Shown here: positions 1 through 64,000 of the stretch, piece after piece
Layout: every line of letters begins with the position of its first letter
Position numbering within the stretch: the stretch's first letter is position 1
Assembly (NCBI RefSeq): GCF_018919395.1
Contig: NZ_JAHLME010000006.1
Span: 1 to 64,000 of the forward strand
Length of the DNA: 64,000 nucleotides
Reading direction: 5' to 3'
DNA from: Geomonas azotofigens
GTDB taxonomy: Bacteria; Desulfobacterota; Desulfuromonadia; Geobacterales; Geobacteraceae
Notes under the pieces: model-generated
Told to the model about the DNA's origin: nothing
Databases searched by the model: none
What the model saw: the letters and a program-made list of their open reading frames with translations, nothing else
Program-made: the position numbers and the translations under genes

Positions 1-1
1 G

Positions 2-313
2 CTGCAGACTGGAAACATTCCTATTTCCAGCCTGATGCAGAAGTTGTTGGGAGGCTACGCTACCGCTTTCAATCTGCGCCATCAACGCTGCGGGCATTTG
101 TTTCAGAACCGATACAAGTCGATTCTTACGGATGGGAACTGCAAGAGGTGCTGGACAGAAACTTATAATCTTATACGTGTCCCCCTTTGTCCCAAGCTGT
201 TTCACGTGGTGAAAAGCTGGCCGAAGAAAACGGATGGGAACTGCAAGAGGTGCTGGACAGAAACTTATAATCTTATACGTGTCCCCCTTTGTCCGAGGAT
301 GCGAAGGCCTTGA
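2..313 (+). pseudogene. Broken REP-associated (RAYT/Y1-type) transposase, fragment at left edge
   Basis: The reading frame is open from the window edge. Residues such as GYATAFNLRHQRCGHLFQNRYKSI match the strongly conserved middle of IS200-like REP-associated tyrosine transposases (a short stretch of GxAxxFNxRHxRxGHLFQNRYKS type). About 42 codons in, the family sequence stops and is replaced by a 65-bp unit that occurs twice, after which the frame runs into unrelated sequence and ends at 313. The C-terminal half of the transposase, including the region that normally carries the catalytic Tyr, is absent. The start lies outside the window. What is seen is a truncated relic. The likely link to the GGGGAC/GTCCCC hairpins elsewhere in this window is inference. 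Confidence 0.7.
128..294. repeat. 65-bp direct repeat, two identical copies 102 bp apart
   Basis: Positions 128-192 and 230-294 are identical over 65 bp and are separated by 37 bp of different sequence. Each copy ends in a GTGTCCCCCTTTGTCC-type tail. The first copy starts exactly where similarity to the RAYT transposase is lost, so the duplication probably marks the breakpoint. It could be an insertion remnant or a replication-slippage product. Confidence 0.85.
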
Positions 314-481
314 ATGACCTTTCGACCGCATTTGTCCCCAAATATGAGGAATTCGTAAGGATCTGCAGAATAAAGCTTGTCGACTGAATTTTAACAAACG
401 GCGAAAGCGGTCTTGACTGTGACTGTCGCTGCGCTTGTGACGTTGGCCTAATAGGTACACAAGGAATGCTAGGAGTCGGTT

Positions 482-1789
482 GTGCAAGACAAAAGCCTAT
501 CTGATTTTACATCATTTACTGGGACCCTTAGGGCTGGTGAGTTCAACATTCAAATCACTTTCTTAGCCCGTATTGACAACAGAGGAGAGGTCGAGTTCAA
601 TTTTGCCCAAATCCCTCTTACGAAAGAAAACATTTTTATAAAGAAGCATTGGAATAATGATAATTTCTTATTCACTCTTTCGGGGCAATCTGACGACGGA
701 ATACTATTCAAAACTGAATATTTTCAATTCAACTCCGTAGGCCACCAGAGTAGTAAAGACTGCACCTTGCTGAACCTAGCCGGCTTCTGCTCTAAAGCTG
801 AGTTTCAAAGGGATCTTACAAAATTATCTCCAAAGCCGGTGATCCAGATGTGGCTGAAGGGTTTCCAGAGTTTCCGTCCCTTAACTCGAGAATGCCAACT
901 CGGAACGGTTACTATGGGTGGAAAGACCACAATTAAAGATCCAGATACCATTACCGGCTTTATTTCAGTACGTATGGATTATGAAACTGATGATTTATTA
1001 GTTTGGCGCAAGGAAGCCGATAAACTACTTGAACACTTACGGCGGGTAATGTCTTTTGCTTCGGCAACTGTTATTCAGAATCCAGTAATTGAATTTCGCT
1101 CCGGGAATAAATCGGAAGTTTTTACCTTCTCCCAGACAAGGCAAGCACCTGCATTTATGCAAACCTTTCATTTTCTTAATTATGAACCCATTTTCGAAGC
1201 AGCTCTGAACTCTTTTTTTAATCCACCCTTTAAAGCAAATAACCTTTTCTTTGCCATCGAGTGGTTCGCCATGGACGCAACATATAATGAAGTACGCTTG
1301 GTTAACGCTATGACAGTCCTTGAAAATCTGATTGCGGCTAATCTCGATGATTCTTTTGCTCTAATTCGGCCAGCCAAAGAATTTGAGAAAATCAAAAATA
1401 AACTTCGACAAGAAATAAAAAAATGCCTTGCGAAATGGTCATCGGAAGAATCAGAAAAGGCAAATGAGATTGTGGTAGAGCTCAATGAACGGCTTTCTGA
1501 TCTGAATAGAAGATCAATTTTCCACAAAATTAAAGCTCTGTCAAAATCGTGGTCGGTTCCGCTCGATGGAATCAGTGATGATGAGATCAAAGCAGCCAAG
1601 AAGGCTCGTGATTTGATCGTACATAGAGGACAATACTACCAGGAAGATAAAGAGGACCAAGAGGATCTTTGGTCTCATGTTGCAGTGATAAGAGAAGTTG
1701 TCGTGCGTTTCGTCCTTACAGCTTTAGGATATCGTGGCCGTTATATTTCATATTACGGTGGTTATCACGATGCGCATTTTCCTCCTTGA
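482..1789 (+). CDS. HEPN-domain protein, ApeA-like (candidate defence RNase)
   Basis: 435 residues starting at GTG, with AGGAG about 7 nt upstream. The N-terminal 250 residues are beta-rich, with no motif I can name. The C-terminal third is helical and contains ARDLIVHRG, an R-x4-H motif at Arg376/His381. This is the catalytic signature of HEPN ribonucleases and resembles the Apea-type HEPN signature with (V)H(R/N)G. Proteins with a large N-terminal domain and a terminal HEPN are known as single-gene anti-phage factors (ApeA), but the N-terminal match was not tested. Codon usage is A/T-rich (many AAA, GAA, ATT), unlike the GC-rich genes after 4 kb, and it sits beside a transposase relic, which suggests horizontal transfer. 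The HEPN call is fairly safe; the defence role is inference. Confidence 0.5.
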   Translation: MQDKSLSDFTSFTGTLRAGEFNIQITFLARIDNRGEVEFNFAQIPLTKENIFIKKHWNNDNFLFTLSGQSDDGILFKTEYFQFNSVGHQSSKDCTLLNLAGFCSKAEFQRDLTKLSPKPVIQMWLKGFQSFRPLTRECQLGTVTMGGKTTIKDPDTITGFISVRMDYETDDLLVWRKEADKLLEHLRRVMSFASATVIQNPVIEFRSGNKSEVFTFSQTRQAPAFMQTFHFLNYEPIFEAALNSFFNPPFKANNLFFAIEWFAMDATYNEVRLVNAMTVLENLIAANLDDSFALIRPAKEFEKIKNKLRQEIKKCLAKWSSEESEKANEIVVELNERLSDLNRRSIFHKIKALSKSWSVPLDGISDDEIKAAKKARDLIVHRGQYYQEDKEDQEDLWSHVAVIREVVVRFVLTALGYRGRYISYYGGYHDAHFPP

Positions 1790-1995
1790 GAGAAACCAGA
1801 GGGGCAGTGGGGCTTCGATAACTTGATAACTTGCCTATCGTCTCCAAATTCGATTGATAAGTGACTGGTAGACTTGAAGTTTCAACCAGCCGGCAGGACC
1901 CGGGCAAACCGGGTCAGCCGAATGTTGGCGCAGGGGCGAAGGTGCGAGTCTGTTCAGTAATCTAGCAAAATAAGGGGCGCACATAGGGAGGAGAT

Positions 1996-2508
1996 ATGGG
2001 GTGGCAGGAAGAAGAAATCGCTAAACTTCGAAATACAGAAGAAGCAACATCGACTGGGAACAAAAATAAAGAGAAGGTTGCTATTACATTTTGGAAATCA
2101 GTCTTAGACGCAAATCAATCACTGCTACCAGAATTAAGACTGTCTGAAAACGAAATCACTGGCCCCTATGTGGTTCAACATCGGTTACTAAACAGGTATG
2201 GTTACGGAATTACTTTGTTCGTATGGATAATCAATGACGCAATCACTTATACGTTGACTGCTTGCAACGGCCACGGTAAGTTAGAAATATTTTTAGACCA
2301 ACTCAATAATATAGTTGCTACAAGAGAAGAGTCATCAGGCGACATTTTCTTGGAAAATAAGTTATTTTATTATGTAGTGAATTCCTATACCCCTGAAATA
2401 TTGTTAAAAAACATCATTCAAAATAAATTCCCCCCACATACAGGCCTTGAGCAATTCGATTATGATCCAAAAAAACAAGTAAAGAAAAATCGATTTTGGC
2501 TAAAATGA
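1996..2508 (+). CDS. Hypothetical protein, AT-rich accessory gene
   Basis: 170 residues, with a strong GGGAGGAG ribosome site 4-6 nt before the ATG. I do not recognise a family. The sequence is soluble and mildly acidic in the middle, with a Lys-rich C-terminus (KKQVKKNRFWLK) and no signal peptide or membrane segment. It follows the HEPN gene after about 200 bp and shares its low GC content, so the two probably arrived together. Whether they work together cannot be told from sequence. Confidence 0.6.
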   Translation: MGWQEEEIAKLRNTEEATSTGNKNKEKVAITFWKSVLDANQSLLPELRLSENEITGPYVVQHRLLNRYGYGITLFVWIINDAITYTLTACNGHGKLEIFLDQLNNIVATREESSGDIFLENKLFYYVVNSYTPEILLKNIIQNKFPPHTGLEQFDYDPKKQVKKNRFWLK

Positions 2509-3214
2509 GGTTTTTTTGGAAGTGGCGGATTTGACCTCACCTCTTTTCGGATAAAGATAAGGGCGATGGGACCGGTTGTTGAGTTGATAGCTTTAGCTGG
2601 AAGAAGCCCGTGAGAGTTGAAGCAAAAGGACGAGGGTTTCACCGACGCCAGTTGGCTCAAGGCTCAGCTGATTAAGCTTGCTAAGCCCATAGAAGATCGT
2701 GAGAGAGCGTGAGAGTCTGATAAGCAAATGGAAGTACGACCAATAGGCTGAGATAGAGCCAAAAATAGTCGAGCAGAACCGAGCGCTAACGAGCAGCCAA
2801 GAGCAGACTCCGCGGGTTCCTGAGAGCGGATGAGAGCCGCCGGAAGCTGGGCCGCTACGCTGCTCAGGCAGGTGTTGGTCAATAGGTGAAACCAGGACTA
2901 ACGGCTCTAACATGTTTAAATATTCTCTCGATGGTATTCGCTCAAACCGTTATAATGAATTTGGTGGGTGTGAGCAGTTATTATAGGTTTTGCCAACTCA
3001 CCTCACCATTTCGGAAGCGAACCCGCCAAACTAATTAATTATTTGCAATACAATGCGGGTAACTACCCTCTAAGACAACTAAACACCTTCTGAAATTTAG
3101 GCCACTTGAGTGCAAAACCGTAATCCCATGTGCTTCCGCCATTATTATCAATAATTACAGATTTATAGGCATGAAAGCCTGACAACTTTCACCAAAACTT
3201 TCACCATCGAGAAG

Positions 3215-3243
3215 AGAGAGGGCAAACAGTCCTCTCTTTTTTT
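3215..3243 (+). terminator. Rho-independent terminator
   Basis: A 7-bp stem AGAGAGG/CCTCTCT (3215-3221 with 3231-3237) and a 9-nt loop are followed by a run of T to 3243. No gene lies close upstream on the plus strand, so the transcript it ends is unknown; it may be a relic or serve an unseen small RNA. Confidence 0.6.
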
Positions 3244-3503
3244 GTGCTACGAAGTCTTCACCGAGATATTCCAGGATGGACATCACATCGTCCTCGAGCC
3301 CTTCCACATACTCTGCGCACGTCACATAAATCATTTTTTTTGCTGTTATGCCCCATATGACAGCAGCAGGGGGACGCCCATGAAATTATGCGTTACCCAT
3401 TGTCTTAGTTTCGGAAGAAACGCATAAAAATCATGGGGGTCCCCATGTCTCCATGTCTCCCCAATACCGACGGATGCAACGACTGACGAAAACCCGTTGC
3501 CCA

Positions 3504-3547
3504 GGACCATTAGCCACGGAGAACATCTGAGACCTGCCGGGAAAACG
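3504..3547 (+). repeat. Dispersed repeat D, copy 1
   Basis: Contains the core CCATTAGCCACGGAGAA followed by a CTGAGA/GGGAAAAC tail. Diverged copies occur at 25535-25580 (same strand) and 26892-26962 (opposite strand). This copy ends 30 bp before the first 21-bp repeat unit. Confidence 0.65.
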
Positions 3548-3576
3548 AAAAACCGAGCAGAATTGTTACTTTGCGT

Positions 3577-3996
3577 GTGATAACTTCTAAATAGGTATTT
3601 ATAACTTGTAAATCGTCATTTATATTTTACAAGTCCCAGCTCATAACTTCTACAACGTGATTTACAACTTCTGACTACCGGTTGATAAGTTGTAAATACC
3701 GATTTATAACTTATCAAGAGCGGTTTGGAATATATCAAGAGCTGTTTACAACTTATATATCGCGACTGAGAAATTATACATCCCGAGTGATAACTTATAA
3801 CTCGCGATGCATAACTTATAACTCGCGATGCATAAGTTATGCATCGCGGTTTAGAAAAAATATATCGGGGTTTATAAAACATGAAGAGCGGTTCAGAACT
3901 TTAAAATAGCTGTTTATAAAACATCACCCGCAGATGACAAGTTATACACAGCTATTTAGAAGTTATAACTCGCGGTTTACAAGTTGTGCATCGTGA
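3577..3996. repeat. Array of twenty 21-bp units, exact period
   Basis: The 420 bp divide without slippage into 20 units of exactly 21 bp beginning at 3577, 3598, 3619 and so on to 3976. The consensus is close to TTTATAACTTATAACTCGCG plus a final purine. Units 3787-3807 and 3808-3828 differ only at their first two bases; the outer ones are more diverged. Because 21 is divisible by 3, both strands keep frames open that would give 7-residue repeats (for example ITYNSRC on plus, SYASRVI on minus), but no ribosome site precedes either frame. There are no spacers, so this is not a CRISPR. 21 bp equals two helical turns, so AT-rich blocks fall on one face of the DNA. Confidence 0.9.
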
Positions 3997-4088
3997 TGGA
4001 CGGATGATCCGGAGCAGGAAAGAGGGCTTAGGCGGGTGACAGCCCGCGGCTGTCAGGCAAAAAGGGGAGTAATCAAAGGCTTGCAACG

Positions 4089-4131
4089 AAAATCCTCCGG
4101 GGTGCCTGGCGGCACCACGGAGGATTTTTTG
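4089..4131 (-). terminator. Strong bidirectional-type terminator
   Basis: An outer stem AAAATCCTCCG/CGGAGGATTTT encloses an inner GGTGCC/GGCACC hairpin, flanked by A and T tracts on the two sides. It lies 40 bp beyond the stop codon of the minus-strand gene at 4171-4602 and most likely ends that transcript. Confidence 0.85.
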
Positions 4132-4170
4132 TTGGGGGCATGGCCCTTGACCTGGAAATGGGGAGCCGGA

Positions 4171-4602
4171 TCAGGTCGGCGTACCCCCCTCCTCCCCTTC
4201 CTTTGCGGCGCGCGCTGCACTGAGAGCTGCGTTAGCGGCCTTGGCCCTTGCGCGTCCCCGCTTCTCTCTGGCGAGGGTGAACCCCGAGGCGAGAAGGATT
4301 TCAGGAGTGCGCACAGCAGCCATTTCCAGGATGGCGGCGATCTCGTCCAGGTTGAGAACCAGTTGTGCCTGAAGCAACTCGCGTTCCGCGATCACCAACC
4401 TGCTCCCGTGCATCGACTCGTGATACACCGCATCGTGCTTGGCCGATGCGGCAAGATAAGATTCCAACAGGGTCGGATGCGCCACCCATAACGAATCCGG
4501 GAACCTGGTCTTGTCAGCCAGGGAACTCACTACCCCCTGGTTGAACTCATGAAACTTCGTTGGCGGCATGTTGTGATAGTCCCGAACAATTCTGGAGCCC
4601 AC
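4171..4602 (-). CDS. Conserved small hypothetical protein
   Basis: 143 residues from a GTG start with a near-perfect AAGGAGGTG ribosome site 5-6 nt upstream, followed by a strong terminator, so it is a real single-gene transcript. The N-terminal half is globular; the middle (about residues 65-105) is a predicted amphipathic helix; the C-terminus is Ala/Arg/Lys/Glu-rich and probably flexible. No signal peptide and no recognised domain. An AT-rich stretch upstream (4620-4670) could hold its promoter. Confidence 0.7.
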   Translation of the reverse strand: MGSRIVRDYHNMPPTKFHEFNQGVVSSLADKTRFPDSLWVAHPTLLESYLAASAKHDAVYHESMHGSRLVIAERELLQAQLVLNLDEIAAILEMAAVRTPEILLASGFTLAREKRGRARAKAANAALSAARAAKEGEEGGTPT

Positions 4603-4750
4603 GTCGCACCTCCTTTCCTTCGCCTGAGCGCAAGGTTTAACCTTAATTTGTTTTAATATATTTCCCTGCCCCCATCAGATTACAACCTGGAGCAAGTAAA
4701 GCAAGCGCCCGGTGCCCCGATAATTCATTTCCAGCGCCACGACGGAGCCA

Positions 4751-6565
4751 TCACTGGGAAAATATCAGCACGCTGTAGGGCCCAAGAGAAATTGTTGCGT
4801 GACAGGGGAGTCCGTCGCACTCGCCCGTTTCGGCACCGGCGTCGCTGCTCGGATGATCAGAGAAGGCTTCGCTGTACCCCTGCCAATCACTGTTGAAGCG
4901 CAGCCTCCAGATCCCTTCGGCCGGGAAGCCGACAACGTATCCCTCGTGCGGTTCTCTGAAGAAATTGGCGACCACAACGACGTCGTCTCCCGCTCCTCCC
5001 TGGTCCCAGCGGTGGAAGGCGATGACCTTGGCCTCCTCGTTCAAGTGGTGCACTTGGGTGAACTGCCCGCACAGGCCGCGGGTGAAACCAGCGCGGTTGA
5101 GTCGCAGATGGATCAGGTCCCGGTAGAGCCGGACGATGCCGCGGAACTCGTCGCGCTGATCCCAGTCCAGCGGGACCGTGTCGCGGAACCATTCCCCTTC
5201 GAGAAACTCCTGCCCCTGGAACAGCATCGGTATGCCGGGAGCCGTAAAGACAAGGGCGGCGGCCAGGGTAGAGCGTTTCTGGGCGTACCATCCCTTAGGG
5301 TCCCCGGGATTTATCTCCTGAGGCACGCGGGCCTTGCCGTTGGCCACCTCGTCGTGGCTTTCGCTGTAGATGACCCGATCGAAGGCATCGTCGTTGTAGC
5401 GGTAACAAATGGCGTCCCGGACGGAGGCAAGCGAGCGTTCTTGGTCTTCGGGGGTTATCACCGCCTGGCGTATGGGATGCACGAACATGGCGTCCCACTG
5501 CGATCCGAAGCCGGCGCCCCCGGCACCCACGGCCTTGGTGAGCCAGCTGTTGTTCTGCAGGTCCTCGGCTATGGTGATGCGGCCGGGGAACTGCTGGGCG
5601 ACCTGTTCATTCAGCCACTGCATAAGACTCCACCCCTCGGGAAGGTCGTTTTCTGTCGACCCGTCGACACTCCTGATGAACTGGGTGCAGTCGTAGCGCA
5701 ACCCGTCCACATGGTATTCCTTAAGCCACATGAACACGTTGTCGGATATGAACTGGCGCACCTCGCCCTGGCCGTAATTGGGGCGTGTCTCCCCCCATGG
5801 GGTGTGGGACCGGCCGTCGTTGTAGAAGTAGATGCCGCCCTTCCCGTTTTCGGACCAGCCGTCGAACTGCCACAGATCGAGATCGTTTGGGCCCAGGTGG
5901 TTGTAGACCACGTCGAGGATCACCGCGACCCCTTGGCTATGGGCACGTTTGACGAAACGTTTGAAGGCAAGAGGGCCTCCGTAGCTCAGTTCGACGGAGA
6001 AGATATGGGCAGGGTTGTACCCCCAGGACCGGTCGCCGGCAAACTCGCCCACCGGCATGATCTGGATGGCATTGACCCCCAGTTTTTTCAGATGCCCCAG
6101 ACGGGCCGCGATCGAGTCGAACTGGGCAGCCGCATCGTCATCCTCCTGGTCATTGAAAGTCCCGACATGCAGCTCGTAGATGACCAACTCGTTCCAGGGA
6201 GCCAGGTGAAAGTCGTCGCCCCAGTCAAAGCTCGGATCGTGGACCACTGCATCGCCAGTGGAACCGGTCACCTCGCGGGCATAGGGGTCGATGCGCTTGA
6301 GCTCCCCCTTTTCGGTAGTGAGCAGGAACTTGTAGGCGTCGCCGATTTTGGCCCCAGGCACATCGGCAAACCAGTTGCCGTTCTCCTCGGTCTGCAGGGG
6401 GTTCCTGGCGCCATCCCAGTCATTGAACGCCCCGATGACCGATACCCGCGTGGCATGCGGGGCCCAGACCCGGAATCCGACTCCCCCAGCGTGCGGGGTC
6501 GCCCCCATCCCACCGCCCCGATCCCCTTTGAGCTCTTTCTCCTTGACAGTGTTCTCTTTGCTCAT
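4751..6565 (-). CDS. GH13 alpha-amylase-family enzyme with CBM48 (glycogen-branching / trehalohydrolase-like)
   Basis: 604 residues from the ATG that lies 9 nt after GGAGG; a GTG two codons earlier is too close to the ribosome site. Order: CBM48/isoamylase-N module (about 25-110, with VIGAFNDWDG and FRVWAPHAT), GH13 (beta/alpha)8 barrel (about 125-490) and an all-beta C-terminal domain. GH13 signatures visible are DVVYNHLG, DGLRYDCTQFI (nucleophile Asp), ITIAEDL (acid/base Glu) and SESHDE (transition-state Asp). It is expected to act on alpha-1,4/1,6-glucans in the cytoplasm, as there is no signal peptide. Length and domains fit GlgB-type branching enzymes and malto-oligosyltrehalose trehalohydrolases. 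No glycogen or trehalose gene lies beside it, so the exact reaction is open. Confidence 0.85.
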   Translation of the reverse strand: MSKENTVKEKELKGDRGGGMGATPHAGGVGFRVWAPHATRVSVIGAFNDWDGARNPLQTEENGNWFADVPGAKIGDAYKFLLTTEKGELKRIDPYAREVTGSTGDAVVHDPSFDWGDDFHLAPWNELVIYELHVGTFNDQEDDDAAAQFDSIAARLGHLKKLGVNAIQIMPVGEFAGDRSWGYNPAHIFSVELSYGGPLAFKRFVKRAHSQGVAVILDVVYNHLGPNDLDLWQFDGWSENGKGGIYFYNDGRSHTPWGETRPNYGQGEVRQFISDNVFMWLKEYHVDGLRYDCTQFIRSVDGSTENDLPEGWSLMQWLNEQVAQQFPGRITIAEDLQNNSWLTKAVGAGGAGFGSQWDAMFVHPIRQAVITPEDQERSLASVRDAICYRYNDDAFDRVIYSESHDEVANGKARVPQEINPGDPKGWYAQKRSTLAAALVFTAPGIPMLFQGQEFLEGEWFRDTVPLDWDQRDEFRGIVRLYRDLIHLRLNRAGFTRGLCGQFTQVHHLNEEAKVIAFHRWDQGGAGDDVVVVANFFREPHEGYVVGFPAEGIWRLRFNSDWQGYSEAFSDHPSSDAGAETGECDGLPCHATISLGPYSVLIFSQ

Positions 6566-7254
6566 GGTCACAGTCCTCCGGCAGCCCTATCTGCGCAGCC
6601 CACTTCGCGCACCAGGAAACCAGGATCCACTCAGCCAGAAGCCCTCAAAGGCCACAAGGCCGCAAGAGTGCCGGTGGTCGTCATGGTTCTTCCTTTATGG
6701 GACGATACACCTTTATGTGACGGAAAACCTCTTCCCTGCCGAGTTTCCCAAACTTCAGTAATCCTCTTTCCAAAATCTTCATGGCCCATCTCCTTAATGG
6801 CGATTTCATCCTGGTTTAGCCGGTGCAGGAGGCCGGATCCCTCTTGATTTGCTACTAGCGTGCCGAATTAACCCAAGCAACCTTGGGAACACAAGAGTTT
6901 GATTGCACGAGGAATATCGAAGGGCAAAGGATGAGTGCGGGGAGAAACCGCAAGCGGTACCCGTCATTTATGGCATAACCGCCATATGCGGTGGGCCTTT
7001 CCACCCCCCGGTTGCAGCCCTAAGACAGAAGCATGACCTCGAGCTGAAACAAAGGACAACCTGTGAAACGATGGATGTGGGTGCCAGAACCGACGTCGGC
7101 AGCTACAACTGCTCGGATCCCGGAATGGAGGTGGAAAATAGCAGCGGAAAGGCTCTTCCTGCAAAAGAGTGCCCCGTCCCGACACGGGCGTGACCCGGCC
7201 GAACTGGAGACCGCAGGGGGACGATGCTGAAGCGACCTGCCACATATAAAAGTT

Positions 7255-7270
7255 CCGCCACATGTGGCGG
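7255..7270. promoter_or_regulatory. Palindromic candidate EBP enhancer site (BON lipoprotein)
   Basis: CCGCCACATGTGGCGG is a perfect 16-nt palindrome centred 105 bp upstream of the -24 GG of the promoter at 7366. It belongs to the family CNGYCA-YATR-TRRCRG also found before the other sigma-54 promoters in this window. Confidence 0.6.
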
Positions 7271-7365
7271 CCGCCCATCTTTTGCCGGGCATCCCGTGGC
7301 TTCCCTCGGCAGCTAACGATCAGCTTTGACAGGTTATTATTACGGCCGTACCCGAATCCGGCAAT

Positions 7366-7381
7366 TGGCTTGCCAATTGCA
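7366..7381 (+). promoter_or_regulatory. Sigma-54 (-24/-12) promoter of the BON lipoprotein
   Basis: TGGCTTGCCAATTGCA has the invariant GG and GC dinucleotides exactly 10 nt apart and a TTGCA -12 element. Predicted transcription starts near 7392, about 42 nt before the ATG at 7434. The site overlaps a 9-bp inverted repeat GCAATTGGC/GCCAATTGC (7361-7380), so a dimeric operator is an alternative or additional reading. Confidence 0.6.
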
Positions 7382-7433
7382 AATAAAGGGTACCGCAGCG
7401 TATTCAAACCGTTTATTAAAAGGAGACGACATC

Positions 7434-7748
7434 ATGTTAAAACTGCAGCGTATCTTGAGGCTACTGGTTTGTGCCGTGCTGGTAACAACGTCCTTTGGCT
7501 GTGCGTCTACCAGGACCCATGAGAGCCCCGGCGAGTACGTCGACAACACAGTCATCACAACCAAGGTAAAAGCAGCCATCTTAAACGAGTCTTCGCTGAA
7601 AACCATGCAGATAAGCGTCAAGACTTACAAGGATGAGGTTCAATTAAGCGGTTTCGTTGATTCGGCAGAAAGCGTTGCCAAGGCGGGAGAAATCGCCAGG
7701 CGCGTTCCTGGCGTCGGGTCTGTAAAAAACAACCTGTTGGTAAAATAG
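7434..7748 (+). CDS. BON-domain lipoprotein
   Basis: 104 residues starting at the ATG preceded by AAGGAGA. The N-terminus is a lipoprotein signal (charged start, hydrophobic LLVCAVLVTTSFGC, lipobox Cys about residue 22), so the mature protein should be lipid-anchored in the envelope. Residues about 35-104 form a BON domain (VDNTVITTKVKAAILNE, then VKTYKDEVQLSGFV and a VPGVGSVKNNLLV end), as in OsmY/DolP-like phospholipid-binding envelope-stress proteins. A longer in-frame start upstream has no ribosome site. The preceding -24/-12 promoter and palindrome suggest control by a local EBP. Confidence 0.85.
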   Translation: MLKLQRILRLLVCAVLVTTSFGCASTRTHESPGEYVDNTVITTKVKAAILNESSLKTMQISVKTYKDEVQLSGFVDSAESVAKAGEIARRVPGVGSVKNNLLVK

Positions 7749-7843
7749 CCGCCGGGACAGTAATTCACCGGGCAGGCTGCAAATCTTGACCTTGAGAACC
7801 GATACAGGCTAAGGCTGACGCAGTCAGACCTGGGGAGGTTGGT

Positions 7844-7993
7844 ATGCTTTGGACTATATGCGCGATCTTGATAGTACTTTGGCTTGTTGGGCTGGTTACC
7901 TCCTATACCATGGGTGGCCTGATTCACATTCTTCTCGTGATTGCCATCATTGTAGTAGTGGTACAGCTCATCCAGGGACGCAGATCCATGTAG
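7844..7993 (+). CDS. Small membrane protein, DUF5670/lmo0937-like
   Basis: 49 residues with GGGGAGG upstream of the ATG. The sequence is two hydrophobic helices (MLWTICAILIVLWLVGLVTS and HILLVIAIIVVVVQLIQGR) joined by a short YTMGG turn. This is the size and pattern of the lmo0937/DUF5670 family of inner-membrane miniproteins, often found with BON or general-stress genes. It lies 95 bp after the BON lipoprotein with no terminator seen, so co-transcription is likely. Function unknown. Confidence 0.75.
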   Translation: MLWTICAILIVLWLVGLVTSYTMGGLIHILLVIAIIVVVVQLIQGRRSM

Positions 7994-8121
7994 GACGCCC
8001 CCCCATAAGGCAGTAAGGGCTGCGCTCCTTTTCTGACAGGGGCCCGTCCGAAGGCGTGAGACACCCCTCCTTGTCGGACATGACTGACGAGGAGGGGAAC
8101 GAGGTGCCAGGGAGGTGGAAC

Positions 8122-8544
8122 ATGAAGGTTTCAAGCACCATTATCGCGGCGGTGTGCATGATATTCCTGGCCAATGCTGGAGCCTGCCTGGCCATCGACC
8201 AATCGATTTGTACTCCCGGCGAGATCACCTACTATCCGGGCGGCCAATTGAAATCCTGCACACTGAAGGATGATGTCATCGTAAGTGGCGTTAAATGCAA
8301 GCAGTATGCGTCCGTCACCCTGTTTCAATCAGGAACCCTTCAAAGTTGCGTCACAAGCGACTATTTCAATTACGGAGATATTACCTGCAACCAGTACGGC
8401 CAGGTCAGTTTCCATGCAAACGGCAAACTGGACACCTGCAATCTTTCCAAATCGCTGACGATCGACGGCAAGACCTGCGCCGCATTCGAAAACATCTCGC
8501 TTTTCGAAAACGGGAAACTGAAGTCCTGCAGCGCCCCTCATTGA
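8122..8544 (+). CDS. Secreted Cys-rich protein with 30-residue MORN-like repeats
   Basis: 140 residues from the ATG after GGGAGGTGG; an upstream in-frame ATG at 8056 has no good ribosome site. Residues 1-25 are a signal peptide ending near ANAGACLA. The mature part is about 3.5 copies of an exact 30-residue unit of the form (I/V)x(Y/L/F)xxxGxLxSC...xC, e.g. ITYYPGGQLKSC, VTLFQSGTLQSC, VSFHANGKLDTC, ISLFENGKLKSC. Each unit carries two Cys, suggesting stacked beta-hairpins locked by disulfides, probably periplasmic or extracellular. The pattern resembles MORN/YwqK-type repeats but the Cys spacing is distinctive. An inverted repeat CCCCTCCT/AGGAGGGG (about 8065-8098) sits in its leader. Confidence 0.7.
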   Translation: MKVSSTIIAAVCMIFLANAGACLAIDQSICTPGEITYYPGGQLKSCTLKDDVIVSGVKCKQYASVTLFQSGTLQSCVTSDYFNYGDITCNQYGQVSFHANGKLDTCNLSKSLTIDGKTCAAFENISLFENGKLKSCSAPH

Positions 8545-9165
8545 CCGGCGCCGGCCACCTGTGACAGGAGGCGGGAAAGGCCGTAGTCTTGGAACCGGCC
8601 AGATCCAACAACCGCATTCACCTCGTCATTGCTTAACAGGCTCAGGTAGTCCAGGTCGTCGCCCCCCCGTGGACGATATTCCTTCCATAACCTTACCTTC
8701 ACTCGTAAAAGGGAACTGCTGGGCCCGCCCCGCCGTAAAAAGCCCCCAATAATGCTACCGTTGTGGGTGCCAGCTTGGAATCGGTGACGCCGGACCTCCG
8801 GCCCCGGGTGCACGTTAACCTCCGGGATCAGGTCCTATGCAAGGAGCCGATCGGGAACCTACGTGCCGGAACATGTCGCTTGATAAGAATATGTGCATAA
8901 AACTGAATTTATATTAAAAGGGAAAATGCAGCCGACCCTTCAGTAGGTAACGAGTCACTGAGCACAGCCACCTTAAGCATAACTGTCATATGTAGCAGTC
9001 AAAAATTTTGGCATTAGTCATATACGGAAATGGGTGTTATCATAAAAAGCGAATTCCAAAACCATCCCACCATTTAATGTACACAAACAAATGTTAAAAT
9101 TATTTTTACTATTTAAACTTCTGTATAAAGTTTTGCCCTGAGTATCGGGACACAAGAGGTGACAG
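8545..9165. other. Intergenic region before the intact EBP gene
   Basis: No gene is visible in about 620 bp. It contains the palindrome-like site 8982-8999 and AT-rich sequence up to the EBP start. A degenerate -24/-12 match (TGT in place of TGG, then TTGC, at 9122-9136, correct spacing) lies 133 bp from the palindrome; the lost G makes it doubtful. Confidence 0.5.
8982..8999. promoter_or_regulatory. Candidate EBP site upstream of the intact EBP gene
   Basis: ACTGTCATATGTAGCAGT is an imperfect inverted repeat (ACTGTCA against ACTGCTA). It matches 16 of 18 bases of the site before the second EBP gene (12647-12664, minus). Its distance to the start codon (about 167 bp) is nearly the same as at that gene (about 171 bp). 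Confidence 0.55.
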
Positions 9166-10929
9166 ATGGGCATTGACAAAAACAAGGGCCTTTTGAATAC
9201 GATTGCCAAACCACGTCCCACAGGACAGCACCGGTTAAGTGCCCAATCGGTTTTTTCGCCCCCGCTGACAAAGGAGGCGATGCTGAGACTTGTTCAGCAG
9301 CTTGAAATCCACCAGATCGAACTTGAATCGCAGAACGAGGAGTTGCGCCGGGCCAGAGAAGCGCTTGAGGTATCGCGCAACAGCTACGCAGAGCTCTACG
9401 ACTTTGCCCCCGCAGGCTATTTCACCTTCGATATCAATGGGGTGATTCGGCAGGTAAACCTTACCGGCGCCAACCTATTGGGGGTGGAACGGCACCTGCT
9501 GGTCGACACGCCCTTCGCCCGGTATATCGCCGACGCACAAGGAAGGGAGCTTTTCCCCCGGCACCTGGCGAATGTCGCCCAGAATTCGAGTCTACAGCAG
9601 TGTGAAATCAGGCTCAAAGGGAAAGGAGATTCTATCGTCTACACCCAGTTTCGCAGCGTCAGGGTCGACGACAGCAGCAGCTCGCATATCCGTATCTTTT
9701 GCTCGGTGGTTGACGGTACCATTGCCAGGCGCCTGAAGGAGGACCTGCAAAAGTCTCATGACAATCTCGAGTCAACCGTGTCGGAGCGGACCGGAAAACT
9801 GGCCAGGGCAAATCAGATGCTCGCACGGGAAGTTGAGGAACGCAAGAAGACGGAGGAGTCGCTCCAAGATGCCTGTTCCGAGATAAAGCGTCTGAAGGAC
9901 CGGCTCCAGGCCGAAAACATCTACCTGCAGCAAGAGGTTGCCCGGCAGTACAACAGCTGCGAGATTATCGGACAAAGCGAAGCCCTTTCGCAGGTAATGG
10001 CCCGTATAGAACAGGTAGCCCCCATGGATGCGACGGTTCTCCTGCAGGGCGAGACCGGTACCGGCAAGGGAATGGCGGCGCGGGCCATCCACAGAAGCTC
10101 TGCCCGCAGAGAGCGCCCCATGATAACGGTCAACTGCACTACGCTGCCGGCTACCCTTGTAGAGAGCGAGCTTTTTGGGCGGGAAAAGGGGGCTTTCACT
10201 GGGGCTTTTGCAAGGCAGATCGGGCGCTTCGAACTGGCCGACGGCGGCACCATATTCCTTGACGAAATCGGCGATTTGCCGCTTGAGTTGCAAAGCAAAC
10301 TGCTCAGGGTCATCCAGGACGGGGAGTTCGAGCGATTGGGCGCCAACCATACCATTAAGACCGATGTACGTATCATCGCGGCTACCAACCGAAATCTGGA
10401 ACAGGAAATCCGGACCGGCAGGTTCCGGGAAGACCTCTACTACCGGCTCAACGTATTTCCAATCTCGATGCCACCACTTAGGCAGCGCAGTGAAGACATA
10501 CCGCTGCTGGTTGAGTTTTTTCTCGCCAAGTTCAACAAGAAAATCGGCAGGGAAATCACCACCGTACCGAGTGAGACCATGCGCGCCTTGCAGAAATACC
10601 ACTGGCCCGGCAACGTGCGGGAATTGGAGAGTGTAATCGAGCGGGCGGTAATCACGAGCCAAGGGAGCACGCTACAGGTACTGGACCAGTTCAACAATTT
10701 CCGCATGAAAGAGGATGCAGCAAATAACACAGGGCCGGCGGCGAATGAAGAGAGGGAGGAAGGGGAAGGTATCAAAACCCTCGTCGATCTGGAACGCGAC
10801 TACATCCTCGGTGTGCTGCTGAAAACAGGTTGGCGCATTGAGGGAGCCAGTGGTGCGGCAGGGATACTCGGACTCAATGCCAGCACCCTGCGCGCACGTA
10901 TGCGAAAATTCGGAATCATCCGTAAATAG
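9166..10929 (+). CDS. PAS-containing sigma-54-dependent transcriptional activator (intact EBP)
   Basis: 587 residues; AGAGGTG precedes the ATG. Order: N-terminal helix/coiled coil (about 35-75), PAS domain (about 75-190), a second coiled coil (about 190-260), AAA+ sigma-54 interaction domain (about 265-500) and a Fis-type HTH at the end. Key motifs are all present: Walker A GETGTGKG (295-302), GAFTGA (342-347), Walker B GTIFLDE (361-367) and [10 protein letters not shown]. The recognition helix lies in [17 protein letters not shown]. No receiver domain, so activity is probably set by a ligand or redox change at the PAS domain. It is the obvious candidate to bind the palindromes and drive the -24/-12 promoters at 7366, 12533, 13184 and 16558; that link is inferred from position and sequence. 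Confidence 0.9.
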
Positions 10930-10938
10930 TTGGCAACT

Positions 10939-11184
10939 TCATGGCTTATGCTTCGTTTCTTGATCGCGCTTTAACTTCCTGCAGCCTTCGATCAGTGCAA
11001 TTTTCTGGGTCTCGATGGCTGCCTCACAGGAACGTTCATCTTCGGCGGTCAATGGCGCTGTACCGTTTCTCGACTCTAGCAGGTTTTCTATATTAGACTC
11101 GATCCCTCGTACGAACCCGATGAATTCTCTATATTGTCTTTCTTTGATGTCTTCTGTCTTGTCCTTGATGCTGCTGATATCCAT
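10939..11184 (-). CDS. Small acidic helical hypothetical protein
   Basis: 81 residues with AAAAGGAG before the ATG. Largely helical and charged (KDKTEDIKERQYREFIGFVR...), no Cys pair, no signal peptide, no family I recognise. It lies convergent to the intact EBP gene (9-bp gap) and downstream of a palindrome of the EBP-site family (11311-11328). A -24/-12-like sequence (GGCAC...TGCA) between them, at about 11224-11235, has 8 nt between GG and GC instead of 10, so sigma-54 control is doubtful. Confidence 0.65.
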   Translation of the reverse strand: MDISSIKDKTEDIKERQYREFIGFVRGIESNIENLLESRNGTAPLTAEDERSCEAAIETQKIALIEGCRKLKRDQETKHKP

Positions 11185-11310
11185 GGCAGTCTCCTTTTAT
11201 CGGTATTACTGTTCCTACGCCTTGCATCTCGTGCCGGCGCAGTATGAATTGTCGAGGTAGCGGGACAGGTTGGCGAACCCGTCCTGGATTGCCGGCTCAG
11301 GGGATGGGGG

Positions 11311-11328
11311 AGCGGTATATGTGACAGT
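11311..11328. promoter_or_regulatory. Candidate EBP site upstream of the 81-residue protein
   Basis: On the minus strand it reads ACTGTCACATATACCGCT, sharing ACTGTCA-YATR with the sites at 8982 and 16447. The right half is diverged. Its centre is 135 bp upstream of the minus-strand gene 10939-11184. Confidence 0.4.
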
Positions 11329-11354
11329 CGTTAGGCAGGCAAACAGTTGATCGT

Positions 11355-12476
11355 TCACTGGTCACGCCTGTACTGGCGGAGGATGCCGAATTTCCGCATC
11401 CGTGCCCGAAGCGTGCTGGGATTAAGCCCGAGGAGTACGGCCGCTCCGCGATCCCCCTCGATGCGCCAACCTGTTTTTTGCAGCACGTTGAAGATGTAGC
11501 CACGTTCCAGTTCGGCAAGTGCCTTGATCTCCATCTCCCCAGTACGAATGATGCCGGACTTTTCCCAGACCTGCAGTTCGCCCCCATGGCCGGTGATCAA
11601 CGCCCGCTCGATGATGTTCTCGAGCTCCCTGACGTTTCCGGGCCAGTGGTAAGACTGCAGGTCGCCTAGTGTAGCGCTGGAGACGCTTGCTGCCTTCTTG
11701 CCGATTTGCCCGTAGTGTTTGGCAAGGAAATGATCTACGAGCAGCGGGATGTCTTCTTTGCGCTTCCGAAGGGGGGGGATCGTGATGGGAAATGCGCTGA
11801 GGCGGCAGAACAGGTCCCCCCGAAACCTGCCAGCCCGAACCTCCGGCTCCAAGTCCCGGTTGCTTGCCACAATGACCCGCACATCGACCTTTATGGTGCG
11901 AGGGCTGTCCATACGCTGGAGTTCCCCGTCCTGGATGAGTCGGAGCAGTCTCCCCTGCAGTTCCGGTGACAGTTCGGCGATCTCTTCAAGGAGTATCGTG
12001 CTTGCATCGGCCAGCTCGAAACGCCCGATCTGCCGCCCCTCGGCTCCGGCACACTCTCCACTCTCCCACCCGAAGAGCTCGCATTCGACCAGGTTCGGAG
12101 GCAGTGCCGCTAGGTTGACCGTGACCATGGGCCGGTCCCTGCGAGAGCTTTTGTTGTGGATGGCGTGTGCCGCTACTCTCTTCCCTGTGCCGGCCTCTCC
12201 AATCAGCAGTACCGTCGTATTCAGGAAAGCTGCCTGGTCGACCCGCCGCAGGAGCTGCAAAATGGCGTTGCTTCTACCAATGACCTCGCCGAAGTTATAC
12301 TTCTTGGCTACCTCCTGCTGCAGGTATCTGTTCTCGGCCTGAAATCTGTCTTTCAAGCGCTTTATCTCCGCATAGGCACCAAGGAGTGATCCCTCCGCCC
12401 TCTTGCGCTCCTCTATCTCCTGGGTCAGCTGCATATTCGCCCGGGCCAGGTCGTTGAGTCGTCTGTCCACTTCCAT
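11355..12476 (-). CDS. Degenerate sigma-54 activator paralogue lacking GAFTGA and the PAS domain
   Basis: 373 residues. It aligns with the C-terminal two-thirds of the EBP at 9166: coiled coil (1-55), AAA+ core (60-300) and Fis-type HTH at the end. Walker A (GEAGTGKR, 93-100) is kept. The sigma-54 contact loop GAFTGA has become GECAGA (140-145) and the Walker B Asp is Glu (LLEEI, Glu164). The PAS sensory region is missing. The recognition helix [17 protein letters not shown] differs by one residue from the intact EBP, so it should bind the same DNA. It should be unable, or poorly able, to open sigma-54 promoters. It is itself preceded by a near-perfect -24/-12 promoter and a palindrome. A decoy or feedback-inhibitor role is plausible; simple decay is the alternative, although the frame is fully open. 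Confidence 0.8.
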   Translation of the reverse strand: MEVDRRLNDLARANMQLTQEIEERKRAEGSLLGAYAEIKRLKDRFQAENRYLQQEVAKKYNFGEVIGRSNAILQLLRRVDQAAFLNTTVLLIGEAGTGKRVAAHAIHNKSSRRDRPMVTVNLAALPPNLVECELFGWESGECAGAEGRQIGRFELADASTILLEEIAELSPELQGRLLRLIQDGELQRMDSPRTIKVDVRVIVASNRDLEPEVRAGRFRGDLFCRLSAFPITIPPLRKRKEDIPLLVDHFLAKHYGQIGKKAASVSSATLGDLQSYHWPGNVRELENIIERALITGHGGELQVWEKSGIIRTGEMEIKALAELERGYIFNVLQKTGWRIEGDRGAAVLLGLNPSTLRARMRKFGILRQYRRDQ

Positions 12477-12517
12477 CCACCTCTACCTCCCTGTCCGCGT
12501 CCTGCCAAGGAGGATTT

Positions 12518-12533
12518 CGCAACATGCGTGCCA
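12518..12533 (-). promoter_or_regulatory. Sigma-54 promoter of the degenerate EBP gene
   Basis: On the minus strand TGGCACGCATGTTGCG matches the TGGCAC-N5-TTGC consensus perfectly, with GG and GC 10 nt apart. Predicted transcription starts near 12508, about 31 nt before the ATG at 12476. The candidate enhancer at 12647-12664 is centred 124 bp upstream of the GG. Confidence 0.8.
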
Positions 12534-12646
12534 GACAAAGCCGCCGGCGATGGAGAATGCAAGCTGCCGATTGAACAGGGAAAAATCAGATAAGGGATTC
12601 GGTGGGAGAGATAAGGCGTCGAGGGGAATCCGTCAGGTTTACCATA

Positions 12647-12664
12647 ACTGCTACATATGACGGA
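12647..12664. promoter_or_regulatory. Candidate EBP enhancer site before the degenerate EBP gene
   Basis: The minus strand reads TCCGTCATATGTAGCAGT, 16/18 identical to the site at 8982-8999. Its spacing to the -24/-12 promoter is typical of EBP upstream activating sequences. Confidence 0.6.
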
Positions 12665-12775
12665 GAGCCTGGCAGATGTTGGCGGGTGAGACCGATAAGG
12701 GGTGAAATCTTCAGCGGTAGCGAAAGCAATTGGCTTGACTTCGATCCTGAACCCAGCGCGCCGCGGGGAGATTAA

Positions 12776-12945
12776 CCAACTGCCAAATTGTAACGAACTC
12801 CCTGCTGCAACAAGCTTCTCAAGCCTCGCAATTTCCTCGCGCAACCCCGCCTCCAGGGCCTTGGCAGCGGTGATATCGGAAAAGGTGATCACCACCCCGT
12901 CGATTACCTCCTCCATGGTGCGGTAAGGCAGGACACAACTAACGT
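12776..12945 (-). pseudogene. Remnant of a CheR/PAS-type signalling protein
   Basis: A minus-strand frame contains VLPYRTMEEVIDGVVITF followed by SDITAAK and a helical ALEAGLREEIARLEKL tail. This is the hallmark end of the PAS domain in CheB/CheR-PAS fusion proteins (VLPYRTxxxxIDGVVITFxDIT). Sequence before and after it in the frame is unrelated, so only about 55 residues survive. It lies directly upstream of the degenerate EBP gene, which lacks its own sensory domain, but the two are in separate frames and a -24/-12 promoter lies between them. Confidence 0.6.
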
Positions 12946-13061
12946 GCCAGTTTAAACTCCTGATCACTTGCAGAGTTAAATGGCAGACATGCTTAGACTC
13001 ACTGAACGGCCCCTCCCTCGCACACGGCACTTTGCAAAGGAAACCTGTCGTATTTGGCAAT

Positions 13062-13079
13062 GCCGTCATATATAGCGGC
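13062..13079. promoter_or_regulatory. Candidate EBP enhancer site before the lipoprotein/radical-SAM cluster
   Basis: GCCGTCATATATAGCGGC is a near-palindrome of the same family (CCGTCATAT is shared with the minus-strand site at 12647-12664). Its centre is 115 bp upstream of the -24 GG at 13185-13186. Confidence 0.6.
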
Positions 13080-13183
13080 CTACCGACTGAATGCGCGGTG
13101 CCAGGGTTCAGGCTAAAAGAACCGGGTCGCGCTTTCGGCTGTCCCGTCGCCCATTTGCCTCTTACACTACCGCGACCGGCTCT

Positions 13184-13199
13184 GGGCACACAAGCTGCA
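13184..13199 (+). promoter_or_regulatory. Sigma-54 promoter of the repeat-rich lipoprotein
   Basis: GGGCACACAAGCTGCA has GG and GC exactly 10 nt apart and a good GGCAC -24 block; the -12 element is CTGCA rather than TTGCA. Predicted transcription starts near 13210, giving a leader of about 80 nt to the ATG at 13292. Confidence 0.6.
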
Positions 13200-13291
13200 G
13201 CGGTATTACCGGTCGAGGGCTACGCGCCCAGCCGGCCACCGTGTGTCGCAAACAGAGTGGCCCATGAAAACCTGAGCAAAGGAGCACGAAA

Positions 13292-13492
13292 ATGAAAAAA
13301 ACAATGACAACCGTTGGCTTGTTAGTGGCGGCAATGATGCTGTCCGGCTGCATTGTCCCATACTGGGGCGACGATGGTCGCGACGGTTACCGCGATGGTG
13401 GTTACCGAGATGGTGGTTACCGCGATGGCGGGCACAGGGATGGCGGATACCGCGATAGGGGGGAACGTTACGAAGGCGGGGAACGCCGTTGA
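13292..13492 (+). CDS. Small lipoprotein with YRDGG repeats
   Basis: 66 residues; AAAGGAG lies 7 nt before the ATG. The signal peptide ends in a lipobox (MMLSGC, Cys about 20). The mature part is a low-complexity run of GYRDGG/HRDGG/YRDRG units, about six copies, encoded by an equally repetitive GGTTACCGNGATGG sequence. Expected to be lipid-anchored and disordered in the envelope. Similar small Gly/Tyr/Asp-rich lipoproteins recur in the window (35028-35192). Preceded by a sigma-54 promoter and palindrome; may be the first gene of a transcript that continues into the radical-SAM gene 265 bp downstream. Confidence 0.7.
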   Translation: MKKTMTTVGLLVAAMMLSGCIVPYWGDDGRDGYRDGGYRDGGYRDGGHRDGGYRDRGERYEGGERR

Positions 13493-13757
13493 CGACAGCG
13501 TCGATGCTCTGGTCGACACGACCTGGATTCGCCGCGGGCCCAAGGTCAGAACCTGTCAGGTCAATTTGCTGATGGTGGCTGTACCCTACCATTTGTTCCA
13601 GCTATGCCAGACTTTACGGACCAGATACGCTTGGACTTCGTCTCCATTACAGTGGTCCACGTTTTCTACCACGAGAAGCGCATAATCGAGTCGGGCACGC
13701 ATCACCCGATGAGCGACAACCGGGGTGCCTAAGTCCGACATACTCAAAGAGGCTGAG

Positions 13758-15275
13758 ATGAATGTTCTACTCGTCTATCCTAAGTACCCGGACACCTACT
13801 GGAGTTTCCGTCATGCCCTGCCGTTTATCGGCAAAAAGGCGGTTTTCCCTCCGCTCGGACTTCTTACGGTGGCGGCAATGCTTCCACGACAGTGGCAATT
13901 GAGGCTTATTGATCTGAATGTCGAGCGGCTTTCGGACAGCGACCTGCAGTGGGCCGACCACGTCTTCATCAGTGCTATGACAGTCCAGAGGGAATCGACA
14001 CAGGAGGTTATCGACCGATGCCGCAGCTTTGGGGTCAAGACCGTCGGGGGAGGCCCGCTTTTCACGACCTGTCATGACGAATTCCCGCAGGTGGACCACC
14101 TCGTGCTCGGTGAGGCGGAGGTGACCTTGCCCCGGTTTCTGGCGGACTTGGAAGTAAAGATGCCGCAGCGGTTGTACCTTCCCGACGGTCGCCCCGACAT
14201 CTCCCGCACCCCGCTGCCCCGATGGAGTCTCATCGACTTGCGCAAGTACGCTTCCATGAATATCCAGTATTCCCGGGGATGCCCCTTCGACTGCGAGTTT
14301 TGCGACATCACCCAACTCTTCGGGCGAGAGCCGAGAACCAAGACGAAGGACCAGGTGATAGCCGAACTGGAAGCGCTCTACTCGGGAGGATGGCGTGGAG
14401 GGGTCTTTTTCGTTGATGACAATTTCATTGGCGACAAACAGAAGCTGAAAAGCGATGTTCTCCCATCCGTAATTGCGTGGATGAAGCGGCATGGACACCC
14501 CTTCTTCTTCTATACCGAGGCTTCCATCAATCTCGCTGACGACCCTCAGCTCCTGGAACTCATGTCCGCCGCCGGGTTCCGCGAGGTCTTCATCGGCATT
14601 GAAAGCCCCGAAGAGGATGCACTCAGGGAAACCGGAAAAACCCAGAACCGCAACCGCGATCTCGCCGCCTCGGTCAGGTGCATCCAACGGGCGGGGCTAC
14701 AGGTTCAAGGGGGCTTCATCGTCGGCTTCGACAGCGACTCGCCCGCTATTTTCGACAAGCAACTTCGCTTCATCCAGGATAGCGGCATTGTCGTGGCTAT
14801 GGTGGGCATATTGATGGTCCTACGGGGAACCAAGCTGCATGGCCGACTCTCAAACGAAGGAAGAATCATCAATAGCTCGACCGGGAACAATACGGAAGCC
14901 TTCCTGAATTACCTTCCGAAGATGCCCCCCCAGGACCTGATAGCAGGGTACCAGCGCCTGGTCAGAACCCTCTATTCCCCCAACTACTTCTACGACCGCC
15001 TGATGATCTTTCTGAAAGAGTACCGACTTTCGGAGACATCCTCGTTTGCGCTGCTGCAGCGCCGTGATATCAGGGCATTCTTCCGTTCCATGTTGTTTCT
15101 CGGCATCCTTGGAAGAGAGCGAATTCACTACTGGAAGGTATTCTTCTGGACGTTGCTGAGGAAACCACGACTGCTGCCGCTCGCTATAACGCTCACGATC
15201 TACGGTTTTCATTTCCGCACCGTCGCAGCCGCAATATGCTCGACGCCTCACAGTACTTCCCTGGAGGAGAGGTAA
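13758..15275 (+). CDS. B12-binding radical SAM protein with DUF4070-like C-terminus
   Basis: 505 residues from the ATG preceded by AAAGAGG; an upstream GTG at 13725 lacks a ribosome site. Order: cobalamin-binding Rossmann-like domain (1-135; VLLVYPKYPDTYWSF, PPLGLLTVA, GGGPLFT), radical SAM core (about 165-385) with CPFDCEFC giving the CX3CX2C cluster at Cys175/179/182, then a C-terminal region with two hydrophobic stretches. This architecture matches the class B cobalamin-dependent methyltransferase group that includes hopanoid C-2 methylase HpnP, but no hopanoid gene is nearby, so the substrate is unknown. It is followed directly by GGDEF and ferritin-like genes. Confidence 0.8.
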   Translation: MNVLLVYPKYPDTYWSFRHALPFIGKKAVFPPLGLLTVAAMLPRQWQLRLIDLNVERLSDSDLQWADHVFISAMTVQRESTQEVIDRCRSFGVKTVGGGPLFTTCHDEFPQVDHLVLGEAEVTLPRFLADLEVKMPQRLYLPDGRPDISRTPLPRWSLIDLRKYASMNIQYSRGCPFDCEFCDITQLFGREPRTKTKDQVIAELEALYSGGWRGGVFFVDDNFIGDKQKLKSDVLPSVIAWMKRHGHPFFFYTEASINLADDPQLLELMSAAGFREVFIGIESPEEDALRETGKTQNRNRDLAASVRCIQRAGLQVQGGFIVGFDSDSPAIFDKQLRFIQDSGIVVAMVGILMVLRGTKLHGRLSNEGRIINSSTGNNTEAFLNYLPKMPPQDLIAGYQRLVRTLYSPNYFYDRLMIFLKEYRLSETSSFALLQRRDIRAFFRSMLFLGILGRERIHYWKVFFWTLLRKPRLLPLAITLTIYGFHFRTVAAAICSTPHSTSLEER

Positions 15276-15336
15276 GGGTATCGAATCCCTGCCGTGGGCT
15301 GGCCTATCTTCGCAATACGAAAACACTCACGACGCG

Positions 15337-15807
15337 TTGACCGGCCTCTACAACAGGGCCTATTTCGATGAAGAACTGGAACGGCTGGCCCAGAGCGCTA
15401 TGTTTCCCATGAGCCTGGTGATGGCGGATGTCAACGAACTGAAAGGTGTCAATGACGCACTGGGGCATGCAGCGGGAGACGAGCTGATAAAGATGGCGGC
15501 CCGGGTCATCCGGCGCGCCTTCCGTACCAAGGACATCGTTTCTCGGATCGGAGGAGACGAGTTTGCGGTAATCCTGCCGCAGACGGCAACCAGTGTGGCC
15601 AGGGAAACCGTCCGCCGGATCATGAACTGCCCGGAGGTCGCGAATGGCCAGGTGAGCATCGCCTTCGGCATAGCCACCGCAAAAGACAGGGATCAGCTTC
15701 GGGACACCTTGAAGCTCAGTGACGAGAGGATGTATCGCGAAAAGTCGGAGCAGAAGCAATCACAGCCAGAAGTCCCTGAAGACCAGGGAGGAGGGGGAAC
15801 GCCATGA
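15337..15807 (+). CDS. Stand-alone GGDEF (diguanylate cyclase) domain protein, start uncertain
   Basis: 156 residues if TTG at 15337 is used. The domain is nearly complete: LTGLYNRAYFDEEL, DVNELKGVNDALGH, intact signature RIGGDEFAV and a C-terminal LKLSDERMY. The usual first residues of the domain (QYENTHDA) are in frame just upstream, where no ATG/GTG/TTG exists back to the radical-SAM stop at 15275. GGAGG overlaps that stop. Either a rare start codon is used, translation is coupled, or the N-terminal sensory part was lost. Its stop overlaps the ATG of the next gene (ATGA). c-di-GMP synthesis is plausible because the active site is intact; expression is unproven. Confidence 0.65.
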   Translation: MTGLYNRAYFDEELERLAQSAMFPMSLVMADVNELKGVNDALGHAAGDELIKMAARVIRRAFRTKDIVSRIGGDEFAVILPQTATSVARETVRRIMNCPEVANGQVSIAFGIATAKDRDQLRDTLKLSDERMYREKSEQKQSQPEVPEDQGGGGTP

Positions 15808-16289
15808 ATGTTTTCGATTGCGCCATAAAGATGGAAGAGGAGGCGAGGGGTTACTACCAGCAGCTGGCAGAGTCGGCCGGCACTGAGGAACTGAAGAATC
15901 TCTTCACCCTGCTGGCCCAGGCCGAGCAGGAACACCACGATGCCTTGGTGGAGCTGAAGGCGGGGATCACCTCAAGAAAATCGCAATTCGAGGCCTTGCG
16001 GGAGGCGGCCTGCCTCTTTAAACCCCTGCTCGCCAAGCGCGAACAGATGGCAGCGCTAAAAAAGGACCCGGATGCCTATCAGATGGTCACCCGCCAGGAG
16101 CAAAAGTCGATAACATTCTACGAGGAGCTGGCTGCGCAGACAAAGGACGACGAGGCGCGCAAGATCGTTCTAAGTATCGCCGACGAGGAACGCAGGCACC
16201 TGAGCATCGTCGAGAATATCTATTCCTTCGTCGAGTCGCCCAAGAACTTCCTTGCCTGGGGCGAGTTTAGTAACATCCAGGAATACTGA
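15804..16289 (+). CDS. Rubrerythrin/ferritin-like diiron protein
   Basis: 161 residues; ATG overlaps the stop of the GGDEF gene by 4 bp and AGGGAGGAGG lies upstream. Two helical hairpins with repeated Glu and ExxH motifs: KMEEEARGYY, AEQEHHDAL, then RQEQKSITFYEELA and DEERRHLSIVEN, i.e. the four-helix diiron site of the rubrerythrin family. The C-terminal rubredoxin (CxxC) domain is absent. Probable role in peroxide or iron handling in the cytoplasm. Coupling to a GGDEF gene and a radical-SAM enzyme suggests a redox-linked operon. Confidence 0.85.
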   Translation: MNVFDCAIKMEEEARGYYQQLAESAGTEELKNLFTLLAQAEQEHHDALVELKAGITSRKSQFEALREAACLFKPLLAKREQMAALKKDPDAYQMVTRQEQKSITFYEELAAQTKDDEARKIVLSIADEERRHLSIVENIYSFVESPKNFLAWGEFSNIQEY

Positions 16290-16446
16290 GAGATAAAGAG
16301 CCACCTGATTCGGATTTATCGGATTAGTACCGAAAGGCAGCCTTCGCTACAGAGCAAATAGATCCCATTATTGCGGGGGCCCCTCCAGAGGCCCCCCGCC
16401 ATCGCGAAGCGTCAGATAGTGGCGCTTTCTGCAACCCATTACGGAT

Positions 16447-16464
16447 ACTGTCAAATATGACAGT
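16447..16464. promoter_or_regulatory. Palindromic candidate EBP enhancer site (GGDEF-EAL gene)
   Basis: ACTGTCAAATATGACAGT has perfect 7-bp arms (ACTGTCA/TGACAGT) around a 4-nt centre. Its centre is 104 bp upstream of the -24 GG of the promoter at 16558. This is the cleanest member of the family. Confidence 0.7.
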
Positions 16465-16557
16465 TTTCGCCGACAGTAAGTCTTTGGCGAAGCACTCCCG
16501 GCACTGCATCACCCTGCAGAATCAGCCAGTTGATAACCACGCCCCGTTAAAAACAGC

Positions 16558-16573
16558 TGGCACGTTAGTTGCG
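16558..16573 (+). promoter_or_regulatory. Sigma-54 promoter of the PAS-GGDEF-EAL gene
   Basis: TGGCACGTTAGTTGCG is a perfect TGGCAC-N5-TTGC with GG and GC 10 nt apart. Predicted transcription starts near 16584, upstream of both possible starts of the next gene (GTG 16618, ATG 16711). Confidence 0.8.
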
Positions 16574-16710
16574 ATCTTCTCTGGGGAGGCGGTATCAAAG
16601 AGTGCTGACAACCAAGGGTGGCGGCAACCGGGCGGAAAATTGCGGAACCACCGTGCGAGAATGTTTGCAACTGGGTCATTGAGCAGGAAGTACACCAGCA
16701 GAGGTCGACA

Positions 16711-18951
16711 ATGGAATCCGAACGGGGAAAAGAGAAACCGAACCGGACAAAGGATGAGACCCGGCGACTCCTTCATGAACTGCAGCTGCGCCAGGTGGAA
16801 CTTGACGTGCAGAACGCGGAGCTGCGCCATACAAGGGATGAGCTCGAGGCGACGCTTGATAAGTTTACCGACCTCTACGATTTTGCCCCGATCGGATATT
16901 TCACCCTGGACCGCCAGGGGGCAATCCGCGCCGTTAACCTTAGTGGTGCCAGTCTCCTAGGCATCGAGCGCAGCGACCTTTTGGGAAGACTTTTCCTGGA
17001 ATTTGTCCCCGCAAAGGCCCGCCCTGGCTTCTCCGAATTTCTCGGAAGGGTGTTCGCCTTGCAGAAGAAGGAATCATTGGAGACGGCGCTTAACCCGCAA
17101 GGGGATGCTCCTCTCTTTGTGCACATAGATGCCGCGCTCTGCGGCTCGGGGCTCGAGTGCCGCTGTGCCGTTTCGGACATCTCTGAGAAGAAACAGGTCG
17201 CCGACGCCCTGGCGAAGAGCGAGGAGCAGTACCGTGCCATAGTAAGCAACATAAACGAGTACGTCTACAGTGCCAGCTTCGAAAACAACGCCCTGGTGTC
17301 GACCTACCACAGTCCCAAGTGCGTCGACATCACCGGCTATTCCCCGGAGGAATACGCACGTGACCCCCACTTGTGGCTTTCCATGGTTCATGAAAATGAC
17401 CGGGAACTGGTCCTTCGTTTTCTTGATGCCGTTTATGCCGGCGAAAAACCCGAGCCGATCAGGCACCGCATCCGGCACAAAAATGGCAGCGAACGGTGGA
17501 TTCTGAACAGTTGTACGGTACAGAGGACGGAAAGCGAGGGGGTTGCCACGATTACACGGCTGGACGGCTTCATCCTCGACATCACCGAGTTGAAGCTCGC
17601 AGAGGAGAGCATATTTTTCCTTGCCTACCACGATACGCTCACCGGGCTTCCCAACCGCAGCACGCTGTATAAGCGGATAACTCAGGTGATGACGGTAGCG
17701 AGGAGAACAGGCAAAGGCATAGCCTTGCTGTTTCTGGATATCGATGGTTTCAAGAAGGTAAACGACTCACTGGGCCACGATGTTGGAGACCGGGTCCTCC
17801 AGTCGGTTGCAAGGCGCCTGAAGGAATGCACGCGATACTGCGACATCGTGTCGCGGCTTGGGGGAGACGAGTTCGTCATCATGCTCTGGGATTGCGGGGC
17901 CGCGGAGGCTACAGTTGTGGCAAATAAAATCATCACTTCAGGTTTCAGCGTCCCGGAGGTCAGTGCCCCCCTTAACGCCAGCATCGGCATAAGCCTGTTC
18001 CCCCAGGACGGTACGGACTACCTCACACTGCTAAAGCACGCCGATGTCGCGATGTACCACGCCAAGAAATCCGGCGGCAAGAAGCATCAGTTCTTTACCC
18101 GCAAGTTAAACGAGCACGCCCGCGAGCGGTTCATCATGGAGGCCGATTTGCGGCACGCAGTGGAGCGAAGCGAGTTCGTGCTGTACTACCAGCCGAAGGT
18201 CGACCTCACCACCGGAAAATCCAGAAGCATGGAGGCGCTGATCCGCTGGCAGCATCCCGTCAGGGGGTTCACCCTGCCGGGCAATTTCATCGGCATAGCG
18301 GAGGAAACCGGGCTTCTTACGCCGATCAGCAAATGGACCATACGGACCGTCTGCCGGCAGTTACGCCAGTGGAGACAGCAGGGGATCGGCCCGCTTTCTG
18401 TGGCGATAAACCTTTCAGCAACCTTCTTCCAGCAGTCAGACTGCGAGGAAATCATCGAGTCGGCCCTGTATGAAACAGGGGTGCCGCCCGAATGCCTGGA
18501 GCTGGAGCTGACCGAAGCCACCCTTATGAACGATCCGGACAGGGTCCTCGGGAGCATGGCCGCCATGAAGGCACTTGGGGTGCAACTGTCCATCGACGAT
18601 TTCGGGATTGGCTATTCCTGTCTCAATTATCTGAAGAAGCTCCCGATCGACAAGCTGAAGATCGACCAGTCTTTCATTCACAATATAGCTTTCGATACCG
18701 ACAACATGGCGGTGGTTCGCGCCATCATGAGCATAGGTCGGAGCATGCAGCTCAAGGTAATAGCGGAAGGGGTGGAGAACGCCTCGCAACTCGCCTGGCT
18801 TCAGGCGGAGGGGAGCGAGGAAGCGCAGGGATTCTACTTCAGCCGCCCGCTGTCGGTGAACGGGCTAACCCCTCTCCTCAAGCAGGGGGCCAACTACCTG
18901 CACAACCCTCGCGGCAAGCTGAGAATCAGGGAGTCGGAAATCCCCCGCTAG
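16711..18951 (+). CDS. PAS-PAS-GGDEF-EAL c-di-GMP protein
   Basis: 746 residues from the ATG preceded by AGAGGT; an in-frame GTG at 16618 would add 31 residues but has a weak site. Order: coiled coil (10-50), PAS 1 (about 50-160), PAS 2 (about 180-300), GGDEF (about 305-470, LGGDEFV intact), EAL (about 485-735). EAL catalytic markers are all present: EALIRWQ, NLSATFF, ELTEA, DDFGIGYS, DKLKIDQSFI and EGVE. Both synthase and phosphodiesterase activity are possible in sequence terms. No membrane segment, so cytosolic. The N-terminal coiled coil plus PAS closely resembles that of the EBP at 9166 (both have LYDFAP-GYFT). Driven by a sigma-54 promoter. Confidence 0.9.
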   Translation: MESERGKEKPNRTKDETRRLLHELQLRQVELDVQNAELRHTRDELEATLDKFTDLYDFAPIGYFTLDRQGAIRAVNLSGASLLGIERSDLLGRLFLEFVPAKARPGFSEFLGRVFALQKKESLETALNPQGDAPLFVHIDAALCGSGLECRCAVSDISEKKQVADALAKSEEQYRAIVSNINEYVYSASFENNALVSTYHSPKCVDITGYSPEEYARDPHLWLSMVHENDRELVLRFLDAVYAGEKPEPIRHRIRHKNGSERWILNSCTVQRTESEGVATITRLDGFILDITELKLAEESIFFLAYHDTLTGLPNRSTLYKRITQVMTVARRTGKGIALLFLDIDGFKKVNDSLGHDVGDRVLQSVARRLKECTRYCDIVSRLGGDEFVIMLWDCGAAEATVVANKIITSGFSVPEVSAPLNASIGISLFPQDGTDYLTLLKHADVAMYHAKKSGGKKHQFFTRKLNEHARERFIMEADLRHAVERSEFVLYYQPKVDLTTGKSRSMEALIRWQHPVRGFTLPGNFIGIAEETGLLTPISKWTIRTVCRQLRQWRQQGIGPLSVAINLSATFFQQSDCEEIIESALYETGVPPECLELELTEATLMNDPDRVLGSMAAMKALGVQLSIDDFGIGYSCLNYLKKLPIDKLKIDQSFIHNIAFDTDNMAVVRAIMSIGRSMQLKVIAEGVENASQLAWLQAEGSEEAQGFYFSRPLSVNGLTPLLKQGANYLHNPRGKLRIRESEIPR

Positions 18952-19030
18952 CTCCTGCCCTGCCGCCTCTTCTGCAGCATCGCGGTTAAGCGGTCGCCAC
19001 GAACTGTCAACCGTTTTATCGACTATTATG

Positions 19031-19066
19031 GGCCTCGCTTTCCTCCTGGGAGCGAGGCTCCTTTTT
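19031..19066 (+). terminator. Rho-independent terminator after the GGDEF-EAL gene
   Basis: Stem GCCTCGCT/AGCGAGGC (19032-19039 with 19051-19058) followed by TCCTTTTT. It lies 80 bp beyond the stop codon at 18951. Confidence 0.85.
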
Positions 19067-19129
19067 ATTCGGTGCCGCTTTCGGGACCCGGCTCAATGAA
19101 AAGGAAGGCTCAGCGTGACCTGCTCTAAA

Positions 19130-19172
19130 AAAAAGGAAGGGTTACCACCAAGGCAGTAACCCGTTTTTCCTT
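19130..19172 (-). terminator. Rho-independent terminator of the SDR gene
   Basis: Stem GGGTTAC/GTAACCC with flanking A and T tracts (AAAAGGAA and CGTTTTTCC). On the minus strand the stem is followed by CTTCCTTTTTTTT. It lies about 46 bp beyond the SDR stop codon and may work in both directions. Confidence 0.75.
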
Positions 19173-19217
19173 TGCCCGCCAAGGTATGTAGGCGCCCCTA
19201 CGCCCCCGATGTTTTCG

Positions 19218-19949
19218 CTACGGCACCATGGTACCGAACTGCTGCTCGACTTCTTTGGGAGCGTTGAGCAGACCACGATATACGTCCTTGGACATCGCGT
19301 CCGGGAAGATGTAGTCTTGGTCCTTCTCGATCCCGTCCAGGATCATCTTGGCAACCTGCTCCGGGGTGGCTTTGTCCATCTCCTGGCCGGCTGTCATCCT
19401 GGTGTCGACAGGTCCCGGGTACACTCCGTACACCTTGACGCCGCGCGACGCCAGCTCGGCGCGCACCCCCTGCAGCAAGGAATGACCGGCGGCCTTAGAG
19501 GCTGAATAGGTGCCGTTAACGGGGAGGTTCACAAGACCCAGGATGGAGCAGACGTTCGCTATCGCCCCACCGCGGGCTGCCAATAGCGGCGCGAAGGCCC
19601 GGCACATGGAGAGGGTGCCGAGATAGTTCACCTTGATCTCCTGGCGCGCGCTTTCAAGACCTTCCGGGTCGAGCAGGCTTTTGCAATGGTTGACGCCGGC
19701 GTTATTGATCAGCAGGTCGACATCCTGGCATTGCGCCGCGGCCGTGGCCACGCTGGTCTCGTGGGTCACGTCGATCCTGAGCGCCACCACGTGCCCGGGG
19801 TTGAATCTGGCCATTCCCGCCACCGCCTGGATATTGCGTGCCGCCGCATATACCTTGGCAGCTCCGCGCTCCAGCAACTCATTCACCAGCGCCCACCCGA
19901 TACCGCCGTTGGCACCGGTAACAAGAACTACTTTTCCTGACAGGTCCAT
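19218..19949 (-). CDS. Short-chain dehydrogenase/reductase (classical SDR)
   Basis: 243 residues. Rossmann fold with TGANGGIG (cofactor-binding TGxxxGxG) near residue 11, NNAG at about 82-85, a Ser in the active-site strand and the catalytic YSASK. The sequence after the second beta strand (AAARN) suggests NADP preference, which is inference. Substrate unknown; it resembles general SDR oxidoreductases. The ATG is preceded by an AGAAGGAAAG ribosome site. Single gene with its own terminator. Confidence 0.85.
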   Translation of the reverse strand: MDLSGKVVLVTGANGGIGWALVNELLERGAAKVYAAARNIQAVAGMARFNPGHVVALRIDVTHETSVATAAAQCQDVDLLINNAGVNHCKSLLDPEGLESARQEIKVNYLGTLSMCRAFAPLLAARGGAIANVCSILGLVNLPVNGTYSASKAAGHSLLQGVRAELASRGVKVYGVYPGPVDTRMTAGQEMDKATPEQVAKMILDGIEKDQDYIFPDAMSKDVYRGLLNAPKEVEQQFGTMVP

Positions 19950-20202
19950 CTTTCCTTCTCCTCTTTTGTATTACGGTCTTTCTGCCCACAACAGCCGGTT
20001 ACGCGGCTGCCGAACTTGGCCGGGCTGCCCGGCCGCCCCTGAAGTTTCACTCACCGGTCCCGTCATGACCGCCCCCTCTTCCAAAACGGCATACAGGGCT
20101 CGTGCGGCACTGCCCGATCCGGATTCCCTCAGGGTTATAGCCGTAGGCGCCGAAGGGAGATGTGCCGCCGGTGCCGATCCACTTGCTCCCCCCCTGGTGC
20201 CG

Positions 20203-20781
20203 CTACGGTTCCGTGCTCACCAGGGTCACCTGCTTGAAGAGTTCACCGACGAACTGTTTCGCCTTCGCCTCGTTGCCCCCCTTCTGTTTCAAGGCGTAGG
20301 CCCAGGCGGCCAGGTAGTTCCAGCGCGCGCCGCCGGAGGTCTTGGGATTTGGGGTGATCACCGCGACGCCCGGCTTGACTAGGTCGTTCCAGTCTTTAAT
20401 CTTCTTGGGGTTCCCCTTGCGCACCAGGAACACGATGGTGGAGGTGTAGGGGGAGCTGTTGTTCGGCAGTCGCTTCTGCCAATTCTCGGGAAGGAGCTTC
20501 GCCTTATCGTGGATCTCATCGATGTCGTAGGCCAGCGCCAGGGTGACGACGTCCGCCTCCAGGCCGTCGATGACCGCCCGGGCCTGTTTGCCCGAACCGC
20601 CATGGGACTGCTTGAAGGTCGCGTCCTGGGTCCACCTCTTGGAAAAAGCCTTGTTGTAGTCCTGGTACAGCTCGCGGGTCGGGTCGTACGAGACGTTGAG
20701 GAACTCCTGTGCCGCGAAAGCGGTGAGGGGCAGTGCTGCTACCAGCAGCGTGGCGAGTGCGGTTCGGATCTCTCTTTTCAT
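20203..20781 (-). pseudogene. sbp: Truncated sulfate/thiosulfate ABC transporter binding protein (Sbp)
   Basis: 192 residues from the ATG after GGAGGAG; family members have about 330-350. The signal peptide (ending AFA-AQ), [55 protein letters not shown] and the start of FVGELFK are standard Sbp/CysP sequence. Then the frame changes to unrelated QVTLVSTEP and stops. The second lobe needed to close on sulfate is missing and is not found downstream. The transport permease genes are also absent. Likely a decaying remnant of a cys operon, although promoter, ribosome site and Rrf2 regulator remain. Confidence 0.75.
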
Positions 20782-20849
20782 ATTCTCCTCCAAGTTCTTT
20801 TTAGTCTACAGATTTAATAGATTAATGAGACAAAAAAATACGGTTACTC

Positions 20850-21311
20850 TCAGATGCAAAAGTCGACGACGTTCTTTTCGGTAAGTTCAGCCTGCGCGAT
20901 GCGTTCCAGAACATCAGCCAGGGTAGTGTGGTCAACGATCTTCGCAATGGCATCACGCACGTCCTTCATGACCAACCGGATGCCACAGGTATTCTCGTTG
21001 CCACACTCGGTACACTTGGCGTAGGCGGTTTCGCTGACACATTGAACCGGCGCCAGCGGGCCTTCCATCACTCGGATCGCCTGGCCCATGGTGATCTGCC
21101 TGGGTGACCGGCCCAAGTAGTAGCCGCCCCCCTTCCCTTTCCGGCTCTGCAGGATGCCGCTGTTTTTCAAGGCGAGCAGGATGGATTCCAAAAACTTTTT
21201 GGGGATGTTCTCGTCACGTGCTAAATCCGCGATCAGGATCGGCCCCTGCTCGTACTGGCGTGCCAGGTAGATAAGGGCTTTGAGGCCGTATTTGGTCTTT
21301 TTCGATATCAT
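20850..21311 (-). CDS. Rrf2-family transcriptional regulator
   Basis: 153 residues. Winged-helix N-terminus (KTKYGLKALIYLARQ, IADLARDENIPKKFLESIL, LQSRKGKGGGYYLGR wing) typical of Rrf2/IscR/CymR. The C-terminal half has a Cys-rich loop with four Cys (CVSETAYAKCTECGNENTC), consistent with Fe-S cluster or thiol sensing; IscR uses three Cys here. It lies 68 bp upstream of the truncated sulfate-binding gene in the same direction, as Rrf2 regulators of sulfur assimilation often do. A short inverted TCTA/TAGA element in the gap and a 16-nt palindrome upstream (21345-21360) could be operators. Confidence 0.85.
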   Translation of the reverse strand: MISKKTKYGLKALIYLARQYEQGPILIADLARDENIPKKFLESILLALKNSGILQSRKGKGGGYYLGRSPRQITMGQAIRVMEGPLAPVQCVSETAYAKCTECGNENTCGIRLVMKDVRDAIAKIVDHTTLADVLERIAQAELTEKNVVDFCI

Positions 21312-21344
21312 CCACTACCCTGTCGTTTTTGTAGACTTGTGTAT

Positions 21345-21360
21345 AGCCTCTCGAGAGGCT
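21345..21360. promoter_or_regulatory. Perfect 16-nt palindrome upstream of rrf2
   Basis: AGCCTCTCGAGAGGCT is perfectly self-complementary and sits 34-49 bp before the Rrf2 start codon, where an autoregulatory operator would be expected. It has no T run on either side to make it a terminator. Confidence 0.45.
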
Positions 21361-21497
21361 TTATGTCAACTATATTTTTCTGGCAACCTTACACCGCAAC
21401 ATCATCTGGTCGAAATCATTCATTTTTCACCGGTGATGTCCTGCGTATCAGGCGCAGCACACATATGGGGAATCGACCCCATCCGCATGCTCCTGTA

Positions 21498-21517
21498 GGG
21501 GCGAATAATCATTCGCC
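21498..21517. repeat. Dispersed near-palindrome, copy 1
   Basis: GGGCGAATAATCATTCGCCC, preceded by CCTGTAG. It is one base from a perfect palindrome. The other copy (43706-43725) is in the opposite orientation, with CCTACAGG on its right. Confidence 0.8.
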
Positions 21518-21738
21518 CGTTTCCATGCACGGGAGCAGTTTTCGCCCCATCCCCTCTTAGCGTCCCAGATTTCAGCCTCGGTAGCATAGTCATTTATTGG
21601 CGAAGGAATCCTTCCAGTTTGACTTGCCTCAGAAGACATCATATAGTGCCGTTTACTTAACAACCTCTTACCCACTGCCGTAATGCCTAATGATGCCGGT
21701 GGCGCGTATCAAACAATGCTGCCCTAACAAAGGAGCTA

Positions 21739-22311
21739 ATGTTGATTCATGAAACCATTAAAACTGCCTTTGAAACAGCAAGCAAAATCCCCCTAGAACC
21801 CGCAATCCCCAAGAAATTACATGCAGCAAGGGCAAGGTGTTGGGTCGAATCACTGGCAGCCGAATTTCGGAAAGAGTTTGGAAAGCCGGACTGGAGAGTA
21901 TTCTCTATTGACTGCGATGAAAACAAGAAGGAATTCCGCAGGAACGAGTTCTTATTTGACATCACTGTTAGCAGAGTAGATTTCATTACCTCTCCAGTTC
22001 ACGCCAAATCTATACCATTTATGACCGATCTAGAGTGGGCCGTCGAATCAGAGTTCTCTGGTAACACTCGAAATGTGATTGACGACTTCAACAAACTTGT
22101 GGTCGCACGATCAAAGAACAAGCTTATGGTTATTGCTGCAGGCCCTCGGGAGAAAGATGTATGGGAAACACTGAGACCTTGTGCTGCCGCTGCCACTTTT
22201 GGAGGAGCACGTGTGTTCTTAGCAGCTATTCCGCACCCACGCCATTGGAATAGTGAAAGCTTACAGGTCACGATTCTTGAATTTAAGGCCACGGATGGTC
22301 TGTGGGTATAA
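21739..22311 (+). CDS. Hypothetical AT-rich protein, weak PD-(D/E)XK-like pattern
   Basis: 190 residues; AAAGGAG lies 4 nt before the ATG. No signal peptide or membrane segment. The central part (FMTDLEWAVESEF, then DDFNKLVVARSKNKLMVIA) has Glu/Asp and Lys at spacings that recall the restriction-endonuclease-like fold, but this is a guess from pattern only. Codon use is more A/T-rich than neighbouring genes, which suggests transfer. It is flanked by a dispersed palindrome upstream and unrelated genes downstream. Confidence 0.6.
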   Translation: MLIHETIKTAFETASKIPLEPAIPKKLHAARARCWVESLAAEFRKEFGKPDWRVFSIDCDENKKEFRRNEFLFDITVSRVDFITSPVHAKSIPFMTDLEWAVESEFSGNTRNVIDDFNKLVVARSKNKLMVIAAGPREKDVWETLRPCAAAATFGGARVFLAAIPHPRHWNSESLQVTILEFKATDGLWV

Positions 22312-22368
22312 TGCAGGCTGGAGAAATTCCCCTGTCTCCATAGGGATCTTCAACACGTTGAGGTAGCA

Positions 22369-23043
22369 ATGACCAGAGTAAACGAGAGGGTGGGGGGTGT
22401 TGCGAGGGCTGTGCGGTCGCGCTGGCCCTCGCTCTGCGCATTGTTGGCGCTTGGCGGTCTGTATGCGGCTTTGCCTTCCACTTTGCTACTGGGCGGCCCG
22501 CGCTGGCTCCTCCTGGCTATCGTCTCCGTACTTGCAGTGCCACTTGTCGTCACGCATTACCAAGGGGCCCATGATGTAAACCAGGTGATAGGGTTCGTTC
22601 TAAACGGCGTGGTGACGGCGACCATGATCATGTCGTTAGCCTTACTGATAAGAGCCCTGCCGCTTCACCTGGAAAAACCGCAAGAACTGCTGCAGTCCGC
22701 TGCGGCACTGTGGCTCTCCAATATCCTGGTATTCGCTTCCTGGTACTGGAGGCTTGACGCCGGTGGCCCGCACCATCGAGCTCAACAACAGGAACACCTC
22801 AAGGGGGCATTTCTCTTTCCCCAGATGACGCTGCCCCCCGAGAGAAAACACGCTGCTGGTTTGCATGAGTGGACACCGAATTTTGTGGATTACCTGTTCC
22901 TGGCCTTTAACACCTCAACAGCCTTCTCGCCAACCGACGTTCCCGTCTTGTCGCGTTGGGCAAAGGTTTTGATGATGCTGCAGTCGATGATCTCTTTGCT
23001 GGTGATAGCGCTACTTGCGGCTCGGGCGGTCAACATCCTGTAA
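22369..23043 (+). CDS. DUF1345 integral membrane protein
   Basis: 224 residues with TTGAGGT before the ATG. Five or six hydrophobic helices (for example LCALLALGGLYAALPSTLLL, GFVLNGVVTATMIMSLALLI, LQSMISLLVIALLAARAVN) and a conserved loop with FASWYWRLDAGGP and FVDYLFLAFNTSTAFSPTD, characteristic of the DUF1345 family of inner-membrane proteins with unknown function. It stands alone; the next gene is on the other strand. Confidence 0.75.
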   Translation: MTRVNERVGGVARAVRSRWPSLCALLALGGLYAALPSTLLLGGPRWLLLAIVSVLAVPLVVTHYQGAHDVNQVIGFVLNGVVTATMIMSLALLIRALPLHLEKPQELLQSAAALWLSNILVFASWYWRLDAGGPHHRAQQQEHLKGAFLFPQMTLPPERKHAAGLHEWTPNFVDYLFLAFNTSTAFSPTDVPVLSRWAKVLMMLQSMISLLVIALLAARAVNIL

Positions 23044-23070
23044 CATCCGGGGAGGCGAACGGAGTTGCAC

Positions 23071-23313
23071 TTAGGGTCTCAGGGTGCAGGCCCCGCCGGC
23101 CCGCAACCTCAGGTACATCTCCTCGACCTTGTCTCTGGCCCAGGGCGTCCTTCTTAGGAATTTGAGACTGGAGGAGATGCTGGGGGTGTGGGTAAAACAA
23201 CGAATGTCGATCCGCCTTCCCAGCTCTTCCCAGCCGAGCTCCTCCACCAACGCGGTGAGAATCATCTTCAAAGTGACGCCGTGGAGCGGGTCGTTTGGCG
23301 ATTGAGCGGTCAT
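23071..23313 (-). CDS. VF530/DUF2132-family small DNA-binding protein
   Basis: 80 residues from the internal ATG at 23313; the longer frame upstream has no ribosome site. The sequence [20 protein letters not shown], then [24 protein letters not shown] and KVEEMY is the full conserved block of the VF530 family, small helical proteins with a structure suggesting double-stranded DNA binding. Cellular role unknown. Confidence 0.85.
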
Positions 23314-23438
23314 CGTTTCATCCTGAATTCTGTAGGTGCAAAGCTGAGAAAAGGCGACTACTGTTGATATGGCTGATTTGCTGTAAGAAGTCAACGGAAT
23401 CAGTCCGCTCCGGGTTAAGGCATGATGAGGTGACAGTA

Positions 23439-24155
23439 GTGGGGTTGGAAGAGAAGCAGAGACAATTCAATGCAGCCATGGAGTTGTATAGCACACGGAG
23501 CGGCTACAAACGTTTCGGCGTGTTGGTATCCTTTGCCAACGTGAGTCTGCAGGCCTGGCTGGTCTGGTGTACCATGTCGCTGCCCATTGGCATCGCCGGA
23601 GAGCTGACCGCGCTATTGGTCGCGTGGCTTCTTGCCGATTTTGTGAACGGGCTGGTGCATCTGTACATGGACCACAATGATCACTACGACTCGTTCTGCG
23701 GACCGCTGATCGCCAATTTCCACCTACACCACAAACTGCCTCGTTACGGGCAGAAGAGCTTGCCGGTTGTCTACTTCATCGAGTCCGGCTCCAAAGTCTG
23801 GCTTGTCCCCTGCCTGGCTTTACTGGCGGTGGCAGCAGAGTTCTTTGGGCTACATCCGGTACTATTTCATACTCTCGTCTACGCCGGAATCCTTTCCTCA
23901 GTCGCTGAGGTCTCCCACTACCTCTGCCATAATTCGATATCGCCCGCCGTGGTATTCCTGGGCAACTGCCGAATTCTCCTATCCAAGCGGCATCACGCTA
24001 TTCATCATATGCAGGACAACGTGAACTACGCCTTCCTAAACGGTGTCACCGATCCCGTCATCAACCTCATAGCCGCCCGTTTCCCCCGGGGGTACAAGCA
24101 AAACACCGACCTCCATTACGCCACCTACTCAGGAGAGACCGGCTCGCACCAGTAA
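23439..24155 (+). CDS. CarF/TMEM189-like lipid desaturase (plasmalogen-type)
   Basis: 238 residues from the GTG that follows GATGAGGTG; the frame is open further upstream but lacks a ribosome site there. Four or so membrane helices and a full set of His boxes: [20 protein letters not shown] and KRHHAIHH, spaced as in the Lipid_desat (Kua/TMEM189, bacterial CarF) family. Known members introduce the vinyl-ether double bond of plasmalogens. In an anaerobe this O2-dependent diiron chemistry would be odd, so either O2 exposure is met or the enzyme has another job. No ether-lipid gene is adjacent. Confidence 0.75.
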
Positions 24156-24292
24156 CGCAAGGGGCAGACGCCGCATCCTTATTTACATTTACGGTCTTAT
24201 GCGTAAATAGCGTCACAGCCTATTAACGGATAAGGCGATGCCAAAAACCACCTCAGCTCGACATTATGGGACCGGGCATTCCACCACCCGGC

Positions 24293-25426
24293 TCAAAAAT
24301 GCCTCTCCTCAACCTCCTCCGCGGCTTTCTGGCGTTTGGCCGGGGGCTTCCAGAAGCTGGCTTGCCAGTTGTCCACACCGTTTTCCCGCGCCACCCATGG
24401 GGGGAGACCGACCTTGAAATGCCTGGAGAGCGCGTTGATGTAGGGCTCGTACATGAGGCGCAGTTCGCCAAGGTTCTGCTCCAGGACAGCCCTATCCTTC
24501 AGCTTGTAACCGCTGCCGCGAAGGATGTCGCAGATCTCGTCCAGCTTCGCCGGAGGGAGCCGGTCAGCCCCTAGTTGCCGCGGCTGGGTCTTGAACACGA
24601 GTGCCAGGTCGACTACCGCATGGCGCGACATGGCAAAGGTGAGCTCCGCCTGACGGTTGCAGGTCCCCTCTACCCCAGCCATGATCAGGGCGCAGGTGTC
24701 AAGGATCGCGGTAAGCGCGGCCAGCCAGGACTGGTTGTCGTGTTGGGAACGAAAATAGGCGAGCACGGGATAGGAAAGATGCCCCTCGAGAAACTCCGCG
24801 GACCAGCGCTCCCACTCGTGCAGAAGTTCGCGAAGCGATTCCGCCCCCCCGTGATGGCTGTGCCTGCGCAGCATCTCCGAAGCGGTGGGAGGTGAACCGG
24901 CCCGGGCGTCGAGCAGGGAGATGCTCACCTCGCGTCGGGCGAAGGACTGGTTCAGAGCCGGCAGGTAACTGATCACCAGGGCCAGGAAAGCGAACCCCAT
25001 CCCTGATTCGATCACCACCAGCAGGCGCCCCAGGCTCGTTTTGGGCACCACGTCACCAATGCCGAGGGTAAAGAAGGTGGTGCCGCTCAGGTAGAGGTCA
25101 CTGATCAATGCGGTACCGCCGTCGCGGTAGAAAAGCCAGGAACCGCCCCAGTGGATGAGCGCGAAGCCGGCGATCAATACCGCCGCCCAAAGGCTCAACA
25201 GAAGCAAAAGCGACAGCGGCCCGAAGTAGCTCAACCAGGTTTCCCGGCGCCTGGCCGGAACGAAGTTGTGGATGAGCCAGGTCCAGGGACGCCAACTGCT
25301 GCGGTAGAAGACCCGCGTGATGCGGAAGCGGCGCGTCACCCGGCGCGGCAGGATGATGGTCTCGAATCCCTCCCACAGCACCAGGAGCACCAGTGCAGCT
25401 CCTAGAATCATCGCCACAATTGCCAT
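24293..25426 (-). CDS. Ion channel-family membrane protein (potassium-channel-like)
   Basis: 377 residues from the ATG at 25426; a GTG 11 codons upstream is an alternative. N-terminal membrane helix (ILGAALVLLVLWEGFETIIL), then LLLLLSLWAAVLIAGFALIHW, a pore loop with TTFFTLGIGDVVPKT (selectivity filter TLGIGD, a variant of TVGYGD) and a helix LLVVIESGMGFAFLALVISY. The C-terminal 200 residues are a cytosolic helical domain without an RCK signature. Two-helix pore architecture fits a K+-channel-like protein; the altered filter means ion selectivity is uncertain. Confidence 0.75.
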   Translation of the reverse strand: MAIVAMILGAALVLLVLWEGFETIILPRRVTRRFRITRVFYRSSWRPWTWLIHNFVPARRRETWLSYFGPLSLLLLLSLWAAVLIAGFALIHWGGSWLFYRDGGTALISDLYLSGTTFFTLGIGDVVPKTSLGRLLVVIESGMGFAFLALVISYLPALNQSFARREVSISLLDARAGSPPTASEMLRRHSHHGGAESLRELLHEWERWSAEFLEGHLSYPVLAYFRSQHDNQSWLAALTAILDTCALIMAGVEGTCNRQAELTFAMSRHAVVDLALVFKTQPRQLGADRLPPAKLDEICDILRGSGYKLKDRAVLEQNLGELRLMYEPYINALSRHFKVGLPPWVARENGVDNWQASFWKPPAKRQKAAEEVEERHF

Positions 25427-25534
25427 ATCCTGCCTCTCGCCCGCCATCCGAACTGCCACACGCTCTCATAGCAGTTCCACAAATTCTCTCACCAAGACGG
25501 ACGAATGCAAAGGGGTGACAAGGCCCCCGTGCCC

Positions 25535-25580
25535 AAAACCATTGGCCACGGAGAAAACCTGGGAACTTCTGAGAAACCAC
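25535..25580 (+). repeat. Dispersed repeat D, copy 2
   Basis: AAAACCATTGGCCACGGAGA followed by AAACCTGGGAACTTCTGAGAA. Aligns with copy 1 (3504-3547) and with the reverse complement of copy 3 (26892-26962). It lies in the 260-bp gap between two minus-strand genes. Confidence 0.7.
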
Positions 25581-25633
25581 GCAAACCAGCGGCCCCAATT
25601 CCATATCGGTGCTAATCCGAATGAGACAAAAGC

Positions 25634-25660
25634 GCCCCCGTCCGGGAGACGGACGGGGGC
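25634..25660 (-). terminator. Rho-independent terminator of the FN3-like protein gene
   Basis: Perfect 10-bp stem GCCCCCGTCC/GGACGGGGGC with a 7-nt loop. On the minus strand it is followed by GCTTTTGTC. It lies 26 bp beyond the stop at 25686. Confidence 0.8.
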
Positions 25661-25685
25661 ACGGGAATGTTGTCAAAAGAAGTGT

Positions 25686-26333
25686 TTAGAGCGACCTGAT
25701 GCTCACCGGCAGGGACCAGGGGCCGCGGCCGGTGGAGGAGAGGATGCTGGCACGAATCCAGTACAGTTTGCCGGGTTCTCTACCGGGAATGTGAATCTTG
25801 GAGGCCAGGGGAAAGTCATCCACGTCGAGCCATGTAGGATTGGTGGCCGGATCCTGATCCGTGATCTGAACCCTGTAACTTTTGGCGCCCGGAAACCTGG
25901 TGATCCTGGCTGACAATGTACCGGAATCCTTGCCATGAGTAACGGTGAGCTCGGGCGCCGGAGGAGGACCGGAAGCGGTCTTTTTCACCTGCACCTGCAC
26001 CGGACGAACCTTGAACCCGGCCCTCTTCAGAGCGTCCCGGTCGCCTTCGACGGCCAATTCGACGTACTGGCCGATCCTCGCTATCCGTTTCTTACTCGTC
26101 TGGTGAAACTCGTCCCTCTCCTTCACCATCGCCACATCATGGTTTTGCGCTCGGAGTATCGCGGCATCTAGGAAATCCGCGTCCTCCCCCAGCCCGTCTA
26201 AAGATCGCAACCATGGTGGCCACGGCTTCAGGTTGGGGTGATCATGATTGAGCAGCATCACCTTGACGGTCCTCATCATTTCCGCCGTCTCGCGAGGGGT
26301 AGATCCGAATTCAGGGGCTAGCACTGACTGCAT
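25686..26333 (-). CDS. Hypothetical protein with C-terminal fibronectin type III-like domain
   Basis: 215 residues from the ATG five nt after AGGAGG; ten extra in-frame codons upstream are ignored. The N-terminal 110 residues are helical (ETAEMMRTVKVMLLNHDH, KKRIARIGQYVELAVEGDRDALKRAG). The C-terminal 90 residues look like one FN3 fold (PELTVTHGKDSGTLSAR, AKSYRVQITDQDP, GKLYWIRASILSSTGRGPWS). No signal peptide. Similar helical-plus-FN3 proteins are common in Geobacter relatives; function unknown. It carries its own terminator. Confidence 0.7.
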   Translation of the reverse strand: MQSVLAPEFGSTPRETAEMMRTVKVMLLNHDHPNLKPWPPWLRSLDGLGEDADFLDAAILRAQNHDVAMVKERDEFHQTSKKRIARIGQYVELAVEGDRDALKRAGFKVRPVQVQVKKTASGPPPAPELTVTHGKDSGTLSARITRFPGAKSYRVQITDQDPATNPTWLDVDDFPLASKIHIPGREPGKLYWIRASILSSTGRGPWSLPVSIRSL

Positions 26334-26620
26334 AAATTCCTCCTGGGCCTGATGTGATCTCATCTCCAGGAGGAGACTATCTTAAATATATTTAATTGCA
26401 AGCACCACATTTACCGATCCTTGCGGCAAGCTTGTGCCCCTTGGTAGCCACGTGGTTCACAATTTCTAGGGCGTACAAGAAGGTATGCGCCGCTGGTGGT
26501 GACGATGCCGGCCTTCTTCGACACATTTCGCGCTCCCGTATCGAGCCTGAGAAGTAGTTGGGCAAACTCCTGGCAAACATATGCCGCCACAACTTGCCGA
26601 AATCATACATACTTTACGGA

Positions 26621-26746
26621 GGTTGACGAATCATTTATCAAAGTTGACGGGAAGTTTTTCAAAGTTGACGGGAAGTTTTTCAAAGTTGACGGGAAGTTTT
26701 TCAAGGTTTGGAAAAAGTTCAACAAGGTTTTGGAAAAGTTTGACAA
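26621..26746. repeat. Second 21-bp array, six units
   Basis: Six units of exactly 21 bp; the three at 26642, 26663 and 26684 are identical (AGTTGACGGGAAGTTTTTCA plus A) and the outer ones are diverged but end in CAA in register. The plus strand is open (VDGKFFK heptads) inside a 164-codon frame starting at 26496, but composition and lack of a ribosome site argue against that gene. Same period as the array at 3577-3996 with a different unit sequence. Confidence 0.85.
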
Positions 26747-26891
26747 ACCTCCCCCCTACCTTTTCAAGGTCCGGGACGTGATGGTGCGGGCGGACGGAAT
26801 CCTTCTCGAACTTCGCGCCTTTGTGCCAACTTTCACCGGCGGTTTATGCAGTCCGGCGAAGAACCTGGGCAAAGAGCGGCTACGGGTGTGT

Positions 26892-26962
26892 GAGGTTTTC
26901 GGTTTCCGGTTCCGTTTTTTCCCAGAAGTGCTCGGATCTTCTCTGTGGCTAACGGTTTTCCC
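26892..26962 (-). repeat. Dispersed repeat D, copy 3 (opposite strand)
   Basis: On the minus strand it reads GAAAACCGTTAGCCACAGAG and continues AAGATCCGAGCACTTCTGGG, matching copies 1 and 2. It lies about 150 bp to the right of the second 21-bp array. Confidence 0.65.
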
Positions 26963-27059
26963 AACCGAGGTTGATCGGACTGGTTTATGAACTACAATTA
27001 ATTCAGCAGACAGAACCGGGTCATTTACGGCTGGCCTGACAGCGACGTGGAGGTACCAC

Positions 27060-27431
27060 ATGGATGGCGTGAGCGAGTATAAGCTACTTAGCTTGGAGTT
27101 GAGGACGTTATTGGCGGAGGCAATAAAAAGGTCCCAGATCGCTGAGGCAGGCGACTACGAGCCTCGTCGCCTGTTCGCGCTGACGCAGGTGCTCGGGTGC
27201 CGTGACCTGTTGCAATACCTTATTGACAACGATGAGTCTGCATTTGGTGAGGTTCTGGAGGCAACGCTCGAAGATCAGGAAACGCAATACTGGGAGGCTT
27301 GGAAAGACGATAACCGCGAGAGGATGACTATTGCCCTTGCCCACCGACGCCTGTTGAAGAGGCTGATTAGGCGGCTGACCGATCCCCGGCGCAGACAAAT
27401 GCTGCTTCCACAGTTAAATCCTAACCTGTGA
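27060..27431 (+). CDS. Small helical hypothetical protein
   Basis: 123 residues with GGAGGT six nt before the ATG. Predicted all-helical and highly charged; the C-terminal part (HRRLLKRLIRRLTDPRRRQMLL) is strongly basic and could bind nucleic acid. No known domain recognised. It stands alone between the repeat-rich stretch and a convergent TPR gene. Confidence 0.65.
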   Translation: MDGVSEYKLLSLELRTLLAEAIKRSQIAEAGDYEPRRLFALTQVLGCRDLLQYLIDNDESAFGEVLEATLEDQETQYWEAWKDDNRERMTIALAHRRLLKRLIRRLTDPRRRQMLLPQLNPNL

Positions 27432-27462
27432 CTGCGCGGAAGAAGTCACTGTTGCTGCCGAG

Positions 27463-28422
27463 TCAGCCAAAAACTCTCTCCGTGACCCAGTAAATGCCCA
27501 TCGGTCCTTCAGGCTTGTCCTCACGGATTCTGACATCCGCCACCTCCACGCTCTCAACCCCGGCGACACTCTCGAATTCGTTGATCATCTCGAGCGCCCG
27601 AGATTCCGAATCGGAGACGACATCGTAGGCGACGTAGTACCCCCGCGCCTCCCGGTACCACGGATGTCCTGCAGGCAGTCTCGCAACGATGATGAATTGG
27701 TATCGTTTCGATTCGTCGCTGTAGCAGAACCCCTTCAACCTCCTTATTTCGCCGAGCAGCGGGTTACTGCTACCGTACTCATCAAGGCAGTGCATCAGAA
27801 AGCTTTGTACCTCGTCTTTGCTGCACCCCTGTTGCTGCCGAATACGCGCAAGCGCAGCGACCACAAAGCCGACCCTTTTTTGATACTCGTCATCCCTCTC
27901 GGGGTGCTCCTCCAGGAATCTTTCTGCCAACTCTCCGGCTTCGGCAATTCTGCCCATTCCCTCCAAAGCGAGGATTCGGGTAGACTCGGCGCACCATCGC
28001 ATAGAGGCATCTTCAATACCATCCAAACACGTCAAGGCAGCTTCATAGTCATGACGGTCGAGCCCAAGAAGGGCCATATTGATCCGGACCTCGTCTGTTT
28101 TTACGTGCGGGCAAAGCAATGCCTGATCGTAGGCAGCCGATGCTTCTTCGTGCCTGTTAAGGCGGCTTAGGCAGATTCCCAGGAAAAGCCAGTTGGTCCA
28201 GAGGGTAGGAGTTTTCAGCACGCCGCGTCTCATCGTGTCAACGGCGCTTTTGACATCATTTAACCCGGCGTAGGATTGGCCAGCGAGGTAGCAGGCAAAG
28301 GGATTCTTGGCATATTCGAGCTCTGCCGCGACCTGGAGAGCCTCTGTATACCGGCCAGCTTCTAAATGATCGATACCCTTGTCCAAAAGTTTTTCAATTC
28401 TTTTCTTAGCAAGATCATCCAC
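27463..28422 (-). CDS. Tetratricopeptide-repeat protein
   Basis: About 319 residues from a GTG 7 nt after GGAGG (tandem GTG codons leave the start uncertain by one residue). Residues 1-190 contain at least four TPR-like helix pairs (HLEAGRYTEALQVAAELE, YAGLNDVKSAVDTMRRGV, LSRLNRHEEASAAYDQALL, GMGRIAEAGELAERFLEEHP). The C-terminal 100 residues form a separate mixed domain. No signal peptide, so probably a cytosolic scaffold. Partner unknown. Confidence 0.75.
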   Translation of the reverse strand: MDDLAKKRIEKLLDKGIDHLEAGRYTEALQVAAELEYAKNPFACYLAGQSYAGLNDVKSAVDTMRRGVLKTPTLWTNWLFLGICLSRLNRHEEASAAYDQALLCPHVKTDEVRINMALLGLDRHDYEAALTCLDGIEDASMRWCAESTRILALEGMGRIAEAGELAERFLEEHPERDDEYQKRVGFVVAALARIRQQQGCSKDEVQSFLMHCLDEYGSSNPLLGEIRRLKGFCYSDESKRYQFIIVARLPAGHPWYREARGYYVAYDVVSDSESRALEMINEFESVAGVESVEVADVRIREDKPEGPMGIYWVTERVFG

Positions 28423-28865
28423 CACAGCACCTCCCGTATGACTGCCGTACCACACCTCGCCCGGTTAAAATAATTTGAATAATTTAATCTCGTTGGCGAC
28501 GATGTCAAGTTCGTGCAGGAACGCAGTGCTCCAACTCGCAGCTGAGCCGTCTTGAGAAATATAGCCACAGGAGGGAACGGCCGTCGGGACAGTGGGACCA
28601 AGGGTTGATACTGGATGGGGGAGAGCTCGCGGTCGCACGGCTCATCGGCCCGATAATGGTTCCGGGGACAACGTGATACCCTCACCCGCCGAGACATGAT
28701 GCCCAGAGAATTTACCTACACATAGTCTCAGAGTGTAACCGGCGACCGGCTACTGAAGGCGTCTGACGGCGTACTGGTAATAAAAGCACATCTGCTGTCT
28801 TATCGTGGTATAGTACAAAGGATAGAATTTTTACGTAATGCAACTTTACAACAAGGAGTAACATC

Positions 28866-28991
28866 ATGAGTAAAGGCCAAGACAGCAAGAAATCATCCAA
28901 AAAGGAACCGGCAAAAACACAAAAAGAAAAGAAGGCCGACAAACGGCTCAAAAAAGAGGAAAAAACTACTGGCGTAAAGCTCACGATCTAA
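28866..28991 (+). CDS. Small Lys-rich protein (41 aa)
   Basis: ATG preceded by AAGGAG at 8 nt. MSKGQDSKKSSKKEPAKTQK and the rest are extremely Lys/Glu-rich and surely disordered. Similar 40-50-residue Lys-rich proteins beginning MSKGQD occur, from memory, in Geobacter relatives, which supports it as real. An AT-rich promoter-like region precedes it. Function unknown; nucleic-acid or general stress role would be a guess. Confidence 0.6.
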   Translation: MSKGQDSKKSSKKEPAKTQKEKKADKRLKKEEKTTGVKLTI

Positions 28992-29150
28992 AAAGAGTCC
29001 GTCTGTTACCGAAGACAGCGACAGCCGGCGCTTTACTGTTACTTGACAGCCGCCGCGCTGCGGCTCTTCTTCCCTCCGAATTCCCACGCAACGTCTCTCC
29101 TCAAGCCTGCTCTTCACGCAACAAAATCGTTCGCAACAAATGGAGACATC

Positions 29151-29276
29151 ATGATCCTCGCAATAGTGGTTACCTGTGTATTTTGCGCCGCCGCCTTCGC
29201 CCTGCTGAACAAGGGGCCGATGGACCGCCAATCCGCCCACAGCACGGTCTATTGGGCGCGCTACGAAGGTAAATAG
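29151..29276 (+). CDS. Small single-pass membrane protein (41 aa)
   Basis: ATG with TGGAGAC upstream. MILAIVVTCVFCAAAFALLN is a membrane helix, followed by a short polar tail KGPMDRQSAHSTVYWARYEG. Too short for a family call. The ribosome site and the helix-plus-tail layout make it more likely real than chance. Confidence 0.5.
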   Translation: MILAIVVTCVFCAAAFALLNKGPMDRQSAHSTVYWARYEGK

Positions 29277-29723
29277 GCAAAATACTGAAATCGCGTCCTT
29301 ACGGCGGCTTGCCGCAAGAGCAAGCCGCTTGTTGAGACATCCAAGTTTCCGGTAGCTTCCCTTGCCTCCTCCGATCCATCTCCCCAGAAACAGTCCGCAC
29401 GGTTCCTTTCAGAACCCTTCCGTTCGATGAAGTTATCTCGATGGTTTGAAGTTCAGAAAACGCAGCCCTGGTCCGGGTGGAACTGGATGGCCGGCCCATG
29501 GCCGACGGCGTGGTCCCCCTGGAGCGGGCCCTGGTGGAGCACAGGGTCGTGGTCCGGATGGGAGGACCGATACTGCCAGCCGTTCACGTTTGACTTGCCT
29601 CATAAGAACAATTATAGTGCGGCCTGTTCGGCAAACGGTATCCTGTCGAGGAGCCGGGCCAGACCGCCCTACTCCTGCAGGCGCCCATCCCCCTCTGACC
29701 CAATCGGTATCAAGGAGTTCCCG
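29277..29723. other. Intergenic, no convincing gene
   Basis: About 450 bp. A Trp-rich plus-strand frame from 29427 continues in register into the next gene but shows biased, low-complexity sequence (PWPTAWSPWSGPWW) and no ribosome site, so it was left out. Confidence 0.5.
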
Positions 29724-30086
29724 ATGCGTTACATCAATATCGACAAGATACTCGCCGCCCAGCTCACCACGCCGGCTGAAAATCCGCTCGTCGGAGACGA
29801 AACCCGCATGATCGACGTCTGGTTTGACGGTGCCGCGGTGCGCAAACAGCTGTTCAAGAAGGTGCACAAGACGGAGCAGGAAGCGATGGCGCAGGAACTC
29901 GAGAACAAGGGGTTCATCCGCTCCGGTAATCTCCTCATCAACCCGCGCGCAATCCTCTTCGCCGAGATGGAGCACGAGATCGTTGGCGGTCTGGTCACCA
30001 TCGGCTACCAGGACAACGGCAAACCGGTGGAGCTAAAGGTGGACACCACGGCCTTCAAGGATTTGTGCGAGCGGCTGGCGAAATAG
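29724..30086 (+). CDS. Conserved hypothetical protein
   Basis: 120 residues; AAGGAG lies 7 nt before the ATG. Compact alpha/beta protein with no signal peptide (RYINIDKILAAQLTTPAENP, then FDGAAVRKQLFKKVHKTEQE). No family recognised. The gene is followed after 49 bp by a DHFR-like gene on the same strand; a shared transcript is possible. Confidence 0.65.
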   Translation: MRYINIDKILAAQLTTPAENPLVGDETRMIDVWFDGAAVRKQLFKKVHKTEQEAMAQELENKGFIRSGNLLINPRAILFAEMEHEIVGGLVTIGYQDNGKPVELKVDTTAFKDLCERLAK

Positions 30087-30135
30087 GAAAAGTGAGTTGG
30101 TCCGGAGCAGCACCAACGTTGAGGAACGTACCCAG

Positions 30136-30696
30136 ATGACGACCCAGTACTACGCAGCGGCTAGTCTCGACGGATTCATTGCCACCGAAGATGATTCGTT
30201 GGATTGGCTGTTTCAGTTAGGCAGTGTCGACGACACCAGCTATCCCGCATTTATCGCGGAGGTTGGCGCACTGGCGATGGGTTCGACAACCTACGAGTGG
30301 ATGCTGCGTCATGCCGACGAGGTGGCCCTGGAGACAGGAACGGCGTGGCCGTACACCCAGCCAGTGTGGATATTTTCCAGCCGGGAGCTTCCAACCATTG
30401 ACGGTGCGAATATCCACTTCGTGCGTGGTGACGTCCGGTCTGTTCATGCCGAAATGATGAAAGCGGCAGGATCCAGGAACATCTGGATTGTGGGCGGAGG
30501 CGATCTGGCCGGCCAGTTCTACGACGCCGGACTACTAGACGAGATCATCGTTCAAGTCGGCTCGGTCACCCTCGGCAAGGGGAAGCCGTTCTTTCCGCGT
30601 CGCCTGGTCACCCCACCGTTGACCTTGGTTTCCGTGCAGCAGTTCGGCCCAGGATTTGCCGAGTTGCGGTACCAGGTACCGAAGCTTGCCCAATGA
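30136..30696 (+). CDS. Dihydrofolate reductase-family (RibD C-terminal-like) protein
   Basis: 186 residues from an ATG 10 nt after GAGG. Contains ASLDGFIATEDDSLDWL, ALAMGSTTYEWML, IWIVGGGDLAGQFYDAGLLD and GKGKPFFP, the typical order of DHFR/RibD_C fold reductases of the YyaP/YwjB type. The GG-G of the NADPH pocket is intact. These proteins rarely act as true folate reductases; the substrate is unknown. Ends with a terminator about 120 bp on. Confidence 0.8.
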   Translation: MTTQYYAAASLDGFIATEDDSLDWLFQLGSVDDTSYPAFIAEVGALAMGSTTYEWMLRHADEVALETGTAWPYTQPVWIFSSRELPTIDGANIHFVRGDVRSVHAEMMKAAGSRNIWIVGGGDLAGQFYDAGLLDEIIVQVGSVTLGKGKPFFPRRLVTPPLTLVSVQQFGPGFAELRYQVPKLAQ

Positions 30697-30818
30697 GGCG
30701 CTGCACCGGCACGGGTTCATCGGCATCGAGAAAGAGGTCGTTGACCTTATTTCCATATGGATCAAAAGCCAGTCCCCCTCCAAGTAGCGCCTCCTGGATT
30801 TCTCTACAACCAATCACT

Positions 30819-30851
30819 GCCCGCCAAGTACCACCGGCGGGCTTTTTTTTT
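30819..30851 (+). terminator. Rho-independent terminator
   Basis: Stem GCCCGCC/GGCGGGC (30819-30825 with 30836-30842) followed by nine T. It is the first strong stop after the DHFR-like gene. Confidence 0.85.
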
Positions 30852-31152
30852 GTCAGCAACAAGGGCAGACTGGGGAAGGTTGCAATCTCTGTTTGCCGGA
30901 GCCACAAGCCTTGCAAGAGGACACGAGGGGGAAGAACCAGATGCGGATGACTTCCTGATCATTGAGAAGAAGGACTATTGGGTATCGCATTTTGTTCACA
31001 TCTGTTACTGTCGTTTCATCAAGGAGCTTTGAGCACCGCAGCTCCCCACACTGACCTTCTCGAAAAGATACCTACCATTTAACATTTCCCCAGAAATTTA
31101 AATCATGGATTCCATCCGGATATCAGCCACCACGCGATGCAGAGGGGAACTG

Positions 31153-32379
31153 ATGTCCACCATGGATGTACGAAACAGCCAGATCGCAGGCAACCGCCTG
31201 GAATACGGCCGCCACTATGATTTTCTGCAGTTTGTGACGCTCGCACAGGCAACGGCAGCCAGCGACGAGAGAGACGAGCTGCTCGCCTGGCTACGGACGC
31301 ATGCCGACTTCGGCTGCGGCGACACCAAGGTCGATTGCGGGAGGCTTTCGCCAGGCTGCCGGACCTGCGCTACCGGCGGGTGGTCCTGCCTCTTCATCAA
31401 CGGCCGCTGCAACGCCTCCTGCTTTTATTGCCCGACGTCGCAGGACGATACCGGCGACCCGCTGACCAACGGTATCCCCTTTGCCTCTCCCGAGGACTAC
31501 GCCGAGTACGTGGCACGGTTCGGTTTCACCGGGGCCAGCATCAGCGGAGGGGAGCCGTTACTCACCCTGGACCGCACACTCGCCTACCTGGATGCCGTCA
31601 GGCGACGCTGCGGCGACTCGGTCCATCTCTGGTTGTATACCAACGGCACGCTCCTTACCAAGGAGATCGCGACGGAGCTCCGTAGCGCGGGGCTCGGCGA
31701 GATCCGCTTCGACATCGGGGCGACCGGCTACCACCTCGCCAAGCTTCAGCTGGCGGTGGGGGTCATACCTACGGTGACCGTGGAGATCCCGGCCGTTCCG
31801 GAAGAGGAAGGGGTGTTGCGGGGAAAGCTGACGGAAATGGCTGCCGTGGGGGTTCAGCATCTGAACCTGCACCAGATGAGACTGACGCCGCATAATTCCC
31901 GGCACCTGGCAAGCCGTCCCTACACCTTCGTGCATGGAGAGAGTGTGACGGTGCTGGAATCGGAATTGACCGCACTCAGGCTGGTGCGCTTTGCGCTCGA
32001 AAAGGGTATCGGCCTGCCGGTCAACTACTGCTCCTTCCCCTACAAGCGTCGCTTCCAGCATGCGGCTGCCCGCCGTCGCGGCATCCCGTTTGTCCGGGGG
32101 AGTGGCGAAGAGGTGACGCAGGCAGGGTACATGCGTGCCGTCGGCGGGGGGAACGTGCAGTATTTCGAGGCCGTCACCCTCCCCCGCGGGATCTACCAAC
32201 ACCCTGTGGTGGAGATCGCCCTCCCTTCGGGTGGCCGTATAGCCGTGGAGAAGCGCCCTGTTTCCCAACTCATGCCCGCCGCCGCTTCCACTTTTGCATC
32301 CCTCTCCGAAGAGACCGTTTTTCCTGCCGAGTTACAGAGGTTCGAACGGATCGCCATGGGCCTTGCCGATTACTTTTGA
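31153..32379 (+). CDS. Radical SAM protein with extra N-terminal cysteines
   Basis: 408 residues from the ATG after GAGGGG; an upstream ATG at 31105 lacks a site. The radical SAM cluster is NGRCNASCFYCP (CX3CX2C, Cys86/90/93), followed by SISGGEPLLT (SAM-binding GGE) and LYTNGTLLT. Before it lies an unusual Cys-rich segment, CGDTKVDCGRLSPGCRTC (Cys55, 62, 69, 72) plus Cys79, which could ligate a second cluster. The C-terminal 110 residues hold another Cys (NYCSFPYKRRFQ). MoaA/PFL-activase-like core; substrate unknown and no partner gene adjacent. Confidence 0.8.
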   Translation: MSTMDVRNSQIAGNRLEYGRHYDFLQFVTLAQATAASDERDELLAWLRTHADFGCGDTKVDCGRLSPGCRTCATGGWSCLFINGRCNASCFYCPTSQDDTGDPLTNGIPFASPEDYAEYVARFGFTGASISGGEPLLTLDRTLAYLDAVRRRCGDSVHLWLYTNGTLLTKEIATELRSAGLGEIRFDIGATGYHLAKLQLAVGVIPTVTVEIPAVPEEEGVLRGKLTEMAAVGVQHLNLHQMRLTPHNSRHLASRPYTFVHGESVTVLESELTALRLVRFALEKGIGLPVNYCSFPYKRRFQHAAARRRGIPFVRGSGEEVTQAGYMRAVGGGNVQYFEAVTLPRGIYQHPVVEIALPSGGRIAVEKRPVSQLMPAAASTFASLSEETVFPAELQRFERIAMGLADYF

Positions 32380-32500
32380 GGTTATTCGGGGTTAAAGGCT
32401 AAAGGGGACAGGCTACTTTTTCGATTTCTCAGGCAGTAGATTCCACAAGCGGAAACCAAGCAGGCGTTGTCGGCCTGCACCGGCAGGCTTGTCGAGGTAT

Positions 32501-32526
32501 AGGGGACAGGGACTATGACGTCCCCT
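32501..32526. repeat. GGGGAC/GTCCCC hairpin element
   Basis: AGGGGAC (32501-32507) pairs with GTCCCCT (32520-32526). A related AAAGGGGACAGGCTACTTTT lies at about 32401-32420. The right arm supplies the last codons of the adjacent minus-strand gene. Related to 35335-35379 and to the tails of the repeat at 128-294. Confidence 0.55.
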
Positions 32527-33616
32527 CTGCGGAAGTTACGGCTTGGGCCGACCGATGTGCCTTGAGCCACTGCGAGAAACGCTCGCTGTTTCTCCGCGAC
32601 AGGATCCGCTCGAATTTTTCCTGGTCGTAGAGATAGAGACAGTACCGGATCAGAGAGTAGGCACTGAAGGTCCGGTTCGGGTTTTCAGCGATCACGTGGT
32701 CGCTGTACTGCCGGACGACTTTCAGATTCTCGTTGAGGCACCGGTGCAGGTCCGCCTTCTGGAAGGTGCTGTCCTGCTCCAGGATATCCTGGACAAAATC
32801 ATCCACCTTCTGATCCTCGAACGAAAAATCCCTGAAAAAGTGCCCTGCGATGGGGAGAAAGTTGAAGGCGTTCACGGTTTTCGAGCCGGGCGACACCGCC
32901 TGTCCAGGCAGTTCCGGCACACCGTCTGCCGGCTCGCTGATCTGCGTATCCGTCGCCTGCTGCATCAGGTCCGAGGTCGCGTTGCGGATTTCCTTGAATT
33001 CGCGGTCTGCCAGTTCGAACAGGGCGGAGAGGACGTTGATCCTGCGCTTCAGGTCGACCGGGATCGATTTCTTGTACTTGATCTTGTGGTCCAGCCTGCT
33101 CCAGGCGTCTTGAATCAGTGACCGGATCTGCACCTCGAAGCTGATTTCCATCGGCGGAAGATTCTTGGTGAGGCAGGGGGCCTGCGGGTCCAGGGCCAGG
33201 TCCATGTGCAGCCCTTTGTAACCGAAGGAATCCTCCGTGCTCTCCACGGCGGAGGTCTTGTCCGTGACGTTCAGTATCCTGTAGTGCCGTTGCAGCAGCG
33301 CCGAAACCGCCGGGACTTCATCCTCGTAGAGGCAGACGACCCGGATGCCGACGAGGTCTGATATGAAGTCCTTGATCTCGTAGGGCTGCTCGTCGGCCTC
33401 GAGCTTGCTCTGGTACTTGCGCTGGAACTTCTTGATGCATTCCTCTTTGTCCTTGACGCGCCCTTCTATCTTGGTGACCTCGCCAACATCGCTTTGCCTG
33501 ATCAGCGTCCTGATCATCCCGAGGTATGCGTCCTTGGCCGCGATGAATTGCTTGTGGTTGCTTTCGTAGTACTTGTTGAAGATTGCTTTTTCTTGTTCGA
33601 AATCAAGTGATGCCAT
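32513..33616 (-). CDS. RelA/SpoT-domain (p)ppGpp synthetase-like protein
   Basis: 367 residues. A RelA/SpoT nucleotidyltransferase domain spans about 40-215: GRVKDKEECIKKFQRK (pyrophosphate-donor side), DLVGIRVVCLYEDE (catalytic Asp), YKGLHMDL and EVQIRSLIQDAWSRLDH (acceptor/Mg Glu). No HD hydrolase, TGS or ACT domain, so it is a small alarmone synthetase type, but extended by a 130-residue helical C-terminus of unknown role. It should make (p)ppGpp or pGpp in the cytoplasm. Single gene; its C-terminus runs into a repeat hairpin, so the last residues may be recent. Confidence 0.8.
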   Translation of the reverse strand: MASLDFEQEKAIFNKYYESNHKQFIAAKDAYLGMIRTLIRQSDVGEVTKIEGRVKDKEECIKKFQRKYQSKLEADEQPYEIKDFISDLVGIRVVCLYEDEVPAVSALLQRHYRILNVTDKTSAVESTEDSFGYKGLHMDLALDPQAPCLTKNLPPMEISFEVQIRSLIQDAWSRLDHKIKYKKSIPVDLKRRINVLSALFELADREFKEIRNATSDLMQQATDTQISEPADGVPELPGQAVSPGSKTVNAFNFLPIAGHFFRDFSFEDQKVDDFVQDILEQDSTFQKADLHRCLNENLKVVRQYSDHVIAENPNRTFSAYSLIRYCLYLYDQEKFERILSRRNSERFSQWLKAHRSAQAVTSAEGTS

Positions 33617-33860
33617 GCACGTTTCCTTATAAGACGCGGTTGTTACGCTCCCATTGGTAGCCCAGAGCAGCGCAACTTTATCCTGTTATGGGACGAAATG
33701 CGAGAGGTAATAACACGGGGGGGAGGGCGGGATTGGGTGCATCGACCACGGGCGGCATAGGATCGACCGGCAGGAAGCGCGAGAAGGGACGGATTGAGCA
33801 ATTTCGGTCAGGAATCTCTCTCGAAAATCGGGTAGGATGATCCGCGAATCGAGAGGGGCG

Positions 33861-34727
33861 ATGAACATGGATAAGGCACAGGCATACGCGGAAAAGTTCG
33901 ACAGGGTGTTGCGCTACATCGAGCGGCACCTGGATGAGCCGTTGACGGTGGAGCGGTTGAGCCGGGTGGCGCACTTCTCCAAGTTCCACTTCCACCGGCA
34001 ATTCACGCTCTATACCGGCATAGGGGTCGTTGCCTACATCCGGCTGCTGCGGCTCAAGCATGCCTCTTACCGGTTAATCTACCGCCGGGACGAGCGCATC
34101 ATCGACATCGCGCTCGATGCGGGGTTCGACAGCCCGGAAGCCTTTGCCCGTGCCTTTCGCCAGATGTTCGGACAGTCTCCCTCTCAATTCAGAAAATCAC
34201 CCACATGGCAGCCCTGGAAGGAACGCTTCCGGCTGCCGCCCAACGAAAGGAGAGAAGACATGGATGTGAAGATCGTGGAGTTCCCCGAGACACGGATCGC
34301 GGTCCTGGCCCACCGCGGCGCTCCGGAGAAGCTGGATGACTCGGCACTCCGGTTCATCGAATGGCGCAAGCAGAGCGGCTTGTCGCCGGTGAAGCAATCC
34401 CTTACCATCGGCATCGTCTACGACGATCCCTCCAACGTGGAACCGGAGCAGTTCCGCTTCGACATCTGCGGCGAAGTTTCGCAGGAGGTACCGGAGAACC
34501 CGCAGGGTGTGTTCAACAGCGTCATTCCCGGCGGCCGCTGCGCCGTGGCGCGGCATCTCGGCTCCCACGACCGGATCGGCGACACCGTCTATCCGCTCTG
34601 CCGCGACTGGTTTCCGAAAAGCGGCGAGGAATTGCGGGATTTCCCACTCTTCTTCATCTACCTGAACCTGCTTCCCGACGTCGCCGAGCACGAACTGATC
34701 ACCGACATCTACCTGCCGCTAAAATAG
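33861..34727 (+). CDS. AraC-family regulator with GyrI-like effector domain
   Basis: 288 residues from the ATG after GAGAGGGG. AraC-type double HTH at 10-110 (YIERHLDEPLTVERLSRVAH, FSKFHFHRQF, DIALDAGFDSPEAFARAFRQ, GQSPSQFRKS) followed by a GyrI-like/BacR small-molecule-binding domain at about 130-288 (VKIVEFPETRIAVLAHRGAP, GGRCAVARHLGSHD, YLNLLPDVAEHELITDIYLP). This SbmC/Rob-like architecture usually senses drugs or hydrophobic compounds. Target genes are not evident nearby. Confidence 0.9.
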   Translation: MNMDKAQAYAEKFDRVLRYIERHLDEPLTVERLSRVAHFSKFHFHRQFTLYTGIGVVAYIRLLRLKHASYRLIYRRDERIIDIALDAGFDSPEAFARAFRQMFGQSPSQFRKSPTWQPWKERFRLPPNERREDMDVKIVEFPETRIAVLAHRGAPEKLDDSALRFIEWRKQSGLSPVKQSLTIGIVYDDPSNVEPEQFRFDICGEVSQEVPENPQGVFNSVIPGGRCAVARHLGSHDRIGDTVYPLCRDWFPKSGEELRDFPLFFIYLNLLPDVAEHELITDIYLPLK

Positions 34728-34752
34728 CCGGTTCACACCATTTACCATTTCA

Positions 34753-35013
34753 GCATCGTCGCCGATCCTTCCTTTCCCCTGGCTCGGTGTGGTCGCTATC
34801 TCTGCCGCCAGTTCCTTGCTAGGCTACGTGGCTCTGGCAGGTGTATCGGTGAACATAATCGGTGGCATCCAGGCGTTTGCGGCCGGTGCCATTCTCACCA
34901 TGCTGGCCAGCACCATGATGCCCGAGGCATTTGAAGAAGGGGGCGCCGTCGTGGGGTTCATCACCACGGTCGGATTCCTGCTCTCGTTCGTGCTGAGCAA
35001 GCTGCAAGGATAG
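34753..35013 (+). pseudogene. C-terminal fragment of a ZIP-family metal transporter
   Basis: The open frame ends AFAAGAILTMLASTMMPEAF and EEGGAVVGFITTVGFLLSFV, the conserved last helices of ZIP zinc/divalent-metal transporters. Only about 85 of some 250 residues remain; the metal-binding helices IV-V and everything before are absent. No start codon with a ribosome site. A truncated relic sitting after the AraC gene. Confidence 0.65.
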
Positions 35014-35027
35014 CGGGCAGTTTCGAA

Positions 35028-35192
35028 CTACCTGCGCCAACCATACGGACCGCGGTCATAGTGGCGGTCATAGTCGTCGTAATAGTATCCGTGATGGTGT
35101 CCGTAATAGCCGTCCACCGGCACGATGATGCAGCCCGGCAGCAGCGAGGATAGCACCACGAATACAACCAGGTACCGGATTTTCGTTTTCAT
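35028..35192 (-). CDS. Small Tyr/Gly/His-rich lipoprotein
   Basis: 54 residues; AAAGGAGCACGGAG precedes the ATG. Signal peptide with lipobox LLPGC (Cys21), then IIVPVDGYYGHHHGYYYDDY and a DRHYDRGPYGW end. Expected to be lipid-anchored and disordered. It resembles the YRDGG lipoprotein at 13292-13492 in layout (SGCIVPYW.. against PGCIIVPVDG). No sigma-54 site seen upstream. Confidence 0.7.
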   Translation of the reverse strand: MKTKIRYLVVFVVLSSLLPGCIIVPVDGYYGHHHGYYYDDYDRHYDRGPYGWRR

Positions 35193-35334
35193 CTCCGTGC
35201 TCCTTTTTCAACAGGGGACACGTCGTCTCCTCTTTTGATTATAGAGACATCGGGATGAAAAGTGGAACAAAGCCACGCGTAACATCGGCGCAAAAGTCCA
35301 GTTCGGTGGGGACGGAATTGGAGACCGCAGCATC

Positions 35335-35379
35335 GCAAGCAAAGGGGACGTGGCAATCAGCTACGTCCCCTTTGCTTGC
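35335..35379. repeat. 17-bp perfect inverted repeat with GGGGAC core
   Basis: GCAAGCAAAGGGGACGT (35335-35351) and its exact complement (35363-35379) with an 11-nt loop. No T run, and it faces no obvious gene end. It shares AAAGGGGAC/GTCCCCTTT with other small hairpins in the window and could be a REP-like element of the RAYT relic at the left edge. Confidence 0.75.
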
Positions 35380-35523
35380 TTGTAGAGGAGATTGAAGCGG
35401 GAAATTTTCAAGAAACTGGAGAGCTTGACAAGCCGTGGTCCGGAAAGGTGTCGGCGTAGCGCTGGGCGATCCGGCTGAACTCCGCTTCGAGTTCGATGAA
35501 GGCGTCGGCAACGTCGTGGTACT

Positions 35524-37182
35524 TCAGGCCGTTGCCCCTCCGAGGGTGAAGTAGAAGGTAGCGCCCTTGCCCACCGCCCCCTCGCCCCAGATCCTGCCGC
35601 CGTGACGTTCCACGATCTGGTGCGAGGTCGCCAAACCGATCCCCACCCCGTCGAACTCGGAACCGTGCAGCCTCTCGAAAGGCTTGAAAAGCTTGGCCTG
35701 GTAACTCATGTCGAAGCCGGCGCCGTTGTCGGTCACGAAGAGGACTTCCCCGCGGGAGGTCGTGGTCTTGCCCACGGCGATCCTCGGAAAGGAGGTCTTG
35801 GCGGTGTACTTCCAGGCGTTGCCCAAGAGGTTCCCCAACAGTTGGTTGACCAGGTGGACGTCTCCCTGCACGGTGAGGCCCGGCTCGATTTCCTGGCTGA
35901 CCATGCGATGCGGCTCGGTCTCCTGAAGCATCTGCAGGATGGCGGCCGCGGCTGCGCTCAGGTCGATGGGCACCGGGCGGATTGGCACCCTGGCCACCTT
36001 GGAGAGTTCCAGCAGGTGGTCGATGAGCGCCCCCATCTGGTTGGCGGCTCCGCGCATGCGATCCAGGTAGGTGCGGGCCTCGTAGGGGAGAGCCGGCCCG
36101 TAATCCTCGATGAGGATGGAACTGTAGCTGCTGATGTGCCGCAAGGGAGCCCGCAGGTCGTGGGAGACGGAGTAGCTGAAGGATTCGCGCTCCCGGATCG
36201 CCGCCTGCAGGTCGGCGGTGCGCTGGCTGACCCGCTGTTCAAGGAGCTCGTTGGCCTGCTTCAGTTCGTCCGTCTTGGCGAGCAGCCTGCTGTGCATCTG
36301 CTTCTGCTGGGCCACGTCCCAGGTGAGATCGGCAAACAGGGTGACAGTGTGGACGTCGGTTTCAGTGTAGTCGGAAGGCTTGTTGCCGACGCCCAAGATG
36401 GCAACGACCTCTCCGTTTCTTTGCACCGGCACCACCAGGATGCGCTGGACCGGGGCATGCCCGGGGGGAAGCCCCTTGCGGTGGAGCAGGCTGTTGTAGT
36501 CGTTGTAAATGATGGCTTCACCGGAGCGCAGGCCGTCGGCCCAGACCCCGGCCTCATCGATACTGTACTGCCAATGCCGACCCTCGACGCAGCAAAAGTT
36601 AGCCAGGGTGCTGGTAGACCACGCCTTCAAGACCACGGCATCGGCCACAGCGTCGAAGAGGTGGTAAAAGCCGATGCTGCTGTCGGTCAGTTTCTCCACT
36701 TCGTCCAGCGCTTTCACCATCAGTTCGTCGAGGGAATAGGTGCCCGCCTTTTGAACGACACGGAGTCGGGAGAGATGGATGTCGCTGACACGCTTTTGGC
36801 TGGAGATGTCGTGCATGGTCACGAAGACCTGGTACGGCGAGGACTCGCCGGGACGGAACATGGGGATGGCGTTCAGGTTGAACCAGCAGAAACTTCCTCT
36901 GCGCGGGTTGAACACCCCGGCTACGGAGTCGAGCACGGGACGGCCGCTGCTGAGAGCAGCCATGGAAGGGTGGCGCTCGGGAGGGAGGTCGGAGCCGTCC
37001 TTACCGATGACGCGCCAGGACGGGTTCATCGAGGTGCGGCCGAGAAACTCGTCACGCGTCAGACCGAACATCTCCAGCGCGGCAGGATTGACATCGGTGA
37101 GCGTCCCATCGGCTGACTGGAAGAATGCCCCCTGGGCCATCTGGTCGAACAAGGCATGGTATTTGGCTGCATCGTCTCCCAT
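35524..37182 (-). CDS. PAS-GAF sensor histidine kinase
   Basis: 552 residues from the ATG six nt after AAGGGA. Order: PAS (about 10-130), GAF-like domain (about 140-300), coiled coil, HisKA with SYSVSHDLRAPLRHI (phospho-His), HATPase_c with LLGNLLGNAWKYT (N box), FVTDNGAGFD (G1) and GVGIGLA (G2). No membrane helices, so a soluble kinase sensing a cytosolic ligand. No response regulator is adjacent. A short downstream frame (35398 to about 35520, NGLKYHDVADAFIELEAEF) overlaps its stop and has coding-like composition but no ATG/GTG start. Confidence 0.9.
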   Translation of the reverse strand: MGDDAAKYHALFDQMAQGAFFQSADGTLTDVNPAALEMFGLTRDEFLGRTSMNPSWRVIGKDGSDLPPERHPSMAALSSGRPVLDSVAGVFNPRRGSFCWFNLNAIPMFRPGESSPYQVFVTMHDISSQKRVSDIHLSRLRVVQKAGTYSLDELMVKALDEVEKLTDSSIGFYHLFDAVADAVVLKAWSTSTLANFCCVEGRHWQYSIDEAGVWADGLRSGEAIIYNDYNSLLHRKGLPPGHAPVQRILVVPVQRNGEVVAILGVGNKPSDYTETDVHTVTLFADLTWDVAQQKQMHSRLLAKTDELKQANELLEQRVSQRTADLQAAIRERESFSYSVSHDLRAPLRHISSYSSILIEDYGPALPYEARTYLDRMRGAANQMGALIDHLLELSKVARVPIRPVPIDLSAAAAAILQMLQETEPHRMVSQEIEPGLTVQGDVHLVNQLLGNLLGNAWKYTAKTSFPRIAVGKTTTSRGEVLFVTDNGAGFDMSYQAKLFKPFERLHGSEFDGVGIGLATSHQIVERHGGRIWGEGAVGKGATFYFTLGGATA

Positions 37183-37327
37183 TATGATCCCTTCCGGCTG
37201 CACGTGGCTGCGAAACCGGGACAGACTACCACATTAGGAGAGGATAAAAAAGAATTTTAACGTCCCGAGTACCCTCCGCGATCAGTTGTCCGTTGTCGAT
37301 TGCTGCATTCCTCCTGCGCCCCTACTT

Positions 37328-39328
37328 TCAAGCGCGCAGCCCTTCCGCCACGACCTCGGCCAGGTCCTTCACCTTGACCGCCCCTCCCTGCAAATCCTTC
37401 AAACCGTCCTCCATCATGGTCAGACAGTAGGGACAACTGACGCAGACGGTGTCGGGCTTTTGCCGCAGCGCCTCCCTGACCCGGTTCAGGTTGATCCTTT
37501 CCCCTTCCTGCTCCTCCTGCCACATCCGGCCGCCTCCGGCACCACAGCAGAAGGAGCGGACCCCGTTGCGGACGAACTCGGCGGGGGCAGCGCCGGTGGC
37601 GGCAGCGAGCACCTGCCGGGGGGCCGCGTAGACGTCGTTGTGCCGCCCGAGGTAACAGGAGTCGTGGAAGAGCAGCCGCCCAAGGTCCGCAACCCGCCGC
37701 TTCAGTTCCAGCCGACCGCTGGCAAGCAGCGAGGCTATCAGCTCCGAGTGGTGCATCACCTCCAGCTCGATGCCGTACTGGCGGTAGTCGTTTTTGAGCG
37801 CGGAAAAGCAGTGCGGGCACTGGGTGACGATCTTTTTTACCCCGCGCTCGGCGAGGAGGCTGACGTTGTCCCGCGCGCTCCGTTCGAAGACGTACTCGTT
37901 GCCCAGGCGGCGCAGACTGTCGCCGCAGCAGCGCTCGTCCTTGCCCAGCGTGCCCCAGGAAATACCGGCGGCGTCGAGGATGGTGGCCAACGCCACCGTC
38001 ACCTGCTTCTGCCGGGCGTCGAAAGCTCCGGCGCAGCCGACATAGAGGAGGTAGTCGGTCTTTCCCGCCTCGAAGGGCCTGACCTGCAGGGTGCCGTGCC
38101 ATTTGGTCCGTTCGGTCGGGGCGATCCCCCACGGGTTACTCCTGGCTTCGATGTTCTCGAAAAAGGTGGTGAGCTCCTCCGGGAAGGAGGCCTTCATCTG
38201 CACCAGGTGGCGGCGCATCTTGACGATCTTGGGCATGTGCTCGATGAGCACCGGACAGACGCTCATGCAGGCCCCGCAGGTGGTGCAGGCCCAGATCGCC
38301 TGTTCGCCGGCGCTCCCCTCACCCGACGTTGTCTCACCAGCCGGCTCGAGGAGCGGCAGCGGTGGTTTCTCGCCTGCGCGCAAGGCGGTGCCGTTGTTCA
38401 GGAGGTTGGTCTTGATCGCATGAATGACGTTACGCGGATTGAGCGACTTGCCGGTGGCGGCGGCGGGGCAGGTTTCCTGGCAGCGGCCGCACTCGGTGCA
38501 GGAGAAGGAGTCGAAAAGATCCTTCCAGGTGAACTCATCCACCCGTCCGACACCCAAGCTCATCCCCCTGGCGAATTCTTCGCGGGGCTGTGTATTGGGC
38601 CGGTCGAGATGGCCGAGGAAACAGTTGGGGATGGCGGTGAGGATGTGCATGTGCTTGCTCTGCGGGAGATAGGCGAGAAAGGAGAGCAGCGCGAGGGCGT
38701 GCAGCCACCAGGACCAGGCAGCCAGGGTCGAGGGGACGATCGCGAGCGGCGCCACCAGGTTGGCAGCAATGAAGGCGGAGATCGGGAGAGCGGAGGGATC
38801 CTCGCTGCCGAGGGCGATCCGTCCCGCGTGCAGACCGAAGTAGGCCAGCATGAGCACGGCGATCAGGGAGAGGATCAGGAAGGCCTCGGGGCTACGCGCC
38901 TTGACGTAATCGCTGCTCAGGGAGGGCTCGGGGAAGAAGAGCCTGCGGGCGAAGGCGATGAGGACGCCGAACAGGGCCAGCAGGGAGACCAGGTCGAAGA
39001 GAAAGAGTAGCGCATGCTGAAGCGGCGTCGGAAGCGCGGCGAGGCTTGCCTGCGGCAAAAGGGCGCTGGCCAGGAACTCGGCGTTGGCGACGGCGAGGAT
39101 GATGAAGGACCAGAAGATGACGAAGTGGTTGGCGCCGAAAGGTTTGCCAAGCACCCTCTCTTGGCCGAAGGCGAGCCGGAGCATGCGCGAAAAACGTGCT
39201 CCGGCAGAGTCGAGCCGGTATTCGGGCCGTCCGAGGGCGACCAGGCTGAACCGGCGGTAGCAGCCGATGACGAAGACGGAGGCGGAGAGAAGCAGGAGTA
39301 CGGCGAAGAGTTTCGGGTTCGGGGACAT
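37328..39328 (-). CDS. Membrane Fe-S ETF:(methyl)menaquinone oxidoreductase-type protein 1
   Basis: 666 residues from the ATG seven nt after GAGG. N-terminal membrane part (1-240) with about six helices, of the NarI/cytochrome b type; then two [4Fe-4S] motifs CTECGRCQETCP and CTTCGACMSVCP (about 280-360); then two HdrD-like CCG domains (GKDERCCGDSLRRLGNEY; FCCGAGGGRMW). This is the architecture of EMO, which takes electrons from reduced ETF and reduces menaquinone during acyl-CoA oxidation. It follows the ferredoxin-fused EtfA gene after 146 bp containing a hairpin repeat. The role as ETF partner is supported by context. A second copy is at 46728-48845. Confidence 0.85.
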   Translation of the reverse strand: MSPNPKLFAVLLLLSASVFVIGCYRRFSLVALGRPEYRLDSAGARFSRMLRLAFGQERVLGKPFGANHFVIFWSFIILAVANAEFLASALLPQASLAALPTPLQHALLFLFDLVSLLALFGVLIAFARRLFFPEPSLSSDYVKARSPEAFLILSLIAVLMLAYFGLHAGRIALGSEDPSALPISAFIAANLVAPLAIVPSTLAAWSWWLHALALLSFLAYLPQSKHMHILTAIPNCFLGHLDRPNTQPREEFARGMSLGVGRVDEFTWKDLFDSFSCTECGRCQETCPAAATGKSLNPRNVIHAIKTNLLNNGTALRAGEKPPLPLLEPAGETTSGEGSAGEQAIWACTTCGACMSVCPVLIEHMPKIVKMRRHLVQMKASFPEELTTFFENIEARSNPWGIAPTERTKWHGTLQVRPFEAGKTDYLLYVGCAGAFDARQKQVTVALATILDAAGISWGTLGKDERCCGDSLRRLGNEYVFERSARDNVSLLAERGVKKIVTQCPHCFSALKNDYRQYGIELEVMHHSELIASLLASGRLELKRRVADLGRLLFHDSCYLGRHNDVYAAPRQVLAAATGAAPAEFVRNGVRSFCCGAGGGRMWQEEQEGERINLNRVREALRQKPDTVCVSCPYCLTMMEDGLKDLQGGAVKVKDLAEVVAEGLRA

Positions 39329-39357
39329 GGTCAATCCTCTAGATGCACAAAGGCTTT

Positions 39358-39453
39358 AACGCAAAGGCGCGGAGCCGCAGAGACGCAAGGAAAAATCTTA
39401 TGAGGGGTAACCCTTTACTTCTTTGCGCCTTCGCGCCTTGGCGCCTTTGCGTT
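39358..39453. repeat. Long imperfect hairpin of GCAAAGGCG type
   Basis: AACGCAAAGGCGC (39358-39370) and GCGCCTTTGCGTT (39441-39453) pair perfectly. Between them further GCAGAGACGCAAGG and CTTTGCGCCTTCGCG blocks pair partly. It fills most of the gap between the EtfA and membrane-reductase genes and could modulate expression of the latter. Sequences of this kind are dispersed in many proteobacteria. Confidence 0.7.
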
Positions 39454-39474
39454 GGGGCTTTTTTGTTTGGTCTT

Positions 39475-40818
39475 TTAGCCGTTGCTGCAGGCGGCCGTTT
39501 CCGGCGCCTTCTGCTTCAGGCTCCGCAGCCGCTCGGTGAGGGCCGGGACGACTTCGAACAAATCTCCCACGATGCCGAGATGGGCGACCTCGAAGATGGG
39601 GGCCTCGGCATCGCGGTTGATGGCGATGATCAGGTCGGAGTCCTGCATGCCGACCAGGTGCTGGATGGCGCCGCTGATGCCGCAGGCGATGTAGATCTTG
39701 GGACGGACGGTCTTGCCGGTCTGCCCCACCTGCCGCTCGTGCGGCATCCAGCCGGCATCCACGGCGCTGCGCGAGGCGCCGACCACCCCACCAAGCTCCT
39801 CGGCCAACTCCTGCAGCAGGACGAAATTCTCCTTCCCCATCATGCCGCGCCCGCCGGAGACGATGAACTCCGCGCCGGCGACGTCCACCTGGTCCTTGTT
39901 CCGGTCCGAGACCACCGCCAGCACCTTGGTAAGCATTTCCTCTTCCATGACGCCGCTCGTGACGCGAATGACCGGGCCGCTTTTCCCCTCCATGCGCTCG
40001 GGCAGCGGCATGACGTGGGGGCGCACCGTGGCCATCTGGGGACGGAACTTGTCACACATGATGGTGGCCATGATGTTGCCGCCGAAGGCGGGACGGGTCT
40101 GCATCAGGTTGCGCCGGTCGTCGATGCCGAGACCGGTGCAGTCGGCGGTGAGCCCGGTGCCGACCACGGTGGCCACCGCTCCCGCCAGGTCCCGTCCCAG
40201 GCCGGTCGCCCCCATGAGCACGATCTCGGGCTTATAGTTTTCGATCAGCCGGCAGAGCGCCTTCAGGTAGGCCTCGGTGCGGTAGTGGCGGAACACCGGC
40301 TCGTCCACGAGGTAGGCCTCGTCGGCGCCGTAACAGAAGGAGTCGTAACAGAGCTCCTCGACATGCGAGCCGACCACGACCGCCGAGAGCGGCACACCCA
40401 GCGTGTCGGCCAACTCCCGCCCCTTCCCCATCAGTTCCCAGGAAACCCGGGCCGGCTCCCCTTCGGTCTGCTCCACGAAGACCCAGACGCCGCGGTAGGC
40501 GGCGAGCTTCGCGGCCAGGACCCGCGCTTCCGGGTCGGCCTCCTCCGCATCGGCGCCGCTCTCGCGGGCAAGTCGTTCAAGGATCCGCCGCTCTTCCTCC
40601 GTGAAGACCACTTCCAGCGCCTGCGCCGGGCAGACCTTGACGCACTTCACACAGCCGATGCACTTGGACGCGACGATCGCCGGCTCGCCCCCCTCGCCCA
40701 TCGCGACGGCGTCGACCGGGCAGGCGCTTTGGCAGCGCCCGCCGCAGGCGATGCACCTCCCGTCGATCAGCCGGGCCTTCCCCCGCGGCCTTTTCATGCC
40801 TCCCTTCTCCTCGCTCAT
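39475..40818 (-). CDS. etfA: Ferredoxin-fused electron transfer flavoprotein alpha subunit
   Basis: 447 residues from the ATG after TAGGAG; the gene starts 10 bp after the etfB stop. Residues 15-70 form a two-cluster ferredoxin (CIACGGRCQSACP and CIGCVKCVKVCP). Then comes a standard EtfA: N-terminal Rossmann part (VWVFVEQ) and C-terminal FAD domain with VSGGRGM, GASRSAVDAGW, RQVGQTGKTV and CGISGAIQHLVGM. Fusion of a ferredoxin to EtfA is known in CarE-type and related ETFs and gives an extra electron route. Whether it bifurcates or only wires to the adjacent membrane Fe-S protein is open. Compare the plain EtfA at 44996-45913. Confidence 0.9.
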   Translation of the reverse strand: MSEEKGGMKRPRGKARLIDGRCIACGGRCQSACPVDAVAMGEGGEPAIVASKCIGCVKCVKVCPAQALEVVFTEEERRILERLARESGADAEEADPEARVLAAKLAAYRGVWVFVEQTEGEPARVSWELMGKGRELADTLGVPLSAVVVGSHVEELCYDSFCYGADEAYLVDEPVFRHYRTEAYLKALCRLIENYKPEIVLMGATGLGRDLAGAVATVVGTGLTADCTGLGIDDRRNLMQTRPAFGGNIMATIMCDKFRPQMATVRPHVMPLPERMEGKSGPVIRVTSGVMEEEMLTKVLAVVSDRNKDQVDVAGAEFIVSGGRGMMGKENFVLLQELAEELGGVVGASRSAVDAGWMPHERQVGQTGKTVRPKIYIACGISGAIQHLVGMQDSDLIIAINRDAEAPIFEVAHLGIVGDLFEVVPALTERLRSLKQKAPETAACSNG

Positions 40819-40828
40819 GCACGCGCTC

Positions 40829-41641
40829 CTATACGACAAGCAGATCCCTGCTCACAAGTCTGTCGATCAGCAGGTGGGCTGCGCCTGTCGGGTCTGCCGC
40901 GCCGTCCCCCACAATCTCCCCTTTTTCCCGCTGCGGTGAGAAGATACGGCTCACCCAGGTCGGCGAGCCTTTCAGGCCGATGCCGTTTTGGTCCAGTTGC
41001 AGTTCCTGGTTGCTCCAGACCTGCACCGTCGCCGCCTCGGACTCCAGCCGCATCGGGACGGTCGGATAACGGGGACGGTTCACCTCGCGCACTACGGTGA
41101 GCAGCACGGGGAGCGGAGCCTCCACGATCTCGTGGCGCCCTTCCAGTTTGCGCCGCACCGTGATCCTCCCCTGCTGGGGATCGAGCTTCTCGATAAGGTC
41201 CACCAGGGTGAGTTGGGTATAGCCAAGGCGCGTGGCGATGCCGGGCCCGACCTGGGCGGTGTCGCCGTCGATGGTCTGCTTGCCGCAGATGACGATCCCC
41301 ACCTGCTCCTGCTGGTTCAGCCTTTCGATCGCCTCCGATAGCACCCGGCTGGTGGCCAGGGTGTCGGCCCCGCCGAAGACACGGTCGGAGAGGAGAATGG
41401 CCTCGTCCACCCCAAGGGCCAGCGCCTTCTTCAGGGTGGCCTCAGCGTTGGGGGGGCCCATGGAAAGGGCGGCGACCCGGAAGCCGAAACGGTCCTTGAG
41501 TCTCAGGGCCTCCTCAAGAGCGTGGGCGTCGTACGGGTTCACGATGAAGGGGATACCCTCCCGCACCAGGGTGTTGGTCACGGGATCAATCTGTACCTGG
41601 GTGGTGTCAGGCACCTGTTTGATGCAGACTACGACGAGCAT
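40829..41641 (-). CDS. etfB: Electron transfer flavoprotein beta subunit 1
   Basis: 270 residues. Starts MLVVVCIKQVPDT, with ALSMGPPNAEATLKKALALG and GKQTIDGDTAQVGPGIA, the motif that contacts the nucleotide/flavin and is typical of the ETF group associated with ferredoxin-type and bifurcating complexes. First gene of a three-gene set (etfB, etfA, membrane reductase). The upstream gap (41642-41740) contains a terminator of the previous operon and a palindrome-like TTGACGTTTACGTAA immediately before the gene. Confidence 0.9.
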   Translation of the reverse strand: MLVVVCIKQVPDTTQVQIDPVTNTLVREGIPFIVNPYDAHALEEALRLKDRFGFRVAALSMGPPNAEATLKKALALGVDEAILLSDRVFGGADTLATSRVLSEAIERLNQQEQVGIVICGKQTIDGDTAQVGPGIATRLGYTQLTLVDLIEKLDPQQGRITVRRKLEGRHEIVEAPLPVLLTVVREVNRPRYPTVPMRLESEAATVQVWSNQELQLDQNGIGLKGSPTWVSRIFSPQREKGEIVGDGAADPTGAAHLLIDRLVSRDLLVV

Positions 41642-41653
41642 TGTCAGCTCCGT

Positions 41654-41668
41654 TGACGTTTACGTAAG
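41654..41668. promoter_or_regulatory. Candidate operator before etfB
   Basis: TTGACGTTTACGTAA, 13 bp upstream of the etfB start, contains overlapping ACGT inverted elements. A related CGTTTACGTTAAAGTCAA lies upstream of the thiolase gene (53164-53181). LiuR-type regulators of branched-chain and fatty-acid catabolism use ACGTTTACGT-like sites in other proteobacteria, which makes a shared regulator plausible. Confidence 0.4.
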
Positions 41669-41683
41669 ATGCTTGCTTTGCTT

Positions 41684-41710
41684 AAAAAAAACCCTCTCGT
41701 GGAAGAGGGC
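41684..41710 (-). terminator. Rho-independent terminator of the CoA-transferase operon
   Basis: On the minus strand: stem CCCTCT/AGAGGG with a 6-nt loop followed by eight or nine T. It lies 31 bp beyond the CoA-transferase B stop, separating the long catabolic block from the etfBA-reductase set. Confidence 0.85.
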
Positions 41711-41740
41711 AGAAAAACCCGGGGTCGCAAGGGAGGAGAG

Positions 41741-42562
41741 CTACCCCCGCTTCACCTTGGGAATGAAGATCTGTTCCGGGTCGAGCACTTCATGGATGTA
41801 GTGCAGTTCCTCCCGGGTCGGGGGAAGCGTCTCGCCGCTGACCCGGCTCACGTCGAGGTCGAACTGGCACATGTCCCGGATCTGCTCCGGCGTGTTCCCC
41901 GCGTGGCAGGTGTCGAGGTAGATCCGCCCGCTTTCCTCGTCGAAGCGGAAGACGCCGAGCGTGGAGATGACGGCCGAGGGACCGCCGCGGTAGGCGGCGC
42001 CGTAGAGCTCGCGCCGGTGCACCGTCTCGCCGCCGGGCCAGTTGCGCACCCGCCAGCCGGGGCTCGTGATGTAGCTCACCTGCTCGGTGAAGCGGCGCTT
42101 CTCGTGCACCATGATGAAGACGGTGCGCCTGGCGAAGGAGTTGATGTCGGGATTGCCGCCGCTGCCGGTCAGGCGCAGTTCCGGGTTCAGGTAATCGCCG
42201 ATGCAGGTGGTGTTCACGTTGCCGTACTGGTCCACCTCCGCGCCCCCGAGAAAGCCCAGGTCGACGTAGCCCCGCTGCGCGATGCTGAAGGCGTCGTGCA
42301 GGCCGGAGGAGCGCGAGGCGCCCATCTCGCAGCGGGCGTCGCCGACCGAGGTGGGGATCTCGGGGGGGCGGCCATCCAGCGTCCCCGCCTCGAAGATCAG
42401 CTTGAGGTTCGGCGCATGGGTCTTTTGCGCCAGCATGATGGCCACCATGGGAAGCCCCGTGCCGGCGAAGACGATCTCGTTGTCCTGCACCTCGCGGGAG
42501 GCAGCGCAGCAGAGGAGGTCGGCCAGCCCGTATTCTTCCGGTTTCGCGAACTCTTTGTTCAT
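41741..42562 (-). CDS. Class I CoA-transferase, beta subunit (glutaconate/IpdB-like)
   Basis: 273 residues. DLLCCAASREVQDNEIVFAG, the active-site region LIFEAGTLDG (Glu expected to carry the CoA thioester), FLGGAEVDQYGNVNTT and GSGGNPDINSFA fit the GctB/IpdB family. Starts 1 bp after the stop of the alpha subunit gene, so the pair is translated together. Expected to move CoA between acyl-CoA and a free acid at the entry or exit of the pathway. The acid is not determined by sequence; a short-chain or branched acid fits the neighbours. Confidence 0.85.
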   Translation of the reverse strand: MNKEFAKPEEYGLADLLCCAASREVQDNEIVFAGTGLPMVAIMLAQKTHAPNLKLIFEAGTLDGRPPEIPTSVGDARCEMGASRSSGLHDAFSIAQRGYVDLGFLGGAEVDQYGNVNTTCIGDYLNPELRLTGSGGNPDINSFARRTVFIMVHEKRRFTEQVSYITSPGWRVRNWPGGETVHRRELYGAAYRGGPSAVISTLGVFRFDEESGRIYLDTCHAGNTPEQIRDMCQFDLDVSRVSGETLPPTREELHYIHEVLDPEQIFIPKVKRG

Positions 42563-42563
42563 G

Positions 42564-43529
42564 TCACTGCCCCCTTTTCATGCCGGTGCTGTACTTGAGG
42601 GCGGTGTTCGCCTTCAGGTTGAGCATCTTCGGCCAGCCGAGTTTCTCGAGGTAGCCCAGATGGTCCAGGCCGTGGATCCATTCCTTGGCGAAGTCGTCGA
42701 ACCCTTCCTGGGTCCTGGTCCTGCCGTAGAAATCCTTGAGGAAGGCGCCGTCGACGTCATAGCGGCCGAACATGCCGGTGGGGTGGGCGCCGAAGGGGAC
42801 TTCGAGGATGTGATCGACCTCGAAGCTGGTGATGGTGTTCTGGTCGCTTTCGCGCCTGAGGTACTCTTCCGGGACGATCTCTTCCGCCATGACGATGGTG
42901 ACGTCGGCCGCCCTGGCAACTTCCGGGTCGGAGTAGAACTGGCCGTTCACCCGCACCGTCCCCTCCTCCCCCACCTGCTGGACGCAGAGGATGGCGACGT
43001 CCACCTTGGCGGCGGGGACCATCACCTGGGCGCCGGCGCCGAAGAAGGGGTCCTCGGTGAAGCGGTACTTGTGTCGCGGGATGCGCCGGCCATCGCGGAG
43101 CCCGGCGTTGCCCAGCGTGTCGTAGGCGGGGTTGTGGATGTCGGTGCCGAGCGAGGTCTGGGTAACGGCGTAGGGGGCGCCCGAGGCGGCCGCGCTGAAG
43201 CGGAACAGCATCTCCGCGTGGCTGTAGTCCTCGACCAGGATCTCCTTGTTGCCGACCTTCCTGGAGAGGTTGGCGCCGTACTTGCCGTAGAGTTCGTGGC
43301 CGACCCAGCACGATTCCCAGATGTCGACGCACCCCGCGCCGACCAGGAACTCGGTCTGCGGTCCGCCGTTCACCTCGATGAGGTGGAGCCCCTTTTTCCT
43401 TTGCCGGATCAGCTCGTAGACCAGCGCGAAGGGGCGCCGCCAGATGGTGAAGCCGGAAAAGGTCAGGCTGGAGCCGTTTGTCACGATCTCGGCCGCCTGC
43501 TGCAACGTGATCCGCTTGCCGCTACTCAT
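42564..43529 (-). CDS. Class I CoA-transferase, alpha subunit (glutaconate/IpdA-like)
   Basis: 321 residues from the ATG that follows AAGGAGGG; the frame is open further up but that part is repeat-derived. TLQQAAEIVTNGSSLTFSGF, then EVNGGPQTEFLVGAGCVDIW and a C-terminal GRTRTQEGFDDFAKEWI match the alpha subunits of GctA/IpdA-type transferases. Forms a heteromer with the product of the next gene. The gap of 276 bp to the upstream acyl-CoA dehydrogenase gene carries GC-rich and palindromic repeats, so it may have its own promoter. Confidence 0.85.
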   Translation of the reverse strand: MSSGKRITLQQAAEIVTNGSSLTFSGFTIWRRPFALVYELIRQRKKGLHLIEVNGGPQTEFLVGAGCVDIWESCWVGHELYGKYGANLSRKVGNKEILVEDYSHAEMLFRFSAAASGAPYAVTQTSLGTDIHNPAYDTLGNAGLRDGRRIPRHKYRFTEDPFFGAGAQVMVPAAKVDVAILCVQQVGEEGTVRVNGQFYSDPEVARAADVTIVMAEEIVPEEYLRRESDQNTITSFEVDHILEVPFGAHPTGMFGRYDVDGAFLKDFYGRTRTQEGFDDFAKEWIHGLDHLGYLEKLGWPKMLNLKANTALKYSTGMKRGQ

Positions 43530-43705
43530 GCGTCCCTCCTTGAACTGTGACCATCTACCCTCCCCTTGCGGGAGGACTACGCTTCGTGGCTGCCCCCCCG
43601 CCCCGGAGGACGAGGGGTAAACATTTTTTGCCCCTACGGCCAATGCACCTAACTTCATCGCACCTCCGCCTCGCTTGCCAAGGCCGGGGCGGGGCAGCGG
43701 CGGCT

Positions 43706-43725
43706 GGGCGAATAATTATTCGCCC
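43706..43725. repeat. Dispersed perfect palindrome, copy 2
   Basis: GGGCGAATAATTATTCGCCC is a perfect 20-nt palindrome followed by CCTACAGG. Copy 1 at 21498-21517 is inverted relative to this one and has one mismatch. It lies in the gap between the acyl-CoA dehydrogenase and CoA-transferase genes. Confidence 0.85.
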
Positions 43726-43805
43726 CTACAGGACGTACGAGTGACGCGGCGTGCAAGGAAACCCTCATCCCTGCCCCCTGGGAGATGGACTATCAGGCAG
43801 CCTTG

Positions 43806-44963
43806 CTAGCTGATGTTTTTCAGGATCTCCCGGGCGATGATGACCCGCTGGATTTCGCTGGTCCCCTCGTAGATGGAGGTGATCCTGACGTCGCGGGCGT
43901 AGCGCTCGACCGGGAAGTCGGCGGTGTAGCCGTAGCCGCCCAGCATCTGGACCGCGTTGTAGCAGGCGCGGTTGGCGGCCTCGGTGGCGTAGAGCTTGGC
44001 CATGGACGCCTCCTTGGCGAAGGGGCGGCCGCTCTCCTTGCGGAAGGCGGCATTCATGAGCAACAGGCGCGCCGCCTCCAGTTCGGTGTAGCTGTCCGCG
44101 ATCTTCCACTGGATGGCCTGGAAGCTGCTGATTTTCTGCCCGAACTGCACCCGTTCGGTGCTGTACCTGGTGGCGTAGTCCATGGCCGCAAGGCCGACCC
44201 CGAGCGCCAGGGAGCCGATGCCGATCCTCCCCCCGCCCAGTTCGGCGACGGCGATGCGGAAGCCGTCGTTCAGCTTCCCCATCAGCGCGTCCTTGGGGAT
44301 ACGGCAGTTGTCGAAGACCAGTTCGTTGGTGGCCGAGGCGTGCTGCCCGGTCTTTTCCTCCTGCTTGCCGATCACGAGCCCCGGCGTCCCCTGCTCCACC
44401 AGGAAGCAGCTGATCCCCTTCCCTTTGGGCGCCTCCCGGTCGGTTACCGCCCAGACCACGAAGACGCCGGCGTAAGGCGCGCTGGTGATGAAGATCTTGG
44501 AGCCGTTCAGCACCCAGCTGTCGCCGTCGAGGACCGCGGTGGTGGTCATGCCGGCGGGGTCCGAACCGGCGCCGGTTTCGGTGAGGGCGAAGCTCCCGGC
44601 GGCGTAGGCGCCGGAGCAGATGCGCGGGATGTACTTCTCCTTTTGCTCCTGCGAGCCGACGGCCTGGATCACCTCGCAGACCATGTTGTTGACCGAGACG
44701 GTCACCGCGGTGGAGGCGCAGGCACGGGCGATTTCGGTCATGGCCACGCTGAAGGCGACCACCCCGGCCTCTGAGCCGCCATACTCGCCCTGCACGTTGA
44801 GGCCCATGAAGCCCAACTCGGCCAGCTTCTTCAGGTTGGCGAGGAACGCCGGGCGGTCTCCCTCCCGGTCCAGCTTGGCCGCGAGCGGCTCCAGTTCGGA
44901 ACGGGCGAAGTTGCGGGCGGTTTCCTGGATCAGCTTCTGCTCTTCGGTAAGTTCGAGAAACAT
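43806..44963 (-). CDS. Acyl-CoA dehydrogenase 2
   Basis: 385 residues, normal for the family. FALTETGAGSDPAGM (flavin loop), GSKIFITSAPYAG, YSTERVQFGQKISSFQAIQW, QMLGGYGYTADFPVERYARD and the catalytic-base stretch IYEGTSEIQRVIIA (Glu). Last gene of the EtfBA-linked series before the CoA-transferase pair; 32 bp after etfA. It feeds electrons to ETF. Chain-length preference unknown; a short or branched acyl-CoA is suggested by the neighbouring IcmF. Confidence 0.9.
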   Translation of the reverse strand: MFLELTEEQKLIQETARNFARSELEPLAAKLDREGDRPAFLANLKKLAELGFMGLNVQGEYGGSEAGVVAFSVAMTEIARACASTAVTVSVNNMVCEVIQAVGSQEQKEKYIPRICSGAYAAGSFALTETGAGSDPAGMTTTAVLDGDSWVLNGSKIFITSAPYAGVFVVWAVTDREAPKGKGISCFLVEQGTPGLVIGKQEEKTGQHASATNELVFDNCRIPKDALMGKLNDGFRIAVAELGGGRIGIGSLALGVGLAAMDYATRYSTERVQFGQKISSFQAIQWKIADSYTELEAARLLLMNAAFRKESGRPFAKEASMAKLYATEAANRACYNAVQMLGGYGYTADFPVERYARDVRITSIYEGTSEIQRVIIAREILKNIS

Positions 44964-44995
44964 CGGTGTCTCCCCTTTGTGAATCGGTTACAGGT

Positions 44996-45913
44996 TCATC
45001 GCGCACACTTGGCCGTGAAAGCGGGGACGAACTGCATCACGTCCGCTACCACCAGGACATCGGCGATCTCGCCGATGGGGGCGTCCTTGTCCTTGTTGAT
45101 GGCCACGATGAAGTCGGCTTTCTTCATTCCCGCCAGGTGCTGGATGGCGCCGCTGATGCCGCAGGCGACGTAGAGCTTGGGGCTCACCGTCTGCCCGGTG
45201 GTGCCGACCTGGTGGCTGTGATCGACCCAGCCGGCGTCGACCACCGGGCGGCTCGCGCCGAGCTCGCCTCCGAGGGCGCTGGCGAGGGCGGCGATGACCG
45301 GGACGTTGTCCTTCTTGCCCACGCCGCGGCCGGCGCTCACGATGACCTCGGCCTTGCTGAGGTCGACCCCTTTCTGCTCGGCGGCCTCGTACCCCACGAA
45401 CTCGATGGCGGAGGCGGTGCCGGAAAGCTCCAATCTTTCCAGTTGCGGCGTCCCCTGCGGCTCGCCGGATGGACTGAAGGCGCCCGCCTGGATGGTAAGC
45501 ACGCAGCGACCGCTTCTGGGGGTCACGGTCCGGCGCAGCTTGGCGTTGCAAGCGTTCACCTCGTAGGCTCCCTCGTTGAGCGCCACGATCTCGGAGACCT
45601 GGCCCGCCTTTAGGGCGACGGCGACGCGCGGCGCGAGGTCCCAGCCGTAGGAGGAGTGGACGAAGACGATGCAGTCCGGGTTCTCCTTCTCGACGGCCTG
45701 CAGCACCAGCTGTTTGTGCAGGTCGGGGTTGTACTCGCCGTATTTGGCGGCATCGGCCAGGTAAAGCTTGCCGGCGTATTTCGGGAGTTCGGTATCACTC
45801 CCCACCAGCAGCATGACGCTGTCGGCGCCAAGGCGGTCGGCGAAGGCCTTCAATTCGTAGGTGGTGTCGAGGAGCTTTCCCTGCCGGTATTCCCCTATCA
45901 GTAACGCTTTCAT
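44996..45913 (-). CDS. etfA: Electron transfer flavoprotein alpha subunit 2
   Basis: 305 residues, standard length, no ferredoxin extension. MKALLIGEYRQGKLLDTTYE at the start; FAD domain with VSAGRGVG, GASRPVVDAGW, HQVGTTGQTVSPKLYVACGI and SGAIQHLAGM. Starts 9 bp after etfB. Partner of the beta subunit at 45923 and probably of both acyl-CoA dehydrogenases and the membrane reductase at 46728. Confidence 0.93.
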   Translation of the reverse strand: MKALLIGEYRQGKLLDTTYELKAFADRLGADSVMLLVGSDTELPKYAGKLYLADAAKYGEYNPDLHKQLVLQAVEKENPDCIVFVHSSYGWDLAPRVAVALKAGQVSEIVALNEGAYEVNACNAKLRRTVTPRSGRCVLTIQAGAFSPSGEPQGTPQLERLELSGTASAIEFVGYEAAEQKGVDLSKAEVIVSAGRGVGKKDNVPVIAALASALGGELGASRPVVDAGWVDHSHQVGTTGQTVSPKLYVACGISGAIQHLAGMKKADFIVAINKDKDAPIGEIADVLVVADVMQFVPAFTAKCAR

Positions 45914-45922
45914 GGTCTCCTC

Positions 45923-46699
45923 CTATCTGAGCACCGCGGTCTTTTCCTTCAGGATCCCCATCAGCCGGTCCACCTGGACGCCGATGTCCCCTTCCAGCAC
46001 CAGGCCGCCACCTTTCTTGGCGGGGGGGTAGATCGCGGCGGTGGCGGTCAGTTCGGCTTCGCCGGAGAGCTCGGCCGGCGTCAGGGAAGCGATCTCCTTC
46101 TTCTTCGCCTTCATGATGTTGGGAAGGGTCGGATAGCGCGGGGTGTTGAGCCCCAGCTGGCAGGTGACCAGCGCCGGGAGCTTCAGCTTGGCAACGCCCT
46201 TGATCCCCCCTTCCAGCTCCCTCTTGACGGTGATGGTGCCGCCGTCATAGCTGAAGCCGACCAGGGTGGTGGCGCAGGAGAGGCCTAAGAGTTCCGCCAC
46301 GATGACGCCGACCTGCGCCGAACCGCGGTCCTGGGACTGCATGCCGGTGAAGATCAGGTCGAACGCCTCCCCCTTGGCGTAGCTCGCGATCATCGAGGCG
46401 ATCTGCCAGGGATCCTTCTGGTAGTACCTGTCGTCCCGGATGTGGACGGCACGGTCCCCCCCCATGGCGAGCGCCTTCTTGATCGCCTCCACCGTCCGCT
46501 CGGGACCGATGGAAAGGACCGTGATCTCGGGCTCGCCGCCCAGTTGTTCCTTGAGCTGTACCGCCTGTTCCACCGCGTATTCGTCGTATTCGTTCATGCG
46601 GAAGGCGAGGTCGCTCTCGTCGTACCAGGTCTTTTCGCCGTTGGGTCTGAACCGGGACTCCATGTCCGGCACCTGTTTGATGCACACCAGTATCTTCAT
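45923..46699 (-). CDS. etfB: Electron transfer flavoprotein beta subunit 2
   Basis: 258 residues from the ATG after GAGGAGGAAG; in-frame codons upstream are ignored. KILVCIKQVPD, SIGPERTVEAIKKALAMGGD and TGMQSQDRGSAQVGVIVAEL. The nucleotide loop (QSQDRGSAQVG) differs from that of EtfB 1 (KQTIDGDTAQVG), so the two ETFs are old paralogues, not a recent duplication. Follows the membrane reductase gene after 28 bp. Confidence 0.93.
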   Translation of the reverse strand: MKILVCIKQVPDMESRFRPNGEKTWYDESDLAFRMNEYDEYAVEQAVQLKEQLGGEPEITVLSIGPERTVEAIKKALAMGGDRAVHIRDDRYYQKDPWQIASMIASYAKGEAFDLIFTGMQSQDRGSAQVGVIVAELLGLSCATTLVGFSYDGGTITVKRELEGGIKGVAKLKLPALVTCQLGLNTPRYPTLPNIMKAKKKEIASLTPAELSGEAELTATAAIYPPAKKGGGLVLEGDIGVQVDRLMGILKEKTAVLR

Positions 46700-46727
46700 A
46701 GCTTCCTCCTCTGGATTCTTTGCGGCG

Positions 46728-48845
46728 TCACGCCGAGACACCTTCCGCGGCCGCCAGCCGCTCCTCTTCCGGCGGCGCCGGCTCGATTCTGCCGGCCACC
46801 TCGGCTAATGCGGTGACGGCGGCCATGCTCAGTTCCGGCCCCGCCTTCCCTATCTCGAGCGGCGTCGCGAGCCGTTCGGCCACCACCTCGGCCAGGTCCC
46901 GCACCGCCAGTTTCCCTTCGCAATCACCGGTCTTGATGCCGTCCTCGAACATGGTCAGGCAGAAGGGACAGTTGGATACGATGAGCGGCGCCCCGGTCGC
47001 CTCGGCCATCTTGACCCGCTGCACGTTGATCCGGCTCCCCAGCTTTTCCTCGGCGAGGATCCGGCCGCCGCCGGCGCCGCAGCAGAAGCTCTCCAGCCCG
47101 GACCTCTGCATCTCGTTGATCCTCCCCCCGGCGACGTGCAGCACGTTGCGCGGTTGCTCCATGATGCCCTGGTAGCGACCAAGGTAGCAGGAGTCGTGGT
47201 AGGTGTAGTCGAACTGGTGCGGAGCGAGGGCGAGTGTCCCTTGCGTGAGCAGCCGGTCGATGAAGACGGTGTAGTGTTCGACTTCCACGTCCAATCCGAG
47301 GTCGCGGTAGTCGCGTCCCAGGGTGTTGAGACAGTGGGGACAGGTGGTGACGATCTTCTTCACGCCGTACCCCTTGATCAGCTCGATGTTCTCCTGGGCC
47401 GTCACCTGGTACAGGTACTCGTTGCCCAGCTTGCGCAGCGGTTCGCCGCAGCAGCGCTCCTCCTTGCCCAGGATGCCGACGCTCACCCCCGCCGCGTCGC
47501 AGATCTTCACGAAGCTCTTGGCCACCTCCTGATTTCTCTTGTCGAAGGAGGCGTAGCACCCCACGAAGTAGAGGATGTCCGCCCCCTCCCCCTCGGAGAG
47601 GTGCCGCACCGGGAGGCCGTCGGACCATTTGCCCCGCTCCGCGTAGGCCATACCGAAGGGGTTGCCGTTCACCTCGACGTTGTTGGCCGCGACCATGACC
47701 TCCTCGCCGGGGAATTCGCCCTGCATGAGCACCAGGTTGCGCCTCATCTCGATGACCTTGTTGACGTGCTCCACCTGCGCCGGGCAGATCTCCTGGCACG
47801 AGCGGCAGGTGGTGCAGGACCAGAGGGCGTCCCGGCCCACCGTCTCGATCAGGTCCGCCTGCGGCGCCGTGCACGCGGTCTCGCCGATCTGCTGCACCAC
47901 CTGCATCGGGGAGAGCGGTTTGTCCGTGTTGAAGGCGGGGCAGCGATCCTGGCACCGTTTGCAGCTGGTGCAGGCATCGGCGTCGAAAATGTCTTTCCAG
48001 GTGAGGTCGGCGACCTTGTCCACCCCGAAATGCTCCACCCCTTCGGCCTCGAGGTCGATGGTGGCGATGCTCCCCTTTGGCCTGAGATCGACGAAGAGGT
48101 AGTTGGCGGGGGTGGTCAGCAGGTGACGGAACTTGGTCCAGGGGATGGCGGCGATGAAACCGGTGACCAGCAGGAAATGGCACCACCACCAGAGCCGGTG
48201 CAGCTCCTTGAGGGACTGGAGGTCGAGCGCGGCGAACTGGCCGGCGACGAAGAGTCCGATCGGCGAGAAGCGGGCCAGGTCCGGGTTCTGACGCAGCTCC
48301 GTGGCGGCCATGCGTACGCCTTCGGCGAAGAAACCGGTGACGATGATGGCGGATAAAAGGCCGTGCATCAGGTAGTCGTCGCGGGTGATCTTGAGCCCCT
48401 CCGGCCGTGCCACGAAGCGCCTGAGCGCCAGGCCGAACAGGGTGACCAGCGCGGCCAGGCCAGCGAGGTCCAGCACCAGCGAGTAGGCCTTGTAGAAGCC
48501 GCCGGTGAGAATCCTGACGCCGAAGAGCGGCTGCGAGACGTCGGCCTGGGCCATGACCAGGAGGGTCCCGATGAAGAGGACGACGAAGCCCCAGAAGAAC
48601 AGCGCATGCGGAATCCCGGGGCCGGCGACGCGCAGCACCCTGATCTGGCCGAACAGGTTGGTGGCCATCAGCATGATCCGCTCGCGCAGGTTGTCCAGGC
48701 GGTTGAGGGGTTTCCCCTGCCGGTAGACCTCGATCCGCTTCCAGCACCCGTAGGCGCAGGCGGCGAAGGCGAGCAGCGTGAGCAGGTACATCGGGAGCAC
48801 CACGCCGTGCCCTACGTTCCAATAGATTTCCCTGGTAGCTTCCAT
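46728..48845 (-). CDS. Membrane Fe-S ETF:(methyl)menaquinone oxidoreductase-type protein 2
   Basis: 705 residues. N-terminal membrane region (1-260) with about six helices (VLPMYLLTLLAFAACAYGCW, ALFFWGFVVLFIGTLLVMAQ, LWWWCHFLLVTGFIAAIPW), two [4Fe-4S] motifs CTSCKRCQDRCP and CTTCRSCQEICP, and two CCG domains (GKEERCCGEPLRKLGNEY; FCCGAGGGRILAEEKLG). Same architecture as the protein at 37328-39328 but clearly diverged. Embedded between an acyl-CoA dehydrogenase and etfBA, which makes the ETF-to-quinone role very likely. Acts at the cytoplasmic membrane. Confidence 0.88.
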   Translation of the reverse strand: MEATREIYWNVGHGVVLPMYLLTLLAFAACAYGCWKRIEVYRQGKPLNRLDNLRERIMLMATNLFGQIRVLRVAGPGIPHALFFWGFVVLFIGTLLVMAQADVSQPLFGVRILTGGFYKAYSLVLDLAGLAALVTLFGLALRRFVARPEGLKITRDDYLMHGLLSAIIVTGFFAEGVRMAATELRQNPDLARFSPIGLFVAGQFAALDLQSLKELHRLWWWCHFLLVTGFIAAIPWTKFRHLLTTPANYLFVDLRPKGSIATIDLEAEGVEHFGVDKVADLTWKDIFDADACTSCKRCQDRCPAFNTDKPLSPMQVVQQIGETACTAPQADLIETVGRDALWSCTTCRSCQEICPAQVEHVNKVIEMRRNLVLMQGEFPGEEVMVAANNVEVNGNPFGMAYAERGKWSDGLPVRHLSEGEGADILYFVGCYASFDKRNQEVAKSFVKICDAAGVSVGILGKEERCCGEPLRKLGNEYLYQVTAQENIELIKGYGVKKIVTTCPHCLNTLGRDYRDLGLDVEVEHYTVFIDRLLTQGTLALAPHQFDYTYHDSCYLGRYQGIMEQPRNVLHVAGGRINEMQRSGLESFCCGAGGGRILAEEKLGSRINVQRVKMAEATGAPLIVSNCPFCLTMFEDGIKTGDCEGKLAVRDLAEVVAERLATPLEIGKAGPELSMAAVTALAEVAGRIEPAPPEEERLAAAEGVSA

Positions 48846-48905
48846 GACTCACTCCTGCGTGTTGACTGATGCGGATTGCGCCGCTGCCAGCTTCCCCCCT
48901 CCCCG

Positions 48906-48926
48906 CCTCCCCCCTCCGGGGGGAGG
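48906..48926. repeat. GC-rich intercistronic hairpin
   Basis: CCTCCCCCC and GGGGGGAGG pair perfectly around a TCC loop in the 91-bp gap between two genes of the operon. No T run. One of a family of C-rich/G-rich hairpins in this region (see 55127-55160 and 59151-59240). Confidence 0.75.
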
Positions 48927-48936
48927 AGTGAAGGCC

Positions 48937-50076
<1,140 letters not shown>

Positions 50077-50128
50077 TGCATCCTCCTGTTATGTGTGCCG
50101 GTTAGGGAAATTCGAATGTCTCTATTCC

Positions 50129-50243
50129 CCTCGCCCTCCGGGAGAGGGGCAGGGGTGAGGGCTTCACGAGGCAACTGCTCGGCAGGCAACGGCACCCTCA
50201 CCCGGCCTTCGGCCACCCTCTCCCAAAGGGAGAGGGATTTGGC
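50129..50243. repeat. Compound GC-rich inverted repeat
   Basis: Contains CTCCGGGAGAGG-type and CTCTCCCAAAGGGAGAGG hairpins plus long arms GGGGTGAGGGC and GCACCCTCACCC. Fills the 175-bp gap between crotonase and acyl-CoA dehydrogenase 1 genes. Related in style to the repeats at 48906, 55127 and 59151. Could form mRNA structures that tune relative expression. Confidence 0.7.
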
Positions 50244-50251
50244 GTCGGACG

Positions 50252-51034
50252 CTATTTGCCTCGGAACTGCGCCTTGCGCTTCTCCACGAAGGCGCCCATA
50301 CCTTCCTTCTGGTCCTCGGTGGCGAAGAGGACGCCGAAGAGGGAACTCTCATAGCGGAAGCCGTCTTCCTTGGTCATGTTGAGACCGTTGACGATGGCGT
50401 TCTTGGCGTAGGCGACGCCGAGGCTGCCGTTTTTGGCGATCTCCCGCGCCAGCTCCAGGGCCTTCGCCGCCAGTTCCGCCTGGGCGACCACCTCGTTGAC
50501 GACACCCCAGGCGAGGGCCTTCTGGGCGTTGATCATCCTGCCGCTGTAGACGAGTTCCTTGGCCCGGTTGGGGCCGATGAGACGGGAGAGGTTCTGGGTG
50601 CCGCCGAAACCGGGGATGATCCCTAGGGTGACCTCGGGGAAGCCGAGCTTGGCGTTGTCGGAGGCGTAGATCACGTCGCAGGCGAGGGCCAGCTCCAGAC
50701 CGCCCCCGAGGGCGTAACCGTTGACCGCGGCGATGACGGGCTTGCCCATCTTCTCGATGAAGAGCATGACCCGCTGCCCCTGAAGGGCGAAACGGTGCCC
50801 CTCGAAGGAGTTCATGTCGGCCATTTCCTTGATGTCGGCGCCGGCGACGAACGCCTTTTCTCCCGCTCCGGTGAGGATCACCACCTGCACGGCGGGGTCC
50901 TGCTCCAGGTTGTAGAGGGTGCACTCCAACTCGCCCAGCACCTGGCTGTTCAGCGCGTTCAGGCTCGCCGGCCGGTTCACGGTGACGGTCGCCACTCCCT
51001 CGGCGATATCGCAACGGATGTTCTGGTTTTCCAT
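50252..51034 (-). CDS. Enoyl-CoA hydratase (crotonase)
   Basis: 260 residues. Oxyanion-hole segments AFVAGADIKEM and NGYALGGGLELALACD and both catalytic Glu (in LGGGLELALACD and PEVTLGIIPGFGGTQ), so an active hydratase is expected. Hydrates crotonyl-CoA to 3-hydroxybutyryl-CoA in this context. Starts 18 bp after the 3-hydroxyacyl-CoA dehydrogenase stop. Confidence 0.93.
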   Translation of the reverse strand: MENQNIRCDIAEGVATVTVNRPASLNALNSQVLGELECTLYNLEQDPAVQVVILTGAGEKAFVAGADIKEMADMNSFEGHRFALQGQRVMLFIEKMGKPVIAAVNGYALGGGLELALACDVIYASDNAKLGFPEVTLGIIPGFGGTQNLSRLIGPNRAKELVYSGRMINAQKALAWGVVNEVVAQAELAAKALELAREIAKNGSLGVAYAKNAIVNGLNMTKEDGFRYESSLFGVLFATEDQKEGMGAFVEKRKAQFRGK

Positions 51035-51052
51035 GATGATCGCTCCCCAGGC

Positions 51053-51904
<852 letters not shown>

Positions 51905-51943
51905 GTCAGCCTCCTATCAAAACGTGGATTCTTTACGTGCGGG

Positions 51944-53119
51944 TCAGACCCTTTCGAATACTACCGCGACCGCCTCGCCTCCGCCGATGCAAAGGGTGGC
52001 GAGCCCGTAGCGTGCCTGGCGCCGGTGCAGTTCGCGCACGAGCGTCGCGGTCAGCCTGCCGCCGCTGGCGCCGATGGGATGGCCGATGGCGCAGGCGCCG
52101 CCGTTGACATTCACTTTGTCCGGGTCCAGGCCAAGTTCTTTGATGGCGATCATGGCGACAATGGCGAAGGCTTCGTTCACCTCGAAAAGGTCGATGTCTT
52201 TCGGCTTCAGCCCCGCCTTGGCGCAGGCGACCTCGATGGCCCCGACGGGTGCTTCGGTGTAGCGCTCGGGATGGAGGCTGCAGGTGGCATGGGCGACGAT
52301 GCGCGCCCGTGGCTTCAGGTTCAGGCGCTTCACCGCGTCGGCGCCGGCCAGCAGGGAAAACGCCGCGCCGTCGTTGATGGTGGAGGCGTTGGCGGCGGTG
52401 ATGGTGCCGTCCTTTCTGAAGACCGGCTTGAGGGCGGTGAGCTTGCCGAAGTCGACCTTGAAAGGCTCCTCGTCCTCCTCGACCGTCACCTCGCCGCCGC
52501 GTCCCTTTTTCAGCACCGGCACGATCTCGTCCTTGAAGATGCCGCCGCGAACCGCCTCCTGCGCCCGGGTGTAGGAGCGTACGGTGAACTGGTCCTGGGC
52601 CTCGCGCGAGAGGGCGTGCCGCGCGGCCGCCTCTTCGGCGATGTCGCCCATGTGACGCCCCGAGTACGGGTCCTGCAGGCCGTCGTAGATCATGAGGTCG
52701 GTGAGTTCACCATGCCCCATGCGGTAGCCGTAGCGCGCTTTTTTCAGGATGAAGGGGGCAAGCGACATGTTCTCCATCCCACCCGCGATGACCACGTCGG
52801 AATCGCCCAGCATGATGGAACCGGCACCGAGCATGATCGACTTCAAGCCGCTGCCGCAGACCTTGTTGATGGTGAGCGCATGCGCGGCGTCGGGAATGCC
52901 GGCGTAGCGCATGGCCTGCCGGGCGGGAGCCTGCCCCACCCCGGCGCTGAGAACCTGGCCGGCGATGACCTCGTCGACTTGGGCGGGGTTTAGGTCGGCA
53001 CGCTCCAGGAGCGCCTTGATCACGGTCCCCCCCAGCACGGGCGCCTCAACGTCGGACAACGAGCCGCCAAAGGAGCCGAACGGGGTTCTCAGCGATTCCA
53101 CTATGAAGACGTCTTGCAT
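51944..53119 (-). CDS. Acetyl-CoA acetyltransferase (thiolase)
   Basis: 391 residues, full length. Nucleophile Cys in NKVCGSGLKSIMLG, NEAFAIVAMIAI, GGACAIGHPIGASG (His) and second Cys in TLCIGGGEAVA. Cleaves acetoacetyl-CoA to two acetyl-CoA. First gene of the long catabolic block; AGGGAAACG precedes the ATG and a candidate operator lies 45-62 bp upstream. Confidence 0.94.
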   Translation of the reverse strand: MQDVFIVESLRTPFGSFGGSLSDVEAPVLGGTVIKALLERADLNPAQVDEVIAGQVLSAGVGQAPARQAMRYAGIPDAAHALTINKVCGSGLKSIMLGAGSIMLGDSDVVIAGGMENMSLAPFILKKARYGYRMGHGELTDLMIYDGLQDPYSGRHMGDIAEEAAARHALSREAQDQFTVRSYTRAQEAVRGGIFKDEIVPVLKKGRGGEVTVEEDEEPFKVDFGKLTALKPVFRKDGTITAANASTINDGAAFSLLAGADAVKRLNLKPRARIVAHATCSLHPERYTEAPVGAIEVACAKAGLKPKDIDLFEVNEAFAIVAMIAIKELGLDPDKVNVNGGACAIGHPIGASGGRLTATLVRELHRRQARYGLATLCIGGGEAVAVVFERV

Positions 53120-53163
53120 CGTTTCCCTCCCGGTGTTGATGTGTTGGTTAGAACTTTATCTGT

Positions 53164-53181
53164 CGTTTACGTTAAAGTCAA
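53164..53181. promoter_or_regulatory. Candidate operator before the thiolase operon
   Basis: CGTTTACGTTAAAGTCAA shares CGTTTACGT with the element 13 bp before etfB (41654-41668). It is where a promoter-proximal operator for the minus-strand operon would be expected. Confidence 0.4.
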
Positions 53182-53313
53182 GCAAAAGTATAACAAGAGT
53201 TTAAATACGAGAATTTATTGTACCACCGGCGCCGACCCGCCGCAGCGCGATCAAAGACAGGCACCACTTTCCGCGCCACAACCAACCGAAATACAACGAT
53301 AAAATTTATTCAG

Positions 53314-53344
53314 CCACAAAAAAGGGGCTCGAATCAGCGAGCCC
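53314..53344 (-). terminator. Rho-independent terminator of the nitroreductase/peptidase genes
   Basis: Stem AGGGGCTCG/CGAGCCCCT with a 6-nt loop. On the minus strand it is followed by T7. It lies 29 bp beyond the M24 peptidase stop and cleanly separates this unit from the thiolase operon. Confidence 0.88.
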
Positions 53345-53372
53345 CTCGGTAAAACAAAAATTGTTTTTAGCA

Positions 53373-54539
53373 TCACACATACACGATATCGTCGGGCAAA
53401 TCCGTGATTTTCACCCCGCCCTCTGGGGCCACGGCAAACGTGTTTTCGATACCTATAACACCGAGGCCGGGGAGCACGAACTTCGGCTCGATGGCGATGG
53501 TCTGCCCCGCCCGCAGCTGCGACTTGAATCCCTGGGCCAGCACCGGGAATTCGTCCAGCTCGAGCCCCACGCCATGTCCCACGAACTTTGCGTTCTCCCC
53601 CGGCGCGCCCATGAAGTTGCTCGCCAGCCCCTCGCCCTCAGCAATCTCGGCGGCCTGGGCGAAAAGGTCTTCGCAGACCGCGCCGGGCTTCAGGTTCTCA
53701 GCCAGGTGCTGCTGGATCCGCAACGAGGTGGCAAAGGCGCGCTCCAATTCCGCGGCGAGCCGCCCCACCACGAACATCCGTGTCATGTCCACGATGTAGC
53801 CGTTGAAGACGCCGGTGTAGTCCACCAGCACCGGGGCGTTGGCGGCTATGGCATCGGTCGAGGCACCGTGGGGCGAGGCGTTGGAGAGTCCCCGACCGGT
53901 GACCGCGCCGTCGAAGAACCCAGGATTGCCGGCGCCGGCGCTGACGGCAAGCCCCTGGAACAACTCCTGGTTGTAGGCGCGCATGCGCACGTACCCTTCG
54001 CCTCCCGCCTTGCGCAGCCGATATTCGAACTCCGCGGCGAGGTCCAGCTCGCGCATCCCCGCCCGCAGAAAACCGGGCACTTCCTTGAACACTCCGCAAA
54101 GCCTGGCGCCGCTTTCCCGCATACGCTCCAGTTCCAGTGCTGACTTCACGCTGCGCAGTTCCCGGTTCAGCGTGGAGACGTCCACGAACTCGACGCCAGG
54201 CAGGAGCTTCGCGTAGTACTGGTACTGCTGAACCGGCGCCACGTCGAACGTGAAACCGACCCGCTTCAAGCCGGGCGGGAACAAAGAGGCGAACTCCTTG
54301 CTGGAGGGAAAGGGGCGCGTGTCGTCGATGACGCTCTCCGCCTGGGCGCGGAAGTAGCTTTTACGCACCATCAGGCGCGGCTTCCCTTCCGCGGGAACAA
54401 AGAGCGCGGAATTCTGCCGCGTGCCGGAAAAGTAGTAGATGTCGATGGGATAGATGAACAGGGCGCCGTCGAGTTCTTGTTGTTTCAGCCCGCCCTGCAG
54501 CCGGGAGATCCTCTGCTCAGATTCGGTCTTGGTCAGCAT
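53373..54539 (-). CDS. M24-family aminopeptidase (Xaa-Pro peptidase-like)
   Basis: 388 residues from the ATG that overlaps the nitroreductase stop (ATGCTGA); a much longer frame upstream is the shadow of that gene. Creatinase-like N-terminal domain (1-145) and pita-bread catalytic domain with the metal ligands in order: VLVDYTGVFNGYIVDMTR (two Asp), FVGHGVGLELDEFP (His), IEPKFVLPG (Glu) and GIENTFAV (Glu). Cytosolic. Peptide turnover is the default role; no specific link to the fatty-acid genes. Confidence 0.85.
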   Translation of the reverse strand: MLTKTESEQRISRLQGGLKQQELDGALFIYPIDIYYFSGTRQNSALFVPAEGKPRLMVRKSYFRAQAESVIDDTRPFPSSKEFASLFPPGLKRVGFTFDVAPVQQYQYYAKLLPGVEFVDVSTLNRELRSVKSALELERMRESGARLCGVFKEVPGFLRAGMRELDLAAEFEYRLRKAGGEGYVRMRAYNQELFQGLAVSAGAGNPGFFDGAVTGRGLSNASPHGASTDAIAANAPVLVDYTGVFNGYIVDMTRMFVVGRLAAELERAFATSLRIQQHLAENLKPGAVCEDLFAQAAEIAEGEGLASNFMGAPGENAKFVGHGVGLELDEFPVLAQGFKSQLRAGQTIAIEPKFVLPGLGVIGIENTFAVAPEGGVKITDLPDDIVYV

Positions 54540-55066
54540 GCGCTCCCCCAGTCGTTGTGATACGCGATTTCCGCCAACTCCTTGCGCGGCCGCGCCTTGG
54601 GCTCCTGGTCCGGGTAACCCAGCGGCGTCACCCCGACCACCCGTATCCCCTCCGGGATGCCGAGGGAGTTCTTCAGGGTCCGCTCGTCGAAGAGCCCCAT
54701 CCAGCAGGTGCCGAGCCCGAGGCCGTGCGCGGCCAGGCAGATATGCTCGAAGGCGATGGCGGTGTCGGCGACATAGTACTCGATGCCGTTCTCGACGCCG
54801 GACTGTGCCGGATCGGCGCAGACCACGATGGTCACCGGGGCCTGCGACAGCGCCTTCTTGCCGGGGTTGTCGTCGGGGAAAGCGTCCAGCAGCGCGTTCC
54901 GCTTCCCTCCCGCCGAGAGCACCAGGAAGCGCCAGCACTGCATGTTCTTCCAGGATGGCGCCAGGCGCCCGGCATCGAGCACCTGGCTCACCTTCTCCCA
55001 CTCGACGGGGGTGTCCCGGTATTTACGGATGCTTCTTCTGTCGTTTATGGCTTGGAACACGTCCAC
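54533..55066 (-). CDS. Nitroreductase-family flavoprotein
   Basis: 177 residues from the GTG that follows AAGGAGGA; 36 in-frame codons upstream are repeat-derived. FQAINDRRSIRKYRDTPVE, APSWKNMQCWRFLVL, FEHICLAAHGLGLGTCWMG and VVGVTPLGYPDQEP are the standard FMN-binding blocks. NAD(P)H-dependent reduction of an unknown acceptor. Overlaps the M24 gene by 7 bp. It starts 148 bp after IcmF with a GC-rich hairpin in between. Confidence 0.87.
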   Translation of the reverse strand: MDVFQAINDRRSIRKYRDTPVEWEKVSQVLDAGRLAPSWKNMQCWRFLVLSAGGKRNALLDAFPDDNPGKKALSQAPVTIVVCADPAQSGVENGIEYYVADTAIAFEHICLAAHGLGLGTCWMGLFDERTLKNSLGIPEGIRVVGVTPLGYPDQEPKARPRKELAEIAYHNDWGSAC

Positions 55067-55126
55067 GGTTTGTCCTCCTTGTTCTTCCTCGTTGCCTCCA
55101 GCGCCGCTACCTACCGCAGGCTGTTT

Positions 55127-55160
55127 CCCCCTCCCTGTCCCTCCCCCTCCGGGGGAGGGG
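55127..55160. repeat. GC-rich hairpin repeat
   Basis: CCCCTCCCTGTCCCTCCCCC then TCCGGGGGAGGGG; the last part folds on itself (CCCCTCC/GGGGGAGGGG). The whole 32-33 nt recurs almost unchanged at 59151-59185. Lies between IcmF and nitroreductase genes. Confidence 0.8.
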
Positions 55161-55214
55161 ACGTGGGGTGGCACTTCTTCTCGGGTCCAGGCGGTTTCGA
55201 CCAGCAGCGCCTGG

Positions 55215-58200
55215 CTACATGTTGCGTCGGTACTCGCCGCCTACTTCATAGAGCGCCCGGGTGATCTGCCCCAGCGAGGCGCACTGCACCGTCTCCATCA
55301 GCTCGGCGAAGATGTTGCCGCCAGCCACCGCCGTCTCCTGGAGCCGCGCCAGGGCGAGCGGAGCCTCATCCTTGTGCCCTTCCTGGAAGGCGCGCAGGTT
55401 CCTGATCTGCTGCTCCTTCTCCTCCACGGTGGCGCGGGCCAGTTCTCCGGGGATCTGGTATCCCTCTTCGCCCGCGTGCGGGTTGAGGAAGGTGTTGACG
55501 CCGACGATGGGGAGCTCGCCGGAGTGCTTCCTCGCCTCGTAGAGCATGGACTCGTCCTGGATCTTGCTGCGCTGGTACTGGGTTTCCATGGCACCCAGAA
55601 CGCCGCCGCGCTGGTCGATCCGCTCGAATTCGGCGATGACCGCCTCCTCCACCAGGTCGGTCAGTTCGTCGATGATAAAGGCGCCCTGCAACGGGTTCTC
55701 GTTCTTGGCAAGCCCGAGCTCCTTGGTGATGATCATCTGCACCGCCATGGCCCGGCGCACCGACTCCTCGGACGGGGTGGTGACCGCCTCGTCGTAGGCG
55801 TTGGTGTGCAGGGAGTTGCAGTTGTCGTAAAGCGCCATCAGGGCCTGCAGCGTGGTGCGGATGTCGTTGAAATCCATCTCCTGGGCGTGCAGCGACCGGC
55901 CGCTCGTCTGGATGTGGTACTTCAATTTCTGGCTGCGGTCGTTGGCGCCGTACTTCTCCCGCATCACCACCGCCCAGATGCGCCGCGCCACCCGGCCGAT
56001 CACGGTGTACTCGGGGTCGAGACCGTTACTGAAGAAGAAGGAGAGGTTCGGCGCGAAGTCGTCGATGTGCATGCCGCGTGACAGGTAGTACTCCACGTAG
56101 GTGAACCCGTTGGACAGCGTGAAGGCGAGCTGCGAGATCGGATTGGCACCGGCCTCGGCGATGTGGTAGCCGCTGATGGAGACCGAGTAGTAGTTGCGCA
56201 CCTGCTGCTCGATGAAGTACTGCTGGATGTCCCCCATCATCCTGAGCGCGAACTCGGTGGAGAAGATGCAGGTGTTCTGCCCCTGGTCCTCCTTCAGGAT
56301 GTCGGCCTGAACCGTGCCGCGCACGGTCTGCAGGGTGCGGGCCTTCAACTCGGCGTATTCCGACGCCGACGGCTCGCGCCCCTGCGCGGTTTTGAACTGC
56401 GCCACCTGCTGCCTGATCGCCGCGTTGAAGAAGAAGGCGAGCATGATCGGCGCCGGGCCGTTGATGGTGATGGAGACGCTGGTCGAGGGGGCGCAGAGGT
56501 CGAAGCCGGCGTACAGCTTCTCCATGTCCTCGACGGTACAGATGGAGACCCCGCTCTCCCCCACCTTGCCGTAGATGTCGGGTGGGTAATCCGGGTCCTC
56601 CCCGTAGAGGGTGACGCTGTCGAAGGCGGTGGAGAGGCGCTTGGCGCCGTCGTCCTGGCACAGGTAATGGAAGCGCCTGTTGGTCCGCTCCGGGGTCCCC
56701 TCGCCGGCGAACTGACGCTTCGGGTCCTCCTCGGAGCGTTTGAAGGGGAACACGCCCGCCGTGTACGGGAAGAAACCGGGGAGGTTCTCCTTCATGGACC
56801 ACTTGACGATCTCGCCCCAGTCCTGGTAGTCCGGGAGGCAGACCTTGGGGATCTTCGTCCCCGAGAGCGAGGTGGTGTGGAGCTCGGTGCGGATTTCCTT
56901 GTCGCGCACCTTGGTGACCTGGGCCTCCTGACGATAGCACTCCTTGAGCGACTTCCAGCCGTCAATGATGCGCCGCGGCTCCTCCTGCAGTTTCGCGGAG
57001 AAGGTCCCGATCAACTGCTCCAGTTCCGCGACCGCCCCCTCCCCCTTCACCTGGGCCCTGGCGCCGGAGAGCTGGAACAGGGTGCGGGCCACGGCGGCCT
57101 GCTCCTCCACATCCTTGCGATAGCCGCGCACGGCCTGGACGATCTCGCCCAGGTAGTGCACCCGGTCCGGCGGGATGATGTACTGCTTCAGGCTCTCGCG
57201 CTCGGTCACTTGCAGGCGCGACCGCCACCCCGCGTCCTTCTTCTCGTTGACCCGGTCCAGCAGGGCGCGGTAGAGCACGTTGGTGCCGGGGTCGTTGAAC
57301 TGCGAGGCGATGGTGCCGTAGACCGGGAGTTCCGCGTCCGGGATGTCGAACAGGTTCCGGTTGCGGCGGTACTGCTTGCGCACGTTGCGCAGCGCATCCT
57401 CGGCCCCCTTGCGTTCGAACTTGTTGAGCGCCACCAGGTCGGCGAAGTCGAGCATGTCGATCTTCTCGAGCTGGGTCGGGGCGCCGAATTCGCAGGTCAT
57501 CACGTAGAGCGAGACGTCGCAGATCTCCACCACCCCGGCGTCCCCCTGCCCGATCCCCGAAGTCTCCACGATGACCAGGTCGAAACCGGAGGCGCGCACC
57601 ACGTCAAGGGCGTCACGAATCGCGGCGGAGAGTTCCGAACGGGAATCGCGGGTGGCCAGGGAGCGCATGTAGACCCGGTCCGTGTTGATGGAGTTCATCC
57701 GGATCCGGTCGCCCAGGAGCGCTCCGCCGGTGCGCTGCCGGGACGGGTCCACCGCCAGGATCGCCACGCTTTTCTCCGGGAAGTCCCTGATGAAACGGCG
57801 CACCAGTTCGTCGGTGATCGAGCTTTTCCCCGCACCGCCCGTCCCGGTGATGCCGACCACCGGCACCTCGCGCGCCATGGCCCGGATCCGGTCCCGTACC
57901 GCCCCGTACCCCTCGTTCCGGTCGTGAACCGCCTGCTCGGCCAGGGTGATCAGGGTGTTGACCGCGCGGATGTCCCGCTCCTTGAGCCGCTCGATCTCCC
58001 GGTCCGTATCGCGCTCGGGCGTGAAGTCGCACAGCTCCATCATGTGGTTGATCATCCCCTGCAGCCCCATGCGCCTGCCGTCCTCGGGGGAGAAGATCTT
58101 GCTCACGCCGTAGGACTCTATCTCGCGCACTTCCTCGGGGACGATCACGCCGCCTCCCCCTCCGAAGACCTTGATGTGGTCGGCGCCGCGCTCCCGGAGC

Positions 58201-58463
58201 AGGTCGCAGATGTACTTGAAGAACGGGACATGCCCCCCCTGGTAGCAGCTCACCGCGATCCCCTGGGCGTCCTCCTGGATGGCGGCGGTGACGATGGCGT
58301 CCACGGAGCGGTTGTGCCCCAGGTGGATCACCTCGGCGCCCGAGGCCTGGAGCATCCGCCTGATGATGTTGGTGGCGGCATCGTGCCCGTCAAAGAGACT
58401 GGTCGCGGTGACGAATCGTACCTTGTGTCTGGAGCGATAAGGCTCCGCAGCGGCTATGTGCAT
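55215..58463 (-). CDS. icmF: Fused isobutyryl-CoA mutase (IcmF)
   Basis: 1082 residues, the expected length for the fusion. Order: B12-binding domain (15-140; DGHDAATN with His27, the cobalt ligand), G-protein chaperone domain (about 195-420; Walker [13 protein letters not shown] at 204-215, [28 protein letters not shown]) and the acyl-CoA mutase TIM barrel (about 530-1070; [54 protein letters not shown]). Interconverts isobutyryl-CoA and n-butyryl-CoA using adenosylcobalamin; related IcmF enzymes take isovaleryl/pivalyl-CoA, and I did not test the specificity residues. AGGAGGAA precedes the ATG. Links branched-acid or valine carbon to the butyryl-CoA pathway next door. Confidence 0.93.
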
Positions 58464-58494
58464 GTCGTTCCTCCTTGCGAGGTGGTCTGTGCTG

Positions 58495-59073
58495 CTAATC
58501 GGTTTTCAAGGTGAACTCCCAGGCGCACCAAAACTCCTCCGGGTGCGGGTCGGGAGGACAGGCAATGCAGCGGGTCGTGATGCGCGGATCGATGGTCCGG
58601 GCGAACTCGGAGTATTCGACGATCCCGACGGACTTGCAGGGGTGGTCCGGAAGCCCCTTGCGCTTTCTGGCCGACTGCACCCGGCAGTCGAGCATCCGGA
58701 ACACGGCCCGGGTCTCGCTCACCTCGACGCTTTCCTGGAGGTTCAAGCGGGCGTAGAAGCGATGTTTAAGGCACTCCACCAGGGCCGGGATGCCGCCGCC
58801 CGGCTTCATGGAGAGCCGCTCCATGATCCTTTTGGCCTCGATGACCGTGAAGAGGCGCCAGGCGTCGGTGTCGATGTCCACCGCCACGTCCATGCCGTAC
58901 TTTCGCTCCAGCGACTGGAACCAGACCCCGTCGTGGGCGAGCCAGTTCTTGGCGTCGTCGACGATGATCCTGACCAGTTCCTCCTTGCTGAGCATGTAGA
59001 GGAGCCGGAGTCCCTCGTCCCCCTCCGGCTGCTCCACGGCTGGGATCTGTTGCAGGTTGTTAGCGTTTGTCAC
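58495..59073 (-). CDS. DUF6125-like Cys-containing cytosolic protein
   Basis: 192 residues from the GTG after AAGGAGGTG; upstream in-frame sequence is GC-rich repeat. No signal peptide. Mixed fold with [42 protein letters not shown] and [23 protein letters not shown]. The Cys pattern (CX2C plus two others) might bind metal. Matches my recollection of the DUF6125 family. It begins the transcript that continues 31 bp later into icmF, so a role in this catabolism, for example sensing or maturation, is possible. Confidence 0.65.
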
Positions 59074-59150
59074 GGGTTCACCTCCTTGATGAGTTTCTCG
59101 GCGCCAGTCGCGGCTGTTCCAGTCCACTAGGTCGCATGCAAGCGAGTCCT

Positions 59151-59240
59151 TCCCCCCTCCCTGTCCCTCCCCCTCCGGGGGAGGGAACGCTGTGTGGACG
59201 CCCCCTCCCCCGGGAGGGGGGAGGCCGGGGAGGGGGGCAG
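59151..59240. repeat. Cluster of GC-rich hairpin repeats
   Basis: Starts with the same CCCCCTCCCTGTCCCTCC and GGGGGAGGG unit as 55127-55160, followed by CCCCCTCCCCCGGGAGGGGG and a third G-rich block. Located between the ActP and DUF6125-like genes. A structured transcript end is possible, but there is no T run. Confidence 0.8.
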
Positions 59241-59254
59241 GTTTGGCAAACGTG

Positions 59255-61255
59255 CTAGTGATCGGCGGCGCTGGCGATGCCGATGCCGGTATTCTGGCGC
59301 ACGTCGATCTCGTCGAACATCTCCTCGGCGCGACGCTCCCTAAAGAGCAGACAGCCAAAGACGGCGGCCAGGAAGCCCAGCGGAACCGAGACGATGCCCG
59401 GGTTCTTGAGCGGGAAGATCGGGGCGTCCAGGCCGACCATGGACTTGCCGTCCTTGTTCTTCACGTACTCCGTCCGCGATTTCTCCAGGGCCTGCACTTC
59501 CTTCTCGGCCAGCACCGCGCCGCCGGCCTGCTTCTTCTCAAGGGTCTCCACCACCTTCTTGGCGTCGGCGGCGATCTTCTTCGGATAGGTCATTACCGGC
59601 GAGACCATGACCAGGGTCAGGGCGGAGATGGTACCTACAACCAGGCCGGAAACGATCCCCGCCGTGTTGAACTTGCGCCAGAACAGGGACAGCATGATGA
59701 CCGGGAAGTTGCCGGAAGCGGCGACCGCGAAGGCCAGCGCCACCAGGGCCACCACGTTCTCCTTCTCCGCCATGAGCCCCATGACGATGGCGGAAGTTCC
59801 CACGAACAGCGAGGTGATGCGGGCCACCTTCACCTGCAGCTGCTGATCCGCCTTGCCGTCCTTGATGATGTTGACGTAGACGTCGTGGGCGATAGCCGCG
59901 GAGGCCGCCAGCACCAGGCCGGAGACCACGGCGAGGATGGTGGCGAAGGCGACCGCGCAGATGAAGGCAAGGAAGATGTCGCCACCGAGGCTCCCCGCGC
60001 CGCCGCCCATGTGCTGGGCCAGAAGCAGCGTCGCCATGTTGCCCCCCTTGTCCACGGCGGAGATCGCCTGCGGGGTGAGGTAGAGCGCGGCGCCGAAGCC
60101 GATCACGCTGATCATGAAGAAGAAGCTGGAGTTGAGGAACAGGGCCACGATGATGGACTTGCGCGCATCCTTCGCGCTGGGAACGGTGAAAAAGCGCATC
60201 AGGATGTGGGGCAGGCCGGCGGCGCCGAGCGCCCAGGCGAGGCCGAGAGAGATCTGGTCCAGGGGATTCTTCAGGAACAGGCCGGGCTCCAGGAACCGCT
60301 GGCCGTAGTCGACCCCGGGCTTGGCGATGACGTCCTTCAGGACGTTCATGCGCACGTGCTCCTGGATCGCGCTGTTACTGACCACGTCGGTGAAGAAGCG
60401 AACCGGGTTGAAGCCGGCCTTGATGGCGACCAGCAGGCAGAGCACCGTGGTGGCGCCCATCAACAGCGAGGCCTTGATGATCTGCACCCAGGTGGTGGCC
60501 TTCATGCCGCCGAAAACGACGTAGGCGACCATGAGCGCGCCCACCCCGATCACCGAAACGCGGTACGGGATGTTCAAAAGCATCTGCATCAGCTTCCCGG
60601 CGCCGACCATCTGGGCGATCAGGTAGAAGATGGAGACGGTCACCGTCGACAGCGCCGCGACGCCGCGCACCACCTTGGGCGAGCTCCTGAAACAGAGAAT
60701 GTCGCCCAGCGTGTACTTGCCGGCGTTGCGGCAGGGCTCGGCGATGACCAGGAGGATGGCGATGAAGGAGAACATCGGTCCCACCGCGTACATGAAGCCG
60801 TCGATGCCGTAGAGGGAGATGAGGCCGGACATCCCGAGGAAGGAGGCGGCCGACATGTAGTCCCCGGCGATGGCCCAGCCGTTTTGGAAGCCGGTGATGC
60901 CGCCGCCGGCGGTGTAGAAGTCCGAGGCGGTCTGGGTCTTCTTGGCTGCCCAGACCACGACGCCCATGGTGACGGCGATGATGAGGGCGAACATGCCGAT
61001 GGTGATGCCGCGGTTGGGGGTGATCTTGGCCGGAGCGGCGCCTCCCTTGGCCGGCGTTGCCACCGCCTTGGCGGCGACGTTCGCCGCGGGAGCCGCTGCC
61101 TGGGCAGCTGCGGCGGCGGGAGCGCCGGCCTGAGGAGCGGCGACGGTGGCGGCCTGAGGTGCGGCGGCGCCGGCGGGCGCCTGGGCGCACACGGCGGCCG
61201 CGCCGAACATCGATAGCGACAGTGCTACGGTTAAAGCGGCGATCCTCTTTTTCAT
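59255..61255 (-). CDS. ActP-like cation/acetate symporter with extended N-terminus
   Basis: 666 residues. Sodium:solute symporter fold with about 13 membrane helices; conserved blocks ASDFYTAGGGITGFQNGWAI, DYMSAASFLGMSG, YVVFGGMKATTWVQIIK, HILMRFFTVPSAKDARKS and VALAFAVAASGNFPVIMLSL. Residues 1-24 look like a cleavable signal, followed by about 55 residues of Ala/Pro-rich linker (25-80) not found in typical ActP (about 550 aa). A further insertion, KKIAADAKKVVETLEKKQAG, lies in a late loop. Both extensions resemble Geobacter acetate permeases. Imports acetate; 32 bp after the DUF485 gene. Confidence 0.88.
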   Translation of the reverse strand: MKKRIAALTVALSLSMFGAAAVCAQAPAGAAAPQAATVAAPQAGAPAAAAAQAAAPAANVAAKAVATPAKGGAAPAKITPNRGITIGMFALIIAVTMGVVVWAAKKTQTASDFYTAGGGITGFQNGWAIAGDYMSAASFLGMSGLISLYGIDGFMYAVGPMFSFIAILLVIAEPCRNAGKYTLGDILCFRSSPKVVRGVAALSTVTVSIFYLIAQMVGAGKLMQMLLNIPYRVSVIGVGALMVAYVVFGGMKATTWVQIIKASLLMGATTVLCLLVAIKAGFNPVRFFTDVVSNSAIQEHVRMNVLKDVIAKPGVDYGQRFLEPGLFLKNPLDQISLGLAWALGAAGLPHILMRFFTVPSAKDARKSIIVALFLNSSFFFMISVIGFGAALYLTPQAISAVDKGGNMATLLLAQHMGGGAGSLGGDIFLAFICAVAFATILAVVSGLVLAASAAIAHDVYVNIIKDGKADQQLQVKVARITSLFVGTSAIVMGLMAEKENVVALVALAFAVAASGNFPVIMLSLFWRKFNTAGIVSGLVVGTISALTLVMVSPVMTYPKKIAADAKKVVETLEKKQAGGAVLAEKEVQALEKSRTEYVKNKDGKSMVGLDAPIFPLKNPGIVSVPLGFLAAVFGCLLFRERRAEEMFDEIDVRQNTGIGIASAADH

Positions 61256-61287
61256 ATCTGGTCCCCCTCTTTGATTGATGGACGCAT

Positions 61288-61593
61288 CTATTGCAAGGCT
61301 TCCAAGAGCTGCTTGGTGAGTCGGTCGAAGGTCTTGTTGGCCACGTGGGCGTAGTAGATGGCGACGCCGATGGCCATGACGAACTGGGACAGGATGAAGA
61401 GGTAGCCGAAGTTGATGGGGCCGATGACCTTCACCCGGAAGGCCTCGGGGAAGTAGCCGGAGATGACCGGGAGCAGGAGGTAGTAGATGGTCGAGATGAT
61501 CCACCAGCTGAAGAGGAAGTTCCGTTTCTTGCGCTTTAGCTCGATGAACTTGCTGTGGTTGGCGATTGCTTGCCATTGCTGTTGTTCCGACAT
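61288..61593 (-). CDS. DUF485 small membrane protein (YjcH-like)
   Basis: 101 residues from the ATG 8 nt after AAGGAG. Two membrane helices (LFSWWIISTIYYLLLPVISG and GPINFGYLFILSQFVMAIGV) preceded by a Lys/Arg-rich segment; standard DUF485. Almost always encoded just upstream of ActP, as here, and thought to assist the symporter. Confidence 0.92.
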   Translation of the reverse strand: MSEQQQWQAIANHSKFIELKRKKRNFLFSWWIISTIYYLLLPVISGYFPEAFRVKVIGPINFGYLFILSQFVMAIGVAIYYAHVANKTFDRLTKQLLEALQ

Positions 61594-61708
61594 GGCCGTC
61601 ACTCCTTCTGTTAGGGTTACCAGCGTCTGAAAGCGGGGCCGCCGCTTCCGTGTTCATCCCCCCGCCTGCGCCAGGGGGGCCAATAGCTCCACGAGAGGCT
61701 TGCGTGTG

Positions 61709-62545
61709 TCAGGGGCGGGCGTAGCCGAACCTGGCGGAGAGAAGTTCGGCGCTCAGGCGCAGCGAGGGGATGATCTCCTGCTCCAGCCTGTCCCCCAGCA
61801 GCCGGAACGAAGGCCCGATCAGCATCAGGGCGCCCACCACCTTGCCGGCGTAGTCCCGGACCGCCACCGCCACGGTAACCACGCCGTCCCCCATGCCGCT
61901 GCACTCCACCGCAACACCGTTCTCCCTGATCTTCTCCAGTTCGACCCGCAGGGCGGCGAGGTCCGGGTGCTCTCCGCGGCCGCCGCGCCACCTCCGGCCG
62001 ATCTGCTCCAGCAGGTCCCAGGAATCGATGGCCCGCATCACCTTGCCGGCGGCGTTGGCGAAAAACGGGAAGCGCCGCCCGACCAGCTCGCCCCGCTCCT
62101 GCCGCAAGGGATCCACCATGTCCAGCAGCAGCACCTCGTCACCGTTTGGGACCGCCATGTAGATCGCCTCGTTGTGCCGGCGGGCCAAGGCCTCCAGGAC
62201 CGGCCGGGCATCCTTCAGGATGGTCACCTTGAGCTCGTCGTCGTGCTCCGACAACACCGACCGGAGCACCGGCCCGAGGACCCTGCTGTTGCGGGCGTTT
62301 TGCAAAAGGCTCCGGGCCAGCTTCCTGGCGCGGCTCTCGTCATACTTCCCGCTCTGGATCGCGCACTGCACCAGCCCCTTGTCCTCCAAAAGCGCCAGCA
62401 GGAGCCGCGCCCGGTAGGGAGTGATCCCCGCCTGGCGCGCCAGCGCCGACAGGGAACATCCCTTGCCCCGGGCCGCCACTATCTCGAGGAGTTCGACCGC
62501 CTTTTGCAACTCGTCACTGGAAAGCTCACCTTTCTCCCGTTCCAT
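61709..62545 (-). CDS. IclR-family transcriptional regulator
   Basis: 278 residues. Winged-helix N-terminus (KAVELLEIVAARGKGCSLSALARQ, ITPYRARLLLALLEDKGLVQ) and an IclR effector domain (LARRHNEAIYMAVPNGDEVLLLD, FPFFANAAGKVMRA, GVAVECSGMGDGVVTVAVAVRD, LMLIGPSFRL). Located between the CoA-transferase and the acetate uptake genes in the same direction (22-bp gap upstream, 115 bp downstream), so it likely controls acetate or acyl-CoA metabolism in response to a small acid. Confidence 0.9.
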   Translation of the reverse strand: MEREKGELSSDELQKAVELLEIVAARGKGCSLSALARQAGITPYRARLLLALLEDKGLVQCAIQSGKYDESRARKLARSLLQNARNSRVLGPVLRSVLSEHDDELKVTILKDARPVLEALARRHNEAIYMAVPNGDEVLLLDMVDPLRQERGELVGRRFPFFANAAGKVMRAIDSWDLLEQIGRRWRGGRGEHPDLAALRVELEKIRENGVAVECSGMGDGVVTVAVAVRDYAGKVVGALMLIGPSFRLLGDRLEQEIIPSLRLSAELLSARFGYARP

Positions 62546-62567
62546 CCGTCCGCCCTCTCTGGCCCAG

Positions 62568-64000
62568 CTAGTTCCAGTTGTCGATCTTCATGGTCCCTTT
62601 TTCCGCGAGGTGCTGCTGCATCTTGAACACCTTGAAGAGCAGGTGCGGCTCGTGGCCGACGTTCAGCTCGCAGCACTCGCGCCTGGCCCGCTCGTAGTAC
62701 TCCTGCATCAGCGGCTTGTAGTCGGGATGGACGCACTTGCTGATGATGGTCCTCGCGCGCTCCTGGGGCGAGAGCCCGCGCAGGTCGGCAAGCCCCTGCT
62801 CGGTGACCAGGACGTCCAGGTCGTGCTCGGTGTGGTCCACGTGCGGCGCCATGGGAACCACGCAGGTGATGCCGGTGGGATCGGTCTTCGAGGGGCGCGT
62901 GGACGGGGTGTGCATGATGGAGAGGTAGGCGTTGCGGAGAAAATCCCCGGAGCCGCCGATGCCGTTGATCATCCGGGTACCTCCCACCAGGGTGGAGTTG
63001 GCGTGTCCGTAGATGTCGAACTCGACCGGCGTGTTCATGGCGATCACCCCCAGGCGACGGATCGGCTCCGGGTTGTTGCTGATCTGCATGGGGCGCAGCA
63101 CCACCTTCTGGACGTAAAAGTCCCAGTTGTCGTAGAGCCGCTTGAAGCCGTTTTCGGAGAGGGAAAGCGAGGTGGAGGAGGCGAAATCGAGCTTTCCCGA
63201 GTCGAAGAAGTCCAGCATGGTGTCCTGGATCACCTCGGTCCACACCTTGACGTTGGAGAACGGCCCCTTGACCATGCCGCCGACCACCGCGTTGGCTATG
63301 TTGCCGACGCCCGACTGCAGCGGCAGGAGGTTCTTCGGCAGCCGGCCGGCCTTCACCTCGAACTGGAAGAAGTCGAGTATGTGCGCGGCGATCTGTTCCG
63401 AGGTCTCGTCGGGAGCGGACAGGGCGCGCCCGCGGTCCGGCAGGCGCGACTCCACGATGGCGAGGATCTTGTCGGGGTCGCAGGGGACGTAGGGGGAGCC
63501 GATCCGGTCGTCGACCCGGCTGATCAGGTAGGGCTTCTTGTAGGGAGGGCGCTCGGTCATCACAATGTCGTGGAGCCCCTCGAAGGAGGGAATCGCGGTG
63601 TTGATCTCGATGATGAGCTTGTCGGAGTGCTGGATCACCTCGGTGGCGCAGCCGATGGAGCCTCCCAAAATGATGCCGCCGTCCTCGGTGATGCCGCTCG
63701 CCTCGATGAGCCCCAGGTCGAAACCGCCTCCCCTCTCCTTGGTGTAAAACCCGTAGGCCAGGTCCTGCGCGTAGACGGAGAGGTGCTTGTCCCCCATGCG
63801 TACCGTGCCGTTGTTCACCTGTTTCTGCACCACCTTGCCGGTCTGGTAGGGCCAGCGTTTGTCGGTCATCAACAGCGAAGCCCAGCGGTCCTCGATCTCC
63901 GCGCCGATGGAAGCGCCGATGAAGAGGTTGAAGCGCATCTTTCCCTGGAGGTTGTGCTTCTCCACGTAGTCGGCCAGGGCTGCCGGCACCACCTTGGGAT
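62568..64000 (-). CDS. Acetyl-CoA hydrolase/transferase (succinyl-CoA:acetate CoA-transferase-like), 5' end outside the window
   Basis: At least 477 residues are seen and the frame stays open to the right edge, so the N-terminus is missing. Blocks FNLFIGASIGAEIEDRWASL, ASGITEDGGIILGGSIGCAT, VGNIANAVVGGMVKGPFSNV, GTRMINGIGGSGDFLRNAYL and VVPMAPHVDHTEHDLDVLVT match the AcH1/Cat1/SCACT family; an E-x-x with GGSxG and the GIGGSGDF loop are CoA-site features. In Geobacter such enzymes couple acetate activation to the TCA cycle by exchanging CoA with succinyl-CoA. First of a probable CoA-transferase, IclR, DUF485, ActP transcript. Confidence 0.88.
   Translation of the reverse strand, partial: PKVVPAALADYVEKHNLQGKMRFNLFIGASIGAEIEDRWASLLMTDKRWPYQTGKVVQKQVNNGTVRMGDKHLSVYAQDLAYGFYTKERGGGFDLGLIEASGITEDGGIILGGSIGCATEVIQHSDKLIIEINTAIPSFEGLHDIVMTERPPYKKPYLISRVDDRIGSPYVPCDPDKILAIVESRLPDRGRALSAPDETSEQIAAHILDFFQFEVKAGRLPKNLLPLQSGVGNIANAVVGGMVKGPFSNVKVWTEVIQDTMLDFFDSGKLDFASSTSLSLSENGFKRLYDNWDFYVQKVVLRPMQISNNPEPIRRLGVIAMNTPVEFDIYGHANSTLVGGTRMINGIGGSGDFLRNAYLSIMHTPSTRPSKTDPTGITCVVPMAPHVDHTEHDLDVLVTEQGLADLRGLSPQERARTIISKCVHPDYKPLMQEYYERARRECCELNVGHEPHLLFKVFKMQQHLAEKGTMKIDNWN

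Follow-up and report, generated by a model that had tools for sequence, protein, structure and literature searches.

The question raised by this locus is whether genes lying behind −24/−12 promoters and related palindromes form a single regulon with an activator of its own. The window, a stretch of 64 000 nucleotides, comes from the 4.97 Mb genome of Geomonas, a soil and sediment bacterium, and a sequence-only reading had described within it a compact sigma-54 regulon that possesses a palindromic enhancer of its own and is connected to two EBP paralogues. We consider it probable that the genes of this locus form a self-contained sigma-54 regulon serving in stress and envelope protection, driven by the first of these paralogues (EBP1), with a geometry fixed by IHF and a shut-off provided by the second (EBP2). 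The architecture, conservation, co-occurrence and co-localisation described below, together with the selection on EBP2 and the loss of its motifs, are read directly from the sequence.

Promoter architecture in the window and its relatives

In 62 promoters from related loci, a set from which the window and its near-twin were left out, the −24/−12 element is preceded, at about 123 and 105 bp, by abutting 18-bp palindromes. Across 77 loci a palindrome is accompanied by such an element at the canonical distance at 69 of 96 sites, compared with 5 of 214 for 30 column-permuted motifs, and the separation is 122–124 bp in 47 of 64 cases and 102–107 bp in 9 of 64. An IHF consensus matching at 8 or more of 9 positions, which played no part in selecting the promoters, is found at −44 to −34 (near −39) in 40 of the 62, where about one is expected by shuffling; an IHF site had not figured in the earlier description of the locus. 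When a profile (R1) modelled on 52 of these 62 other-species promoters was run on the 4.97 Mb genome, with 150 of 544 first-look candidates scored, six promoters were found at E<4×10−5, all between positions 6846 and 16579 of the window. Across the genome the core pattern CYGYCANATRTRRCRG is matched exactly at five distinct sites, and since these and the other-species profile matches all fall in the window the palindromes are not there by chance. The earlier reading expected enrichment throughout the genome; the sites that can be recognised in this genome all lie within the island.

The best R1 score in the genome (78 bits, E-value 2.0×10−21) belongs to the EBP2 promoter (12513–12668, minus strand), which has a palindrome at 12647–12664, an IHF site at 12560–12572 (8/9) and the −24/−12 element TGGCACGCATGTTGC at 12519–12533. 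The promoter of a GH13 gene (6846–6997, minus strand; 64.1 bits, E-value 4.1×10−17 genome-wide) contains palindromes at 6960–6977 and 6978–6995, an IHF consensus at 6892–6904 (9/9, at −39) and CGGCACGCTAGTAGC at 6851–6865, and that of a PAS-GGDEF-EAL gene (16441–16579, plus strand; 44.5 bits, E-value 5.2×10−11) a palindrome at 16447–16464, an IHF site at 16520–16532 (9/9, at −38) and TGGCACGTTAGTTGC at 16558–16572. The BON gene promoter (7232–7385, plus strand; 25.6 bits, E-value 3.9×10−5) has palindromes at 7236–7253 and 7254–7271 and its element at 7366–7380, with an IHF match of only 7/9. These four carry the GG-N10-GC signature, which is missing from two weak minus-strand promoters, each with an IHF match of 7/9: one at 12934–13083 (29.3 bits, E-value 2.7×10−6), with palindromes at 13044–13061 and 13062–13079 at canonical distances from TGGCACGTTAGTTGT (12935–12949; GT at −12), and a weak or degenerate one at 8854–9001 (26.4 bits, E-value 2.2×10−5), facing away from EBP1, with a palindrome at 8982–8999 and CGGCACGTAGGTTCC at 8854–8868, its −12 imperfect (CC). 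An IHF match of at least 8/9 was seen in only three of the seven elements tested in the window. No intact gene was recognised in the window behind the 12949 promoter; its counterpart at a related locus (L055) precedes a 96-aa ORF, in a stretch that does not align with the window.

The sequence-only reading had located much of this correctly. Its four GG-N10-GC elements (7366, 13184 and 16558 on the plus strand, 12533 on the minus strand) are present as placed, and only 12533 and 16558 score 11/11. Its six palindromes (7255, 12647, 13062, 16447, 8982 and 11311/11312) are also real, with centre-to-element distances of 104 bp for 7366, 123 bp for 12533, 103 bp for 16558 and, from coordinates, 114 bp for 13184, but the partners at 7236, 13044 and 6960/6978, in keeping with a tendency towards abutting 18-bp pairs, were left out, and the GH13 promoter was overlooked. 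The palindrome at 13062 had been attributed to the element at 13184, although the 13044/13062 pair fits the 12949 promoter; GGGCACACAAGCTGC (13184–13198, plus strand) is a weak and uncertain candidate for the promoter of the YRDGG operon, matching −24/−12 at 8/11 and IHF at only 5–6 of 9 positions, in effect no IHF match, and giving no full R1 profile match. That at 8982, said to precede EBP1, fits the 8868 promoter better, and that at 11311–11328, upstream of a gene for an 81-residue protein, is a lone, weak palindrome (PWM score 14.9) with no R1 match. For two palindromes out of the six, and one promoter out of the four, the strand or gene originally given was probably wrong.

Single matches such as those at 7366 (9/11) and 13184 are ordinary when taken alone, there being 80 GG-N10-GC elements scoring at least 8/11 in the window, but a fortuitous meeting of chance palindromes with chance −24/−12 elements is refuted by the conservation, the permutation control and the cross-species model, and we give it next to no credence.

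The candidate activator and its distribution

The proposed activator, EBP1 (9166–10929, plus strand), consists of a PAS domain, an AAA+ domain with GAFTGA and FLDE motifs and a Fis-type HTH; it matches the Pfam Sigma54_activat family (E-value 4.8×10−72) and has Walker A, Walker B and a C-terminal HTH_8. One rpoN gene scores over the cut-off in this genome. There are also five genes of the HU/IHF family, none of which passes the IHF-alpha cut-off (best score 117.3 against 120.25 bits).

We infer the protein–DNA binding, the occupancy of the IHF site and the inducing signal. EBP1, with PAS as its sensor, would bind the two abutting 18-bp palindromes, whose centres precede the −24/−12 element by about 123 and 105 bp. 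IHF, or a close HU/IHF relative, would introduce a bend at a site that begins about 39 bp before the same element, bringing the EBP to RNA polymerase–sigma-54 in a fixed geometry. NifA-nifH and similar sigma-54 promoters comprise a UAS, an IHF site and a −24/−12 element. The promoters here are like them in having upstream EBP sites, an IHF bend between these and the promoter and a GAFTGA activator, but differ in distances that hardly vary among dozens of promoters from many species, in the abutting tandem palindromes and in the largely stress-type targets.

Regulon promoters were found in 12 of 45 family genomes, mostly clustered around EBP1 homologues, and those homologues (E≤1e-120) occur in ten genomes, all among the 12 (Fisher 2×10−8; 2.5×10−7 on a strict count of nine); the other 33 genomes have neither. 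The recurrence of these palindromes at one fixed distance in EBP-bearing loci, together with the co-occurrence among the 45 genomes, strongly supports the earlier view of a compact regulon whose enhancer is wired to the intact EBP. The genome encodes about 50 EBPs (EBP1 has 54 matches there, the majority being other EBPs), any of which might bind the sites with EBP1 a mere neighbour, and three genomes (G001, G042 and G025) have promoters and no clear EBP1-clade gene, the 59 % match in G025 grouping with the outgroup. This seems improbable to us, however, given that all ten genomes with an EBP1 homologue have promoters, that 53 of 80 promoter hits in other genomes lie within 25 kb of an EBP1-type gene, and that the HTH helix STLRARMRK, or one close to it, recurs in most of the protein tails listed. 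Binding of the palindromes by EBP1 is the inference that we prefer. The patchy presence and the clustering would suit a mobile genomic island, and in G026, a single 5.0 Mb contig, all seven hits fall within 25 kb; the island is not universal, since 21 of the 80 hits are on other contigs and six, all in G039, lie more than 25 kb away.

Predicted target genes

The predicted targets in the window are a GH13 enzyme, a BON lipoprotein with its neighbour, EBP2 and the PAS-GGDEF-EAL protein. The GH13 alpha-glucan enzyme (4751–6565, minus strand; leader about 280 nt) is GlgB/TreZ-like, its best NCBIfam scores (GlgB, 310.9 bits; TreZ, 255.5 bits) both being under the cut-off, and GH13 genes also follow regulon promoters at L055 and a second related locus, L112 (leaders of 279 and 309 nt). 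The OsmY-like BON lipoprotein (7434–7748, plus strand; Pfam BON, 5.1×10−17; NCBIfam OsmY, 9.7×10−18, below cut-off) is followed by a small membrane protein of the lmo0937/DUF5670 family (7844–7993, plus strand; Pfam; NCBIfam 64.9 bits, cut-off 30). The PAS-PAS-GGDEF-EAL protein (16618–18951, plus strand, starting at 16618 or 16711; Pfam domains) has an N-terminal region 35 % identical to residues 30–207 of EBP1. A probable further target is the operon of a 66-aa YRDGG-repeat lipoprotein (13292–13492, plus strand) and genes for a B12-binding radical SAM protein (DUF4070), a GGDEF protein and a rubrerythrin/ferritin-like protein (13725–16289, plus strand); at L112 an HRDGGYRDGG lipoprotein ORF sits between the R1 promoter and the GH13 gene, and at L089 a radical SAM gene of matching Pfam architecture follows an R1 promoter. 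The 81-aa protein (10939–11184, minus strand) has no match in Pfam or NCBIfam, and no tRNA genes were found in the window.

Among 96 first genes behind promoters, identified by a simple ORF rule made for this analysis, are those for CsbD (4), BON (3), YflT, Usp, DUF302, rubrerythrin, GH13, PRC and lmo0937/DUF3309 proteins, and several have no family match. Apart from PRC, these named families are typical of stress regulons, and the gene content is that of stress-protection families beside many regulators. Regulators are as frequent (response regulators 7, STAS 6, GGDEF 3, kinases 3), and with six ice-binding-like proteins they might point instead to a signalling or biofilm (c-di-GMP) regulon in which the stress-type names are incidental; the recurrence of the stress families makes this unlikely, though it deserves some weight. 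The stress role that we favour is read from gene families only. RpoS and SigB general stress regulons contain OsmY/BON, CsbD, Usp, YflT, glycan/trehalose-type enzymes and ferritin-like proteins, and the gene content here is similar, but the regulon uses sigma-54 and a dedicated EBP and is small, patchy and, in this genome, a single island.

EBP2 and degenerate activator copies

Both EBP paralogues of the earlier description are present, but the degenerate state of the second was overlooked. EBP2 (11355–12476, minus strand) is a sensorless EBP homologue that retains Walker A and the HTH and lacks the features of a working activator: GECAGA replaces the GAFTGA loop and LLEE(I) replaces FLDE, with loss of the Walker B aspartate. 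It is under purifying selection (dN/dS 0.125 against L055, with no amino acid change beyond residue 80). A GAFTGA-like loop is present in 96 of 104 EBP ORFs and lost in seven rows representing four distinct proteins; at promoter-bearing loci all five degenerate rows (four distinct) start behind a promoter, compared with 1 of 53 other EBP ORFs, and the four have at least two origins. The other three have each lost the loop differently, together with one or two further ATPase residues (FLDA at L067; Walker A K to Q in one L112 protein, and the same change plus FLEE in the other), which suggests loss of ring function.

With all four degenerate paralogues placed behind regulon promoters, and their origin at least twofold, we propose a repressive role for EBP2 as a feedback anti-activator. 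EBP1 would induce EBP2, which, with its DNA-binding helix and no sigma-54-contacting loop, would switch the regulon off, either by sitting on the same palindromes or by poisoning EBP1 hexamers. It is a real possibility, though we lean against it, that the regulon is as described and EBP2 instead joins EBP1 in mixed hexamers as a co-activator subunit, or else regulates sigma-70 promoters. The paralogous Azotobacter VnfA1 and VnfA3 are reported to share promoters, probably as hetero-oligomers, with the second mostly co-activating (PMC9542535), and NtrC of Caulobacter and Rhodobacter, similarly unable to use the sigma-54-contact loop for want of GAFTGA, is described as a main regulator of sigma-70 promoters (PMC10274813); retention of Walker A and purifying selection would also fit. 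Unlike the second Vnf paralogue, however, EBP2 lacks sensor, GAFTGA and Walker B aspartate; unlike the NtrC proteins, it is a second copy, without a sensor, that lies behind the first EBP's promoter; and the other three paralogues have lost loop and ATPase residues.

The link between sigma-54 and stress is already in print. In the regulome of Desulfovibrio vulgaris, which belongs to a related group, DVU3305 is tabulated as an EBP of the general stress response and DVU1419 and DVU3381 as EBPs of the envelope stress response, and one AT-rich palindrome is predicted, for a pyruvate formate-lyase regulator; the main text has no mention of CsbD, BON or TGTCA, and DVU3305 is a two-component response regulator with GAFSGA (PMC4641369). 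Over-expression of RpoN in the related Geobacter sulfurreducens induced stress-response genes, not all of which have a recognised RpoN element, and the terms palindrom, upstream activat, BON and rubrerythrin are absent from the main text of that paper (PMC2725144). What is new is therefore the dedicated island, the rigid layout of its promoters and the decay of activator copies.

In our reading the locus carries a sigma-54 stress regulon that is portable and whose geometry is fixed by IHF. A broader version, which we hold tentatively and at a little under even chances, is that of a plug-in island for a sigma-54 general stress response, in which a PAS or response-regulator EBP would act through the same fixed enhanceosome (tandem 18-bp palindromes, IHF bend and −24/−12) at every target and a sensorless, sigma-54-blind EBP copy, recurrently evolved and under the regulon's own promoter, would be the off switch. 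As they act by DNA looping, EBP sites are usually regarded as tolerant of position; here a whole regulon, many of whose targets are of stress type, appears to rely on one near-invariant geometry and to be portable from genome to genome. The relatives' dozens of promoters are a natural series for the effects of enhancer distance, helical phase and IHF on sigma-54 output, and a duplicated activator that decays, apparently on more than one occasion, into an inhibitor of itself would provide a simple way of arriving at negative feedback.

Promoter geometry among the relatives

The sequence-only reading had described four −24/−12 elements (7366+, 12533−, 13184+ and 16558+) and six palindromes around two genes of sigma-54 enhancer-binding proteins (EBPs): the intact PAS-AAA+-HTH protein EBP1 (9166–10929, plus strand) and its degenerate, sensorless paralogue EBP2 (11355–12476, minus strand). 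All of these sequences are present where it had placed them. The window has 80 −24/−12 elements that match at least 8 of 11 positions, so that 7366+ and 13184+ are each ordinary by themselves and need support from elsewhere.

With EBP1 as the query, the best 78 of 281 relatives' loci were taken from named genomes, the closest being that of Geomonas diazotrophica Red69 (locus L055; EBP1 98 % identity). A matrix made from five window palindromes finds 192 sites scoring at least 11 in the 78 loci, Red69 included. The first 40 loci contain 122 of these sites, whereas 20 column-permuted matrices gave between 4 and 52 in a control scored with an early stop that could overlook a few sites; a separate control with 30 permuted motifs scored all positions. 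The sites often form abutting pairs exactly 18 bp apart. Among those scoring at least 14 in the 77 loci other than Red69, 69 of 96 have a −24/−12 element (at least 9/11) at 101–108 or 119–126 bp from the palindrome centre, compared with 5 of 214 sites of the 30 permuted motifs. With the window and Red69 excluded, 64 of 85 palindrome clusters have a promoter at 95–130 bp: 47 lie at 122–124 bp, five at 119–121 bp and nine at 102–107 bp, with single cases at 110, 113 and 114 bp, of which the last two fall roughly a helical turn below the commonest distance.

Many of the promoters also have a candidate site for IHF. Among 62 non-redundant promoters, chosen without regard to IHF and with Red69 and the window left out, 40 match the IHF consensus at 8/9 or better between −44 and −34 (about one is found after shuffling), and 29 promoters have a match of this kind that begins precisely at −39. 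The remaining 22 lack one this good in that interval. Many promoters carry TGACGG as a third half-site beyond the two palindromes, again about 18 bp further on and about 85–90 bp before the −24 element in the A1 consensus. Most of the 62 also conserve (T/C)TAG, or a sequence close to it, in the N4 spacer of the −24/−12 element, which is usually free. Two Pyrinomonadaceae loci, L115 and L121, carry more distant EBP relatives with palindromes of a related kind nearby (ACTGTAAAAATTGACAGT in L121, for example); the promoter model described below finds no promoter in either.

Promoters of the window

A sequence-only covariance model (R1) was made from 52 of the 62 promoters, none of them from the window or Red69, the other ten being omitted as weak, oddly spaced or near-duplicate. 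In the window's genome R1 finds six promoters, each with an E-value below 4e-5. The best score in the genome (78 bits) belongs to 12513–12668 on the minus strand, followed by 6846–6997 (minus strand; 6865−, 64 bits), 16441–16579 (plus strand; 44.5 bits), 12934–13083 (minus strand; 12949−, 29 bits), 8856–9001 (minus strand; 8868−, 26 bits) and 7232–7385 (plus strand; 25.6 bits). A seventh match inside the window is partial (E-value, 0.016), and outside the window the best is only 0.159, with 150 of 544 first-look candidates scored in the genome. Exact copies of the core pattern CYGYCANATRTRRCRG occur at five distinct places in the 4.97 Mb, every one inside the window; with up to two mismatches the whole genome, window included, has 125+118 sites, fewer than the 185+195 of the reversed control pattern. 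A regulon spread over this genome is thus rejected at the sensitivity of R1 and the pattern.

Three of the four promoters first proposed are therefore recovered by R1, the exception being 13184+, which has no full match, and R1 adds 6865−, ahead of a GH13 gene. Two of the palindromes had probably been assigned to the wrong strand or gene: the 13044/13062 pair fits 12949−, and the palindrome at 8982, before EBP1, fits 8868−. Autoregulation of EBP1 through 8982 is not supported, since its R1 match points to the minus strand. Both 12949− and 8868− have imperfect −12 boxes (GT and CC respectively) and IHF matches of only 7/9, and they may be weak or dead. The idea that an adjacent deletion broke 12949− is rejected, since the Red69 locus lacks the deletion and has the same GT at −12.

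The element 13184+ precedes an operon encoding a YRDGG lipoprotein, a radical SAM protein, a GGDEF protein and a rubrerythrin. It has no IHF match (5–6 of 9), and its 114 bp distance is found in one promoter of a relative. Among the relatives, a lipoprotein with HRDGGYRDGG repeats, resembling that behind 13184+, lies between an R1 promoter and a GH13 gene in L112, a Gly/Arg-rich lipoprotein-like ORF lies behind an R1 promoter in L059, and a radical SAM protein with the Pfam architecture of the window's lies behind one in L089. The operon is thus probably a member of the regulon, whichever promoter it uses.

Several smaller features accompany these promoters. The GH13 leader contains a 33-codon ORF (6681–6782, minus strand), and the matching leader in L112 encodes a YRDGG-type lipoprotein; no structured RNA was found there by Rfam at gathering scores (window 1–30000). 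The 7366+ promoter (7359–7380) is nearly palindromic, with −24/−12-like matches on both strands (7375−, 10/11). An identical 15 bases, CTGGCACGTTAGTTG, occur at 12936–12950 and 16557–16571, within two promoters of opposite orientation, and these copies might be recombination sites.

Distribution and the degenerate activators

When 45 family genomes were surveyed with R1 (E-value of 0.001 or less, 64 candidates scored per genome, stricter filters), 12 had hits, 85 in all, some of which match the same palindromes in part or from the opposite strand. A homologue of EBP1 (E-value of 1e-120 or less) is present in ten genomes, all among these 12 (Fisher, 2e-8); a strict count gives nine (Fisher, 2.5e-7), since in the tree the G025 homologue (59 %) falls with the outgroup. 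The promoter-bearing genomes with no clear EBP1-clade gene are G001, G025 and G042, in 230, 370 and 490 contigs respectively. The other 11 genomes have 80 hits: 53 are within 25 kb of an EBP homologue, 21 are on other contigs and six, all in G039, are further away on the homologue's contig; in G026, a single contig of 5.0 Mb, all seven are within 25 kb. Segment 12964–15352 of the window does not align with Red69 despite the 98 % identity of EBP1, and the cargo of the island thus seems to have been exchanged. Red69 is about 1.24 kb longer at 12930–12963 (L055 13764–15033), with a 96-residue coiled-coil-like ORF and a fragment that is CheB/CheR-PAS-like by eye; the window keeps just a short PAS remnant there.

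The best-scoring promoter in the genome is directly followed by EBP2, which has no sensor domain, GECAGA in place of GAFTGA and LLEE in place of FLDE, and retains Walker A and the HTH helix. A GAFTGA-like loop is present in 96 of 104 EBP ORFs and one more has GPFTGS; the remaining seven are four distinct proteins, namely EBP2 with its copies, a protein of L067 (GAIIRG, FLDA) and a pair from L112, both with shortened loops and the Walker A lysine replaced, and one with FLEE. All four lack a sensor domain and keep the HTH helix, which in some of them differs at one or two positions. All four lie behind an R1 promoter, compared with one of the 53 other EBP ORFs in promoter-bearing loci; this one, the intact response-regulator EBP of L105, excludes the idea that only degenerate EBPs are targets. 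In a tree of 94 EBPs the degenerate state needs three changes and the starred branches force at least two, although the branches in question are long and the bootstrap had not converged.

By competition or mixed hexamers EBP2 would give negative feedback, a role that these sequence features make only plausible. Rival roles are co-activation, as for VnfA1/VnfA3 (PMC9542535), or a sigma-70 function, as for an NtrC that lacks GAFTGA (PMC10274813). A dead pseudogene is rejected, since both strains keep an open reading frame and EBP2 differs from that of Red69 by ten synonymous and four non-synonymous changes, the latter all before residue 81 (dN/dS 0.125; neutral P 2.6e-4).

Target genes and sensors

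From 105 promoter matches (at least 30 bits in relatives, plus the six in the window), a simple ORF rule gave 101 first genes, four being dropped for excessive length or truncation at the end of a contig; five more were dropped as doubtful or a copy, and 96, including L055 copies of window genes, were scanned. They match 85 families of Pfam, and the 25 with most members include Sigma54_activat (7), response regulator (7), ice-binding-like (6), STAS (6), zinc-type dehydrogenase (5), alpha-amylase (4), CsbD (4), BON (3) and GGDEF (3). Scans of 30 individual proteins (29 of them first genes) add YflT (2), Usp, DUF302, DUF3309, PRC-barrel, rubrerythrin, DUF1003, acetate kinase and KaiC, and eight of the 30 have no family match. 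For the window's BON lipoprotein the best family is OsmY, at a score below the cut-off, and the gene next to it encodes a protein of the lmo0937 family. The targets thus include many regulators besides stress-type families, and their content resembles that of RpoS or SigB regulons.

In the seven intact EBPs of relatives that were scanned, a common AAA+/HTH unit is preceded by a response-regulator domain in four and by a PAS domain in three, and the same sites may thus serve different inputs. A link between sigma-54 and stress is already in print: one paper files an EBP under the general stress response (PMC4641369), and another describes stress genes induced by RpoN over-expression (PMC2725144). 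Among the freely accessible papers, searched by title and the start of the abstract, none describes this regulon, its motif or an EBP2-like inhibitor.

The link between activator and sites is well supported by the comparisons of sequence, and the stress role moderately so. The sigma-54 regulon is real, conserved and patchily distributed; the geometry of its promoters is fixed and many of its targets are of stress type.
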